Assembly (NCBI GenBank): GCA_921293015.1
Contig: OV121087.1
Location: forward strand, 35,385,235-35,449,234
Direction: 5' to 3'
Origin: Phorcus lineatus
Taxonomy: Eukaryota > Mollusca > Gastropoda > Trochida > Trochidae
DNA length: 64,000 bases
Part shown: positions 1 through 64,000 of the stretch, piece by piece
Layout: each line of letters begins with the position of its first letter
How positions within the stretch are numbered: the first letter of the stretch is position 1
Made by a program: the position numbers and the translations under genes
The notes under the pieces: model-generated
Databases searched by the model: none
Told to the model about the DNA's origin: nothing
The model's input: only the letters and a program-made list of their open reading frames with translations

Positions 1-384
1 GTTCAAGTCGAAATGATGTTGAAAAAGAAAACAAAAGAACCCCAAGCCAATGGTAGAAGTAAAGTTCCTGCCAATGACAAAGGAGCAAAGAAAGCCAAAC
101 ATCAAGATGTCGAATCAAAGCAAAACAACGAAAAGGAAAAAGAACCTACTAAATCTAATGGAACTTTAAGTCCGGATGAAAATGAAAATAAAAGGATTAC
201 TGATAGCCCTGGTTGTACTGCTGACTCTGGCGGGGTTTATGGAGTGGATGGTGCTGATTCTAAAGATAAGGCTGAACCTAACGATACTAATACGGATCCT
301 GCAGTCACCAAGAAGGAAGTTTCCTTTGCCTTGGACGACGATTCACTCAGAAGTTCAGACACTGAAACGGACAGTGAAGATGAG
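1..384 (+). CDS. Gene 1, first visible exon (low-complexity acidic/basic region)
   Basis: Open from base 1 in the frame of the ATG at 13. Encodes a Lys-rich then Ser/Asp/Glu-rich segment ending SSDTETDSEDE. The donor GAG|GTTTGG at 385 is weak but falls in phase 0 and matches the phase-0 acceptor at 1075. It may be an internal or a first coding exon; the window edge hides this. Confidence 0.7.
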
Positions 385-3300
385 GTTTGGATTTTATTAT
401 TTGTAAATAGAAACTGTTTATAACATCTTTTGTTGAGGATATGATCGTTAAATGGTGTCAAAATGAGAACATTTAAGAGACACTCTGTTGGGACCTATTT
501 TTATTGACACCTTTCATTGTTACCACATATCCATTCACATTTGAATGTTCAAATACTCTTCATTTTATCATCTCGAGAATTATCATCAGGAAAAGCTGTA
601 CTAAAAGTACTGGCCCTTTATTTGAGTAAGTTAATGAAATTGTTAGGTTGGCTAGACCTTCGAGTCCCTCAAAAGATCTATTACAACTTGATTACGCTAT
701 GGTTGAAGAAATCGGTTTGCAATGGATCATACGTTATTTTTGTTTAGCCGTTCAGGTCGTAGGGATGACTTTTGATCTTCAAATTTAAGTCCTTGAACAT
801 TCACTGAATAGGATTCATGCTAGGGTCTTCATTTGCGAGTTGTTTCACAACAGGATACAATGGCGGTTACCTTGAGAAAGACTTTTTCTGATTTATATTC
901 CAAAGGTGAATCATATGAAGTTAAGCCCTGGTTGACCGAAGATGTGTGATACGTTAACCCTTTATCCCTACAGGCCATTCACTCCCACGGGCTCGAAACG
1001 TCTTTATTAATGATTGATTGGGAAGGAAGGGTTAAAAGAGCACAGCAAATAATTATGTTCTTTCTCTCCTGAAGGGGAGCGAGTTTGAGACATGGCGAAG
1101 GAAGGTGAAGAACGAGAAACAGAGGGAAGAGGAAAGAACCATTCTCGATTTCTGTAAGCTGTTTACGTTTATTTATGGTGTACAAGAATATGTGGCTGTA
1201 TTACAAATGATAGCAGTCAAATTTTACTCACCATTTCGTTTAGTAATGGTCTATTTTTAGAAAGATCTGAAGTGTTTTATGTTAAAACTGCATAAAGAAG
1301 TATAAAAGTTTAATGTATAGAGTTCATATATTGCATGATTAATGCAACAAATGAGTTTTTTTTATCCCAATATATTGCAATGTGAATTTTTGCAAAATAC
1401 TTAGCCCTACGAAAAGATTGAGGATCTTTAGGACTCAAAAGAAACTGTTGTCAGAGGGTAATTTCTTGGTTTCGTCGTCTTAAATCAAGGGGAAAAGGTA
1501 GAAAAAGGTCCGGGTTGATGTTGGGACAGACGTATGAAATCCATGTAGAAACAATGGATGTGTATTCATCGTACGAACACAAAGGAAAAACTAGACTGCG
1601 GCTCTCAAAATTTCAAATTAAATAACAAATGTGTTGTTCATACCATATATAGACTTACTCATCTTGGGGTTTGGTCTGCCAAGGATGCAATATGGTTCAA
1701 ACATTCTTACTAAAATTGGTTTGATGGACTAATATCGCAGTTGGTTTCTTCTCACCATAGCACTTCCGGTTCGTCTGCTTTTGAAGAGGCTGAGTGGCGC
1801 CACCAAGCGGCGCGACAAGGAGGAGCTGAAGTCCGCCATGTATGACTACCAGCAGAAGGGCCTGGACACTGCAAAACTAGATTTCCAGCAGGCCAGACGA
1901 ATGCTGTCTGTCCTCAACCTCAGAGACGGTTAGTATGAGATGTCCATGAATGACCGATTGCAGATTTAACTTAGTTAACTTTAGTGGCCTCAAATGGTTA
2001 ATCATGGTTAAACCAGAATTTCTTTTCAAATATTATGTTTCAGCTATTCATTTCAGAAATTTATTCTATTTTGTCGTTTTGCATTTGCTAGTACCATAAC
2101 ATCTCTACAAAAGGTAAAGTTTCGGTGAAGAACTTCTGTAAAAAGGAAATATTGATAATACAAAATACCGAATATACACCGGGAAAGCCCTAATAGATGA
2201 CTTATGACATGTAAAATCACATCTGTTGGGTGTGGTCTTCAAATCTATTTTAAATGTACGCGGGTTCATACTTGCAGCGTTGAAGAGGTACTCCGCACCA
2301 AACTAAATGGAGTCTCTTCGAACGATAAACTTCACTTACAGGAAATCAAAGACGCAGTCTACTCCGATTTAATTTAGAAATTTCTTGCAGACATCACGGA
2401 GTGCATCGAGACGAATGACGTCAAGCGGCTACGAATCAGAGTTCACGACGCGGAGAGGCGTGGCTTTACCTACGAGATGATGCACGAGATGGCGCTAGCA
2501 CGTGCGAGACTGAAAGCCGCTGAGCAAGTGCAGCGCTTGCACGTGCAAATGACGAACACCATTATCGACATCCCGACCCTGTCCGAGATTATACGTTATG
2601 TCAAACCGCCCGTGCTCGTGCATCATGTTGTCATGGCAATGTTGTTGTTGATGAAACACCACGAGGGAAAAACGAGAGTAAGTATAAAAGTGACACAGAG
2701 TATGTTTTAAAAAATAAAGATGGCCTAAATAAGAACCAAAATACCAGTTCAAACCGCCTATCGAAGGATTCATCTTTATCTTCATCTTTTTAACATTTTA
2801 AGTTAAAAACGACTATATAAATATTAAATATGTTAAGTCGAAATTCTGTGTTCCATTTACATGTATATTGCTTAAATGACCGATCAAACACTACCAACAC
2901 ATAGATGTTGTATTCTGAATATATGGTTTCAAATTACACTAAGCGTCTTCTATTCATGTTTTCAGGAATATAATTTAGAATTTTATGCCGACTCAACTGT
3001 CCGGAATAATTAAAATTGTAGAATTTCTCTCTAAATGATAAAGTATAAATCGCATGTTGTTGACGAACAATTTGGGTCAAATTTTGTATAGTTCAAAACC
3101 TCAAAACTGTCTCGTAGAACATTTAGATACAACAGTTCATGGAGGCTTCAACAAAACTGATGAAACATTATCGTATTCTGTACTGTAACAACCCTTCGCG
3201 GGAGTCATTTTATGTAGACTCTACAAGATATTCTTTGAAAGAAATCAGTTATTCTTTCGAGTTGTTTTATAAGATAAGGGGAAGAATACGACAACCGTAA

Positions 3301-4833
3301 CCTAACTGACGTTTACCACAAGGACGCCGTTTGTTTGTTTTTAATAAACAGTCATTTTGCTTCCCATACAGAGCTTGATGTAAACATAAGGCCAAATTAG
3401 TGAAAAATTAACTGATGTTTTTGTTGAGCTCAATTTCTTCATAGTATTTATATACGGTATACCGAACTTCTAAGGCTAGGAGAGTTACCTCCCACTATGT
3501 AAACTCAAAATGATTTATGTGGGTGAAACAAAATGCTTGATGTTGCCACCAAAGAAACCTTCATCAGTATTACGATTTATTGTGATACAAAAAGGAGTAT
3601 CGCGATATATGCATTGCGATATACTGGTAACTTTAAATTTGTTTAACTTTCCACGTTCTCCTGAAAATGGCGGCAATCAGAACAGCAATCAATACTCGTC
3701 TTTTTGAAAAGATATTTCAAGACTGGCTATGAGCTTGAACACGATAAACTATTTTCACATCACAACTTCACGTTTTATTCGGTTGTTTTTCTGCAATTTA
3801 AATGGAAATTGGTAATTTTCAAAAGTTCGATATATCTGGTATTTTCAGATGTTTGTACCGACAAGTGTCATGTTTTTTTCTGTATTGCAATATATCGATA
3901 TATCTATAATACCATGCACCCTTATTCATCACATTATTTCTTTACAGAAATGGCGGAAGAGCCATAAACGATGTGTGATGATCGGGACCCTGAAGCTTTA
4001 CCACGACGTACATCACGTGAACATAAGCGAGATCGACCCGGGGGTGGCAGCCCGGGCCAGACAGATCGTGGAGATGTACGCCCCGGACGAGGCCGGTATG
4101 GTCAGTCCGGGCGTAGGGGCTTTGTATGCGTGGGTGAGTAACATGGCTGTTAAGGGGTAGAGGACTAGACGAAATAAAATGAACATCCTGCTAAATGAAG
4201 ATAATACTATTAATATCTGCGCAAGGTTCTCAAAACCATTATTGTTTTGAAAGCGTTTGCCTCGTATCAACTACCGGCTGGTTACTAATTGCTATATAAA
4301 TTTCTGTGGCTTGTTAATCTTGTAGCTATCGAGGCAAACTGCGTCAAGACAATCAGGTAATAAAAGGAGGCTTTCGCCAACTGATGCCCTTTTTTCAAAT
4401 GCCAACGTGATTCTCCTTCTTGATAAATTCACCATTCTTGTTAATTTTACCAAATAGCGTATACATTATATAAATCCATGCTTTACCTTAGGGCAAGGCA
4501 TGCCGTTTAATCGGAACTCACTTAATTCACTGTGGGCATCGCGGAACAAATGAGGACTTCTCTGAAACTATTCCTTGCTAACATTTTAAACGTTCGTCCG
4601 TGCAGGTTCAACGTGTAAGTGAGACGGTTCTTAGTCACCATGACAACGGAGACGAGCCAATCAAACCAGCCAACGTAGCAAGACAACGGAAGTTATTCCG
4701 GAGTAAGAAGGACAAACCAAGCGATCCGTATCACGTCCGTATCAAGAGTACCTCTATGGCGGCAGTGAGACTGAGATACAACGAACTGGTCAGCAAGGAT
4801 AAGAAGAGTAAATCAACCATAAGCAACAAATAA
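1..4833 (+). CDS. 3' part of a gene with a dynein-stalk-like (MT-binding) C-terminal region
   Basis: Six exons join in frame: 1-384, 1075-1153, 1761-1928, 2391-2677, 3948-4133 and 4606-4833 (stop TAA), 1332 nt or 443 codons plus stop. Intron phases are 0, 1, 2, 0, 0 wherever they must agree. The reading frame is open to base 1, so the true start probably lies upstream; the Met at 13 could be internal. Residues 1-128 are low-complexity, Lys/Glu/Asp/Ser-rich and probably disordered. Residues about 129-255 are charged and helical, likely coiled coil. Residues about 255-375 resemble the dynein heavy-chain stalk/microtubule-binding region: a PPVLVHHVVMAM helix, then a stretch like the dynein 'FDKDNI' helix (LYHDVHHVNISEID), then GALYAWV, like the dynein (L)C.WV motif. 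A true dynein would continue for over a thousand residues (AAA5, AAA6, C-terminus); this one ends in a basic tail of about 70 residues. A cytoskeletal or ciliary role is inference only. Gene name not recognised. Confidence 0.72.
1075..1153 (+). CDS. Gene 1 exon, charged helix
   Basis: A pyrimidine tract and acceptor (TTCTTTCTCTCCTGAAG) precede GGG AGC GAG. The donor is T|GTAAGC. The exon is 79 nt, entering in phase 0 and leaving with one base, which joins CA of the next exon to make Ser. The product is highly charged (FETWRRKVKNEKQREEER), as expected of a coiled coil. It is too short to stand out as an open frame and was found by phase matching. Confidence 0.68.
1761..1928 (+). CDS. Gene 1 exon, helical region
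   Basis: Acceptor TTCTCACCATAG and donor GACG|GTTAGT. The 168-nt exon encodes a Lys/Arg-rich stretch followed by a helix (LDFQQARRMLSVLNLRD). GC content is visibly higher than in the surrounding intron. The single G left over joins AC at 2391 to give Asp. Confidence 0.78.
2391..2677 (+). CDS. Gene 1 exon, start of the stalk-like region
   Basis: Acceptor TTTCTTGCAG and donor ACGAGA|GTAAGT. The 287-nt exon encodes a helical segment and then PPVLVHHVVMAMLLLMK. This resembles the dynein stalk helix that follows the conserved 'PP..V..V..A' pattern just before the microtubule-binding tip. Confidence 0.8.
3948..4133 (+). CDS. Gene 1 exon, core of the stalk-like region
   Basis: Acceptor TTTCTTTACAG and donor TGG|GTGAGT, phase 0 at both ends, 186 nt. 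It encodes the WRK...CVMIGTLKLYHDV segment and ends GALYAW, which continues with VQRVSE in the next exon. The pattern tracks the dynein series 'W..A...L.D..FL..L..FDKDNI ... GLC.WV'. GC-rich compared with its flanks. Confidence 0.8.
4606..4833 (+). CDS. Gene 1 terminal exon, basic tail
   Basis: Acceptor CGTCCGTGCAG, then phase-0 coding for 75 residues to TAA at 4831-4833. The tail is rich in Lys/Arg/Ser and ends KDKKSKSTISNK. Its shortness shows that the protein lacks the AAA5/AAA6 part of a dynein motor. A second GTAAGT inside the exon (from 4615) is an unused or cryptic donor. Confidence 0.78.
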   Translation, partial: VQRVSETVLSHHDNGDEPIKPANVARQRKLFRSKKDKPSDPYHVRIKSTSMAAVRLRYNELVSKDKKSKSTISNK

Positions 4834-4881
4834 TAACGTGCGAGAAGTACAGGCGCATGGTTCTAAATATTCACACCCGTC

Positions 4882-4887
4882 AATAAA
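4882..4887 (+). terminator. Poly(A) signal AATAAA of gene 1
   Basis: AATAAA lies 49 bases after the stop codon. Further AATAAA motifs occur downstream (for example near 5114), so longer 3' ends are possible. Confidence 0.55.
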
Positions 4888-6084
4888 ACATATAAAGAGG
4901 GAACGACAAAAAGTCAACCATCTTGGATCTCTTCCATTCCCGGAAATGGAAACTGGGACCCGTCTACGGACCTGATAAAGCGCACTCGAGCCAAGAAAGT
5001 AATTCTGAGAGTCAAGATGACTGACTTAGTCGTACCTTCCTTATGCGTTATATACATATATATAGATATGTAGATACTTAATTACATATTTAGATAATAA
5101 GAAGTACAGTCTACTAATAAAAGCGAAATTTAGATCTGAAGATGGTGCGATTGAAGTTTCTGTGTTGTCTCTCCCTGTAGTAGCAGAGAGCCTATAAAAG
5201 GCAAAGTTCACTTTCTCAATAGATAGGAATTCATGAATTGCCCCTTATGCGTAGACAATGAGTGACCTTATGAACAATTAACTCTGTTTCCTTGCCCAGT
5301 CAAAGAATCTTGAGTGGCACTAATTAACAAGTAATCAAGTTTTTAATGTAACCATTTGTCAGAAGATGGTTAGAGTATACTCCAATCTCATTAAATCAGT
5401 TTCAATACTCGACTATTCATTATTTGAGTAGTGGAGGAAAGTTGCCTTGTCTGGTGACCTTTTGCACGGTTTTTGTCGTCAGGATTTTATGTCTCAGCCG
5501 ACCTGTGATTGGAAGTCAGACCACAATCGGATCATCTAGGAATCAGCTGACTGGCTTGAATAAAACTATAACACATCGTGAGTTGTAGGTGAAATATCCC
5601 TTTAAATATTAATCAATGCCAAAATATTTCTCTCAGAAGGTAAACATATCAGTCCAGCGAGAGAAATAGAATCCCTGGTACGTTCGTTTGAGAACTCCTT
5701 TCATTGATTGAAAAAGATTGTCTAGGTAATATTCGTTTACCCTTTCACGAGGTACCTTTATTTCCCTTAAGATGAAGTGCTACAGACCGTTTGAACCCAG
5801 ATCTTAAATCCAATTTTCCTATTTAATAACAACAATTACCATTGTTGACCACTTTTTAATTCAAATCTGACGTTTCTTATTGCTAAATTTTAAATTGCAA
5901 AGGCAAGATATCTGATAGAACACCTGCTGATGACTTGGGCCATGACGTCAGTTCTAAACTATCTGTATTTTGAATAGTGTTGTACAAAGTCTGAATTCTT
6001 ATCGATACTGTGAAACGAGTACTATTAGCAATATTTATACACTACGTAATAAATGATCTAGCCTCTTTGTAGTATACACAGACA

Positions 6085-6305
6085 TAGTACATATTTAGTA
6101 TGTGATATATGTATTGGATATGCAGTATGTGATATACATCATCTGTGATAGACATTATAGTCTGTGATATACCTGTAGAATGTGATATATGTTAATAATG
6201 CATTGATGTATGTGATATATGTTGCAGTATGTGATATACACTGTAGAATTGATATATGTTTTAGTATGGGATATATATTGTAGAACCTGATATGCATTGT
6301 GAAAT
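6085..6305. repeat. Degenerate minisatellite around TATGTGATATAYN
   Basis: At least seven spaced copies of a GTATGTGATATATGT-like core occur at irregular intervals of about 25-35 bases. Copies differ by several substitutions, so this is an old array. Confidence 0.6.
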
Positions 6306-7390
6306 GATCTCTTTTTAGAAAACTGTTCTTTGACTGTGATGTGAATTCTGTGTAAAATGTTACAGTTGGAAAAACGCTTTTTATTCTTAAACTTCCAGGT
6401 TTTTATAAAATTTGATTAACGATACCAATGATGATTATAACAACTTAATGTCAATGTCAAATATCTACATAAGTGTTGAAGTACCATTAAATACATGTAT
6501 GAACCTTTAGTGATATAGTATCCATTTAAATGCCTACTTAATGTGTAACGGTTATGTGTGTGTTATTTAAGATATTTGCAGCATTAAGTAGGATATTTTT
6601 CTCAGACGCTGTAGGCAATTGAAAAATTTACTTCAATACAATATGACCTGATGAAGTATATGATTCAATAACTGAAAACAAAAGATTTCATATAGCAACA
6701 TATCATATATTTTCATATTCGACTGCTTTATAGTTTGTTAACACTCTTTATGTTCTGTTCTCTTACCATTGACGGTTGTCTTAAAGATACTTGTCTTTCC
6801 AAAACCATTGCATTTTGGTTTAAAGCTATAAAAATATTGGTCGTCATTTGAATGAAACCGTATTTACTGGGTCGTTATTTAGATATAAAAACATTGAAAT
6901 AAAAGGATAGAAAAATGGCTTTTGTAATAAAGGATTCAATATTTAATTGGATTGAACAAAATTCTTTTATTTTTTTAGTTCATAAGTGCTATAAAATGAT
7001 GGTATCTTCTTTTACTGTTTATTCTTTACGTCTCGTTTTGTTTAGAAAAATGATCGTTAAAACGATTATACCATTATATTAATGGTTGATTAACAAATTA
7101 TTGATTATGTTTAAATGTACATATCATTTATCACTATATTAGTACTTAAGTTATTATTTAGTGTCTCATTTTAATGATATAATCAACCTTATTTCAACAT
7201 TTAGAAATTTGACGTACATTTTTCTTCCTTATTAACATGATAAATGTATTGTATTTGTGAGTATTATAGTCAATATTTATTATGGAATGTTCATTATGAA
7301 CAAGTTGTTAACATAAATCTCAAATGTGATTGACAATGCTGATATTTTAATCTGTTGAATTAATTGTTGAACTTAAGGATGACTTTATTC

Positions 7391-7537
7391 GATATGATTA
7401 GTACTTTTTACGTTGATTGATTGATTAATATGAATGTTTAAATATCACAGTGAAACATTTATTAGATATAATTAGTACTTTTACGTTGATTGATTGATGA
7501 ATATGATATGAATTTTTAAATATCACAGTGAAACATG
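7391..7537. repeat. Direct tandem duplication, about 73 bp, two copies
   Basis: Copies at 7391-7464 and 7465-7537 share GATAT(G/A)ATTAGTACTTT, TACGTTGATTGATTGAT and AAATATCACAGTGAAACAT. Few differences suggest a recent duplication. Confidence 0.8.
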
Positions 7538-8729
7538 ACATTATCGTCCTGAATCTTATCGTTCTGTTATATCGTGGTACGTTACGTATCTTGAAATATC
7601 TGTATATGAATATCAATTTTGAATTATAACAAAATGACAATTTACCATTGCAATCAAAATGGAAGCACTGATACTAACAGATACTGTTTATTCGTTTTAA
7701 AAAGGTTCTGATAAATAATGTTCTGTGTTGTGAAGAGATCAATTATTTGAACTACCCCTGTTAAGAGTCTTAGATAGTACTTATGATTACGTGTTTTCAA
7801 ATGTTTGATATATCGTTAATTGAATAATGTATGCATATAAGGTGAAATAAATAAGATATCTTAACACTTCAAATTGCATTTTATTCGTTTCAAAGAAGAT
7901 TGAAATTACAAGAGGTAAGTATAGTATAGATTTACAACCCCACAGTTCATTGGGTGTTTCATTACTGTTATTCAAAAGGATAGTCAATATTGTTATTGAT
8001 GTATGTCAACATACACTCTCAGTAAATCAAGATCTTAATTTTGTTGCGCTATGCTACGAAGTTCCAGCATCATCTGCGTGTCGAAATACACCCAAATTAA
8101 TTATTTTAATGAGATTGATCAATATGGAAATAGATATTGAGTTTTGAGGTAGTCATTTCAATTGGATGACGCCTACTTTTCGAAATGAAATAATAAAATT
8201 TGGCTGCAAATTCATGTTAAGAGGTTCAGATTTATGAGATAACCATATAGAACTGGACGTCAATTGGAAACTAGCGTCGTTGTTTCGTTTTTCATGTTGT
8301 ACAGGCATATAGAATGTGATGTCGAGGTGTATACTATGACACAGGCATAACATTTCCATTATTGGAGTGTAACAATCAAATATGAGTTTAAATCTTTTCA
8401 AGGTATACGTTGATATGGCATTCCATTGCAGTGAGAGGAATGACATGTCTACCAAATTAACACGATTCTGAATGACATGATCCAACCGTGTGTTTAACGG
8501 AAGATTTATTTTCTGGTTTGGGATGTTAGGTAATTAGCCATTCTTACTTCATATATTACTCTCTGAAAAAATATTTACACTTGCACTTTAAACAAACGTA
8601 TTCCCAAATTAATATTGAAAGATATATTCATTGTGAAAAAATTCATAGCCAGAAAAACAATAATTTTGATAGGTTTCTAAATAAATGGTTACCCATATAC
8701 CTAATCTTCAATGCTTAAAATTCACTTAA

Positions 8730-9198
8730 AGAGCCACTCCGTTATTTTCATAACATATTATTTATCTTTGGTACGAGCCTAAATGTCATATGTGGTGATA
8801 TAAAATCAAAACATCTTAACTTTTCATGTCCAAAAGACATATGTATGACAAATACTGGTTTTCCATGAAAATCTAAAAACAGTCTTATAAATGCACAGAG
8901 GTGTAGATATAACGTCCATTATACATGAATACTAGTTATATAACCTAACAAACACTATTTACTCCTAACTGCTCTCCTGGCTGTTTTAGAAAAATATCCA
9001 AAATTACGTTTGACTATTTGACGCGCGCCACTGTCCGGTTTTCGATCATAATTGCGACGTTCTTCCTTTATATTGTCACTGTAAAAAAACAATAAGCTTT
9101 AAAATGTGTCTTTTTGGTAACAGTCGATACTTCGCGATCAAATGACACCATTGATTAAGTTCGGCATATATGACTCCAACAACTCACGGAGTGGCTCT
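8730..9198. mobile_element. TTAA-flanked non-autonomous DNA element (MITE-like)
   Basis: A 469-bp segment is bounded by perfect 13-bp inverted ends, AGAGCCACTCCGT at 8730-8742 and ACGGAGTGGCTCT at 9186-9198. TTAA lies immediately outside on both sides (8726-8729, 9199-9202). A TTAA duplication is the habit of piggyBac-type elements, but these ends do not start with the usual CCC, so the superfamily is uncertain. No transposase frame inside. A lone similar end (TTAAAGAGCCGC) lies near 9491. Confidence 0.65.
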
Positions 9199-9202
9199 TT
9201 AA

Positions 9203-9980
9203 TAATGACGAGTTTTTTTATAAAAAATATAAACATAAGTTAATGCAACATGAATAATCATCAGAGGGTTAGAACATCTCTGTACTAAAACTCGATCATT
9301 GGTAGTCGTGGAGGAAATAATAAAGTATCAAGCAAAAACATACAAAACATCATTGTGTGAACACCTTTTAATCATTTGAGTTAGGGATTCGCATAGCTTA
9401 ACCGATACGTTCGATTTAAAACTAATTCATTTGATTGAAAAACAATGTCTTTCACTTTAAAACTTAATTTTTATTTCGGGAGATAATCTTAAAGAGCCGC
9501 TTTCAACTATTACGAATTCTTCAAGTTTGATTCTCTCTTGAATGTAACACGTTTCGGTTTCGGTTTCTAGCAAAGAAAACAAATAAAATCCGATTACAGC
9601 ACTAAAAAATATATGTATTTCAGTTGATGCAAAGTTGAAGCGGCAGTAATATCCTTTTCACTGCACTGCAATTCCCTGTGAGAGGAAATTATCATTGTGT
9701 ATTGTTTGTAATGTCTAAATGTTTCCCTCGCACAACAATGTTCTCAAATAAATCTTTAAGGTTTTTCATTTAAAGCATTCCTGCTTGATTGGAATTGTTT
9801 AATATTTTTTTATATTGCCAATAGTTCTTTTCAGTTATGAAGCTCTTTCCCAAAAACCTCCCCCTGAAGATTTCCTCGATCACCCATGACTTAATATTCC
9901 TTTACTCTTCAAATTTCAAACCAGGATAGTTCCATCAGGAAACTTTGTCTTCATATTGTCCGTCTTATAATGAAAAATAG
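9203..9980. other. Intergenic, AT-rich, nothing identified
   Basis: Contains one solitary TTAAAGAGCC end-like motif near 9491. No coding or RNA signal was seen. Confidence 0.5.
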
Positions 9981-9995
9981 AGCCATGGGCTCTGT

Positions 9996-10925
9996 AGCTC
10001 ATCAGACTTTTGATAGAAATAGGTTTTGTGGTTTAGACCATGGGGTCATGGGCAGTGTAGGAAAGATAGCCTGTCCCAACGTCCGAGTTATTCACAATCA
10101 AATAAAAAAGGCCCATTGCCCATTTGGGGTCAAGGGGTCACCGAACCTACAATTCAGAATCCCCATTGTCCAAGGAGTCTACACACAACTATTAAGCTAT
10201 CAAGACCTTTTGGAACTGGAGAAGAAGATGAAAGTAGGATTTTAAGGTTTTGACCCCTGTGACCCCATTTGGGGTCAAGTGGTTACCAAACCTACAATTT
10301 AGAATCCCCAGTGTCCAAGGAGTCTTCACACAATTTTTCAGCTCTCTAGACCTTTTGGAACTAGGGAAAAAGATTAAATTAGGTTTTTTAGGTTTTGACC
10401 CCTGTGACCCCATTTGGGGTCATGGGGTCACCAAACCTACAATTTAGAATCCCCGTTGGCCAAGGAGTCTACACACACCTTTTCAGCTCTCTAGACCTTT
10501 TGGAACTGGAGAAGAAGATGAAAATAGGTTTTTCATGTTTTGACCCCTGTGACCTCATTTGGGGTCATGGGATCACAAAATCTACAATTTAGAATCTCCA
10601 GTTCCCAAGGAGTCTACACACAACTTTTCAGCTCTCTGGACCTTTTGGAACTGGAGAAGAAGATTGAAATAGATTTTTAAGTTTTTGACCCTTGTGACCC
10701 CATTTGGGGTCATGGGGTCACGAAATCTACAATTTAGAATCCCCATTTGCCAAGGAGTATGCACATAAAATTTCAGCTCTCTAGAGTCATTGGTTCTGGA
10801 GAAGAAGTCGAAAAAGTGAAAAGTTTAGGGATGGACGGACGGACGGATGGACGGATGGACGGATGGACGGACGCCGGACGCCTTGCCATGCCATAAGCCC
10901 ATCAGGTCAAGACCTGATGAGCTAA
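9996..10925. mobile_element. Pearl-like / Helitron-like non-autonomous element A
   Basis: Parts in order: AGCTCATCAG at 9996-10005, a tandem array of a 145-bp core (10121 to about 10820), a GGAC/GGAT tetranucleotide microsatellite (about 10831-10873), then a palindrome ATCAGGTCAAGACCTGAT (10901-10918) followed by GAGCTAA. CTGATGAGCT at 10914-10923 is the inverse of the left end. Core repeats beside an ACGG-type microsatellite match the architecture of bivalve 'pearl' elements; a hairpin just before CTAA fits the 3' end of Helitron-type elements. Exact borders are inferred. Confidence 0.6.
10121..10820. repeat. 145-bp tandem repeat, five copies
   Basis: CATTTGGGGT recurs at 10121, 10266, 10411, 10556 and 10701, exactly 145 bases apart each time. 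Each copy carries CTACAATT(T/C)AGAATC, CCAAGGAGT and GGAGAAGAAG-type blocks. The short open frames across the array shift from copy to copy because 145 is not a multiple of 3, so it is not coding. Confidence 0.93.
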
Positions 10926-12180
10926 AAAGGGGACGAAACAGTCATATCAGTATCCTAATTCTCTCCCCACGGTAGCTCATGTAATAAAATCACACGCTAA
11001 CCTCTGTCTGAATACGAGCTTGTAAGGCTGAAAATGTAGAAGCCTGGCCAGATGCAGTCAGTAGAAGTTATGAAATCAACGACACCGTCATTTCCGTATG
11101 CTCTGGAAAACAAGAATGTATTCTACTGTGTACTTTGTATCATAAGCCTTCTTGTAGCTACACATCCTTGATCGTATGTAAAGGAGATGTAAATGAAAAT
11201 ATTTCATTTACCGCAAGAGATGTCAGAAACAATTTTCATATCACGAAAAGTTTGTACAGTTACGCCAGACGAGAAGAGAACATAATTTATTGTCAATATA
11301 AACAAATAGATTTGGTGTTACTTCCTTGAATTAATCATTTTAGTTCCTAAGATATTCTGGGAATGGTAAGACAGGGATGACAAAACTTTATGGATGAAAA
11401 GAAAAGTCGCTATATAGGTTAGTATTGATATTTGATTATAATGTATATCTCAAATTTCTGACTCAAGTATTTACAGTTTTTGTGGTTATAGATAAAAAAA
11501 ACCCACATGTCTTCAAAAACACATTTTTCACATTATCAGCCTACGTAGTAAGTTTTGCACATCCGAATCAACGCCTGCACCAAGCATTTGATCCGTTACC
11601 GGCTTATCACTCCCAAACATGCGTATCCTTGCGTAGGTGTACATTATAATAGTTTGACAGTTAAACCTGGTAGAATCAATATGAATGCACTTTACACCTA
11701 AGTTAAATCCCCCTACATGCATATCTACATACATAGTTTCACGTAAACTGGTTTAACAGGTACCTCGCGACTCATCGATCAAGTCGTCTGACCTTTTTCA
11801 GAAAACGCGGGAATAAAATTGGAATGACTTAATTTTCCTTGATTTATATTTATCCGCGGGTAAGTGCTCTTGCTGAGTGCTAGAAGTATGCGTGGTGTAT
11901 ATCCCTGTTGACACCGCCCCGTTGCTCAAACAAGCATAATCCAGCCAGACCTGAACCTTCGAAATGAAATGTTCTAGATTTGATAATAGTTGAACAATAG
12001 CTTCAATTTCGGACGAGCAGCTGTTTATACGGATACTGGAGAGATCGGCTTCTTTATAAAGCAAAGTTGATAAGTCATGAATATTCATTAAGTGAATCAA
12101 TAAAATGGGTTCTTGTCTGAGAATATCTCGGCGGGTGGGTAACCGGTAGAGCAGTTTGTTACTACGAGGGAAATGTGTAG
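10926..12180. other. Intergenic stretch upstream of gene 2
   Basis: No gene recognised. An open frame on the minus strand at 11798-12100 has no family likeness and no matching splice context. The sequence becomes more CpG-bearing towards 12130-12430. Confidence 0.5.
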
Positions 12181-12421
12181 GAGGCCGTCATTGAACGCTG
12201 CATTGTGACCCCCTCCCCCTCCAACCCCTCCCCTTCCTCTCGCCTGACCCGCCGAGGACACGAGAACAGACGCCAGCAGCGTAATTCACTGAAGCAGACG
12301 ACATTCGTTTGTGGTCGGCTGCTCTCGCTTCGCGCTGTTTGTGAACTGTCGATACAGTGTTTATATTGCGCAGAGAGAGAGGAGGGAATAACGTTTGTGG
12401 AGTATACCGGCGTTTGTCAAA
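12181..12421 (+). promoter_or_regulatory. Probable promoter and 5' UTR of gene 2
   Basis: A clear rise in GC and CpG against AT-rich flanks, with a long pyrimidine run (CCCCCTCCCCCTCC-type, 12207-12240) and CpG-bearing sequence up to the ATG at 12422. No convincing TATA box at a useful distance. The transcription start cannot be fixed from sequence alone. Confidence 0.45.
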
Positions 12422-12437
12422 ATGGGGGAAAAAGAAG
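12422..12437 (+). CDS. Gene 2 first coding exon, MGEKE + one base
   Basis: ATG in a good context (CAAAATGG: A at -3, G at +4), five codons, then G|GTAGGT donor. The leftover G joins AG at 36068 to make Glu, so the phase fits. It lies in the window's clearest CpG-bearing segment. It is very short and 23.6 kb from the next exon; a different first exon, or a start at the Met in exon 2 (36076), cannot be excluded. Confidence 0.5.
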
Positions 12438-15400
12438 GTAGGTGTACTTTTCAACATTTCACATTTTAAACGACTGAGAAACGGTACACTTTGAAACTGA
12501 TTGTGGTTTAAATTGTGTAAGATTGCCTATGGATGAGGTTTTAGGGTATGGTATCGAATGACTGTCAACTCGTGCCATCAGTAACAAATGTTGTACCATT
12601 TAAATGCACGATCCGTTATCGCACCTTACCAAATTCAAATATAGGGTGCGTTATGAACGATGTCACCCAGCGTTATGAGTGTTCGACACCTTGTATCAAT
12701 GCCTGATAACAAAGACAAGTTAGAGCGCCGCAGTGTTCGTTCACTTTCAATCGATTGAATCAAATCAGCGGAGCGTATCGATAGCATATCGATATCTGCC
12801 ACTCGCCACCGGTCAAGCGTGACCTGCAAATATTAACCTCATGCATAACCAACGCCGTCTCAATTCAAAACGGCAGCAGCACGTGCGAGGTGTACTCGAG
12901 GGACCCATCATATACACATTAATAATAAACGCACGGTCTGTCTGAGATTCTGATATTAACTGGAAATATGATCTAATAACAAAGAGTTTTAGCTTGAGTC
13001 TTTGTTTCGTTCTACTCTTTGTGATGACTAACCCAATGGGATGAGTTTTAATAAGATAACGGAGAAACAGACGTGTAATTTCAACATTTTCATCAATCAA
13101 TATTCTAATTATTCCATCTGTTCATTTTATACCCGTAATGTGTGTCCTCTTTGATAGGCATTCTAGAAGTTGATGATATGAAGGATAAAGACAATTTTTA
13201 TGGATAAACAACTTCTTTATTCTGTCTAAGCGACATTTCGACTTGGATTCTAATGTCGTTGTCAAGCAAGTATTGTCTTTTAGGGAGTGGATAGAGTATA
13301 TATACATGAGTTGTTTATACAATGAATAGGATTGATGTACAATGGTTGGATAGAAGAATGAACAAGTAAAATGTGTGATTGATTTACAAACAATGGCTCA
13401 ACATTTTCAAGTTTTTCGTATCTCATGTAAATGACAAGTTATTCGGAAAGTCTTTGAAATGTTCCAGAAACCGAGACGCCCAAAAATATTGTATTTTTTG
13501 TTTGTGTAGTGATGGCAGAACCACGAATGCTGCAATATCTAATAAAACACTGCCTTTGTCATCGAGAGGCCGCCACGAATCCTCTTTCTTTAGTAACCAT
13601 GAGTTCCTTTCGAGAAAACAGAGTAAACATACATATACATATACATTCTCGTCTATTGTGTTTACTTATGTACATGTATGGTAGGTTGCCTTATGCGATA
13701 AAGAAGATTTGCATTTTTTTATTCAAATGTTTAAAAACATTGACATATATGATTAAAAGCTTGCTTGATTGCATCTGCAACTAAGAATGCTATCCCAGTA
13801 ATGAAATGTTAACGGTAGCGTTGTAATTTATTAAATGGAATGTGATACTCGATATATAAGGACGTTGTATACACATCTACATACACGACAACCTTGAGTA
13901 GCAATCATGATTCAGATTAACAACGCCTTTGGTCATACCGTGCCCCGTTTGATGGATTTCGCTGAGTAGGCCAATTATTTTGTCTAATAAATCTATAAAA
14001 GTGTTTATACGTTATATAAGTAGATTCTCGGTAAATAATTTGTATCAGCGTTCACTCTGGTATTGAATTTCCTTTCCTTCGAAGTTAGGGTAATTCACAC
14101 AATTTCAGATATTATTATTCCAAATACTAGTATGAGCTCCACGGGAATTCCTCATATCTCTTAAGACCACTGTTTGTGTTTAAATGATACCGTCTTAAGA
14201 AATATTTCGGTCATATCGATAATATTTTGGCAACGACATCCCCAAAAATACTATCATGCTCCATTAAACAGAAAGTAAAGTCACCTAATAATCATTTTTA
14301 TCACCGTTTTGGTAAATCTCTAGGCTTAACAATGCTGAGTTTGCAAAAATTACTTTTCTCTAAATCCTAAGCTTAATGAAAGAATGCTACATCGGTGTAA
14401 TGGATATACCTGACGAGTATTTTTTGTCCGGATGAGGATCTATTAACCTGAATAACAAAGCACGTTGATCAAACCAGTGTATATTTCGAAGCATTTGTTA
14501 TATAAATGATAGTGAGACGATTGGTTAACCCTTCAACCGCCAATATCGTTAAAAAGAACATGCTGGTATGTTCATTGTAGGGGATAAAACGTACAGCGAC
14601 TATTCTTCTGGTAAATGGGACAAATGTAAATTCATGCATTTCTTCAAATATCATTTATCATTGGTAAGAAAATGTGACTATGACACAATTTATCACTTAA
14701 AAATAAATTGTCGTATATCAATACTATATCGTATAGTTTCATATAATTGCTATCAGTAAATGAAGCCTGTATAGTAATCATCCAGTTATGGATATGCGTA
14801 ATACATAAAAGAATAATTGGATTCAATTTCAAAACAAAGCCTTACTGTCCATATCACTTTAAGATACGACCCTTGAATATCCATTATTGTAAAGACTTGA
14901 CTTTCATTCTCAACGTCTTTAGTCACGGAATTGTGATTTTCGGTTAATATCTTTATACGACCTCTAAGCGTTGCTCCTTGTTTGTAGCACCCCAAAAAAC
15001 ATCTAATGCCCTTCAAACTGTTTATAATATCACTGTTAATCGTTGTATATGACATCAATACATTTTCACAACGTGATCCTTGTAATCAAATGGGTTAAAT
15101 TATCCCGCTGATCACAGTGCTAGATGACACATAATGGAATCACACTTAGCCCCAAGGTAGACGATCACTTTGAAGTATGTCAACTGTGACATTCCATAAA
15201 CATATCCTGCTAAGTAGCAATTTTAACTACCTTCGAAAAATCATAAGAATCGCTTGAGTTGTCTCGCAAATGTTGAATTTCCGAATAATGGAAATGTATT
15301 ATATGGATTTACAACCTCTTTATTACTCAATGTCAAGGCATCCACCCTGGATCCTGAATCAGAGAAAATTGATAAGTTTTGTTTCGTCCATGTATTCCGA

Positions 15401-18400
15401 AGTGTTGCACTTTGTCTAATGTAAGTCTATTATTTGTCTATATGAAACATAAAATAAAATGCCTAAAGCAATGACATAAGTAAAGCCAATGGTAAAAAAT
15501 AAGTAGTGACATATATTTTATATCTGCAGATGTGCACGTATAATATTGCCTAGCAACGATTGTTTCAGCGCATTTTCTCGTATTTTATTCCCTATATGAC
15601 GTTATAAACCATTGCTCATGACATCACTCTAGCACGCTGTGGCAAGGAAAGCAGGGCCTAGATTTTCGAAGCTGTTAGCGCTAAGATAGTCGTAGGCCCA
15701 TGTTAATGTATGGTACTTACGACTATCTTAGCACTAAGAGAGCTTCGAAAATACAGGTCCAGGCCTTTTATGGTTATTTCCTTGATATTGAAATCGGAGA
15801 TACAGAAATCATGTCACTCGGAATTGTGTCGTATAACTATATAATTCTAAACAATTCATACTTTTTTTATAACACTCGATCTCGCTCGGGTAATACACAA
15901 ATTCACACTCGTTTCATAAAAATCATACGGCACATTGCCAAGAGTTATAATCTCTTTATAATATCGTTAAGTAAACTTCAGGAATAATATCGTAAACATG
16001 CCGTATTCGTGCACTTAAACATAAATTATTATGCCATGCTATGCGAAGCATTATTATGATATCAGATAGAACATAATCTTCATAATTTCATCGTTAAAAG
16101 CTATTATGCTGAATTATGATACAGCATCTTTGTAAATGTTTTTATTCCGACAACCAAATGTTATTTCCTGCATGTCAACGTTAAGATTTTCTCCAATCAT
16201 GGTATCACATATCATCTTATCATATGACTATGGTAATTATGAATGGCTAACGTGCTGACGGCCATTATCATGAAAGGCTTGAGTGTTTACAGTTTTTGTG
16301 TAACTTCGAAAAGTCACACATATATTTGAAGTAAGTCACCGTGACATGAGACTAATATGTGATACTTCCCTGAAAATAGAGACAGTGCAGACAATCCCAG
16401 GCCTACAGCAAGAGACATCAATTGTGCGGACGTGAGAGAAGACCATCTTAATGTCTTAAGGTGTGCTTGCATCCCGAGTTAACGTGCGTCTATGTAGGAA
16501 TAGGAAAGGGCTTACGAGGTGTGAGATTATATATCATTAAAGATACACTGTTCCTTTTCATCAACAGTTGAAAGGTCACGTGACATGAGAGCATAACACG
16601 GATGCACATAATGAACATGCCAGAATAAGATATTTGAGATTTTAATTTTTTTTTTTTAGTTATATAGTTATATGCCGCGAGAATTTCATATTTACATATA
16701 CATCTATAGATTCTTTTCAAAATTAGAGAAGAACTTTCTTACACGTTTCAAGACGCATATGGTATAAAATAATCTATAATACGATTACAGAATATTATGA
16801 TTATTTCGCAGTGAACACTTGGATTGTCCTCTCATTAAAAATTGACAAAGCCATGTTAAAAATATGCCAGACCTTTTTGGGAAGGATGGGAAAGAATTTT
16901 GCAGTTTTTGTTATTTAAATCACCATGGTAACAGTTCAGGTCATATGTGAAATAAATGTATGATAGAATCTGGGAGTGCATGGTATTTGAAGTAAGTCTG
17001 TAATCGATGATTCAAGTCTTTTTGGACATACGTCTAATAATGTTGGACAGATGAATATAGTTTTTTCTTAAATATGCATTAGTTTTTAATAAACTTAATA
17101 AGGATATGTTACATCATTAACTAGTCGATTGATCTTCACGAGTTTTTGAACACGTGGGATTACATTTTACATGTAGTTTGACAAACGATATTTAGATTTT
17201 CATTAAATCCAGATATCTGTTTTTGCATCATCATATAGATGTTTGATCTGCTCAAGTGTATGATTAGGGTTTTAGATAAGAAATATCTGACACACACAGA
17301 TCGCCGGAAGGTAGGTACATATCTGACATACACCAAGATCACTCTTGGGGTAGACTGTGTCAAAGTCCATGTTAGGTAACACGACCGCTCCTTAGGACAT
17401 TCAATTTAGGATATTATGGAACACTGTGAGTCAAAATCTGACGAGCCTATGGCTACCAATAGGTTAATGAGTGCAAATGAATCAGTTTAAACTTTCATGG
17501 TAGTTCACTCTTGGAATGTCTTCATTCATTTCATTTACACTACCTCTTATTAGGTACTTCATTATAGGATATTACAGACCACATTCAGTATGTCAAAACC
17601 TGACCTGCCTACGGTTACAAGAAGGTTAATGACTGTAAATGAACTCATCAGGCTTTCATGGTCGTTAACTATTTTAAGTTCGAGTAGATAAATACCACGG
17701 TTTTAAAATAGATTTAATTTATTTAAGTCATTTTATTGAAGGAAAGGAACATAATGATCGGCGTTAAATCAACATTTAAAGAATTTGAAAATGAATCAAT
17801 GTTTAATTATACATCTTGCAATAGTTCTTAATCGTTCTTATAGTCTTCTTATGATAAAGATTACACTTTGAACCTTCTTACATTGATATATCGTCAATGA
17901 CGTCCATGTAATCCTTCCTTTCACAATATTATTGACTTTTTAAATATTGTTAAGTACAGCATGTTTCTTACTTTCTATGAATCGTTAATGGGTTTTAAGC
18001 AGAAAAAAAACTAAACTATAGTTAAATAAAATAATAGGTGTTCGTTTATTACGAAAAACAAGTTAAATTAACAACAAATGTTGTTTTATACGTATACATA
18101 TAATGCAATATTTAAAGTATCTTCTTGCTCTGTAAATTTGATTAATTATCAAATTCGTTTCAATATTCTAATAAGTACTCGTCGATTTAAAACCTGGTTG
18201 GAATTTAGCAACCGACGAGAATGTATGAAGCTTTATCTCGTCACGTTTGTAGAACCATGGACTCAGAACTTGCTGATTATGAATAGATTTAGTGCATGCA
18301 ACTTACAGGTATAATTAGTTGAGTTTCCCAGCGTTGAATATGTGATATTGACAAACGACTACTTAGCATGTCTAAATACGATGGAGATACCCCTTGCCTT

Positions 18401-21400
18401 ATCCTTATTATCCTTAATGCAGATTCATTGTCACTTGAAGATACGACACAAATGATCTCAACGACATTTTTAAGAACAAACCTTTGGGATTTGCATACGT
18501 ATCATTTCGTATCCATAATTGCGCTCTTACATCTCAATTTCAATTGTCAATGACCACAAATATGTCTCTGTTTAGTAAATGATGTATTTGATCAACTGTT
18601 TTTAATATAATTAATTAGAAGTTTCTATTATGAAGCCATTTTCCTTTTCTGTGAACATTACAGGACCACAATGTAATTCGATCACTTTCCTGATAGTTTT
18701 CACAGCACAAACCTCTTTGACACTTTTGCTATTTTATGTTATTTTATGAAGATGCCCTAAAATGAAATATCAGGCAGATGAAAATGCTGACAAAGCCAGA
18801 CAGTCATTTTGGCATTAGGCATCAATTGCCAAGTTCTCATATTGTGCATCAACCGAAAGACAAGGTGTTGCCTGTTTGACTTGTGTTACATCAATTTGCT
18901 GATAAGTATTTTTTCGAATGCTGACCGAGTATGTTTGCTGACGTTTCAGAAAATAAAAAGTTTTTGCGAATCAATTTGAATCAACGGGAACGTATTAGGT
19001 CTTTTATATTCAAGAACTTGGATCAATTTACTGATTGATTTTCTTTTTGAATTTGGTTAGACTATATTTGCTGATTTTTCAGGAATGTAGTTTTGTTTCT
19101 CCAAAAATTAATCTGATTCATTTCGGAACGTATTTGATTCTTTTCAGTTCGAGAAATGTGTTCTATATCCATCAACGCATAAGGGGTATGCTGTAGCCGT
19201 CACAAACATGGATGTGATAATTTGTAAGCTGTACTCCAATTCAGAGCTATTTGTATTTCATGAGTGACGGTCGTGTATGATTAACTTTTCTCTTAATGTA
19301 CAAGCTTAAAGACAAGATCCTGACGTTGTCAATGTATAAGACACTAGGAAAAAACATATTCTTACTCGCATTGTGTGTCAAACATGCTCCTGTAATAACC
19401 CCTGAGTGAACAAGCGTCCTGACCTCGTCAATGTATAAGAGACTAGGGAAAACGTATTCTTACTCGGATTGTATGTCACTTTTGCTCCTGTAATAACCCT
19501 TGTGTGAACAAGCGTCCTGACCTCGTCAATGTATAAGACACTAGGAAAAATCATATTCTTACTCGGATCGTATGTTACACTTGCTCCTGTAATAACCCGA
19601 TGAATCGTACGGTGTGAAATACACTCAAGCATGCCGTATTAAAATCTTAATGTTTCATAGAAGTATCGGTCGATAATTGATATATTTTTAACCGATCGTG
19701 CAGAAAGGCATCCAACACATCAAATGTGGGAGAACATCTTGTCAAATAATCACCAGTGTAAAGTTTCAACTTTGACTCTGTACAACAGTGCGATGGATCG
19801 GCATAATCAATCCCAATTGTAGAATTCCATAGTTTTTATATGTACATCTATTTTTAACGTTCTTGTTTGTTCTCTGTTGAACTTGTTCGATAATAACATG
19901 TTAGTGTTTCAAAACCATAATCTTTTTCCACGTATCTTTTACGTTAGAGCGTATTCGTAACGCCACGGTTCCTTCACTGAATCAAGTTTGCATTTATTGA
20001 AGCAGTTGCGGTTTCAGGACATTATATTATATCATATTATATCATAAAAAAAAATTATATAGAGATTATTACTTTTACGAAACGAGTGTGAAGTTGTTTA
20101 CTACCCGAGCGAGAGCAAACTAATGAAAAGTGATATGTTCTCATATTGAAAATATGTCACCGCTTATGAATAACCATATGGGTAATAATATATTTTCTTA
20201 AAATATTACGTAACGATATAGTTGTTTCCGGTCTGTCTAGTCTGTACATTCATCTGTAATTTAATTAGGGCATATCACCCGTCATCGTGCTTAACTTTTG
20301 AAACATTACGATCAATGTTATAACAACTTTGAGATAAGTTTCAATGTGACATTGATGGTCTGTTTACATTGAAGTATTTTCGTATAAAGCCTTTTCTGTG
20401 TCCAGCATAAATGGTATGTATTTTAAAGTTTAAACTAGAACATGACAGTTATGAAATAAGATTCCATTAAACGATTGAATGATTTCATCAATCAATCAGT
20501 GTATTGATTAAATGACAAGTTCAGTGGTGCAACATCTATATAATCATATATTTTTCAAACTAGAGTATTCTAATCATTTCATCTAAGCACCTTACAAATA
20601 TTGATGTTGTGACATGTCAACCATAAAATGACACTGATAGTTTCATTGACATCGTTATAAATTGTTCTGACATATCTCCCGAGGTCATGCTATACGCCAG
20701 ATGGTGTTTGATCGATGAATTGCCAATATTTCTATTGTTGAAATGATTATTGATAGGGGAAAAAAGTATTCATTTTGATAAATCTCGATATGAAAAATTA
20801 ATTCCACATCGATTTTCGCGTCTCAATGGTAACATTTTCCGGTTACTTTATCGATTGTGTATTACTGAACACCTTTCTACACGTTGAAAGTTGAAAAGTT
20901 AAAACAATGTGTTGTCAATGCATATTTAAATTTAGGCTGCTTTGTAATAAAAGAATGAAGGTTCTTATAGACACTAGCGAGAATGACCAAAACATTTTCG
21001 TCTGATCTTGCAAATTTAACCATCAGCAAAATTGGAGCAAATCTGCGAAAACGTATTCCGAAGGACATGAAGTGGCAAAATAATGAATTAAAAAATGAAT
21101 GAATCACTGAAAAACAGCTAAGTCAGCAAATTTTCTCAATGCATATCATGCCTTAACACAATTAACGTAAAAAGTTCTGTCATCATTTATTGATTTGAAT
21201 GATAAAACATATATATGCGTTTTAAGTAAAGCTATTTGGTCAGAATGATTGACTTAATTGATGTTTAAATGTATATCCAATATAGAAACAAAGTAAGTCA
21301 GACGCTCATATCATGTAATCTGAAACTGCAAAATAATGGATCAATAAATTAATGAAGCACTGAAAAACAATAACGTCACCAAATGTTCGAAATGCATACC

Positions 21401-24400
21401 ATGCCACGACACAAACAACATAAAATCTATTTATTTATTTGAATGACAAATCTTGCGTAGATACTTTAAGTAAAGCGATTTGGTTAGAATGATCGACTCG
21501 TTATTGTATCTCCAATATAGAAACAAATTAGGTCAGACGCTCATATCATGTTATCTAAAACCCCTTGTCATACTTAAAATTTATGGCTTTTCACAAAAGC
21601 ATTTACAAGGCTACAGTGACACTTGATAGTAGCGAGCTATGGACTTTTTTAAAAGTGTGTCATTGGTAAGAGCATGTTTGTTTACCGTATAGATGGAGGA
21701 GGGGATTGGTTAAGTTTTCAGAATATTTCATAACAAATAAAATACCATTGAAAATATGTCATGGAGATTTTAAACCAGTTTAGTTTTATATATAATTTTT
21801 GGGGGGGGGGGGGGGGGGGTCTGACTTCCTTCGAACCTATTGAATCAATAGTGCTACCACATAGTGAATGCCTATCTAAACCCTAAACTTTGATTTCCTT
21901 GCATTATAAAAGGTTTGAAATACACACTCGGATGATGACGAAATAAACTGTTCCTATATTTACTCAATGTTTAAGAGCTTATCAATGACATTACATATTT
22001 ACCCGCTTTCACTTTCAAACAAACCTATCCTGACACCAAACAGCCAATCCCTGAACACCTCAGTGTCACGTGACAAATTATTCTAAACGGTGTATTTGTA
22101 AATTTCCACTTTCGTTTCCGTTGTTGCAGGGCGTTTTCAGATGATGCCCGCTTTACGTATGTGTGAAATACCAGGACTTCGTACAGCGCACATATATGTA
22201 CTGACGGTTTAGGCGCATGATCTTTCCTCTGCATGCATTGTGCGTGGTGTTTCTCACGCTTGCAGTGTGATTGGTACATGTAACATGTCCCTTTCATTAA
22301 AAGTTTATTCACGCATTGACGATTTATTCATTCATAAACGGTTCTACTTCGTTACCTAACGATCAAGGTCAGCGCTGATACATACACAAGTCCACGTGAA
22401 CAACCAAAAGGGTTTTGTCTCATTTTTAAAAATATATGTGCCTATCTCGATTATTTTCTATCCCCTTCACTTTTTAAACCAATGTGTTTGCTTTAATATA
22501 TGTATATTGATTAACCTTTATGGTTGAGTTCACCATAATAAAAAAGCATTTTGTGAAACCCCGAATAAAACAACTAACAACGTTGCTTTGCAAAATAAAA
22601 TGATGTAGTGGAAGCTCTTGTGATGACGAGACAAACTCTCCCTACTATTTATTCAAAGTTTAAAAGTTTATCAATGGCCTGATATATTCAAATGTTTTCG
22701 CTTTCTAACCAATTAACATTGTCACAAAGCATCCACTCTCGTGCCACGTAAGAAATTATTGTTTAAGTCTCCTTAAAATTTCCACTTCCGTTTCCTCTGC
22801 AAAGCGAATGCAGAGAATGCACCCTCTATGATATAGATATGTACGTGAATATTATCTTACTTACATGTAAGGTGTTCCATATTTCCTCTATACTTGTATA
22901 TGGTGCACAGTTTATAGTGATGAGTAACTTGTCAGTCATTGATAGTTTATTCATTCATTGACACTATATGCATTCATAGAAGATTTCCGTTTAGTTTGCG
23001 CTCTCGTTCCCTTCTTACCAAGGCGTGTGCATCAAGTTCACTAGTCATTGTCAACACTCACGCCTTTCCTGAACAGGTCCTGTTTTCGTCAATGTGCTTG
23101 TATCGACCCTGAATGTATGAAACTATATCGTCTCACTTTCTGACGTTTTGTTTTGTTTACCCTTCAAAGTGTATGTATCAATATGCATATAGATATGTTC
23201 ATATAGTTCGTATATTCAAACTGTCAACTAAGGGGCATGGTAGTGGATAATTTGGTGTTTATTGAAGTGTTTAAGACATGCGTACCTTTCATTGGTAATC
23301 TCGCTTCATTTAATCAGTCGGAAGACACCGAGAGTGGGTGAATTCAGTAGTTTAAGTAAATCTTTTGGATAAATGTCCAAAACAGATTTTGTATTCCTCT
23401 GATAAGACACTTCTATGTACATCCTGTTGAAAATCTTTTCTGAAAAATTAGTCGAAATGCTGCATTTGCAATTTCCACTTCCGTTTCCGTTGTATTTCCT
23501 TAGCATTTCATGTGCACGGTTTGATTGTTTTCATAGTTATTCATCAATGTTGATAACAGCAGAGAAATCAGTTAAAGAAAGGATGTGCTTGATATTGTAA
23601 ATAATTGTAAACTTTATTTTCATATTGATGGAACATACCATCCTTCAACGTAGGCTACAGTTATTATTATGACAACAATAAACATTAACAGCAAAGCTAT
23701 TCGGTTTATATCATATTGTTGATGTTCTATGTTCTAAGAGATAATGTCCCTTCAAAAGGACTTTGGAGTGTGTAATGAACGTTGTAGACAATGGGGAAAT
23801 TCCGAATTCATTTACATTTAGAACTGAATAAATACTTCCCGTGTGTGAATTTTGATAACGGAGCTATTTATATGAAGTATGGCAAACGTGTAAAGCGTCC
23901 TTGGTCGTAAATAAAGGTGGTATGAAACCTAATGCCATACTTGCTGCGTCAATATTGCTATCGTTGCATTTATTATCCGGACAAAATAGGATAGTATATA
24001 TAATGGTACATTAAGATAAAGTAATCTTTTGAAATTTGTTTTGTTATAGGAATCAATTTTATGTCTAACGAAATAATATGCATGTGTTGTGATAAGAGAA
24101 AGGAATGTTTATGCTCCCTTTAATTTTGGAATTACTAGTATAAAACTATGTTTGTCATTAATGTTATCTGGCTTATACACTGTTGTTGAAAAACACGTAC
24201 TTTAAAAAAATATTTTCAATTGCTTGCTACATAATAGTTCGTTTCAACATCAGTCGGTGTTGTTTCCATAAAGTGATAACATATGTTTGTAAAGTTTCAA
24301 CTTGAAATCTTGAAGGTCAAACTATTGCCGTGGCCTTTGTTCTCAACGTTCTTTTGTCTCAGGTGTGCATTTGCGATCTGTCTGTGTAAACGTCTCTTAG

Positions 24401-26666
24401 TCTTTCCTGAACGCTGTACGTGGAAATGGTCAGTGGACAAGCTATTTCCTGCGTGCCAATCGATCTCTCTTGATAGGTCACAAAGACTTGCCATCTAAAT
24501 CCTTTGCAGTTAAACTTCCAATGTAGAGGTGTTTTAAATCTCTCGTAATGAGTAATTAAAGCCTATTGATTGTCAGACAGAAATCCTGTGAGTTTTCTCA
24601 CTCCAGATTGCTTCGACCTAAGGACTTAAGACTTGCCATCTCCCCAAGTTCCAGTTCACCTTCCAAAAAAACCCTCTGAATGGCCCTGAGGATGAACTCC
24701 ATTTGTATATTCTATGGTCACCATGGCTCCCTGTTGGTTGGATTATGGCTGAACTGTGTCTTAAGCCAATTTGCCTCAGGTGTGCATATTCAAATAAGCT
24801 ATTTAAGTACAGGTGGATCTTTCGTTGAACGGGGAAATGGTTCCTGACAATAGAATAGTAAATATATCATTCTTTCCAGAGTTACAGATGCTCTGCGTTT
24901 CTACATGCAGTCGGTCCCAGGTGTACAATTGCAATTAACCTTTTCATTCCACTCTTGTCTATCAATGGACACTGGTTCCTAGCAATGGCCGGTCAGATAT
25001 TTGTTCAGTTTATCGATCTCTGACTGGTCACGATGACTTGCCTAGCTGGAGTGTGGCGATAAACCAAAGCATTGTTGTGACGATACCTTACTGTATTGGA
25101 TTACTCAGCACGTCTTCTAATATAATGCAAAGATGTAATTGTTGCACCACATTCTGTCCAGTTCGCTCGCACGTTATGATAGTTTGTCTATGATACCATC
25201 CGGAGTCCTGAATGCAAGAGCTGATTTTCATGTTACCATTATTCTATTGGACATCAACTACTACAGTTTCGACCTATTTCCCGATGTATCTTCAAGTCTG
25301 AATTGTGCATCCTAATAACATTTAAAATGCCGGTGTAAATAATTCATCTGCAGATATCTATATTTTATTTTAGACATCTATTGTTAATGCCTTTCTTAAT
25401 ATGTTTTTAGTTTGGCTGGACCTTTTATCGTCACAGATGTATTTAATTTCCTCTGCACAAAGTAATCATTCAATTCAAATTACGAATCAAAATATGGAAT
25501 CACATTTGAGAAATTAATGCCTTTACGCTCACGTGTTTGATCATATTTAGAATATTTGTTTCTCAGATTTTCACCTAGTTTGTTTGGATCAATTACACCT
25601 TTGCTTCGTGCTAGTTGTATATTTTGTATTGAGTATAATGGAATCCTTAATAAACTTGTATCGTTTCCATGGATACAAGAATCAGGTAAATCAAAGAACG
25701 CGCTTGATGAAACACCTTAATAAGGCTCATCCAGGTGAATTGATCAGCCGCCTTTGATCCTTACAGGTATAGTAAGTACATCATCCACGTGTTTTCCTCA
25801 TGTTTTGACCTTTAGGCCTGTGGGTAATATTTGATCTATCATATAGATCAATATCTCTCAATGTCATTTACTCTTAATATTTGATGAATACGTCAATTTT
25901 TTTAAATATAAGTGATATAGAACAAATTATTTTTAAATAGATGGCTTTGATTGTTTAAGCATAAAATTCTTCATAGAATTCGTATAAGTGTTTGGGATTG
26001 GGAAAGGTTGGAGCAATGGGCAATTTTGCACATTGGTTGAAAAATGGCCCATAATAATTTATCATTGCTATAACGGGTAATGGCCCATTCATAATTCCGA
26101 AAATGATAGCCCTAAAAAGGCATTCATGTATTGTCAAAGGTTTCTATCAAGAACTTTGCATTGGCTATGTTCAACCTTTGGTTCGCTAATCGATATACAG
26201 CTCTTTCAAAGTTCCATGTTCATAGTTCTAAGATTCCAAGTAACGAGAGGAATCGGGGGATCTGCTGTACCCAATGGGAATAATGCAGAGAACTCAGGAT
26301 TGATGTTGGAAATTCTGTTATTGGTCCCTAGTTTCACATCATGCAGGTTGCATTAAAATATTCACGTGTCAATGCAAATTAGATTAGATCAATAACACGG
26401 GCTTACATGTAGATTAGAGGTTTCCAAGGTCAGGTCAATGATTAAGTCTATACATTATTGTAAGATGGGCGTATTCTTCGTCATGAAAGTTTTACCTCAG
26501 TGTCTTTGGTATAGTATTGAATAACCTTATCAAATTATTAGATAACCAAAAGTATTTTCTAAACATAATTTATATGAAATACAGGGACTCAACCTGAAAA
26601 ATTCAATCACAGCGAACAGCTAGGGAAATTATTATGTTATTATTATTATTATTATTACTATTATTA

Positions 26667-26718
<52 letters not shown>

Positions 26719-26733
26719 CATTATTATTATTAT

Positions 26734-26772
<39 letters not shown>

Positions 26773-29700
26773 AAACAATCTGTTGACGTATTGAGACATC
26801 ACTTGTTGCATGTGCAAGGTTTACTTAGAAGGAATTCCTTCATAGATCCTCTTAAAACCGAATTTATAACGCACCGAACGTTATCACCATGGGTCATTTA
26901 ACCCCTCTAGCCTCTAGCAGTGAGTGGTAAACCGATGTCTATTACTATACCAGATATATTTTAACTCTTTGGACCACAACATCACCAATCATTCTAAAAA
27001 TATTAAAGGTTAGGTCTCCCTGCTGACCTTTCATAATTTGCTCTGGATGTCAATATCCATTTCAACAGAATGGAGAGAGGGAGTCACCGGTGCAGTTATG
27101 CGTTCAAACAGTGCTGTGCACGCATTGAATTACATTTAACTCATGATTTTAAGGCAATGAGTGTATATAGTCCAAATTATGTCTCTCATGGAAATCCGTG
27201 GCGCCGACTAATTATTCTTCAAACAGTGCGTATGCATATCGAATGAACTAGCTGTCCAAAATGATTGGAAACTTGAATCGATTAATAATCAATGAAAATG
27301 TTAAGGACGACCCCAATTCACTCATCTAAGCAAAATATGGATCTTTATATAATACCCCTATATTGAAAATCAGGTTGGTCCTTAACTTATTTTGTTCACT
27401 ATACTGTATAACTCGTCTTACATAATGAATTGCATAATTTGTTTACAAACTTTAGTTCATAAAATGTCTAATAAAGCTCGATGAAACCATACTGTAAATC
27501 ATGAAATGATGTAGTAAAACTTTCACAGTATGCTTTACTGAAAATGTAAAGCTTTAGTTGTATCTTGTCTCTCCTTACAATTGCAAAAATCATAAATAAA
27601 CTCATACCGATTAATAAACCTCGATGAAACCATACTGTAAACCATGAATCGATGTAGTAAAACTTTCACAGTATGCTTTACCGAAAATGTAAAGCTTCCG
27701 TTGTATCATGTATCTCCTTAAATTGCAAAAATCATACACATTGATGAAGCCATACTGTAACCATGTAATCGATGTGGTAAATCTTTCACAGTATGCTTAA
27801 TCAAAATACAAACTTTGGGGTGTGAGATTTCCTGAAATACATTCTATGCTCTCAAACAGCAGTATCTTTACCGACTTATAAATCTCGATGAAAGCCTACT
27901 GTAACCTCTCTGTAATGAAAACTTCCCTTAACGAATTATTCAATACCTTATAAATACAGTTCGGTCACCTTCTGAATCAATCGATCTGCATTATTCCGTC
28001 TTCGTTAAACATTTCGTCTATACAGAATGATTGATAGGCGTCGAGGCAATATGGGTCGGTTCACTCAACATTCAGTCCACACATACTATATACAGCAGTT
28101 TAGAGTGGCTTGATGGACCCTAATTCTAAGAAGTGGTCTTAACATCCTAAGCGAACTACTCGTGTTTGACACAATTGCATTAACCTGTCTGTATGTCAAA
28201 CAATACAAGTAATACATTGTTGTTACATAAGGTAAGAGTCATAATGTGCGAATTAACATAGATATGTGATTTATCAGTCTCTTATGCTATGAAACACCTT
28301 AATTAGCCACATCCAGGTGTATTGATCAGTCTTCTTTGATCATTACAGGTATAGGAAGAACATTATCCACATGCTTGATATTTTATATTGGAACAGCTAT
28401 GGTATCATAATAATCTGTATTTGAGAATACTTTCTTGAACATTTATAATGAATATTGGGTCTCTAAAGTAGGTTCCAGTTATGTTCATTTGTTTTTCCTT
28501 TATTAAAAAGGTACTCTATCAGTTTCGAAACACCTTAATTAACCTCATCCAGGTGAATTGATCAGTCGTCTTTAATCGTTACAGGTATAGGAAGTACACC
28601 ATCCACGTTTTACTCATATTCTCTATTGGTTTCTTACCGTGGTGATTATGATCGCCAGCATACATTAATCAGATATACACACAATTGCATATACACACGT
28701 TCACATATGCATTATTCAGACGCACATTGAAACATGAAAATGCATACACGTGCATTTATACAACGTTCAGAAGTACAGACACATGCACATAAACATTGTT
28801 CATACATACATACATACATACATACATACAAACAAACATACATACATACAAACATACATACATACATACAAACATACATACTTACATAAATACATACATA
28901 CATACGTGCATATAAACACACAAACATGTAAACTTTCTAATTAACGTATTAGTGCTCTCCTCAACTTAAATTCTCTCAAGCTAAAACATTGTAAATCGGA
29001 TTAAAGTATTTCTGTACAGTGTTGAAGTACATCAATAAATCATTCTTCTCATTCCTATACGAGGAAAATGTTGTAGCAAAGTACAGTGGATTGTTACCAT
29101 TATCAAAGTGCAGGGGTCCAAGGACTGACTCACCAAATTTACCTTTCAAAATCACGGGTAAAATCAATGTCCTTACCCTTTTTCTGTTCAGGCAACTACC
29201 AAACTTGCTTGACTTTCGACCAACGTCCTTGATTTTAAGCAAAAAGCATCCTTTAGTTCACACATATGTTAATGGCTGTGGAAAGATGTTTTAACCCATT
29301 TGATGGTATGAACATTTAACGTCGATATGGGAAGTGAGGGTGGTTGACACAGAGAAACTGGAAGAAACCCAACACTGGATGTTCCCTAGTCCTGTTTCAT
29401 GACTGTGTATATAAAGGAGCCTTATATACAGTCTATGTCCACATTCAGCAAGTCTAGATTGACTGAATACATTTGAAATTAGGAGCCCTAAGAAAAAAAT
29501 ATTATGGATGAGGGAACAGTAAATTAATAAAAAATTTCATAGACTAAATTTTAGTCTAGAGTGAGTGAGTGAGTGAGTTATTGTTTAACGCCGCTTGGGC
29601 AATATTTCAGCCATTAGCGGCGTGTTTAGTCTAGATGTTCCCCTTCTGTTACAGAACCCCTACAGAGCTCAGACTAATTTTGTTTCTTGCAAAATTCTTT

Positions 29701-32700
29701 CGTAGATCTCAAACATTTAATTCACATAAACTGTTAGCATGACCTTGACACAAATGGATATGTGTATAATAAACTTCTTTGTGAATTAGAACATCGATAC
29801 TCAAAAGTAGGTTTATATTCAAGACTTGTCTTATCTCTGAATCGAAATATGATACAAAATCTGTTATTCTCTATCTAGAATGATAATATTATTGTAATTA
29901 AATACCGAAACGTTGCATTTCGTCATTTGTCTAACTGGATAATCCAGCAAAATTAATCAAAAGGAAGGAACGTAGTGACCAACCACTGTTTGGAGGTCAT
30001 TTGAAGTAAAACTAAGAAAAGCAAGAAATTTGTTGATAGCAGTTACTTTATTGAGAACATACACGGTGGTAAGAGATATGCTTACCCATTCATCAGATGA
30101 TTATGACTATTATCGAGTTATGTTACTATTCAAGAAATGACTTGTTATCGCCGACATGATCTTAGAGAAACGCTACTTACATTTATAAAGTTACCATGAC
30201 CTCAATCGGTTTGCCGGCCACCACCCTCGTCATTTTCCCTTCCCACGCCTACCCGCATAAAAAAACAACCCTGTCTGGGGTCAACATGAGTAGGCAAATC
30301 TCTTACATCAGTCGCTTTATGATATCTACCGTATTCATTGTTTTAACGACACTGACGTTATATAATTAAGACAATGTTCTTTATTCAAGAATTCCTGACA
30401 TCTGACGGAAGCCATCCTTAATTAAAGACCGGTCTTGAATGAATGAATGAATAAATGAATGAATTTTACAAACCTATTCAGTAAGAATGAAATTCATATC
30501 ATACTTTGATTACTGCAGAAATTGCCTGAACATTGGTATACCCCGAGCGAAAGCGAGACATACTAATATTCGAGGATAAATGTCATAAACATATGGCATC
30601 GACACGAAAAGAGTTCTTTACTCTTTACTAAAGTTTTAAACTAAAAAGCTTTTGTTCGTGACATATATCCTCTGTACAGTTTTTTAATACTTGTAAACGA
30701 TAAACAAGAAAAAAGTAAGAAAATCAGTGTTACTGTGTTTTTGGAAACACTGGTCCAAGGTCGTTTTATATAGGAAGTACGGTATTCGATCTCAGGTTTG
30801 ATAAGGTACTGACCTCATGGTTCGCCACTAGGTCCTGTTGACTTGCTCGAGAGTCCTACTCCCACTAGCAAGTCGTCAGATAACTTCCCATTTAAGCGTT
30901 GCTACCGAAATCTAATATACGAGAGATGCCGGATAAATTACTGATCCTTTAAGTAGACCTTTCAATCTTTAAAACAGCGACTTAATCATTAATGATATTA
31001 TTTTTTCAGATTTCTAAGTGGGGTTATATGCGTTGTCGACAATTAGTGGTATTAAGTAAACATATTTGAGGGAAAATAATAGTTGGTGGTACTTATACGT
31101 TTTATGGATATCTAACTTCTATATGAAAAAGAAGCGACGTTTTGGCATTACTGTCTTCAAGCACGATGTTCTTTCCTAAATGTCGATTCTCAAGGGTAAG
31201 TAATATATATATAAATAAAATCCTAAATGACTCGCAATATCTCGAAATCAAAATGTAACGTTACTCTCTCAAGTAAATCTAAAGAAATGTAAATAATTTC
31301 AATTCATTTCAGGAGACACCTGGTTAAGATTTTACGTTTTCAAGAATTTAAGTTTAGCAATGATGTAAAACCATTATTCCAATGAAATACATATTATCAA
31401 CACTATCAATAATACTACAAAACATCTGTTGACAGATAACAATGAATTATGACACTGAATGATGACTATAACCTCTGTTCTTCATTTCTCATGAAGTCCA
31501 CCTTCACTTATTATAAATCCATCCATTTTCAAGTCAAGGCTGCAAGCAAATCCGCTCAATATATATCCGCTTCATTAAATATACGTTAAATATAGGTTCA
31601 CAGTCGTTTTAGACACGCTTCCAACAGAGTTGATAGGCATAACTCCGTCAGGGGGTATAGTTTACTAAAACTGCCTTATGTCTGTCACATTCGTTTGAAA
31701 AGGTCTTTGGGGGGTCACTTGACTTGTTTTCGTTATTGACATTCTAAAATGAAATGCATATTTCATGCGTATGTGAAGCCTTTGTAAACGGGCCCTTAAA
31801 TAAAATATTTGACAAAATGTGACATAAGAAAAGCAAGATAATTTTGAAACAACTTATCGTGAAAATACAAGACGTTTCGGAGTATATGATTGCTTTTTCC
31901 CAATGAAGCATTTACTCCGAAAGGTCCCGTAGTTTTAAAATTAGTTAATTGTTAATCCGGAAGTCTTTTTGCTTTTGAATGCCATTTTTTAATGCCCTTC
32001 AATACTGGATAGGACATGACATATATTTTGTCAACGGATTCGGTAATACGATATTGCATTAAAAATCAATCAAGAACTTTGATTTCGACAAACAGCATTC
32101 ACACTCTTTTACCGTTAATATGTACTGATCAGACATAAAACTTCCAATGATGCCATTTCGTTCGTTCTTCACAAGTCACATATGTTTAACATGTGTTCTT
32201 AACGTTTATTTAAGATTCAGTGAAAAGTACATTTCATGAAAAATAAAGCTTTTTCTGTGAAAAGTAAAAACCTCTTCTATGCATACCTATTCACTATGCA
32301 TTGAATTCTCTTGTTTATTTAAATCACAAAAGGTGCATCTCGTCCAAGACCATGTCATTCGTCCATGTACAGCATACATGGCATATACATGAAGTTATTA
32401 TTGCAAACAGTGTAAACAGTGGCTCTCGCAACAGTTTTATATCCCATTTAAGCCCATCAGCAGTTATGAGTCAGGAAATTGGTATGATAACTTGTGATAT
32501 AGATCATGTTCGGTGTGTAACACCTGCTATTCACTCTCCACAATAGTTATATCATTGATTTGAAGGTTAATGTATATGTTACAACGTTTATTGAGTTTAC
32601 GGTCCAAAATGATTTGTTTTATCAACTGAAAGATAAATGTGTGATTTTCTCCTGCTGTTAAAAAAATCTCTGTTATCACAATCAGACTATTTCCTTTTAT

Positions 32701-35700
32701 GCAACATTCTTTCGTGGTTATTTCCTTTTATGCAAAATTCTTTCGTGGTTATTTCCTTTTATGCAAAATTCTTTCGTGGTTATTTCCTTTTATGCAAAAT
32801 TCTTTCGTGGTTCTCAAACATTATTGTTGACATCATAGAAGCTGTAAAGGTATCTTATAAACAAGATTGATGGTTTTCTTGTTAGTTGTAATGTTAGTGA
32901 TAATGATATTTCAAACAAAAAAACACGTGTAACTGTGCCTTTAAGATGTCATCTAGAAAAAGATTTACGTCTTTTATTTACAGATTCCCACACAATGTTA
33001 AATTGCTTCATTACCTCGCAAATTACCTGCTCTGATACATTAGGAATCAAAATAAGAATTTTGGTGGTGAGAATGCATTGTTTGTATCTATATTAAGCCA
33101 GAAGGGTAATTTCATTATTTAGTATGAATTGCGCCATCAGAATTTATGAGACAGAGCACAGGTATGACATCCTGTGATATATATCATATGTAACACCTGT
33201 TAGTGCTCGCAAAAACATGTTATGTCGTTACTTTCCAGGCAAATGATATATCAATTATCAAGATGGTTTAATATTTAAAACTGTAGATACGAGAAATTCA
33301 TATCCTTCTGGTCCTCATGCCACAACCTTTTTACATAATGTTTTGGGGGTTTTTTTTGCCACTAATATGCAATATTGAATGAAATCTGAAAATGTCCTAT
33401 CGATTTGACAACTATATCGCTGTACTCTGTATACCTATTGTGTATGTTATATGTAATAATAATGCATTTGTATGGTGCCCATAAAAAAGAAATAAAGTGA
33501 TAAAAAAAAAAAAAATGGTTTAATATATAGGGAACACTAAACGACGTCCCGCTCAATAACATTTTAATGAAACAAGTTAGTGGTTTGGTATTTAACGAGC
33601 GGAAGCGACGTTTCATTAATATGTTTTAACGGGACTGAGTTAAGTATTTTACCTACTACTGGTTGAATGATCTCGTAAAAAAGTTGCAAGAAAATCTCTG
33701 GCGGTCGTTTAGCAAACATTGTGACGCAATATTTAACGATGATGACATCACGTCAATCTGTAGGGGCATGCGATGTTATTACACTATGTAGTTAAAAGTA
33801 GTGCAGTACCTGCTTTTTCAATGAATCTTGTGAGAAAACCATTGTTATTTGATTGATAAGCAACATTTTCATATATTAGTGTATGTTAAAGGTTAATCTA
33901 GGTCTTTAGATATAAAAACTAATAACTTATTCATTAATCACCAAGTTTATTATTTTAAAACAGTCATCGACGTGACCCTCGGAAGAAAAAAACAAATTTC
34001 ACCTTGAAAAAGTTTTTTTTCGAATTTCGAATTAAATGTTAATTAATTTAAGTTGTGTGAGTTACAGCAATTTTCGAATAGTAAAGCTGTACGTTGACTT
34101 TTAAAGTCTTTGATGGGTAACTGGAGATAAAAAAAAACAAGAAAGAAGGTCAATATTTGGTATAACCCTAATGTGCACAGATGGTTTATATTAAACGCAT
34201 TCATTTTTACTCAACAAAACGCTGTGAGGCAAACTGGTTCCCAGGTTGGTGAGGCCATTGCTTCCATTCCGTCTCTATGATGCACTTGTGAGTGGAGCTG
34301 TGAATATCACCGTGAAACCGTCATGTGTTTGAATACATTTCAGAAAAGAAGAAAACATCAAGAATTTTTTTTATGTTTATGTATACAGATTAACCATAAT
34401 AGTAAACAATTTTTAAAAAAACCCAATGTTCTTCTTAATTGTTGAAAACTCTTTAACGTTGTGAAATTAAAACATAGAACTTATTAATTTTCACATAGAA
34501 AACACCGCGAAAAGGGATATTTAAATGTAATTGAAACAAACACAAGAAACTATAATGGTGTTGATTATTACAAATGTTTTTGTTAACATTAAAAAGATTA
34601 AAAAAATTGAAAAGTCTGGTTTTTAGTTTCAGACACAATATTTTCAAATTCAAAATAGTGTTTAAAACACAAACATGTGGGCGTGTAGTTTAGGGTTGGG
34701 CATGGTTTTATTGTCTTTAGATAACCTCGCATTGATCTGCATACACCCGCTTAAATATAAATCTTGCACTGAAAGCTTGGGCGGTGGGTATACAGATTAA
34801 CCCAACAGAGTTACAGAGTTATGTTCTCTTTGCCTTTGTGATAGGGAACAATGGCACATGATGTAACAATGATGATTTATAACATTTCCATTGTTTGAAA
34901 GGAAGTTTTTACAACCCAGAATCATGTTGGCATGTTTCATTTCTGGATTTTTAATTGTTACGTGAATATTTTAATTAAATTTAGTAACCTAGTGTGAAGT
35001 CTTTTTTGTAATGTCCAAAGTGATACGTAATTAGAAACTATATAATTAATGTCTACAAATTGGTGTAAACACTTTAACAAAGTAAAAGTCGTTTACGTGA
35101 AAGCAACTTTACACCAACAAAGTAAACAATTTATCTCAAGACAACAAGGGATCTTATTAATCTAATATTCTAGCTAACAGTAGGTAACCTTGTCTGAAAA
35201 ACAGTCATTACAGACTGGAGTTAAGACGACATGTTCACTTTGTACTTTTAGATTTGTTTATTGTAATAAGAAATTCCTGAATTGCCGCCATAAGGCCTCG
35301 ATGAAGAAATGTGTTTTTTTTAAATTACATGTAGCTAAACGTAACGTTATTTTGAAATCTGCAACGCTTGTTTTCTTAAGATGTCATCACAGAATTTTTT
35401 GTTTTTAAAGCAACCTAACAGCGATCTAATAGCCAAAATACTACAAACATCAATAGATATCAAAAGTGACTTTACATATTATTATATCAACAGTTGAATC
35501 ATACACTTTTTTCATAATTTCCATTAAGTATTTCGTCATCCTTTGATCAAATCTGGTAGAGGTAAATTTTGACGGTGCAAGGCTTTTCTCTAGTAATCTA
35601 ATGGTAAAGAACCATGTTTCTCAAGCTCAAACTGTAACTCTTCAATTTCTAAATATATCGTATGAATTTAAACCTACATTCTGTCCCAGCTGAGGGACTT

Positions 35701-38700
35701 TTCTTTTCTTCCTCAGTAACCTTTATTGCAAGTGAAACACTTTCTCGACTAAAATGATTTATGATTTGTGGCAATTACAGTAATTTGTGAAACAGCGACA
35801 TTGTATAATTGGAAGACCGGAGTGCCTACACCAGTACGCTGCGCACATGTGTCTTAGAAGACAGAAATCGGTTAGAGATGTAACACGATATTTTCGGTAA
35901 AAAAACGGTGTCCGTATTGCAGATTTTCATCGCTAAGGGGGTTAAAAGAACAGAGAAATATTGGCCCTTCGAAACCGTTTTCATTGAGGAAGATATGACA
36001 TGAAAATAACACTGAAAATACGTTTCATGTCATTGATATTAACTTTTCATAATTGACATTTCTCCAGAGATCGTGATGACGGCGATGAAGAAGAATGGAC
36101 GAGCCATGATGCGTTTGGAACGGAAGAAGAAGGACGAAATAAACTTCAGCAACATCCATCACATCGCCGGGGGTCCTTACAAGGGCATTCTTGTCAGCAA
36201 AACTGCAGAAGGTAAGGCCTTTTAAACCATATATGATGGGACTATGAAGAATTCCTTATTTTATACATGTAGTGTACTGATTTTGTTATTAATGCAACAC
36301 CGTCATTTTATGACGTCATATCACTGTGACGTCAAATGCTTCATGATGTAAGGGAAATGTCTTAAATGTACTGTCAAAATACTTTATCAAAGGAGTTATC
36401 GTTTGATTTGTATTGGAAAGGTTTGGTTACAAACATGTCATTGCATAACGATGAGTTGTTGTTTTTTCAAAATTGTCTTTTTGTCCTCACTAATGCCGTC
36501 AAATTTCCCAACCTATCATATTTGAGCGTCAAATCAAAATTAATTTATATCATTTGTTAAGAATATGTAAATTATGATCTTCAAAATGAAAGGCATAGTT
36601 AGATTCATAATATCCATCATTCGAATATCATTCACCGACCTTGTTTAATGATACAGGAAACTGGAGGCTATTATTAAATGTAATCACTCCACATTGAGTT
36701 TGACCTTTAGTAATCTATTTGATGCCAAAAGTTCCAGTGCCAAATACCATTATCTGAACTAATGATATCCTGCATCAGTTGCCTTCAGAACTTCTATGCA
36801 CTGTTAACCTTTCTAAAATAGTCGAGTATATTACAGGAAAAGTAACAACACCAAACATTATGTCAAGAGTACCTTGTGGAAAGCATCAAGATTTACACTC
36901 ATCAAAAGCCGACAAAAACAATGTCAAAAATAAAAATTTGACTTTATGTAGAAAAACTAATTTTTTTTTAAATTAAAGCAATGCTTAGTTGAATGTGTCA
37001 TTACGATATTTCATGGAGATTCAAATATCTAAAAAATAACACAGGTGTAGGAAAAAAATGTATAACCGCGAATGATTTATGCTTGATAGTTGAAAAAGAC
37101 GCGAGGTTGCAAAATCATGATAAAACGCATGAATAAATCACTTACTGCTACCGCACTACATTGTTTGTCTGTCCTATCTTCACGCCATCTGTAAATATTG
37201 CATGGATTTGAACACATGTTTATTGTATAACATTCGCAACTGGCGAGAACTTCTTCAATTGAAGCGCATTTGTTATAAACGTGAGAACCAGTTCAGAAAA
37301 ATCATGGCTCTCTGAAAAGGTAATTTTAGAGTTGTTTTAAAACTCCGATTTAAGATGTTGATAACATTCTGTACAATTAAATAGTTTAAAGCAACGTGGT
37401 ACAACATAAAAATAACTTCATGCTCAAGATAATGTCAGACTATTTAATGCCAGAATCTATTACAGTTGCTATTACATTATATAATGGGTTATTATACGCC
37501 CCAAGAACAGCGCGTATCCTGCTATGTGCAACTAGATATAGCAAATAAAAATATCCAGCTCAGACAGTCTTAGCACCCAACGGACCGCCTCAAACGATAC
37601 AGTCCGAAAATTTACATGGCGAAGAAATCGATGATTAAAAAGTTAATAATATTCATTAAGAACAAACTGAAAGTAAATATTCTTGAGATAAAACTTGTCC
37701 CCCCCCCCCCCCCCCCCCGGAACAATTCGTATCGTATGATAAGTATCCATATTGGCTGCTCATTAAAACATCTACATGTATGTCCCATGAGAGATTCCCG
37801 TTTTTCTCTGTTTCAAATGCCTACATAGAAGCTATTTTGGATATAAGCTATGTCACACAAGGGTTGCCGAGGATGGTTTCATGTTGGGACATATTGTAAA
37901 AAAGAGAATATAGAATGATTCGAATATGTCAAAGGTTTTTAATAGTTTTATAATATTGAGATTCCGAAGTACTGACTTTTGATAAAAATTACCTTTTGAA
38001 TGCTTGGGCAATACGTAAGATTCCAAATAGGTGGAAAACATGGAGCGTGTAAGTTTGACGTCATCGCATGTATCAGACAGTTGCTTGATTTTTATTGAAG
38101 ATGATAAATTGTCAAATATTTGTCATTTGGCGATGAATATGAATGTCAAGTGTCATAATTTACTGAAATTATGGTGTTTTAACAAATATCCAATCCATAC
38201 AACATTTAAAAATCAAAATACTTGATGTCACATAAAGCACTGACTGTTTCACAGAGCTGGACACTGTGAGACCGAGTGAGGGACGAATCGAGTTCATGGC
38301 CTACCTCTTCATCAAGACAGAGGGACAGAGGGAGGCAGTTCAGGTGAGGGAGAAATATAACTCAATCTCATTACATAGATAATAATTTCGTTTCTCGTTA
38401 CGCAGAATATATCATCTGCCTAACGAAGTGAAGCGCAAGTATGATCGTGTTTTAATGAGATTGAACATTATATATGTAAACCGCTGCAACTCCGTCCTAT
38501 ATACACGTTCTCACGGTAAAGGTTATTACTGCATATCAAATTTGCATACGCCTTGAGGTCCACATAGTTTGTCGTTTTGCAAAGACTCGTATTCTCAATG
38601 TCATGATTAGATAACCTGCAATTGTTTTCGAAGTTATTTGTGGTCAATTGAAAGATTGATATTACATGAAATTTAATCGTTTGAAAAAGGATTTTCTGAC

Positions 38701-41700
38701 AAGGGAAAAAAAATATTACGCTAATCTATCTCTGTTCTGAAAAACCGATTTCAGCAACACAATCTTTTAAGTATTTTGAAACTCCATTGTCCCAACAGGA
38801 CCTATGGACGCTGCAGTTCTGGTTCCGAGGCTCGGCTGACGGAGTGACCAAGAAAAAGGCATTCACAGACTACTTCCAGGAACTCGTGGCACCGGGCAGT
38901 CTGCCTAAGAGTATGTACAGCTTATTACACCACTAGGGCATGTTATGTCCATTGTTCTGACAGGTTGATTTTCTACGTAACTACACGAACAGAGGTTGAT
39001 ATGTATTTGAATAACTCCCGAGTATGCCATTTGACGTCTCCAATTAGGGGATATTAACACCTTTAATGAATGTTATGTCAAATGTTCTGACTGAAATCAC
39101 CTTGTACCTGCTCGACTGACGTGACAGTCAAAATTTCGAAGTTTTACAAATAAGAGTAGAAAGGAAGAGTTGAAGCGCGGTTCGAACGCGAATCTTCGGA
39201 ACAGCGAGCACCGATCTTATCCATTCAACCACGGAGACTGCGATGGTGATAGGGGTGCATTTTGTCTTGTCATCTTCCTTCATGTTGGGTTTTTAAATAC
39301 TATATATACAGTAATAGTAAAAGATGTGAAAACGTTATTTTACGATGGGAAAATATTTATTTCGTGTTTTCCACGTGGTGTAATCTCTGTCAGATACCTT
39401 ACGTCCTCGGCTTCGCCTTGGACTTGGTATCTTCCCTCGAAAATTATACATCGATAATTTTCAAATATTGTCTCTCGGCTTAGCCTCGAGCCAATATTTG
39501 AAAATTCCCTCCGTGATAATGTTGTATTTAAAGCAAAATATGAAAACGATGTGCTAATAGTTTTATCAGATGCCATACGAAAGGTTATGTCTAAATACCC
39601 TAGGGAGGTTATGTGGAACGTTTTAATTTAAAACTATTTAAATTGATCCTAATTGTTAGAAAATGTTATCATACCTGTCAATAAACAAACCCACGTGGTG
39701 TAAGACGTTTAGACACCCCATCACGGGAGTTATGGATTAAACCTCTCGACTTCGTCTCGAGGTTATAATCCATAACTCCCTTGACGGGGTGTCTAACCTT
39801 AACATACCCTGAGCAGGTTTCAATGGTCTTTGCGAGGGATCCGACAATATTGAGATTTAGCAACAACTTACCATTAGATTAACCACCACTGCCTTGTCTT
39901 GCCGTAGACTTCCCACATTCGTAGTCTCGAATTTGTTTTGAATGAATGTTCGCTATTCTTTACGACAAAGAAATAGGGGAGGGGACACATTAGTTCCCTT
40001 AGGAATGTGTTTGTTTCATGATATGATTACATTTATGTTTAAACATGATTTGGAAAGGATTCCGTTATTCAAAATGACCCAGAGCTGTTCCTTTAATGGT
40101 TTAGATACTACATCTATAATATTTGCCTAAAAATATTTAACATACCTTGAAATTGGGATAGGCCTAAGGATAGGTTCATCTTTCAATACCTGGAATGTAT
40201 CAAAAAGTATTAATTATACCCCCGCCTTACAGCGTAAGCGGGGGTATATAGCGTTCATTCTGTCCGTCCGTCTGTCTGTCTGTCCGTTGGCCGTCCGTCA
40301 CAAATCTTTGTCCGGAGCATATCTCCTAAACTATACATGCTAAACTTCATACACTTATCAACCATGATCCTTAGATGTGCCTTTTGAGGGTTAGACCAAC
40401 AAATGATTTTTATTTTTTGCGGTTTCCATGGAAACATGACTAAAACAGTGACTCTATGACCAAGTCCTTTGTCCGGAGCATATCTCCTAAACTATACATG
40501 CTAGCTTCACCAAACTTCATACACTTATCAACCATGATCCCTAGATGTGCCTTTTGAGGGTTAGACTAACAAATGATTTTTATTTTTTGCGGTTTCCATG
40601 GAAACATGACTAAAACAGTGACTCTATGACCAAGTCCTTTGTCCGGAGCATATCTCCTAAACTATACATGCTAGCTTCACCAAACTTCATACACTTATCA
40701 ACCATGATCCCTAGATGTGCCTTTTGAGGGTTAGACCAACAAATGATTTTTATTTTTGCAGTTTCCATGGAAACATGACTAAAACAGTGACTCTATGACC
40801 AAATCCTTTGTCCGGAGCATATCTCCTAAACTATACATGCTAGCTTCACCAAACTTCATACACTTATCAACCATGATCCCTAGATGTGCCTTTTGAGGGT
40901 TAGACTAACAAATGATTTTTATTTTTTGCGGTTTCCATGGAAACATGACTAAAACAGTGACTCTATGAACAAGTACTTTGTCCGGAGCATATCTCCTAAA
41001 CTATACATGCTAGCTTCACCAAACTTCATACACTTATCAACCATGATCCCTAGATGTGCCTTTTGAGGGTTAGACCACCAAATGATTTTTATTTTTTGAG
41101 GTTTCAATGGAAACATGACTAAAACAATGACTCTATGACCAAGTCCTTTGTCCGGAGCATTTATCCTAAACTATACATGCTATCTTCATCAAACTTCATA
41201 CACTTATAAAACATGATCCCTAGATGTGATTTTGAGGGTTACACCAACAAATGATTTTTATTTTTTGCGGTTTCCATGGAAACATGACTAAAACAGTGAC
41301 TCTATGACCAAGTCCTTTGTCCGGAGTATATCTTCATAACTATACATGCTATCTTTACCAAACTTCATACACTTATCAACCATGATCCATTGATGTGCCT
41401 TTTGAGGGTTAGACCAACAAATGATTTTTTTTTTTTGCGCTTTCCATGGAAACATGACTAAAACAGTGAATTTATGACTAAGTCCTTTGTCCGGAGTATA
41501 TCTTCTAAACCGTACATGCTATCATCACCAAACTTCATACACTTATCCATATTGGTGCGTCTCTTGAGGGTAAGACCAAAAAATTATTTTTATTTTTTGC
41601 GTTTTACATGGAAACGTTACTAAAACAATGGCTATCTGACAAAGTGCTTTTTCCTGAGCATATCTCCTAAACTATACATGCTAGCTTCAACAAACTTAAT

Positions 41701-44700
41701 ACACTTATCAACCATGATCCCTAAGTGAGCTTTTTGAGGGTAAGACCAACAAAGAATGCCAGATTATAGTTTGAAGCGGGGATATGTGAGCTGTGCTCAC
41801 TTCTTTACTTGTTCTCTATGTGACTGTTGATGAACCCATCATGAACATATGCCTAGATGTACGAAATAGCTTCAAAATATAATAGTTGCCTTGGATATAT
41901 GTCTTCAATAGTAGTATGATAGCTTGACTCTGTGTGTCATTCACTTGGACATCAAAGGTTAATAATAAAGACTGTTTTCAAAACAGAATTTATAATCTTC
42001 TTCAGTCTGGATTTGAGAGGTGAGGGCGATTTGGGGTTTAAAGCCGCTTTCAAGAGTATTGCACTGCTAGTATTGGCTGCTAGTATTAATGCAGAGAGAA
42101 AGTCCGCAACACTATTGTGTCTTTGCATTGCGATGAAACCTGCGAGCCACGACTTCAACTAACGAAGCATGGGCTCCATACTGAGCTTAAGATCAGTGCA
42201 GCTTTGCACCCATATCTGCTTGTACAACAGTTCTCTACTGCAGAAAAAGTTCCTGAGCCCCTGGCGGAATCCGAACCACTGACCTCTTGATCCCGACCGA
42301 ACGCGCTAACTACTGCGCTATCCCGCCCAACTGCATTGAGATAGACCACTCTACACATGTATCACTTGTTCAAAAGGAAACGTTTCCCTACATGATTTGT
42401 TACCCTACAGTAAGACTCTATGAATGTCAACACGAAAAGGTAATGAACCGCATGCCCATTTTGAAATTAGATTTTTAAAAAACCCTTCAAGCCCCTGTTG
42501 TTAATTACCACTTTCGTTTTTATTCAGATTACATCGGTTTCGTGAAACGTGCCCTTGTGCTGTTAAGGAACTATAAGCTAATTTCAAGAATAGAATTAGA
42601 GGTCAAACCAGACGCAGAGGCTGAACCAGATGAAGATATCCCGCCCGTCCGTGAGTACCCGTCTTCTGAATCTTTCATTTAGCTCTCAAAAGTTTATATT
42701 GTGATAGGTTGAGATCAAAACTTATGTCATTCCCAGACTTCCTTTTTTTCAGATTAATTTTTTCGGTTTTGAGAATTTTTAGGCTTTTCTCATTTGTCAG
42801 TATCAAATGCATTTTTTTGTAAATGACTAACAATCAAAAGACACATCATTACATTGAAACTTTCAATCTTCTTTTAATCATCTCTCATTTATTTATCAAA
42901 TCATGTTGGTTGAAATTGCATGTACACTTTTCTTTGAAAAGATACCCCGACGTTGGAATCTTTAACGTGTTTCAAGAGTAAACGTTGTTGCTATATACTT
43001 GATGACCAAAGAGGACATATATATCTTTATAATGTTACACCAACAACTGATGTAAATCAAATATCGTGTTGGGCTCCAAAAATTATTTTTATTATCATGC
43101 CAATGGTGTAAGGGGTACAGCTACAGCTCTGCAGCAACTTCAATAGTGATCGTCACATCAACATACATCTTACTCTTGTATTTCAATCTGTTCACCCAGA
43201 AAGCTTCACGTCAGTCTTCACCCCCAACACTTATGCCTACCAGTTCGTCCCGGAAATACAAGTCAATAACAAAGACTTCATCACCTTCAAGATCAAGGCT
43301 GCGGGAGACGCTCACATCGCCCTTTCGGCTGTCTACGGTGACGTTGACAGGAAGACACACGAGATTGTCCTCGGAGCGGATAATAATTCCAAATCTCTCA
43401 TCCGTGACGGGTCTCTGGGAGTCGTCAAAGCGGAAGCGACAACCGTAAACTTGCTCAGTGAAGATGAGTTCCGGTTTTTCTGGGTCAGCTGGAAGGGTCA
43501 CGTGATCGAGGTCGGAAGGGGAGGCTACTACGGCAAGAATACCTTCCTGAGATATAAGATACCACAAAATAGGCAGTTTAATGTTAACTGTCTGGCTTTG
43601 TCAACCGGAAGGGCATCAAAAGGACAATGGGAATTTGCTGAAATTTTGGGTAGGTTTTGACTTAATTAATGTTTTGATGTTCGAGAAAAAAGGAAATGTA
43701 GCCTATCACACATTATTTTAGATGATGTGTTGTGAAGTTATATATATCTAGATTTTCTCATATTTCATTTAATTAGAAACTATTAGGATCAACACGTTGT
43801 AGATTAAGGATTAGAGATTTGAGATATTATGTAGTTATAACGTAGACAAGTAGCCCTATATTGATAGATTTAGATGCATTTTAGCAGGTAGGTTTTTTTA
43901 AGGTTTTCTCTCTTTCATAATAGTTGTTGGCCATGAGAATTTAACGGATTTATTATTTGATAAGTGCCGTAAGTAAAGTTTAACTTTAAGGAAAGAGAAT
44001 AGCATATGAAATATCGTAAATATACTATCGAGTTTTATACTTTTTGGATTATTTCGAACTATCGAGTTACAAAGTTGCGCCTGTTTAGACCAAAGTTTCT
44101 CACAGTGAATCAAGAAAATTTTGAAAAGGTGGGTTGGAATCTGGGGGAGTTCTAAAGAAAGGAAGGGTAGAGATCACCCACAGGGAAGACACTTTTTACA
44201 GGCACTTTTTAAAAAAGAATTGAGGATGGGTCGTGGGAGCAGTGGCCTCTTATATGTGAAAGCTTACAAAACTTCTCATAAATAAAAAGTAACTTTGCTT
44301 ATATTACTGCGAAATGGTTTTCGATTCAATGAGAGCATAGGAAGTATACTGAGCACGTTAAGTTTCAATCCATAAATATAAATCAGCTCCATGAATAATT
44401 AGTTTCACATTTGTACACATTCATTAAATATAAAATCGTCAATGAATAGTTTTAAATCTCATGTTAGCTCATTTTGTATGTGCATGGCTTAATAGTTTAT
44501 ACCTTCTTGCTGCAATCTTATCTTCCACACCCACAGACGAGTTGCCTGTTTGGAGAAGTTACTCAGGTATTACACAGTTGTCTCCCTTTTCAACTTTCTT
44601 TTCTTTATGTGTCGTCTCCTTCCTCTCACTGTTTTTGCCTTGTCTTGCATGTATATGGTCAATCTCTGAGTTGATTTTAATATTACCATAAATATACATT

Positions 44701-47700
44701 TGTTAATCCTAATTAATGTATTTCTGAAAGATGAAGACAAAAATTGTTTCGGGATACAAAACTAAAATAATATGTGGTGTAAATTCAAAGCTCGTAACAC
44801 TGACAAATGACTGTAAAGTAATGTAAAAATACCTAACAAAAAGGATATCTGAATGTTAACCAACGTTTTAGGAATTGTTTTCTGTTGAATTGTTCCGCTT
44901 AAAGTGATGTCATGTTTTTGTTTGTGCATGTTCTTTCTGTTATATTCTATTTTTCATGATCTTCGGTTGTTTTTTTGGTCGTTGTCTTTCTGTATTTGTC
45001 CGTATATAATGATTCTAACTTGCATTCAATACAAAATGATTTTCCACTTTCTATTTTGCATATAATATAATTAAAATTTGCCGTGATCAAATAATGAAAT
45101 ACTTCAGACTTAAGTTAATGATATATTTCTATGAAACATCATATCAAGTATTTTTTCGCAACAACATCAACAGAAAGTAACTTAATGATCTTTGCTGTCG
45201 TTACGACTATTAAAGAGTAATTAGTCAATTCTTGTATATTTGTAAGTGAATAAAGTATTTACATATTTATTGCATAAGTATTTACTTCTAGTACAGTCAT
45301 CAAGATATCTTTTCTTCCATAGAATATCGTTGTACTCAAATAGCATCCTTATTTTTAAAAAAGTACCTGTAATATGAAGTTTGAATGGTATGAATAAGGT
45401 ATTTCATATTTCATAATTTCACATGAATTTGAAAACTAATAAAATTTGAAATTGATTGTATACCACCATATGTATTGCTTGTATATGTATGTTCAATATC
45501 ATATTTGATATGTATGCATTGATGAGTAATATGAATCCTTGGAAATATAACATTTTTTTAAAATAAGAAATATTTTCTTACCTACACGTACATTGCAGAC
45601 ACATACGACAAGGAGAGAGAGAAAAAGCGAGAGAAGATCAGGATGTGTTTGTTATGGCTGGCCAAGAAACAGCGCATGATCAGTTGTCTGGAAGATGCGT
45701 ACCCTAACCCAGTAGCTGTCTCCGAACTGCTCAAGTAAGAATTTACTACTGAGAGTTCGAAGTGTTTCTTATATAACTTACTGCCACCTTTTTTTTTACT
45801 TTTGCGGCTGCAGATCCGGATTGTGCCCCACCCACCAAAAGTGTTCGTATTTCAGTAAATGTGGAGAGTCGAATGTTTAAACTTGATTATCTCTTCTTAC
45901 CTTTCTCAATCTAATTATTAAGCTAACTTTCTTGTGCACACAGATTCTTTGATCCAGAGAAATAATTTCAATAGTTGTACTTAAGACTTCCAACCCCACC
46001 AAAACGAAAATCCTGTATCCACCCTTAAAAAATATTTTGTTTAAAAATATCATAGGTAATGACGAAATCTATCAGTTGAATCAAGAAAGAGAAACAATTC
46101 TTAAGTGACATGCATAAGAAAAGCAAGATGTTCTGGTTAACCACTGTAGCATTCCATCTGATAAAGGATGTAGTATAGACCCGGACACGACATGTAATTT
46201 CAGAATAAAGACTTCAGAAAATTTGCTTTTCTTAGAAGTAGGTTTTGGTAACAAATAATAACCAAGGACCTGTACTATGTGACGAACGTATTCAGGCCTG
46301 TGGATAATAATGCCTCTTACATTACAGGAAGTGTAAGATAAAGATGTCCGACTCAATAACGGCGGTAGTGATGCTAAACGAGATGCAGAAGAAAGGTCTG
46401 ATACAGGAAGTGGAGAAGAACATCTGGATGAGGATACAGTCAGGGGAACAGGGCGCTCAACATGGTGAGTTTAGAAATATCGCCCAATTGTAACTGAGGT
46501 AAGGTGATCTGCGTGTTGACCTCTGTTTTGAGACAATAGTCGTCACAAGAACCCATACGCTTTCATATATGTCGAAATGAATACTTTTCATCTTTGGTAT
46601 AGCACGTCAAATCGGCTGTTTCATATTCAGCTACAAATAAATTCATTATAAGTTTCAGATGAATTGAAATTCATACAATTGAACAATATTCCCTTATTTG
46701 GAAACAATATTGTTTGAAATGTCGACTGGCTCTTTACCAAAGTGATTAGTTGTACATTGTGTTACACTCAAATATTAAGTTGTACAATGTGAACACATCC
46801 TAAAATTAGCTTTGCTTTGTATTGCACATCATATAATCAGATTACAGTGTGTAACACTTCAAATGATACGTTGTACACTGTGTGACACTTCAAATGATAA
46901 GTTGTACACTGTGTTACACTTCAAATGATAAGTTGTACACTGTGTTACACTTCACATGAGAAGTTGTACACTGTGTTACACTTCACATGAGAAGTTGTAC
47001 ACTGTGTAACACTTCAAATAATAAGTTGTTTATTGTGTTTCACTTCAAATTATCAGTTTAACATTCTTAAAATGTTAAGTTACCCTTAGTGTGACACATC
47101 TAAGCACATGAATATTTGCACAGTGTAACACTTCGAATGACTATTCATGCATTGTGAAACTTCGAATGTTTGATTCACAATATTTGACATTTCGAATGAT
47201 TACTTAAGCCTTGTAAAATATCATATCAAATGATTAAGCGTTTTGTGTTTTTACTTTGAAAATCAAATGCACATTGTTTAATTTTTTAATGATCAATTAA
47301 AGATTGTGTTACATTTTGAACGGTTAAATGAAAAAGGTATTTTGATTGTTTGGACATTACGATGCATTTAAAAAAGTTAAGTTATGTTGATAAGATATTC
47401 ACAGCGTTGTTATTGAGAACCTGTTCCTTAAAATTTGCAAAATCCTCCCAAGAACAAATCGTAAGGCTTAATGCATATCGGTTAAAAGGTGTGATAACAA
47501 TTTCATATTTAAAACAAATTTTCTCATGCTTCCATAAATTAATAAATTTCACTCTGCAAATGATTTCTTCCTTTACCAACCAGAGATCAAGTTAGTGAAG
47601 GAAATTCCGACCCTGACAGGCAAGGAGCAACCAACCATAGGGGTCATCACGGGACTCTTCTGTGAGAAACTTGCAGTAGACGCCATGATGGAAGATAAAA

Positions 47701-50700
47701 CAACATATGTCAAGTTCAAAACTGAAGGTAATAATATTAGTAGTATTACAATATTAATAGTACTTTTTTTTTTAATCGGTAAAATTTAATATGTAAAACA
47801 ATCGTTTATACATATTTCAATGAATAATGCCTACTTAAATGATGACGTGTCAAACAATTTGGATATTTTTATATAAATTTAAGATCATTAGCTTACGATT
47901 GTGACAAGTAAAACTAAAAATTTAAGGTGGATGACTTTTTTAATGGTCAATCATAGACTGAAAAAGAATGAGTTATGTTTGAATTATTACATCACTAATG
48001 ATGAAATATGAACAAGTTCAGCATTTATCACATTCAAAGAATGGTCCAAAGAATGAAAATTTCAAAGCGCATACTTTTAAGAATTTATTCTAGTGGCCAT
48101 AAAACTTATCTGATAGCTGTTATAAATACAATCTCTTCAGCTCTTCTATAATGATTATGATATTCATCATATCAAACTTCTCAGCAGAAATTCTGTACTG
48201 TATTAATAATCTTTTGCCTCAACATCTACAAGAATACATAACGCCTAATGGTGAAATATGAAATATCACATTAACGTTATTGTCATATGGCAGGTTCCGG
48301 TACTTCAATTGGTAAGACAAAAGTGTTGTGGAATAGATGTTGTCAAAAGTCTATTTAAAGTTTTGGTTTAAGTATTTCGATTCTGTGTTTTTCTATGATT
48401 TTAGTTTGTGTTTTGTGTAAATTAAGCTTTTTCTGTGTTTTCAGTTGCTGTTGTTATATTTGCTTTTTGTTATCTTTGTATCGTTACAATTATCTTATCA
48501 ATACTTTTATTTGTACTTTATAGGAAAAGGCAAGTTACCAAGGGGCAGGTCATATATACCCGGCATGCGTCTTTATTTATTAGTAGAGGAAAATACTTCT
48601 TGAAATATGTTAGTTTAATATAAAAAAAGTTAAAAAGTTGCGTGTTCTTGTCAGCGGCATCAAAATCAAGTCTTTAAACGACAACTTTCGGCGCTCATCA
48701 GGGCTTTAGGCTTCGTTCGACGTAAACCTTAGATATGTTCGACTTAAATTCACACATTTTGTAATTTCTTCTTAAGGTTTGAGCGTGCCAGGGTTTCATT
48801 CCCTATGCATATCTTACATCAAAATACGATTTTCGAAGTTATAATTTTATCTCAATGTCGACATGTCAGGCATGATTGGGATGTATCGTAATCACAATTT
48901 AACGAATTGTCTTATATGACATGATAAATGACATCTCCCTCATATTCCAAGCTAGTCTTAATATGCACATAACAAACATTTTGATTCAACATTTTGTGAT
49001 TTACCTTGAATGTATAATAGTCATAAAATTACAATGCTAAATTAATGTGTACTCAAAAATTAATCGAAGCAGTTATCAAATTGTAAATTTTAAGTCGACC
49101 CAGCCACTAAATATAAGTATCACTGAATGCAACAATCCTCGACCATTTATGATAATCCAAGTAGAGCTTGATGACGTACAGAGTCAATAGCGTTCTTAAA
49201 ACACGAACGTCAAACTTGTTACAACAACACCTCAAATTCAGCTTAGCAATTCAATCAACTTATGCTTTATTCTGTAATCACTATTGTTTTTGCATGAGAA
49301 GGTTACGTAGTAATACTGTCTCGGAATGAGTAGTTGTTTAGCTCACGTGTTACAGAACTTCATAGGCTACACTTAGATATTTCAAAATTCAATAAGAAAT
49401 ACATTTTGCATGAGAAAGTAACGTAGTAATTCTGTCTCGGAATGAGTAGTTGTTTAGCTCACGTGTTACAGAACTTCATAGGCTACATTTCGATATTTCA
49501 TAATTCAATAAGAAATACATTTTGCATGAGAAAGTTATGTAGTGATACAATCTCGGAATGAGTAGTTGTATAGCTCACGTGTTACAGAACTTCATATGCT
49601 ACACTTAGATATTCTTAAATCAATAAGAAATACATTTTGTAAAGTCGTGCCTGCAAATCACCAGTCGATCATCAGCATAAAACAAGCTAAATGTCTGTGA
49701 AATTACTTTCTTGTGTGTGAACAGCCACGTATATGCTTACTCCTTACTAGATGTTTAGTCGGAATGAAGAAGGACTTTCATATGCATTGGTATATATTGT
49801 AAGCCCTAAAAAGACTATATAATCAAAGGCGTACATAAGCATAACAATCTCATTTAAATCAGTATTGCTAGTACGTTTCGGATCTGAGCACCGTTCAAGA
49901 AGGATCATGTCAAGTGACCTTTGCTATCCAGCCAATCAAAGACGAGATTTAAAAGCTATCGGTACTATTTAATATTTTGGCTGTTTCAATTTATTGAAAT
50001 TTAAAGTAACAGACAAAGGCACCTGAAAAGACCCATGTAGGAGAGTACTCTGGTCAAAAAAAAACCTGCGAGGTACGAGCAAAATGTTGTACTTGATTAA
50101 AATGAGATTGATGTAGAGATGCGTTTCTGCATAATCAGTATGAAATAACAGACTATACGATTGTGGAAAAAGGTTTTTCCAATTGTTACCTTACGTCACA
50201 CGAACTTAATGAATAACGTCTTTTCATCCCACAGTTCATGTATTATTCATGTAAATGTAAAAATCCCCATCGACATTGGATTTTCCGAATATATTACCTG
50301 AGCCTACGGTTTATTACAGGTGAATCCCAGGTGTACACGTGCGGACGTATCGGAAATCACAACGTGGTCTCCACCAAACTGTCACGGCTCCAGGGAGGAC
50401 AGGGCGCAATGATAGCTGCTGAAAATACCGTCACAAGATTACTTGGTAAGTACTTTAAATACTTTTTGAAATATCAAGTTGGTTTTCCTGATAAAATTAT
50501 AAAACAACACTTCACTCAACCTCATCCCATAGACCTATGAATAAGTGGGTGTTTTGAAATAAAATTGGAGGGAATGGTCCTTTGAGATTCCCTTTTATGG
50601 TTAAAATTCTTATAAATTATTATTTCTTGATTAAATTTGATAAAGTTTCATAGTATACGTACATCTAAATCATATATACATGCAAGGCTTACTCTTGTTT

Positions 50701-51428
50701 CAGGTACGTTCAACAGAATCGAGCACGTGTTTCTGGTAGGATGTGGTGGCGCTGTGCCCCACTTTTCGGACTTTTCGAAGCATGTGCGTCTCGGAGACGT
50801 TGTGGTGTCTATGCCGGTAGATAGTAGTGGTGCTTTGTACGTGCACTGTCAGAAGGTCGAGAAGATTCCGGGCACGACAGGATATAGCTACTGCACACGC
50901 GCATACGATGCACGTGACAAAACCCTCCAAGCAGCTGTCACGAACTTACGCAAAGCATGCGACATTAGACCACACGAACCGAAGCCATGGGATCTGTTCA
51001 TCGAATCAGGCAAAGAAAAGCTCAAAGCGGAAGAATCAAACTTCCATCGTCCAAACCTTACAACAGACAAACTGTATGGTCCCAAACCGGATGGTACGAT
51101 CGTTCAATTCGACCACCCACGCCCACGGAGCATGTACGGAAGTACGTATCGGGAAGGACAGGTCCACATCCGGTATGGAGTTATCGGATCAGGCAAGATG
51201 GTTGCTAGGGCACAGGACCTGCGGTTCGACTTCTCTCAGATGAATAACGTGAAAGCGTTTGATGCGGAATATGATTCTGTCCTTGAGTCCCTGGAAGGAA
51301 ACCGCTGTGACAGTTTCCTCATCATCAGAGGTATGAGCGACTACGTCGACGGCTCCAAGAAGGAATGGCAGCCATATGCGTCGCTGACCGCTGCTGCCTA
51401 TATGAAGTCGGTTATCCTTGCTCTGTAG
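12422..51428 (+). CDS. Chimeric protein: Methyltransf_FA domain + winged-helix-like segment + PNP/MTAN-type nucleosidase/phosphorylase domain
   Basis: Twelve exons join to 2232 nt (743 residues plus stop): 12422-12437, 36068-36211, 38255-38343, 38799-38910, 42528-42650, 43200-43649, 44537-44566, 45599-45734, 46328-46464, 47584-47727, 50320-50445, 50704-51428. All phases agree (mostly phase 1). Residues 1-161 are unrecognised. 162-311 match Methyltransf_FA (EIVLGADNN 216-224, FWVSW 255-259, VGRGGY 266-271). About 325-405 look like a winged helix. 413-743 are a phosphorylase/MTAN-like fold: IGVITGLFCEK 431-441, LVGCGGAVPH 513-522, VRLGDVVVS 530-538, a Glu in FDAEYDSV (E691) and an Asp in RGMSDYVDG (D715), spaced like the catalytic Glu/Asp of MTA/SAH nucleosidases. 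No signal peptide or membrane segment is seen, so cytosol or nucleus is likely. PNP-type domains are known effectors in bacterial and fungal NLR/STAND-type conflict proteins. Substrate, activity and an immune role here are inference. Confidence 0.85.
15663..15751. repeat. Fold-back (palindromic) MITE-like element
   Basis: Arms TTTTCGAAGCT...GCTAAGATAGTCGTA and TACGACTATCTTAGC...AGCTTCGAAAA are inverse copies with one short mismatch region, around a loop of about 26 bases. No coding content. It would form a strong hairpin if transcribed with intron 1. Confidence 0.8.
17397..17668. repeat. Diverged direct duplication, about 160 bp apart
   Basis: Two segments share TAGGATATTA, GTCAAAA(T/C)CTGAC, CTA(T/C)GG(C/T)TAC, AGGTTAATGA and CTTTCATGG in the same order (from about 17397 and about 17561). 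Substitutions are numerous, so it is old. Confidence 0.65.
19321..19600. repeat. About 99-bp tandem repeat, three copies
   Basis: TGAC.T.GTCAATGTATAAGA recurs at 19321, 19420 and 19518, each copy followed by ACTAGG, ATTCTTACTCG and GCTCCTGTAATAACCC. The reverse-strand open frame across it is an effect of the repeat period. Confidence 0.88.
21065..21555. repeat. About 235-bp tandem duplication
   Basis: CAGACGCTCATATCATG occurs at 21299 and 21534. The preceding 230 bases match in order: GCAAAATAATG, CACTGAAAAACA, ATTTGAATGA, TTAAGTAAAGC and TCCAATATAGAAACAAA. About 80 percent identity by eye. Confidence 0.8.
21801..21819. repeat. Poly(G) run of 19
   Basis: Nineteen consecutive G on the plus strand in intron 1. 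The length is prone to sequencing error. Confidence 0.85.
21900..23600. repeat. Diverged tandem array of a roughly 680-bp unit
   Basis: AATTTCCACT(T/-)TCCGTTTCC-type blocks occur near 22101, 22777 and 23470, spacings of about 676 and 693. The first two units also share 'GATGACGA.A.AAACT', 'TTTACTCAA/ATTCAAAGTTTAA.AG.TTATCAATG' and 'TTATTCATTCAT' in the same order. Strongly diverged. Confidence 0.55.
25709..25801. repeat. Short dispersed repeat, copy 1 (contains a CTTTGATC site)
   Basis: Starts GAAACACCTTAAT, then CATCCAGGTGAATTGATCAG, CCTTTGATCC, TTACAGGTATAG and CATCCACGT. Two further copies lie at about 28291 and 28527. CCTTTGATC is a TCF/LEF-type sequence; function unknown. Confidence 0.75.
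26632..26771. repeat. Compound (TTA)n / (TAG)n microsatellite
   Basis: An interrupted TTA run followed by an uninterrupted TAG run of about 13 units. The long Ile/Leu open frame on the minus strand is only this repeat read in frame. Confidence 0.95.
27475..27900. repeat. Tandem repeat of 120-144 bp with an inverted repeat in most units
   Basis: CCATACTGTAA recurs at 27487, 27630 and 27750, with a degenerate fourth copy at about 27894. The first three units also hold TTTCACAGTATGCTT, whose CAGTATG is the inverse of the CATACTG, giving a hairpin around ATGATGTAGTAAA-like sequence. Copies 1-2 are nearly identical over their first 90 bases. Confidence 0.8.
28291..28376. repeat. Short dispersed repeat, copy 2
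   Basis: Same order of blocks as the copy at 25709: GAAACACCTTAAT, CATCCAGGTG, ATTGATCAGTC, CTTTGATC, ATTACAGGTATAGGAAG and ATCCAC. Confidence 0.75.
28527..28617. repeat. Short dispersed repeat, copy 3
   Basis: GAAACACCTTAATTAACCTC, CATCCAGGTGAATTGATCAG, GTTACAGGTATAGGAAGTAC and CATCCACG match copies 1 and 2. The TCF-type site is changed to CTTTAATC here. Confidence 0.75.
28801..28905. repeat. (CATA)n microsatellite with CAAA interruptions
   Basis: A CATA run of about 100 bases. The Tyr/Val/Cys/Met-rich and Ile/His/Thr-rich open frames on the two strands are artefacts of the period. Confidence 0.95.
29561..29622 (+). repeat. Gastropod SINE-like core, fragment 1
   Basis: GTGAGTGAGTGAGTGAGTTA, then TTTAACGCCGCTTGGGCAAT and ATTTCAGCCATTAGCGGCG. 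Reverse copy at 61741 and a worn copy at 53854. A GTGAGTGAGT plus 'CGCCGC...CAATATT' block of this kind is abundant in vetigastropod genomes (from memory). Confidence 0.7.
32688..32811. repeat. 31-bp tandem repeat, four copies
   Basis: Unit TATTTCCTTTTATGCAAAAT + TCTTTCGTGGT, four head-to-tail copies with a single change (CAACATTC in the first). Near-identity implies a recent expansion. Confidence 0.95.
36068..36211 (+). CDS. Gene 2 exon 2
   Basis: Acceptor TTTCTCCAG and donor GAAG|GTAAGG, 144 nt, phase 1 at both ends. Encodes EIVMTAMKKNGRAMMRLERK, then a mixed segment with HHIAGGPYKGILVSKTAE. No family recognised. More GC-rich than the intron around it. Confidence 0.82.
37699..37718. repeat. 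Poly(C) run of 20
   Basis: Twenty consecutive C in intron 2, otherwise AT-rich. The rest of intron 2 (36212-38254) shows nothing else nameable. Confidence 0.85.
38255..38343 (+). CDS. Gene 2 exon 3
   Basis: Acceptor CTGTTTCACAG and donor CAG|GTGAGG, 89 nt, phase 1 in and phase 0 out. Encodes LDTVRPSEGRIEFMAYLFIK and a Gln/Glu-rich end. Intron 3 (38344-38798) is AT-rich with nothing identified. Confidence 0.82.
38799..38910 (+). CDS. Gene 2 exon 4
   Basis: Acceptor TTGTCCCAACAG and donor AAGA|GTATGT, 112 nt. Encodes DLWTLQFWFRGSADGVTKKK, then KAFTDYFQELVAPGSLPK, which reads like a helix and turn leading into the next exon's helix. Confidence 0.82.
39171..39243 (-). other. tRNA-like / pseudo-tRNA sequence (possible SINE head)
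   Basis: On the minus strand, GTCTCCGTGGTTGAATGGAT has an A-box-like order and GCGTTCGAACC is B-box-like at tRNA spacing. The acceptor arms do not pair well and the anticodon stem is poor, so a working tRNA is unlikely. Lies in gene 2 intron 4. Confidence 0.4.
39371..39510. repeat. Fold-back cluster beginning CCACGTGGTGTAA
   Basis: Three successive hairpins: AGATACC...GGTATCT around CCTCGGCTTCGCC, GAAAATTAT-ACATCG-ATAATTTTC, and TTTTCAAATATTG...CAATATTTGAAAA around a CTCGGCTTAGCCTCGAG loop. The same CCACGTGGTGTAA start recurs at 39691. Confidence 0.75.
39691..39797. repeat. Fold-back element with CTTCG loop
   Basis: GTTTAGACACCCC and GGGAGTTATGGATT on the left are inverted on the right as AATCCATAACTCCC and GGGGTGTCTAAC, around CCTCTCGACTTCGTCTCGAGG. 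Arms are about 40 bases. Shares its leading CCACGTGGTGTAA with the cluster at 39371. Confidence 0.85.
40214..41795. mobile_element. Pearl-like non-autonomous element B (170-bp core repeat)
   Basis: From left: hairpin ATACCCCCGCCTTAC/GTAAGCGGGGGTAT (about 40215-40246), a GTCC/GTCT microsatellite (about 40259-40300), a tandem array of a 170-bp core (40311 to about 41760), then GTGAGCTGTGCTCAC (hairpin, about 41786-41800). Read on the minus strand it has the same order as element A: array, GGAC-type microsatellite, terminal hairpin. The cores of A and B are unrelated in sequence. Outer borders are approximate. Confidence 0.65.
40311..41760. repeat. About 170-bp tandem repeat, nine copies
   Basis: TCCGGAGCAT (or a variant) starts at 40311, 40472, 40642, 40811, 40981, 41151, 41320, 41490 and 41652; spacings are 169-170 except for the first and last intervals (161, 162). 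Each copy has CTCCTAAACTATACATGCT, AAACTTCATACACTTATCA, TTTTGAGGGTTAGACCAAC and GGTTTCCATGGAAACATGAC. Central copies are nearly identical; the right-hand copies are more worn. Confidence 0.95.
42155..42327 (-). mobile_element. tRNA-derived SINE
   Basis: Reading down from 42327 on the minus strand: GGCGGGATAGCGCAGTAGTT gives the A box (TAGCGCAGTAGTTAGCGCG, 42302-42320) and GGTTCGGATTCC is the B box (42266-42277), with acceptor-like GGCGGGA. An unrelated body follows, containing GAACTGTTGTACAAGCAG. The 3' end is not clear and may run below 42155. Lies in gene 2 intron 4, antisense to the gene. Confidence 0.65.
42528..42650 (+). CDS. Gene 2 exon 5
   Basis: Acceptor TTTTTATTCAG and donor GTCC|GTGAGT, 123 nt, phase 1 at both ends. 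Encodes YIGFVKRALVLLRNYKLI (a helix), SRIELEV (a strand), then an acidic linker (AEAEPDEDIPP). With exon 4 it could form a small helix-turn-helix-like unit; this is inference. Confidence 0.82.
42651..43199 (+). other. Gene 2 intron 5
   Basis: GTGAGT to TTCACCCAG. AT-rich, with nothing identified. Confidence 0.7.
43200..43649 (+). CDS. Gene 2 exon 6: complete Methyltransf_FA domain
   Basis: A 450-nt exon with acceptor CTGTTCACCCAG and donor TTGG|GTAGGT, phase 1 at both ends. It encodes residues 162-311 and carries the marks of the farnesoic acid O-methyltransferase-like fold: F.FKIKAAGDAHIALS, HEIVLGADNN, LIRDGS, EFRFFWVSW, VIEVGRGG and a closing QWEF. In arthropods the founding proteins were linked to juvenile-hormone chemistry, but the domain lacks a Rossmann methyltransferase core and in many animals is likely a binding module. 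One domain in one symmetric exon suggests exon shuffling. Confidence 0.9.
43650..44536 (+). other. Gene 2 intron 6
   Basis: GTAGGT to CACACCCACAG. AT-rich, with no other feature recognised. Confidence 0.6.
44537..44566 (+). CDS. Gene 2 exon 7, 30-nt microexon
   Basis: Acceptor CTTCCACACCCACAG and donor TCAG|GTATTA, phase 1 at both ends, adding ten residues (D/ELPVWRSYS). The flanking exons also splice directly in frame, so it may be an optional cassette. Including it keeps the whole 2232-nt frame open, as would skipping it. Confidence 0.5.
44567..45598 (+). other. Gene 2 intron 7
   Basis: AT-rich, with nothing identified; ends TACACGTACATTGCAG. Confidence 0.6.
45599..45734 (+). CDS. Gene 2 exon 8, first half of the winged-helix-like segment
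   Basis: Acceptor TACATTGCAG and donor CTCAA|GTAAGA, 136 nt, phase 1 in and phase 2 out. Encodes a basic lead (DKEREKKREK), a helix IRMCLLWLAKKQRMISCLED, then PNPVAVSELLK, the start of a second helix. Confidence 0.85.
46328..46464 (+). CDS. Gene 2 exon 9, second half of the winged-helix-like segment
   Basis: Acceptor CTTACATTACAG and donor CATG|GTGAGT, 137 nt, phase 2 in and phase 1 out. SITAVVMLNEMQKKGLI fits a recognition helix and EVEKNIWMRIQSG a wing. The helix-helix-helix-wing order with exon 8 is typical of winged-helix folds; DNA, RNA or protein binding cannot be told apart. Confidence 0.85.
46749..47060. repeat. 31-bp minisatellite in gene 2 intron 9
   Basis: Unit GTTGTACACTGTGTTACACT + TCAAATGATAA, with five near-perfect copies around 46870-47020 and decayed copies on both sides, some reaching about 47200. 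Confidence 0.88.
47584..47727 (+). CDS. Gene 2 exon 10, start of the PNP/MTAN-type domain
   Basis: Acceptor TTTACCAACCAG and donor GAAG|GTAATA, 144 nt, phase 1 at both ends. Encodes PTIGVITGLFCEKLAVDAMM, the first strand and helix of a nucleoside phosphorylase fold (compare 'IGII.AL..E..A...ml'). Confidence 0.88.
48294..48311 (+). CDS. Possible 18-nt microexon in gene 2 intron 10
   Basis: CATATGGCAG|, then 18 bases, then |GTAAGA. It is phase 1 in and out and would insert SGTSIG in frame between exons 10 and 11. The donor is good, but the acceptor lacks a strong pyrimidine tract, and an insert here falls inside the PNP-type domain. Confidence 0.2.
49291..49638. repeat. 116-bp tandem repeat, three copies
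   Basis: TGCATGAGAA recurs at 49291, 49407 and 49523, with GTCTCGGAATGAGTAGTTGT, TAGCTCACGTGTTACAGAAC and CAATAAGAAATACATTTTG in each copy. More than 90 percent identical by eye. Confidence 0.93.
50320..50445 (+). CDS. Gene 2 exon 11, PNP/MTAN-type domain
   Basis: Acceptor TTTATTACAG and donor CTTG|GTAAGT, 126 nt. Encodes YTCGRIGNHNVVSTKLSRLQ and an Ala-rich helix (GAMIAAENTVTRLL). Matches the phosphorylase pattern 'y..GrigghnVV.a....G...Aa..a..ll'. Confidence 0.9.
50704..51428 (+). CDS. Gene 2 exon 12, catalytic part of the PNP/MTAN-type domain and stop
   Basis: Acceptor CTTGTTTCAG, then 241 codons to TAG. Carries HVFLVGCGGAVPHFSDFSKH, VRLGDVVVSMP, a long insert, FDAEYDSVLES (candidate catalytic Glu, residue 691), FLIIRGMSDYVDG (candidate catalytic Asp, residue 715), then EWQPYASLTAAAYMKSVI. 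The order and spacing are as in MTA/SAH nucleosidases and related enzymes, so the active site looks intact. Confidence 0.94.
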
Positions 51429-51613
51429 TGTCGTGCAGACATGAACAGTTATAAGCATGCCAATATAATGAACAGTACTTCTAAAATCTCCACTTTGATG
51501 CCAAACTGCTTTCTTGTTCTCGCCTTTATGTCTTGTGTCTTGACTTGACTGTATCAGAATTTAGCGTATATCCTAAACTATACAACCCGGCATTGAGTTC
51601 ACCCTTGGCCATC

Positions 51614-51619
51614 AATAAA
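51614..51619 (+). terminator. Poly(A) signal AATAAA of gene 2
   Basis: First AATAAA after the stop (186 bases downstream). Others follow near 51820. Confidence 0.5.
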
Positions 51620-51639
51620 ACCGAGGAAAAATTGCTGCA

Positions 51640-54600
51640 ACTTGAGGATCTGGGTTCGTGGAGTGGTGATTGAAACAGAACCCGAATTTTCTATCACAAA
51701 ATGTTCTCTCAATTCGCGTTTGGAGTTGACTGAGAATCCATTTTTTATTTTTGCATACCGTTTCCCTCCAAACACGGACCTACATACAAACCAGTTGAAT
51801 TAATGCCGAGATAAATACTAAATAAATCTAGGTGCCGTTTGTTTAGTTGTGTTTTTTACATAGGATGTTTTCTGATTTTCTATATGTGCTTGCTATTCTA
51901 ATGGCATAGTGCTTTTAACTTCATTGTCCCTTACATGAACATGAATGTCAGTGTCTTATTTATCACCTATTGATTATATGTTTGATTTGTGCATTTATGG
52001 TCATTTGTAGTGATTTGATTAGTAAGAGGCCTTGATTGAGAGCAATATATGATGTTTAAAATTTTGATCGTGACATTATTGCTCTGTTACTATGGTACAG
52101 TATTCTGAACAAAGTTCTACTTAACCGTTGATTTTTCTCATTGTAGGCTACATCACATTTAAAGTGCATCGATGGGCATTTGAAGAGGGCATTAAGATTC
52201 AATTCAGCGTGTACTTAAGTTTTAAAATTAATCTTACGATCGATGTTCATAGTTTTGGGGCATTTGACTTCAAATACAAGTAACGAGTTGCCATAGCAAC
52301 ACTTTAATCACCTATCATGTATAAATAATAGCCCTGTAACTCTCTTACATTAAACAATCAACAATATGTAACGATTCGTCCTTTCTCTTATATCAATTGA
52401 AGATTTTTTTAAAAGAACTTTCCAGATAAGTTTATATGAAAAACTTGCATTTATTCGTTTTATACATGTGGCGGTGTTAAGGTTTTTACGAAAACATTCA
52501 AATTAAATCCACATGCTATCCTGAATATTCTTAAAATGCTCCATATATACAACTTTTAAATAGAAATTTTGATTCAAGAAATACTAAAAATGTCATGAAT
52601 ATAATAATATTAAAATAAGAACTCGATCAGATAAGCACGAACCTAGAAAATTTGAAAAAGAGGTCTATAATGCATAATATAAATAAGCATGAGTAACTTC
52701 TGATTTTATGCCATCGCCATAAGGGTGGACATAGAAACGTTTGCATGAAATTGTATCTCATAGTATCTAATTCTTTAACAATGATAGTCACACAACAATG
52801 AATAAGGATCTTGATAATCAAACATGTGGCTTCACAACTTATATGTTGCAATGAACACCACATTTTTTTAACTGTACAACTGCATACCAAATGTTTGTTC
52901 ACATACCCGCATATTCTAGTAAAAAATCATGTGATTTGGCATGTCTTTGAGACTTCTTAGCATTGCGAAAAAGAAACGGATAATGTTGAATTTTCAATAT
53001 AGTAGTAAAGATCCATTGCACTTTAACGCAATCGTATGCCATACCCAACAGTTTACCGTAATGGATTTTGGCAGGGGGCTGAAGTGACCAGGGGTCAAAA
53101 CTTCGAAAACAAGTCATTTTTATTTTTCTCTACAAAGACCTTTATAAGTGACCAATAGCTTTAAAGACAAGTCATAATTATTCGTTTGCATTAAGTCAAT
53201 ATGATTTCGTTGATTTTTTCCTCAGAGTCGAAACGGAATATTTTAATCGAAATTTAAGGAAATCGGAATTTTGAAAATATGACCCCTTCTGTATATTTAA
53301 TCATGCCAAAATTCTAATTTTTGAATGAGAGGCTAAACAGTCCAACAATATGTTAGAGAATGTTTATTTTACACATTGACAATAGGATATCCTATAATTT
53401 TATTATCATTTTATTGGCGTTCAAACAAACCCTAAATTACATGATATTTGCACTAAGATACATTAGTAAGTGAACAAACTTTTGATATGCAGCTGTACAC
53501 ACATACATCACTGTACCTATACGTTGCATTTACTTAATAGATAGGGAATAAACATTTTGAAAAATATCTCTTCATCTTTTCTATTCAAATCAATTTGATA
53601 CCAATTCTGATAATACTGAAATTAAATTGCGAGTTGTAATATGTCGATGAGATATTTTGTGACCTATATCCAAACAATTGAACGTCCATTATACAATGTA
53701 TTTTTGCATGTGGGTATGACATTTATAGACAGATCGGTGCTTGCCAATCACTCTCGTGTCATTATAATGATTAAATCACTTTTTGAATGTTGATTGTTTG
53801 TTGTTTCATCATCATATCATCAAATAAGTGTCGCGTCTCAATTCACAACTGATATGAGTTATTTTAGCGCCTTTTAGTCAATATTTCCGCCATTAGCGAC
53901 TGATGATTATTGAACGGATTCTTGTTTTGGTGAGAAACGTTTTCATTCATCTCTACAGAAAACTCATTAATACGAAGCTGTTCGAGACACCTTTTTCATT
54001 CATTTGCATGAAAAGTCAGTCTGACACCTATTCTAAGTAATGTGATTCTAATGTGATCTTTTGATTTAAAAATTGTAAGGTTCTATGCAAAATGTCTGTT
54101 TGATGGTTGAATATAACTCTAAAGAAGAATAACCCCATCATCATGAATCATCACTTTTGAAGTGAAAACACATCATCGATTTCTTTCCGCCATCCAAAAA
54201 AAGCATTAAAGACATCACAAATTACACGATATTTGCACCAAGATTGGCAATTATGTTAAAAAAAACTTTACCCCAAATTAGAGAATAAAATGATTTAAAC
54301 TGTATTTATTTCCAGATGGTACAGGAAAGGAGGATTGATGAACAGAGTTGTCCCTATATAGATGTCGCTCCCCATGAATAATATTCATGAAGATATTTTC
54401 CCTATTTCGCATTATTCATATTGTTAGTTTATCACACTCTGATTCACACCCAATCAAATCAATTGGCAGTAATATAATTAGGCATTAACGGATACGGAAA
54501 ACTTGACAGCTATTATTGACTAAATCCGATATGTCGGCATTGGATTCCCAGAAATAATTCTCAATATTTGGAGGTAACAAAAACACGCTTACAGTCAACA

Positions 54601-54683
54601 ATTCAAAAGCATTCTTATGAACAAAACAAGAAATAATTGTGTATTTTGTAAACCCTGAGTACAAGGGGAAACATAGTACAAGG
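51640..54683. other. Intergenic AT-rich stretch
   Basis: No gene recognised on either strand. Contains one worn copy of the gastropod SINE-like core (53854-53903). Confidence 0.55.
53854..53903 (+). repeat. Gastropod SINE-like core, degenerate fragment 2
   Basis: GAGTTATTTTAGCGCC, TCAATATTTCCGCCATTAGC matches the copy at 29561 with several changes, and lacks the GTGA run. Confidence 0.5.
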
Positions 54684-54685
54684 TA

Positions 54686-55930
54686 TACGAGGGGATATCA
54701 AAAAGTTTCAATTATCACAAAGAATGTACAAAATGGTCACTGGAGCATAAGTGATCCTTGTCTAGTCCCTGGGTCAACAATAGTCTTTTTCGCGACAGCC
54801 AGTTTTACGTCTGTTGACCAAATAGCACAGTACCCCCTATATTATGGAGAAAATTGAGGCGCGCAATGTAATTAATGTTGTACATTTGCAGGGCTATACT
54901 GCTCGTCAAATTCATGATGAGATTAAATCGGTTTGTGACAATGACAGCCCATCCTATGACATTGTTGTGAGATGGAAAATGAATTTCCAAAGAGGCCACA
55001 TGTCCCTCGCAGATGAGCCAAGAAGTGGATGTCATCAAGGAGGTTGAGACGCGTAACTCTACAAATGATAATGCATGAAACAGGTCTGAGTTATGGCAGT
55101 GCATGGAACATACTCCATAACCAGTTGCATATGTCCAAAGTGTCAGCACGCTGGGTTCCTCGCTTACTGACTCCATTGCAAAAACAGAATCGAAGGGACA
55201 TGTCACGGCAGGCATTCGAGCTTCTGGAACAAGACGAAGAGGATTTCTACAAACGTCTTGTTACCATTGATGAATGCTGGGTCTATCAATATGACCCTAG
55301 ACAAAAGAGATGAGCAAAGAGGGGAAGCATGCTATGACACCACCTCCCAAAAAGGCCAAGGTGCAAAAGTCTGCAGGAAAGGTCATGGTGTCTGTGTTTT
55401 GGGATTGTCGTGGAGTCATCTTGACGGATTATCTAGCTAAGGGTCAGACCATTACTGGAGCTTATTACTGCAACCTGCTGAGCAGGTTACGAGATGCCAT
55501 TAAACAGAAGCGCCTCGGTATGATCACCAAAGGTGTACGCCTGTTAGCTGACAATGCCCCAGCTCACACTTGTCAAGCAGCTGCTGTGGAGGCGCGGCGA
55601 TGTGGCTTTGAAATCTTACCGCATCCCCCCCTATTCACCCGATCTTGCACCAAGTGACTTCTTCTTCTTCCCTGAGATAAAAAAATCCACTTCGTCGATG
55701 TCGTTTTGAGGACACCAATGACATCATTCGAAAGGTGGGGCTTGGTTTTCCATGAAATCAGGGGTCTTCTATTCAGACGGTCTGCGCAAGGTCAAGAAGC
55801 GATGTCAAGAAGAAATGTGTATCTCTGAATGGTGACTATGTAGAGAAGTCTTAAAAACATGAGAACAAAATTAAGTTTGTACCTTTGATATGTGTCTGTG
55901 ATAATTGAAACTTTTCGATATCCCCTCGTA
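54686..55930 (+). mobile_element. Mariner-family DNA transposon, 1245 bp
   Basis: Ends are 34-bp inverted repeats starting TACGAGGGGATATC with one mismatch. TA lies directly outside on both sides (54684-54685, 55931-55932), the Tc1/mariner target duplication. Size is typical of mariner (about 1.3 kb). It holds a broken transposase. The nearly identical ends suggest it is not ancient, although its gene is dead. Confidence 0.93.
54844..55720 (+). pseudogene. Broken mariner transposase
   Basis: Pieces lie in three frames: 54844-55045 (N-terminal helix-turn-helix, with TARQIHDEIK and DEPRSG), about 55029-55313 (with KVSARWVPRLLTPLQKQNRR and the first catalytic Asp in TIDECWVYQYDP), and about 55310-55657 (TPPPKKAK, second Asp in LADNAPAHTC). 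The third Asp (YSPDLAPSD) is in yet another frame after a run of seven C (55625-55631); its distance from the second fits D34D of mariner. Two or more frameshifts and a likely deletion after DEPRSG make it non-functional. Confidence 0.92.
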
Positions 55931-55932
55931 TA

Positions 55933-57050
55933 TTGGTTAAAGAATATGCTGTATCCATTCCATCGCAAGTGTTACGGCATCTTTTGCATAATTACATAGT
56001 AAGTTTAGCATAGGGCAAAATTAAACCTTATATTAAAATACAGTTAGAAAGAACAAATTCTTTTACTTCGAACCCATGATACAAAGAAAACACAACGAAC
56101 GACTTTATTACAGAAACTCGACGAAGTGTTTTAATCAAAACCGGTAGGCCTTTTAAGTAGGCTACACGGCTATCGCTCTAAGCAAATAATGTCTTCCTGG
56201 CTAGGACACATTCGGTAATGAGAGTGTGTGGGTATTTTACCAATTGTTGTACATTTGTCATAGTTGAAAATAACTAGAGAATTTGCTTCGAGGCGCAATA
56301 TTCTGAGAATTATTAACCAAAAATACTTTTTCTACTGAAATGCAAGTCAGTGAAGTTGGATGCTCAAAAAATCATCCAATTCCCTTCATGTAACTTTGTT
56401 GGTGCAGATTTAATCATAAAGCGGGCAGTATAATTGTAAATGTTTATCATTTCTTTTAACTTAGATATCTTCCAAGTATTGGTCATATGGGACATATCGG
56501 ATTTTGTTGTAGGCCTACAACTGTCACCACTGACTACTGAAGTGAGAGGTCGATAGTACCTTAATTAGTCGAAACAGTTTCCTCATTAATTTCCCTGACT
56601 TACACATGACATCCACCCTAATCTGTACTTTGTCAATTAATACTTATTTTGAAAGAAACGTGCAAGAAGGATGTTCTTTTAGACTAGATGAACAAATTAC
56701 TATAAACGTTTCAGTATTTTCTTCATTGCGATATATTTAAGTCTTCTGTTACGTTTATTAAAAGGGTGTTCTATTCTCATTATTATATGCATTAAATTTA
56801 TCATTTAACCCAAAAGAATTTATATTGCTGAAAAAATACGATCTAGCTAGGTTAACGGATTTGTTCACCAATGTTATGCATATAAATAAGTACTTATTCA
56901 ACAACCAAACATAATTCTCAAACTTTTTTCAAAACGTTTTATTTTGCTATACATTTAAAAAATGTAGTATGAATAAACCAAAATATATGAATGTACATGG
57001 TCAACCTCAATATCTCCAGTTCCTGAAAAGTCTTTCTTCAGTTCCTGGAA
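55933..57050. other. Intergenic AT-rich stretch
   Basis: Nothing identified between the mariner and the possible gene 3 promoter. Confidence 0.5.
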
Positions 57051-57053
57051 ATC

Positions 57054-57065
57054 CCGGAAGTGACG
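57054..57065 (+). promoter_or_regulatory. ETS-type site upstream of the possible gene 3 start
   Basis: CCGGAAGTGACG lies 36 bases upstream of the ATG at 57102. CCGGAAGT is the standard ETS/GABP site of housekeeping promoters. The adjoining GGGAGGTAACTC is also common as repeat-like text in molluscs, so the support is moderate. Confidence 0.4.
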
Positions 57066-57101
57066 AAGGGAGGTAACTCATCAATTCCTGATTGATTCAA
57101 A

Positions 57102-57164
57102 ATGGTTGCCCACGTCGACACGATGCATGGGCATGGACATGACCCCATTTTGAATAGCAACACA
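57102..57164 (+). CDS. Possible gene 3 exon 1a
   Basis: ATG in good context (CAAAATGG), 21 codons rich in His/Asp, perfect donor ACA|GTAAGT. An ETS-type site lies just upstream. Confidence 0.42.
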
Positions 57165-60100
57165 GTAAGTGTTGACATATTTGTGTTGTGAATGATGTGT
57201 TTTTATTCATTTTTGTATATAGCCAATGTTTAGAATAAATATCCCAGTAACTGTCAACAAAATTACCGGATTATTTTGAACACGAAATCAGGTGATGTGC
57301 TTCTAATTTCGTGACATTTATCATGCCGTCACCGCTCTTTGCTTTCGCACTTTGTATTTTCGTTTCATTGAGTAACAAAATAGAGCGATACTGAATTTGC
57401 TTATCCCTGTGTATTCAATGTTTACCTAAAAGGTGTCGCTTACAAGACTGAACTTGAAAAAATAATTTTGACAGATGGTTTGTGGTAGATTCATTGTGTC
57501 ATGGCAACCCTCAATATGTCCTGAGACTTTGAGACCAACCAATTCATTTGACTGAAGATAATAATACATGTAAGAGTTATGTAATTGTAAATAAGCCATT
57601 TCAGCATTGTTATTATGGAATAGCAAAAACACTTTCAAATTAATAAAATACACACAATAATTCTATCTGTTCTTGAATGTATGTTTGTCTATTCTTGCAA
57701 ATACCATTTTTAAAAACTCAAGTTAGGTGGAAATATGATTGAACGTTTAAAGTTCATAATGTAGAACTCTTCTTAATATAAGATAGATAAGATAAGATAG
57801 ACAATTAATAACGACAGATTTCTATTCATTTTCATCAAACACCTAATTAATCAGTATCAACTACTTAAAGTTAGTTTCTAGTTGAGTTGTCACAAGGCGT
57901 TTTTTGTAAATGCTGCCATTGAAAGTGAGGAGTCAGAATAATTTTGTTGTAAGTCACAAGTTGTTTGTAAAAAAATATGATTATTACATCATTAAAAGAA
58001 AACATCCAAGTCTGGATGATAAAAATACTGTCCAGCCATGCCATGTTATTTTGTTTTAAATTTGATTATTTTATTTACTGCTTTGCCTTTATTTAATACT
58101 TTTTTATGTAAGTGATAAGGAAGTATTATGTCTTTTTTTGTCTCTGTAATAATAAATCATTGAATATTATTTATATGAATTCAAAGCTTTCAACATTGAT
58201 TTTTCAACATTCATTATGAGGATAAGGGAAGAATTAATAATGACTTTAAAATGTTGTCACTATGTCATAAGAAGATGAGTGTATAAACAAGACAAGCCCC
58301 AATAAATGAGACCATAGCCTACAGCTGTTATTAAATATATGCAAGAATCAATGCAAGCCACATCACTTCATTGATCATGTTTGTTGCCAGAACTCGTCCT
58401 GTTAGAGCAACAATCTTCGTCATGCGTCTAAGACTGAGATTCCCACGTTACCCTAGGGATCATTTCTCTATGGAGGTAGAGTATTCCTCTATCACCGCGT
58501 GCTTCAACTTTAGACATTTTTGTGTTGTGGAAGAATTTTAGAAGCTTTAACTTTCAGATTATTCCTTTCAGTTGACAATTTCTTTATGGAGGTAGAATAA
58601 TTCGTCTGTCACCTGTGTGCTTTAACTCTAGATATTTCTGTCTGTGAAGGGATTTTAGATGCAGTTCCATTTGATTTTCTTTCTGTTATGGCTTGGTATA
58701 CCAACTCTCATCTACCTCGGCTGTTCGAAGAAATATTTTTATTTTACGTTAGTTTAGAAAATCATTAAGTTCAGTGGGATATTGTTGGTATTGGCTGGAT
58801 TTAGCAGATGTTTTAAGTTAAGATAAACATGTGAATGATGTGCTTGTTAGGTGAACAAACAGGTGCCTGTTAGGTTTGTAAACATATGCTTGTACATCTG
58901 GCTTTTTCCAGTGGTAGACTTGATTTACTTATCTACACTTATTTGTTCTTCTCAAACTCAAACTTCTCAACTTTTTATTTTTACCTAAAACATCTCATGG
59001 ATCTATGATTAAAGTTATTTTTCCATTTTTTTCCTGATTTTTTAAATGTGTATCCATGATATGCTTCAGTGAATAATATTTTTGAGACCAATCTAAGATT
59101 TGTTATGAAACGATATCACAAAATTCTACATATAGTTAAGGAAGTTTCAAATCTCATTATTATGTTTTCATACAAATATACACTAAATGAATACATTAAG
59201 GACAAATGTGTGAGGCAGTTAATATAAACCAATTTGTAGGATAATTAGTATACTCATCATTTTCCCAAATGTTTTAATCATCATCCTAATTTACACTTGC
59301 TGAAGATAGAATTTCTGTTCTCAATTGTTGTTCTAAAGACCCACCTGAAAAAATAACCACATTTGATGTTTTAATTGTTTTTGCGTTTGCATGCATGAAG
59401 CTCATTAGTGAAAGGTTTTTGTGTAGAGTAGCTTTATGACTTATACTCGACAAATGTACATTAAAAATTGTTCTGTCTTTGATGACTTCAACAAGCTTGA
59501 AAGAATCAGGTTGTTTATTTGTAGAAAGGAGTAAACAAAATCTTATTATGTCATATTTAATGATATTTTAGCAATGGTATAATGATCATGATTAGGTATA
59601 ATATAGGAAAAATTTTAATAGTATTATCATGCACTTACATGCCAATGTCTTTCACAATCTTACTTCATTTGAAAGAGTACAGTGGTGCTCTTATATAATG
59701 CGATCCAATTCTATATGATTGTAGATGATTATGATGTTTATTTGTTTCTTGAACAACAACCTCAGTAAGGAATAGGCATTAAGTAATGAAAATTGGTTAC
59801 ATTAGATAAGGGATTAAGATTTTTGAGCATTCACTATTCATAACTTATACAGCCGATAGTTGCAGGTTTCACCGCAATACATAGCCACATTGGTGTTGCA
59901 GGCTTGTCCCGTTTCTACAAGTGAATCATGTCCCTTGTATCTTATTGACATAGAGACTTTTTAAATTCAAACTGTGATGCAGCTGCATCCAAAAGGTTTG
60001 TCTACTAAGGACGATATATCTAATACTAACAGCCGTGATATAAGTGAAATACTTTTTAAAGCGACTTTAAACCCCAAATCACCTCATAACTGTCTACTGA

Positions 60101-63100
60101 TCTAAATGTCATTATCCTAGATCAACAAAATATATGAATAACATTGAAACTACCCTGATTTTAGATATGGCATTTGATCTTTGAAGGTGAAAATGTAATC
60201 AGTATTCCATTGAATAGAAATGTAGAAATGGCACTCTCATTTAAATCCACAATGTTTTGAGAAATAAAAATATCAAAATATTGCCCCCAACAAGGACACA
60301 ATCTTGATCCGCTGAAGGGGTTTAGTCTATACAACTATCTGAGAACAGCCCGTATAGTCACATGTTCTGGCAAGCCAATCACAACCACAAAAGCCTTCAG
60401 TTTCAGCAGCTATGGGTAGGTAACTCCTGTGAACAATTCTTTTATAATCACCGTCATATTCTTTTTTGAACGCTATATGGTTAGTCCGCTAAGGATTAGG
60501 TTTTTCTGTACTAAACAGGTAACAGAACATATGCCCAGAAAGACTGCCATAAGACTTTCAGATTCTAACCTTCAAAAGATTTTCTTTAGGTGTCTTCAGT
60601 TCACTTTCTCAATTTCCCTGGAAACTCATGAAATGAAGGGAGCAGCAAGCAGTATTGTTACATACTTTACTGTAGCCAAAATGTTAACGATAGAAATTGG
60701 TCTGAAATAGTCCTTGTAGATCTATATTAAGCACTGTGTCCATTCTACTTTATACCACTTCAATGGAACCCCAGAAAATCCACTTCAATCAACCAAAACC
60801 AATCCATTAATGCAGTGAGGACTGTTATATTCAGTAATTGCATGTGAATGATTCACTAGCTGGAAGCAACGGTTTCCTGCTCGTGATACCACAGATCTGT
60901 TCTCCTGCTTGCAGCAGTTGGGGATTAGTCTCAAGTGACCATCTACAACCTATATGTAGCTCATTGTGCAAGAAAAACACCAGCATAAGGGTTAAGTTTA
61001 TACCTTTAGTGCCCTTCATTTGTGCGATAGGCTATCCTTACGAAGCCAACTAGTGAATACAGTTTTCGTCGCATTAAGTGCCCTAGGTGCTTGAAAAATA
61101 GAAGAGGGGGCATTTAAGTCAAATGAAGATGATTTTCCATAAAATTCAAAAGAGAAGAAAAAGAAAAAAATTCGGACATCTTAAGAAATTTGTCAAAATT
61201 GAATACCATTAAGGTTTTGATTGCCACAAGATGAAACAAAAAGACTGTCGCGTACCTTTATGCAAGAGGTATACTTGAAATGCAGCTTTCTGAGTGAAAA
61301 AATAAAGAAGTAGACCAATATTTTCAAAGACTTTATGACACGGGTAGCGTTTTCAGAAGGGGGGGCTAGTTTTGTTATGAGTTCAAAACGTGATTAGAGG
61401 GTGCTTATTTGGAGAGGACGCTTATTTCGTCAGATCATTACGTTAATTATTGACAACATGGAATCTGCTGTATATTAGCGGTGAAGGTTGATGTTGATGT
61501 TTTGTACAGTTAATCAGGATAAGCTAGAGACACAATGAGATAGCCAGGGTGTGGTCACTCTGTGTTAGACTTCAGGTGTTGCCAGTTGACGAACATGTCG
61601 CATGACCTTGTAGTACAGGTAAGTTGGAGAAAATGAGAAATTGTTTGTCTTGAGGTTTTGATGATTTGGCACTTATTTACTTCATTCATGTCTGTATCTA
61701 CCGGATAGTCTTCTTATGATGTTATGAACATCAATCAATTTCTCGCCGCTGATGGCTGAAATATTGCCCAAGCGGCGCTAAACATTAACTCACTCACTAT
61801 AGACATCTATCTCTCTTCAGAAGTTTGTAAATACTCTCAGAAGCATTTAAAAGGTCAAGTTGTCTCTGCTCTCAAGTAATTCCTTTAGTATTGTTTTTTA
61901 ATGGCTTGCATGGACATATCCTCATTTATGGAAGGAGCCCTTCTTTGAAAAATGACATCATCTCATTAATTTATAGTATTTCAGGAACATTTACCCTGGA
62001 CTATCTATGATGGTGTTAACCCTGTAGATGCCTTTGTGTTCCAGGATAATCTCATTTAAACCACTTTATACCTTTCATAAGCGAGTTGATATTAAACAAG
62101 TATTGACTTCAAGTGAGGTTGATCCAATGATTTATCGACCTTGGACATGTGATATTCATCAAGGCGAAGCTGTAGTCTATTATTGTTTTATTATATTCAA
62201 AATGTCTTAAATACAGCTATTATGTCAAATATAAGGGACATAACTCTAATTTAGGACAATATTAGAGATGAAGCAATGCCTATTCACTTGATTAACATTT
62301 TTTCACGTGAAGTACTGAGGTCAAGGTTGGGATTTCCTAAATCTATTTTAATCCTACAGAGGTGTTACAGCTGGTATATCAACCTCTCGCAATTCATAGA
62401 GGTTGACATCACGTGACATCAATGCTGTCACATTACCAAGAAATAATCCAATCATAAAATAATTCAGTTAATTCTGTACTAGCAGGTTGAGTGTTAAAAA
62501 ACACCTTGTGTAAGTCAAACATATTTTCTTGACAAAACAGTTTACTTAGTGGTTATAAAAAAATCTTTATGCTCCTGGTAAAACCTGATGACTACACACT
62601 CGGACAAACCATATAACACAGTGATATGACCAAAATGATATCAGTAGGCTATAATGACATGTCATTTACAATTGAAATCTTAATCTCAGTACATCTGTCG
62701 CCAGGGCATGAATAAACTATAAACAACATTTGAGTTTGTCACTGATCCTGCTTGTGACGGCTTGATCAGAAATATATGTCAATGGTGACTGATTTAAATT
62801 TTTTGCTCTATACTTTTTTTAACATATGTTGTAATGAAAGTAGGAAGAAATTCAACCTTTTTGTCAGTGAGTCATTTAACTCCAAAAGAAGTATTTTTTA
62901 TACGTTTGCCTTTATAGAATTGAATGCATAGAATTTTTATAGGTAAAAGGTAAGAAGTTCTTTCAAGTGTATCATTTCTATGTGAAAATTACTAGTACCT
63001 CAATTGGAATCTTGTTACCTTTGATATTTTTCTTTTACTCTTATTCTGACAAAATTTGTACAATAAGATTTTCTATTTTTTCAGACAATAGACATGTCCA

Positions 63101-63125
63101 AATTGTCAGAGAAAGAAAGATGGAG
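57102..63125 (+). CDS. Possible 5' end of a third gene, two alternative first exons
   Basis: Exon 1a 57102-57164 (21 codons, MVAHVDTMHGHGHDPILNSN, then T) and exon 1b 61595-61618 (8 codons, MSHDLVVQ) both end in phase 0 before GTAAGT donors. Exon 2 at 63085-63125 (TIDMSKLSEKERW) has a good acceptor (TTTCTATTTTTTCAG) and a GTAGGT donor in phase 2, so either first exon joins it in frame. The gene would continue past the right edge. No family recognised; the three short exons are the only evidence. Confidence 0.4.
57165..61594 (+). other. Possible gene 3 first intron, or intergenic
   Basis: AT-rich. No additional exon or repeat recognised. An ATGG|GTAGGT at about 60411 looks like a start-and-donor but its phase does not fit exon 2. 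Confidence 0.4.
61595..61618 (+). CDS. Possible gene 3 exon 1b
   Basis: ATG then seven codons to CAG|GTAAGT, phase 0. It would give a different short N-terminus from exon 1a with the same body. Confidence 0.35.
61741..61797 (-). repeat. Gastropod SINE-like core, fragment 3
   Basis: Reverse complement of the copy at 29561: GTGAGTGAGTTAATGTTTAG, CGCCGCTTGGGCAATATTTC and AGCCATCAGCGGCGAGA. Confidence 0.7.
61800..63084 (+). other. Stretch before possible gene 3 exon 2
   Basis: AT-rich, with nothing identified. Confidence 0.4.
63085..63125 (+). CDS. Possible gene 3 exon 2
   Basis: 41 nt after a strong pyrimidine tract, phase 0 in and phase 2 out, encoding TIDMSKLSEKERW. The internal ATG could also be a start. 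The donor is AG|GTAGGT. Confidence 0.42.
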
Positions 63126-63547
63126 GTAGGTGTGGCATTAGAAATGAAAATTATTTCTTGAATTATTTTTAGAAACGTTTTGTCATATGATTTTCTTATG
63201 TGAACTAAACTTGCACAATTGACAATGCATAGATATTAGAATGAATATTACATTTATCATCGATGAAGTAAGGAAGGTTGTCAATGATATCTAGTGAACC
63301 TTATTTCCGAGATGTTGAAGATATCACTGTTTGATAAATCTTCTTTTAGTACTGATTGTGTAATGATATTACAGGCTGCTAATTTATATGACATTCTAGT
63401 CATTCAGATATGACCTGATAATGTACTCCACAGCTAAAATGCACAATAGTCTGTTACTTACTGGCCTATGAAGTGTTGTATAGACAAAGTTCATATGATT
63501 AAGCTAAATATAAATTGCTGACTATTACATTTAATAGCATATTATAA

Positions 63548-63684
63548 GTTGTATGCTTCTCCCGAGGGTAATACGGTCTGATGTACCATCTTTGTTGCGG
63601 TGTCGCCCGAGCCGGTAGGCGAGGGATGACACCGCAACAAAGATGGTACAACAGACCGTATTAACCTGGGGAGAAGCATACAAC
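63548..63684. repeat. Fold-back element, 57-bp arms
   Basis: GTTGTATGCTTCTCCC, TAATACGGTCTG and TACCATCTTTGTTGCGGTGTC on the left are inverted at 63628-63684 with few mismatches. The 23-base loop is GC-rich (GCCCGAGCCGGTAGGCGAGGG). Same style as the fold-backs at 39371 and 39691. Confidence 0.9.
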
Positions 63685-64000
63685 GTTTTTATCTTACCGT
63701 TATGTTTCACGTATTACTTACTTTGAAATAAAAATCCGCAATAAGTGACCTTATATTTGCCGAACACGCAGAGGACAATAACAAAGATCAGCTGATTGAT
63801 CAGCTGGTGTGTTTGCCGAACTTTGCGACTATGAGGGTTCATTTTCTTACAATTACGTTGATAATCTGAATAGTACAGTTCTGAAACATCGACAATGTTT
63901 GGTTCATTTTCACATTAGCTTGATTGTTGAGAACTGAATAGTCACAAAAGAGATCGTTTAGGTCCAGATCTTCTAAGAAAGTAAGCTGGTTTAAATGTTA

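What the first reader, a model, noticed from the sequence alone, without database searches (positions are those of the whole stretch)
42528..51428. Animal gene fusing a Methyltransf_FA domain, a winged-helix-like segment and an apparently intact PNP/MTAN-type domain
Seen: one continuous 743-codon frame with phase-matched splice sites, and the candidate catalytic Glu (691) and Asp (715) are kept with MTAN-like spacing. Known: PNP/MTAN-type domains act as nucleotide- or nucleoside-attacking effectors in bacterial and fungal STAND/NLR-type conflict proteins, and winged helices often link sensors to effectors. Inferred: this may be an animal regulator in which a Methyltransf_FA ligand-binding or adaptor module controls a nucleosidase or phosphorylase, possibly in stress or immunity. 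No experiment is implied by the sequence alone.
Basis: partly seen in the sequence, partly recalled or inferred. Interest (0 to 1): 0.88.

Follow-up and report, generated by a model that had tools for sequence, protein, structure and literature searches.

The report
Lectin-like module fused to nucleosidase-fold domain
This abalone gene joins a module shaped like sugar-binding proteins, a winged helix and an enzyme-type domain resembling those bacteria use to destroy nucleotides during virus attack; its family, found in molluscs, worms and arthropods, appears unstudied, and its activity can be tested directly.

Summary
A 12-exon, 743-codon gene lies on the + strand at 12422-51428; the finding's interval holds exons 5-12. 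Its protein is 82.9% identical to Haliotis rufescens LOC124144153. It has an N-terminal domain of unknown fold, Methyltransf_FA (MTFA), a winged helix and a PNP/MTAN-fold domain with four catalytic-type residues kept. PF01048 does not hit this protein; structure, relatives and profile comparison identify the domain.

New here: (1) The PNP domain matches bacterial conflict-type PNPs far better than housekeeping MTANs by profile comparison; trees are weaker. (2) Despite its name, MTFA is predicted galectin/CBM-like. (3) MTFA is one symmetric phase 1-1 exon inside a phase-1 intron that the genome's MTFA-less paralogue has; the tree fits a single gain before molluscs and nemerteans split. (4) The MTFA-less form occurs in arthropods, annelids, a bryozoan, a nemertean and molluscs. 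(5) MTFA-bearing rows drift at the ribose-type Glu (E in 14 of 30, against 28 of 30).

Best reading: an intracellular, regulated purine-nucleotide nucleosidase related to conflict effectors, in a variant with a lectin-like input. Substrate, regulation and immune role are inferred; a nucleotide-binding pseudoenzyme remains possible.

The parts
12422..12437 (+). exon 1, start codon, residues MGEKE plus first base of codon 6
   Evidence: pattern hit with GT donor and phase 1, matches the MGEKE start of H. rufescens P0001
36068..36211 (+). exon 2 (phase 1-1), N-terminal domain of unknown fold
   Evidence: frame and splice sites; same phases as the paralogue
38255..38343 (+). exon 3 (phase 1-0), N-terminal domain
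38799..38910 (+). exon 4 (phase 0-1), N-terminal domain
42528..42650 (+). exon 5 (phase 1-1), end of N-terminal domain
43200..43649 (+). exon 6, symmetric phase 1-1, 450 nt: the whole Methyltransf_FA (galectin/CBM-like) domain, residues 162-312
   Evidence: Pfam E 1.4e-27; the MTFA-less paralogue has one phase-1 intron here and no MTFA match was listed at that place
44537..44566 (+). exon 7, 30-nt symmetric 1-1 microexon (linker)
   Evidence: frame and splice sites; not part of the paralogue model, though so short an exon there cannot be excluded
45599..45734 (+). exon 8 (phase 1-2), long helix and first half of winged helix
   Evidence: HTH_69 E 1.3e-5; model helix 324-355
46328..46464 (+). 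exon 9 (phase 2-1), second half of winged helix
47584..47727 (+). exon 10 (phase 1-1), start of PNP/MTAN-fold domain
47664..47666 (+). Glu440 codon, aligned with the E. coli Mtn Glu usually numbered 12
   Evidence: 60 of 60 family rows; 13 of 13 MTAN rows have Glu
50320..50445 (+). exon 11 (phase 1-1), PNP domain
50704..51428 (+). exon 12, rest of PNP domain and stop codon
51267..51269 (+). Glu691 codon (ribose-binding type Glu)
51327..51329 (+). Arg711 codon
51339..51341 (+). Asp715 codon (catalytic-type Asp)
51366..51368 (+). Trp724 codon, centre of the W-x2-Y-A motif shared with conflict-type PNPs
   Evidence: family W 34 of 34, conflict W 55 of 57; 0 of 13 MTAN rows

Best explanation
An intracellular regulated nucleosidase. 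The C-terminal domain (about 427-743) is an MTAN-fold domain nearest in sequence profile to the PNP effectors of bacterial conflict systems, and most likely cleaves the base-sugar bond of an adenine nucleotide or nucleoside, with ATP/dATP the leading candidates, using Glu440, Glu691, Arg711 and Asp715. The upstream parts (unknown N-terminal domain, winged helix) are the ancestral control region. In molluscs and nemerteans a duplicate gained, by exon shuffling, a galectin/CBM-like MTFA module between them that probably adds a ligand (perhaps glycan) or partner input that gates the enzyme. Shown by computation: gene structure, domain content, fold match, profile likeness, conserved catalytic-type residues, MTFA as one symmetric exon in a shared phase-1 intron. 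Inferred: activity, substrate, gating, and a stress or immune role.
Against: PF01048 does not hit the window protein. PADLOC's PN-superfamily model scores E. coli Mtn (54.6 bits) higher than the best of eight family members scanned (P0107, 36.7), so that library does not tell the classes apart. Cap17 itself lacks the W and Y of the motif, and conflict PNPs as a set also match MTANs well (probability 98.3). In the first, quick tree the family fell beside E. coli Mtn and P0220a (85, not starred; long branches flagged), apart from most conflict PNPs; in the three-class tree the branch joining family and conflict PNPs other than Cap17 is weak (90/42) and the family stem long (2.64). In MTFA-bearing rows Glu691 is Asp in 13, Gly in 2, Asn in 1 of 30 and Arg711 is Leu in 6 of 30, which could mean altered or lost activity in some species. 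No STAND domain or other known trigger was found. No expression or infection data were available.
Confidence: 0.5

Rival explanations
1. Pseudoenzyme or sensor: the PNP domain binds a nucleotide but does not cleave it; the protein is a winged-helix regulator (nucleic-acid or protein binding) that reads nucleotide state, with MTFA as an extra input.
For: MTFA-bearing rows drift at Glu691 (Asp 13, Gly 2, Asn 1 of 30) and Arg711 (Leu 6 of 30); the Met before the Glu in Mtn, DeoD and conflict PNPs is not kept in the family; the winged-helix segment carries net charge +7; family stem long.
Against: Glu440 60 of 60, Asp715 59 of 60; MTFA-less rows keep Glu691 in 28 of 30 and Arg711 in 30 of 30; window and its paralogue keep all four.
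Confidence: 0.27
2. Housekeeping MTA/SAH or nucleoside salvage enzyme that happens to carry extra domains.
For: The best PDB matches are MTANs and futalosine hydrolase; PRK05584 is the best NCBIfam hit of four relatives, 32.2-38.6 bits.
Against: Those hits lie far below the cut-off of 169 bits and P0001 has none; profile likeness to conflict PNPs far exceeds that to MTANs; MTAP-type and trimeric-PNP-type exons exist elsewhere in this genome (exon fragments of 50-65 residues, hits below the whole-protein cut-offs).
Confidence: 0.1
3. Carbohydrate- or adhesion-linked protein in which MTFA does the work and the PNP part is a structural relic.
For: MTFA is galectin/CBM66-like, and 25 of the 39 matches listed in the own genome are further MTFA-like stretches.
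Against: MTFA is a late insert; the MTFA-less form is found in arthropods, annelids and molluscs; the PNP domain is the best conserved part against six MTFA-less relatives (45-49% identity, against 25-34% N-terminal and 20-33% winged helix).
Confidence: 0.05
4. Gene-model artefact: exons of separate neighbouring genes joined.
For: Very long first intron (about 23.6 kb).
Against: Full-length 743-aa counterpart annotated in H. rufescens and full-length relatives in many molluscs and two nemerteans; intron phases equal those of the paralogue.
Confidence: 0.02

Closest known systems
Bacterial conflict-type PNPs (PNP_UDP_1 fused to STAND/NB-ARC, TIR, SIR2, HNH-EAD7 or SNF2; among P0219-P0340)
   Same: PNP/MTAN fold, E/E/R/D positions, W-x2-Y-A motif, profile match over the whole domain
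   Different: No STAND, TIR, SIR2 or HNH domain; animal; about 50 more residues in the domain (317 against about 264); Glu-Met-Glu-Gly replaced by Asp-x-Glu-Phe/Tyr
CBASS ATP nucleosidase Cap17 (PF18178 + PF01048; P0342)
   Same: Found by tblastn from Tribolium P0107, E 0.04, and by profile, score 58.8 over 78 columns; Cap17 degrades ATP and dATP per a review (PMC12043709, passages)
   Different: No Cap17-like N-terminal domain here; W and Y of the motif absent in Cap17; no CD-NTase link known
5'-methylthioadenosine/SAH nucleosidases (MTAN)
   Same: Best solved-structure match and same catalytic positions
   Different: Weak sequence-profile match over 95 columns; motif differs
FAMeT / Methyltransf_FA proteins of arthropods; CPAMD8-type proteins
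   Same: PF12248 domain
   Different: There combined with DUF3421 (PMC10015273, passages) or named among CPAMD8 domains (PMC9363628, passages), not with winged helix and PNP
Fungal NLRs with a PNP_UDP effector
   Same: PNP_UDP as signalling effector domain (PMC9815663, PMC10197012, PMC12258605; passages)

Membership tests
Methyltransf_FA (PF12248) | Pfam gathering score 24.2 | tested here: met
   96.6 bits, residues 167-302 of the typed 738-aa query
Methyltransf_FA (PF12248) | farnesoic acid methyltransferase activity | not testable with these tools
   Never reliably shown even for FAMeT (PMC10015273, passages); predicted fold is galectin/CBM-like
HTH_69 winged helix (PF22979) | gathering score 27 | tested here: not met
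   25.5 bits in the window protein; 6 of 8 relatives scanned pass, P0001 and P0042 do not
PNP_UDP_1 (PF01048) | gathering score 25.1 for the window protein | tested here: not met
   No hit up to E 5; 2 of 8 relatives pass
PNP/MTAN fold | superposition over the whole domain with solved members | tested here: met
MTAN (NCBIfam PRK05584) | equivalog cut-off 169 bits | tested here: not met
   No hit for P0001; 32.2-38.6 bits in four relatives
Conflict-type PNP domains | profile likeness well above that to housekeeping MTANs | tested here: met
   probability 99.6 vs 40.8; 21-row subsets 99.4-99.6 in 3 of 3; trees weaker
Conflict-type PNP domains | W-x2-Y-A after the catalytic-type Asp, with K before it | tested here: met
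   Family W 34 of 34, Y 31 of 34, K or R before it 30 of 34; conflict W 55, Y 55, K 56 of 57; W 0 of 13 MTANs. Cap17 lacks W and Y
Conflict systems (STAND/TIR/SIR2/HNH fusions) | fusion of PNP to one of these partners | tested here: not met
   Pfam scan of the whole protein lists only MTFA and HTH_69
Cap17-like ATP nucleosidase | PF18178 N-terminal domain | tested here: not met
   absent; present in P0342
Immune ATP nucleosidase | cleavage of ATP/dATP | not testable with these tools
   needs an assay
Galectin/CBM lectins | fold | tested here: met
Galectin/CBM lectins | carbohydrate binding | not testable with these tools
   sugar-contact residues were not examined

The most novel reading that the evidence does not exclude
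A protostome-wide, cell-autonomous nucleotide-depleting effector (ATP/dATP nucleosidase) controlled by a winged helix and an unknown N-terminal domain, with no STAND/NLR scaffold, of which molluscs and nemerteans evolved a lectin-gated version by shuffling one galectin-like exon into it: an animal immune or stress enzyme of bacterial-conflict descent with a new control logic.
Probability: 0.3. Interest if true: 0.87.

Novelty: new variant of a known kind. Interest (0 to 1): 0.62.

Why it matters
If right, arthropods, annelids and molluscs carry a conserved enzyme that can destroy cellular nucleotides, related to bacterial anti-phage effectors and apparently unstudied: most database names seen for family members say uncharacterized or hypothetical, and no paper on it appeared in the listings of ten searches (the last listed 20 of 46) of a library that lacks most subscription journals. 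MTFA-less beetle and oyster copies and MTFA-bearing snail copies make both questions, substrate and control, directly testable. It is also a clean case of a domain gained as a single symmetric exon.

Tried and rejected
Considered and set aside: MTFA as a methyltransferase (predicted fold galectin/CBM-like); purine phosphorylase (DeoD/Udp residues absent). N-terminal domain: hmmsearch of eight N-terminal segments against PDB gave 0 hits up to E 5, Pfam none, and the structure searches were filled by PNP, by MTFA-type sandwiches or, in the viral library, by other matches, so its fold is barely tested rather than new. A Z-DNA-type winged helix was considered from a recalled motif and did not line up by eye; no tool test. 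PADLOC did not discriminate (E. coli Mtn also hits). The full-length profile A1 found nothing in PDB at E 0.01; the PNP profile A2 found 7 sequences at E up to 1, best an MTAN at 0.0026, one of them an unrelated uracil-DNA glycosylase. The HTH_69 search of the own genome gave no match, probably because the domain is split over two exons. The quick tree with four E. coli enzymes put the family beside Mtn and P0220a with long branches flagged. Of ten MTFA loci checked with a crude splice heuristic, top sites were 1-1 in L018 (this gene), L034, L035, L036, tied between 1-1 and 1-2 in L026, and not 1-1 in L029-L033, whose matches start inside the domain. Deuterostome, cnidarian or nematode members: none noticed among the 120 rows listed of 721 or 120 of 516; the rest were not seen and many rows carry no organism, so absence is not claimed. 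The Cell 2023 report on immune ATP nucleosidases (Rousset et al., recalled; not held) may already show such animal members; I could not read it. Possible bias: the conflict set was fetched with P0220, itself a tblastn match of P0107 at only E 0.9 in a plasmid collection; 57 domains were kept of 122 cut out. The MTAN set was fetched with E. coli Mtn, mostly Enterobacterales and Bacillales; 21 of 80 loci kept. Family rows were 33 picked by hand of 199 with a complete domain (of 218). Window bases 13501-25999 were not read or ORF-scanned by me; extra upstream exons there are not excluded.

Full report
Observation. The window lies in a 958-Mb animal genome, and its gene product is 82.9% identical over 743 residues to Haliotis rufescens LOC124144153 isoform X3, so the source is probably an abalone or close kin. 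All splice sites are AG/GT with matching phases.

Family. A search with the protein found 721 relatives at E 0.001 or better, of which the best 120 were listed. Full-length forms with MTFA occur there in gastropods, bivalves, cephalopods, a chiton and two nemerteans. Forms of about 570 residues without MTFA occur in insects, crustaceans, chelicerates, annelids, a bryozoan, a nemertean and molluscs; six of six compared share the N-terminal domain (25-34% identity), winged helix (20-33%) and PNP domain (45-49%) with this protein. In a tree of 41 chosen rows built without the MTFA columns, the MTFA-bearing rows form one side of a branch (100/100), as do the MTFA-less lophotrochozoan rows (99/97) and the arthropods (100/100). 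This fits duplication before the mollusc-nemertean split and a single MTFA gain; losses cannot be excluded, and only listed rows entered.

Exon shuffling. The own genome shows one copy of this gene and one MTFA-less paralogue on contig C17; of 39 matches listed, 10 are in this gene, 4 in the paralogue and 25 are MTFA-like stretches elsewhere. The paralogue reads through 566 residues from exon 2 on (its first coding exon was not sought), 38.9% identical over 553 columns, with exon phases equal to those of the window gene (1-1, 1-0, 0-1, 1-1, then 1-2, 2-1, 1-1, 1-1, 1-end), except that the 450-nt MTFA exon and the 30-nt microexon, both 1-1, have no counterpart in its one phase-1 intron. A different MTFA exon on C19 (35% identity) fits 1-1 boundaries too, with two donors that score alike. 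Of ten MTFA loci checked with a crude heuristic, four were 1-1 at their top sites (one of them this gene), the C19 one was tied, and five were not. So the insertion into a phase-1 intron is well supported; where the exon came from is not settled.

Active site. In a 60-row alignment Glu440 is invariant, Asp715 59 of 60, Arg711 54 of 60, Glu691 Glu in 42 and Asp in 13. E. coli Mtn has Glu, Glu, Arg and Asp at the four columns 440, 691, 711 and 715; DeoD and Udp have Arg in place of Glu440. The numbering and roles of the Mtn residues (Glu12, Glu174, Arg193, Asp197) are recalled; titles of PDB entries mention Glu12Gln and Asp197Asn mutants. Split by MTFA, the 30 MTFA-less rows keep Glu691 in 28, Arg711 in 30 and Asp715 in 30; the 30 MTFA-bearing rows keep Glu691 in 14 (Asp 13, Gly 2, Asn 1), Arg711 in 24 (Leu 6) and Asp715 in 29. 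So the lectin-bearing copy evolves more freely around the sugar pocket, although this gene keeps all four.

Which kind of PNP. tblastn of Tribolium P0107 against 72,556 plasmids gave 25 records at E up to 1: a Sinorhizobium match (3e-5), HNH-PNP-EAD7 proteins (P0219, 2e-3), Cap17-like proteins (P0342, 0.04; PF18178 E 2e-65) and, at only 0.9, a PNP-PNP-AAA/STAND protein (P0220). A search with the second PNP domain of P0220 gave 277 proteins, 120 listed, among them fusions with STAND, TIR, SIR2 and SNF2 domains. I kept 57 of 122 domains (similarity by a rough string measure). hhalign of the 34-row family profile gave probability 99.6 and score 165.0 over 231 columns against 54 of these (the three plasmid-derived ones left out), 101.1 for P0219 alone, 58.8 over 78 columns for Cap17 alone, and 26.8, 29.0, 22.3 and 15.6 for E. 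coli Mtn, DeoD, Udp and Amn. Against an alignment of 21 MTANs it gave probability 40.8 and score 35.6 (70.9 and 41.2 for the MTFA-less rows alone, 15.4 and 30.4 for the MTFA-bearing rows), while three random conflict subsets of 21 gave 148.8-166.8; the conflict set itself matches the MTANs at 98.3. After the catalytic-type Asp, W-x2-Y-A has W in 34 of 34 family and 55 of 57 conflict domains, with K or R before it in 30 of 34 family rows and K in 56 of 57 conflict domains; 13 of 13 MTANs have F in place of W and of Y. Cap17 is an exception. Trees are less clear: the quick tree put the family beside E. coli Mtn and P0220a (85, long branches flagged). In the three-class tree MTANs lie on one side of a branch (100/100) and family plus conflict PNPs on the other, which without a root is a split and not proof of kinship; there the order within the second side is weak (90/42) and the family stem long (2.64).

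Mechanism. A review states that Cap17 degrades ATP and dATP (PMC12043709, passages; also PMC12499490, passages), and another that PNP domains occur in eukaryotic proteins of immune-like make-up (PMC11249213, passages). From profile likeness and active site I infer a nucleosidase held in check by its upstream parts. MTA and purine nucleoside salvage appear covered by MTAP-type exons on C5 and trimeric-PNP-type exons on C7 (short exon fragments), which argues against a salvage role. What triggers the protein is unknown; the galectin-like MTFA suggests a glycan or protein ligand in the MTFA-bearing lineages.

Verdict. Real, well-formed, conserved and apparently unstudied, but already present in databases as uncharacterized protein, and kin to a known effector kind: a new variant of a known kind, worth an assay.

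Noticed in passing
window 54826-55790 (+): Broken open frames that look by eye like a mariner-type transposase relic (listing); not checked with a family search.
   Followed up: no
window 40306-41753: Tandem array, 170-bp unit, 8.6 copies, 90% matches, in the intron before exon 5; a 145-bp array of 4.8 copies lies at 10119-10814 upstream of exon 1.
   Followed up: partly
window 42250-42330: Stretch that resembles a tRNA-derived repeat by eye on the - strand; ARAGORN and Rfam (gathering scores) found nothing in the window.
   Followed up: partly
window 57103-57165 (+): ATG followed by an open stretch and a GT donor, perhaps the first coding exon of the next gene; by eye, not tested.
   Followed up: no
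L037 + L038 (G000:C17:31795000-31813500): MTFA-less paralogue, open over 566 residues, with intron phases equal to the window gene and kept Glu440, Glu691, Arg711, Asp715.
   Followed up: yes
G000 contigs C15, C37, C32, C7, C17, C19, C1, C11: 25 further MTFA-like matches, the largest groups on C15 (8) and C37 (5); which genes they belong to was not studied.
   Followed up: partly
P0018 (Liolophura sinensis isoform X2, 1078 aa): About 340 more residues than isoform X4 (P0015), inserted between MTFA and the winged helix, near the place of the 30-nt microexon: perhaps a hot spot for alternative exons.
   Followed up: no
P0026 and P0031 (Patella, Lottia): Both limpet MTFA-bearing proteins have Gly in place of Glu691, a possible loss or change of activity in limpets.
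   Followed up: partly
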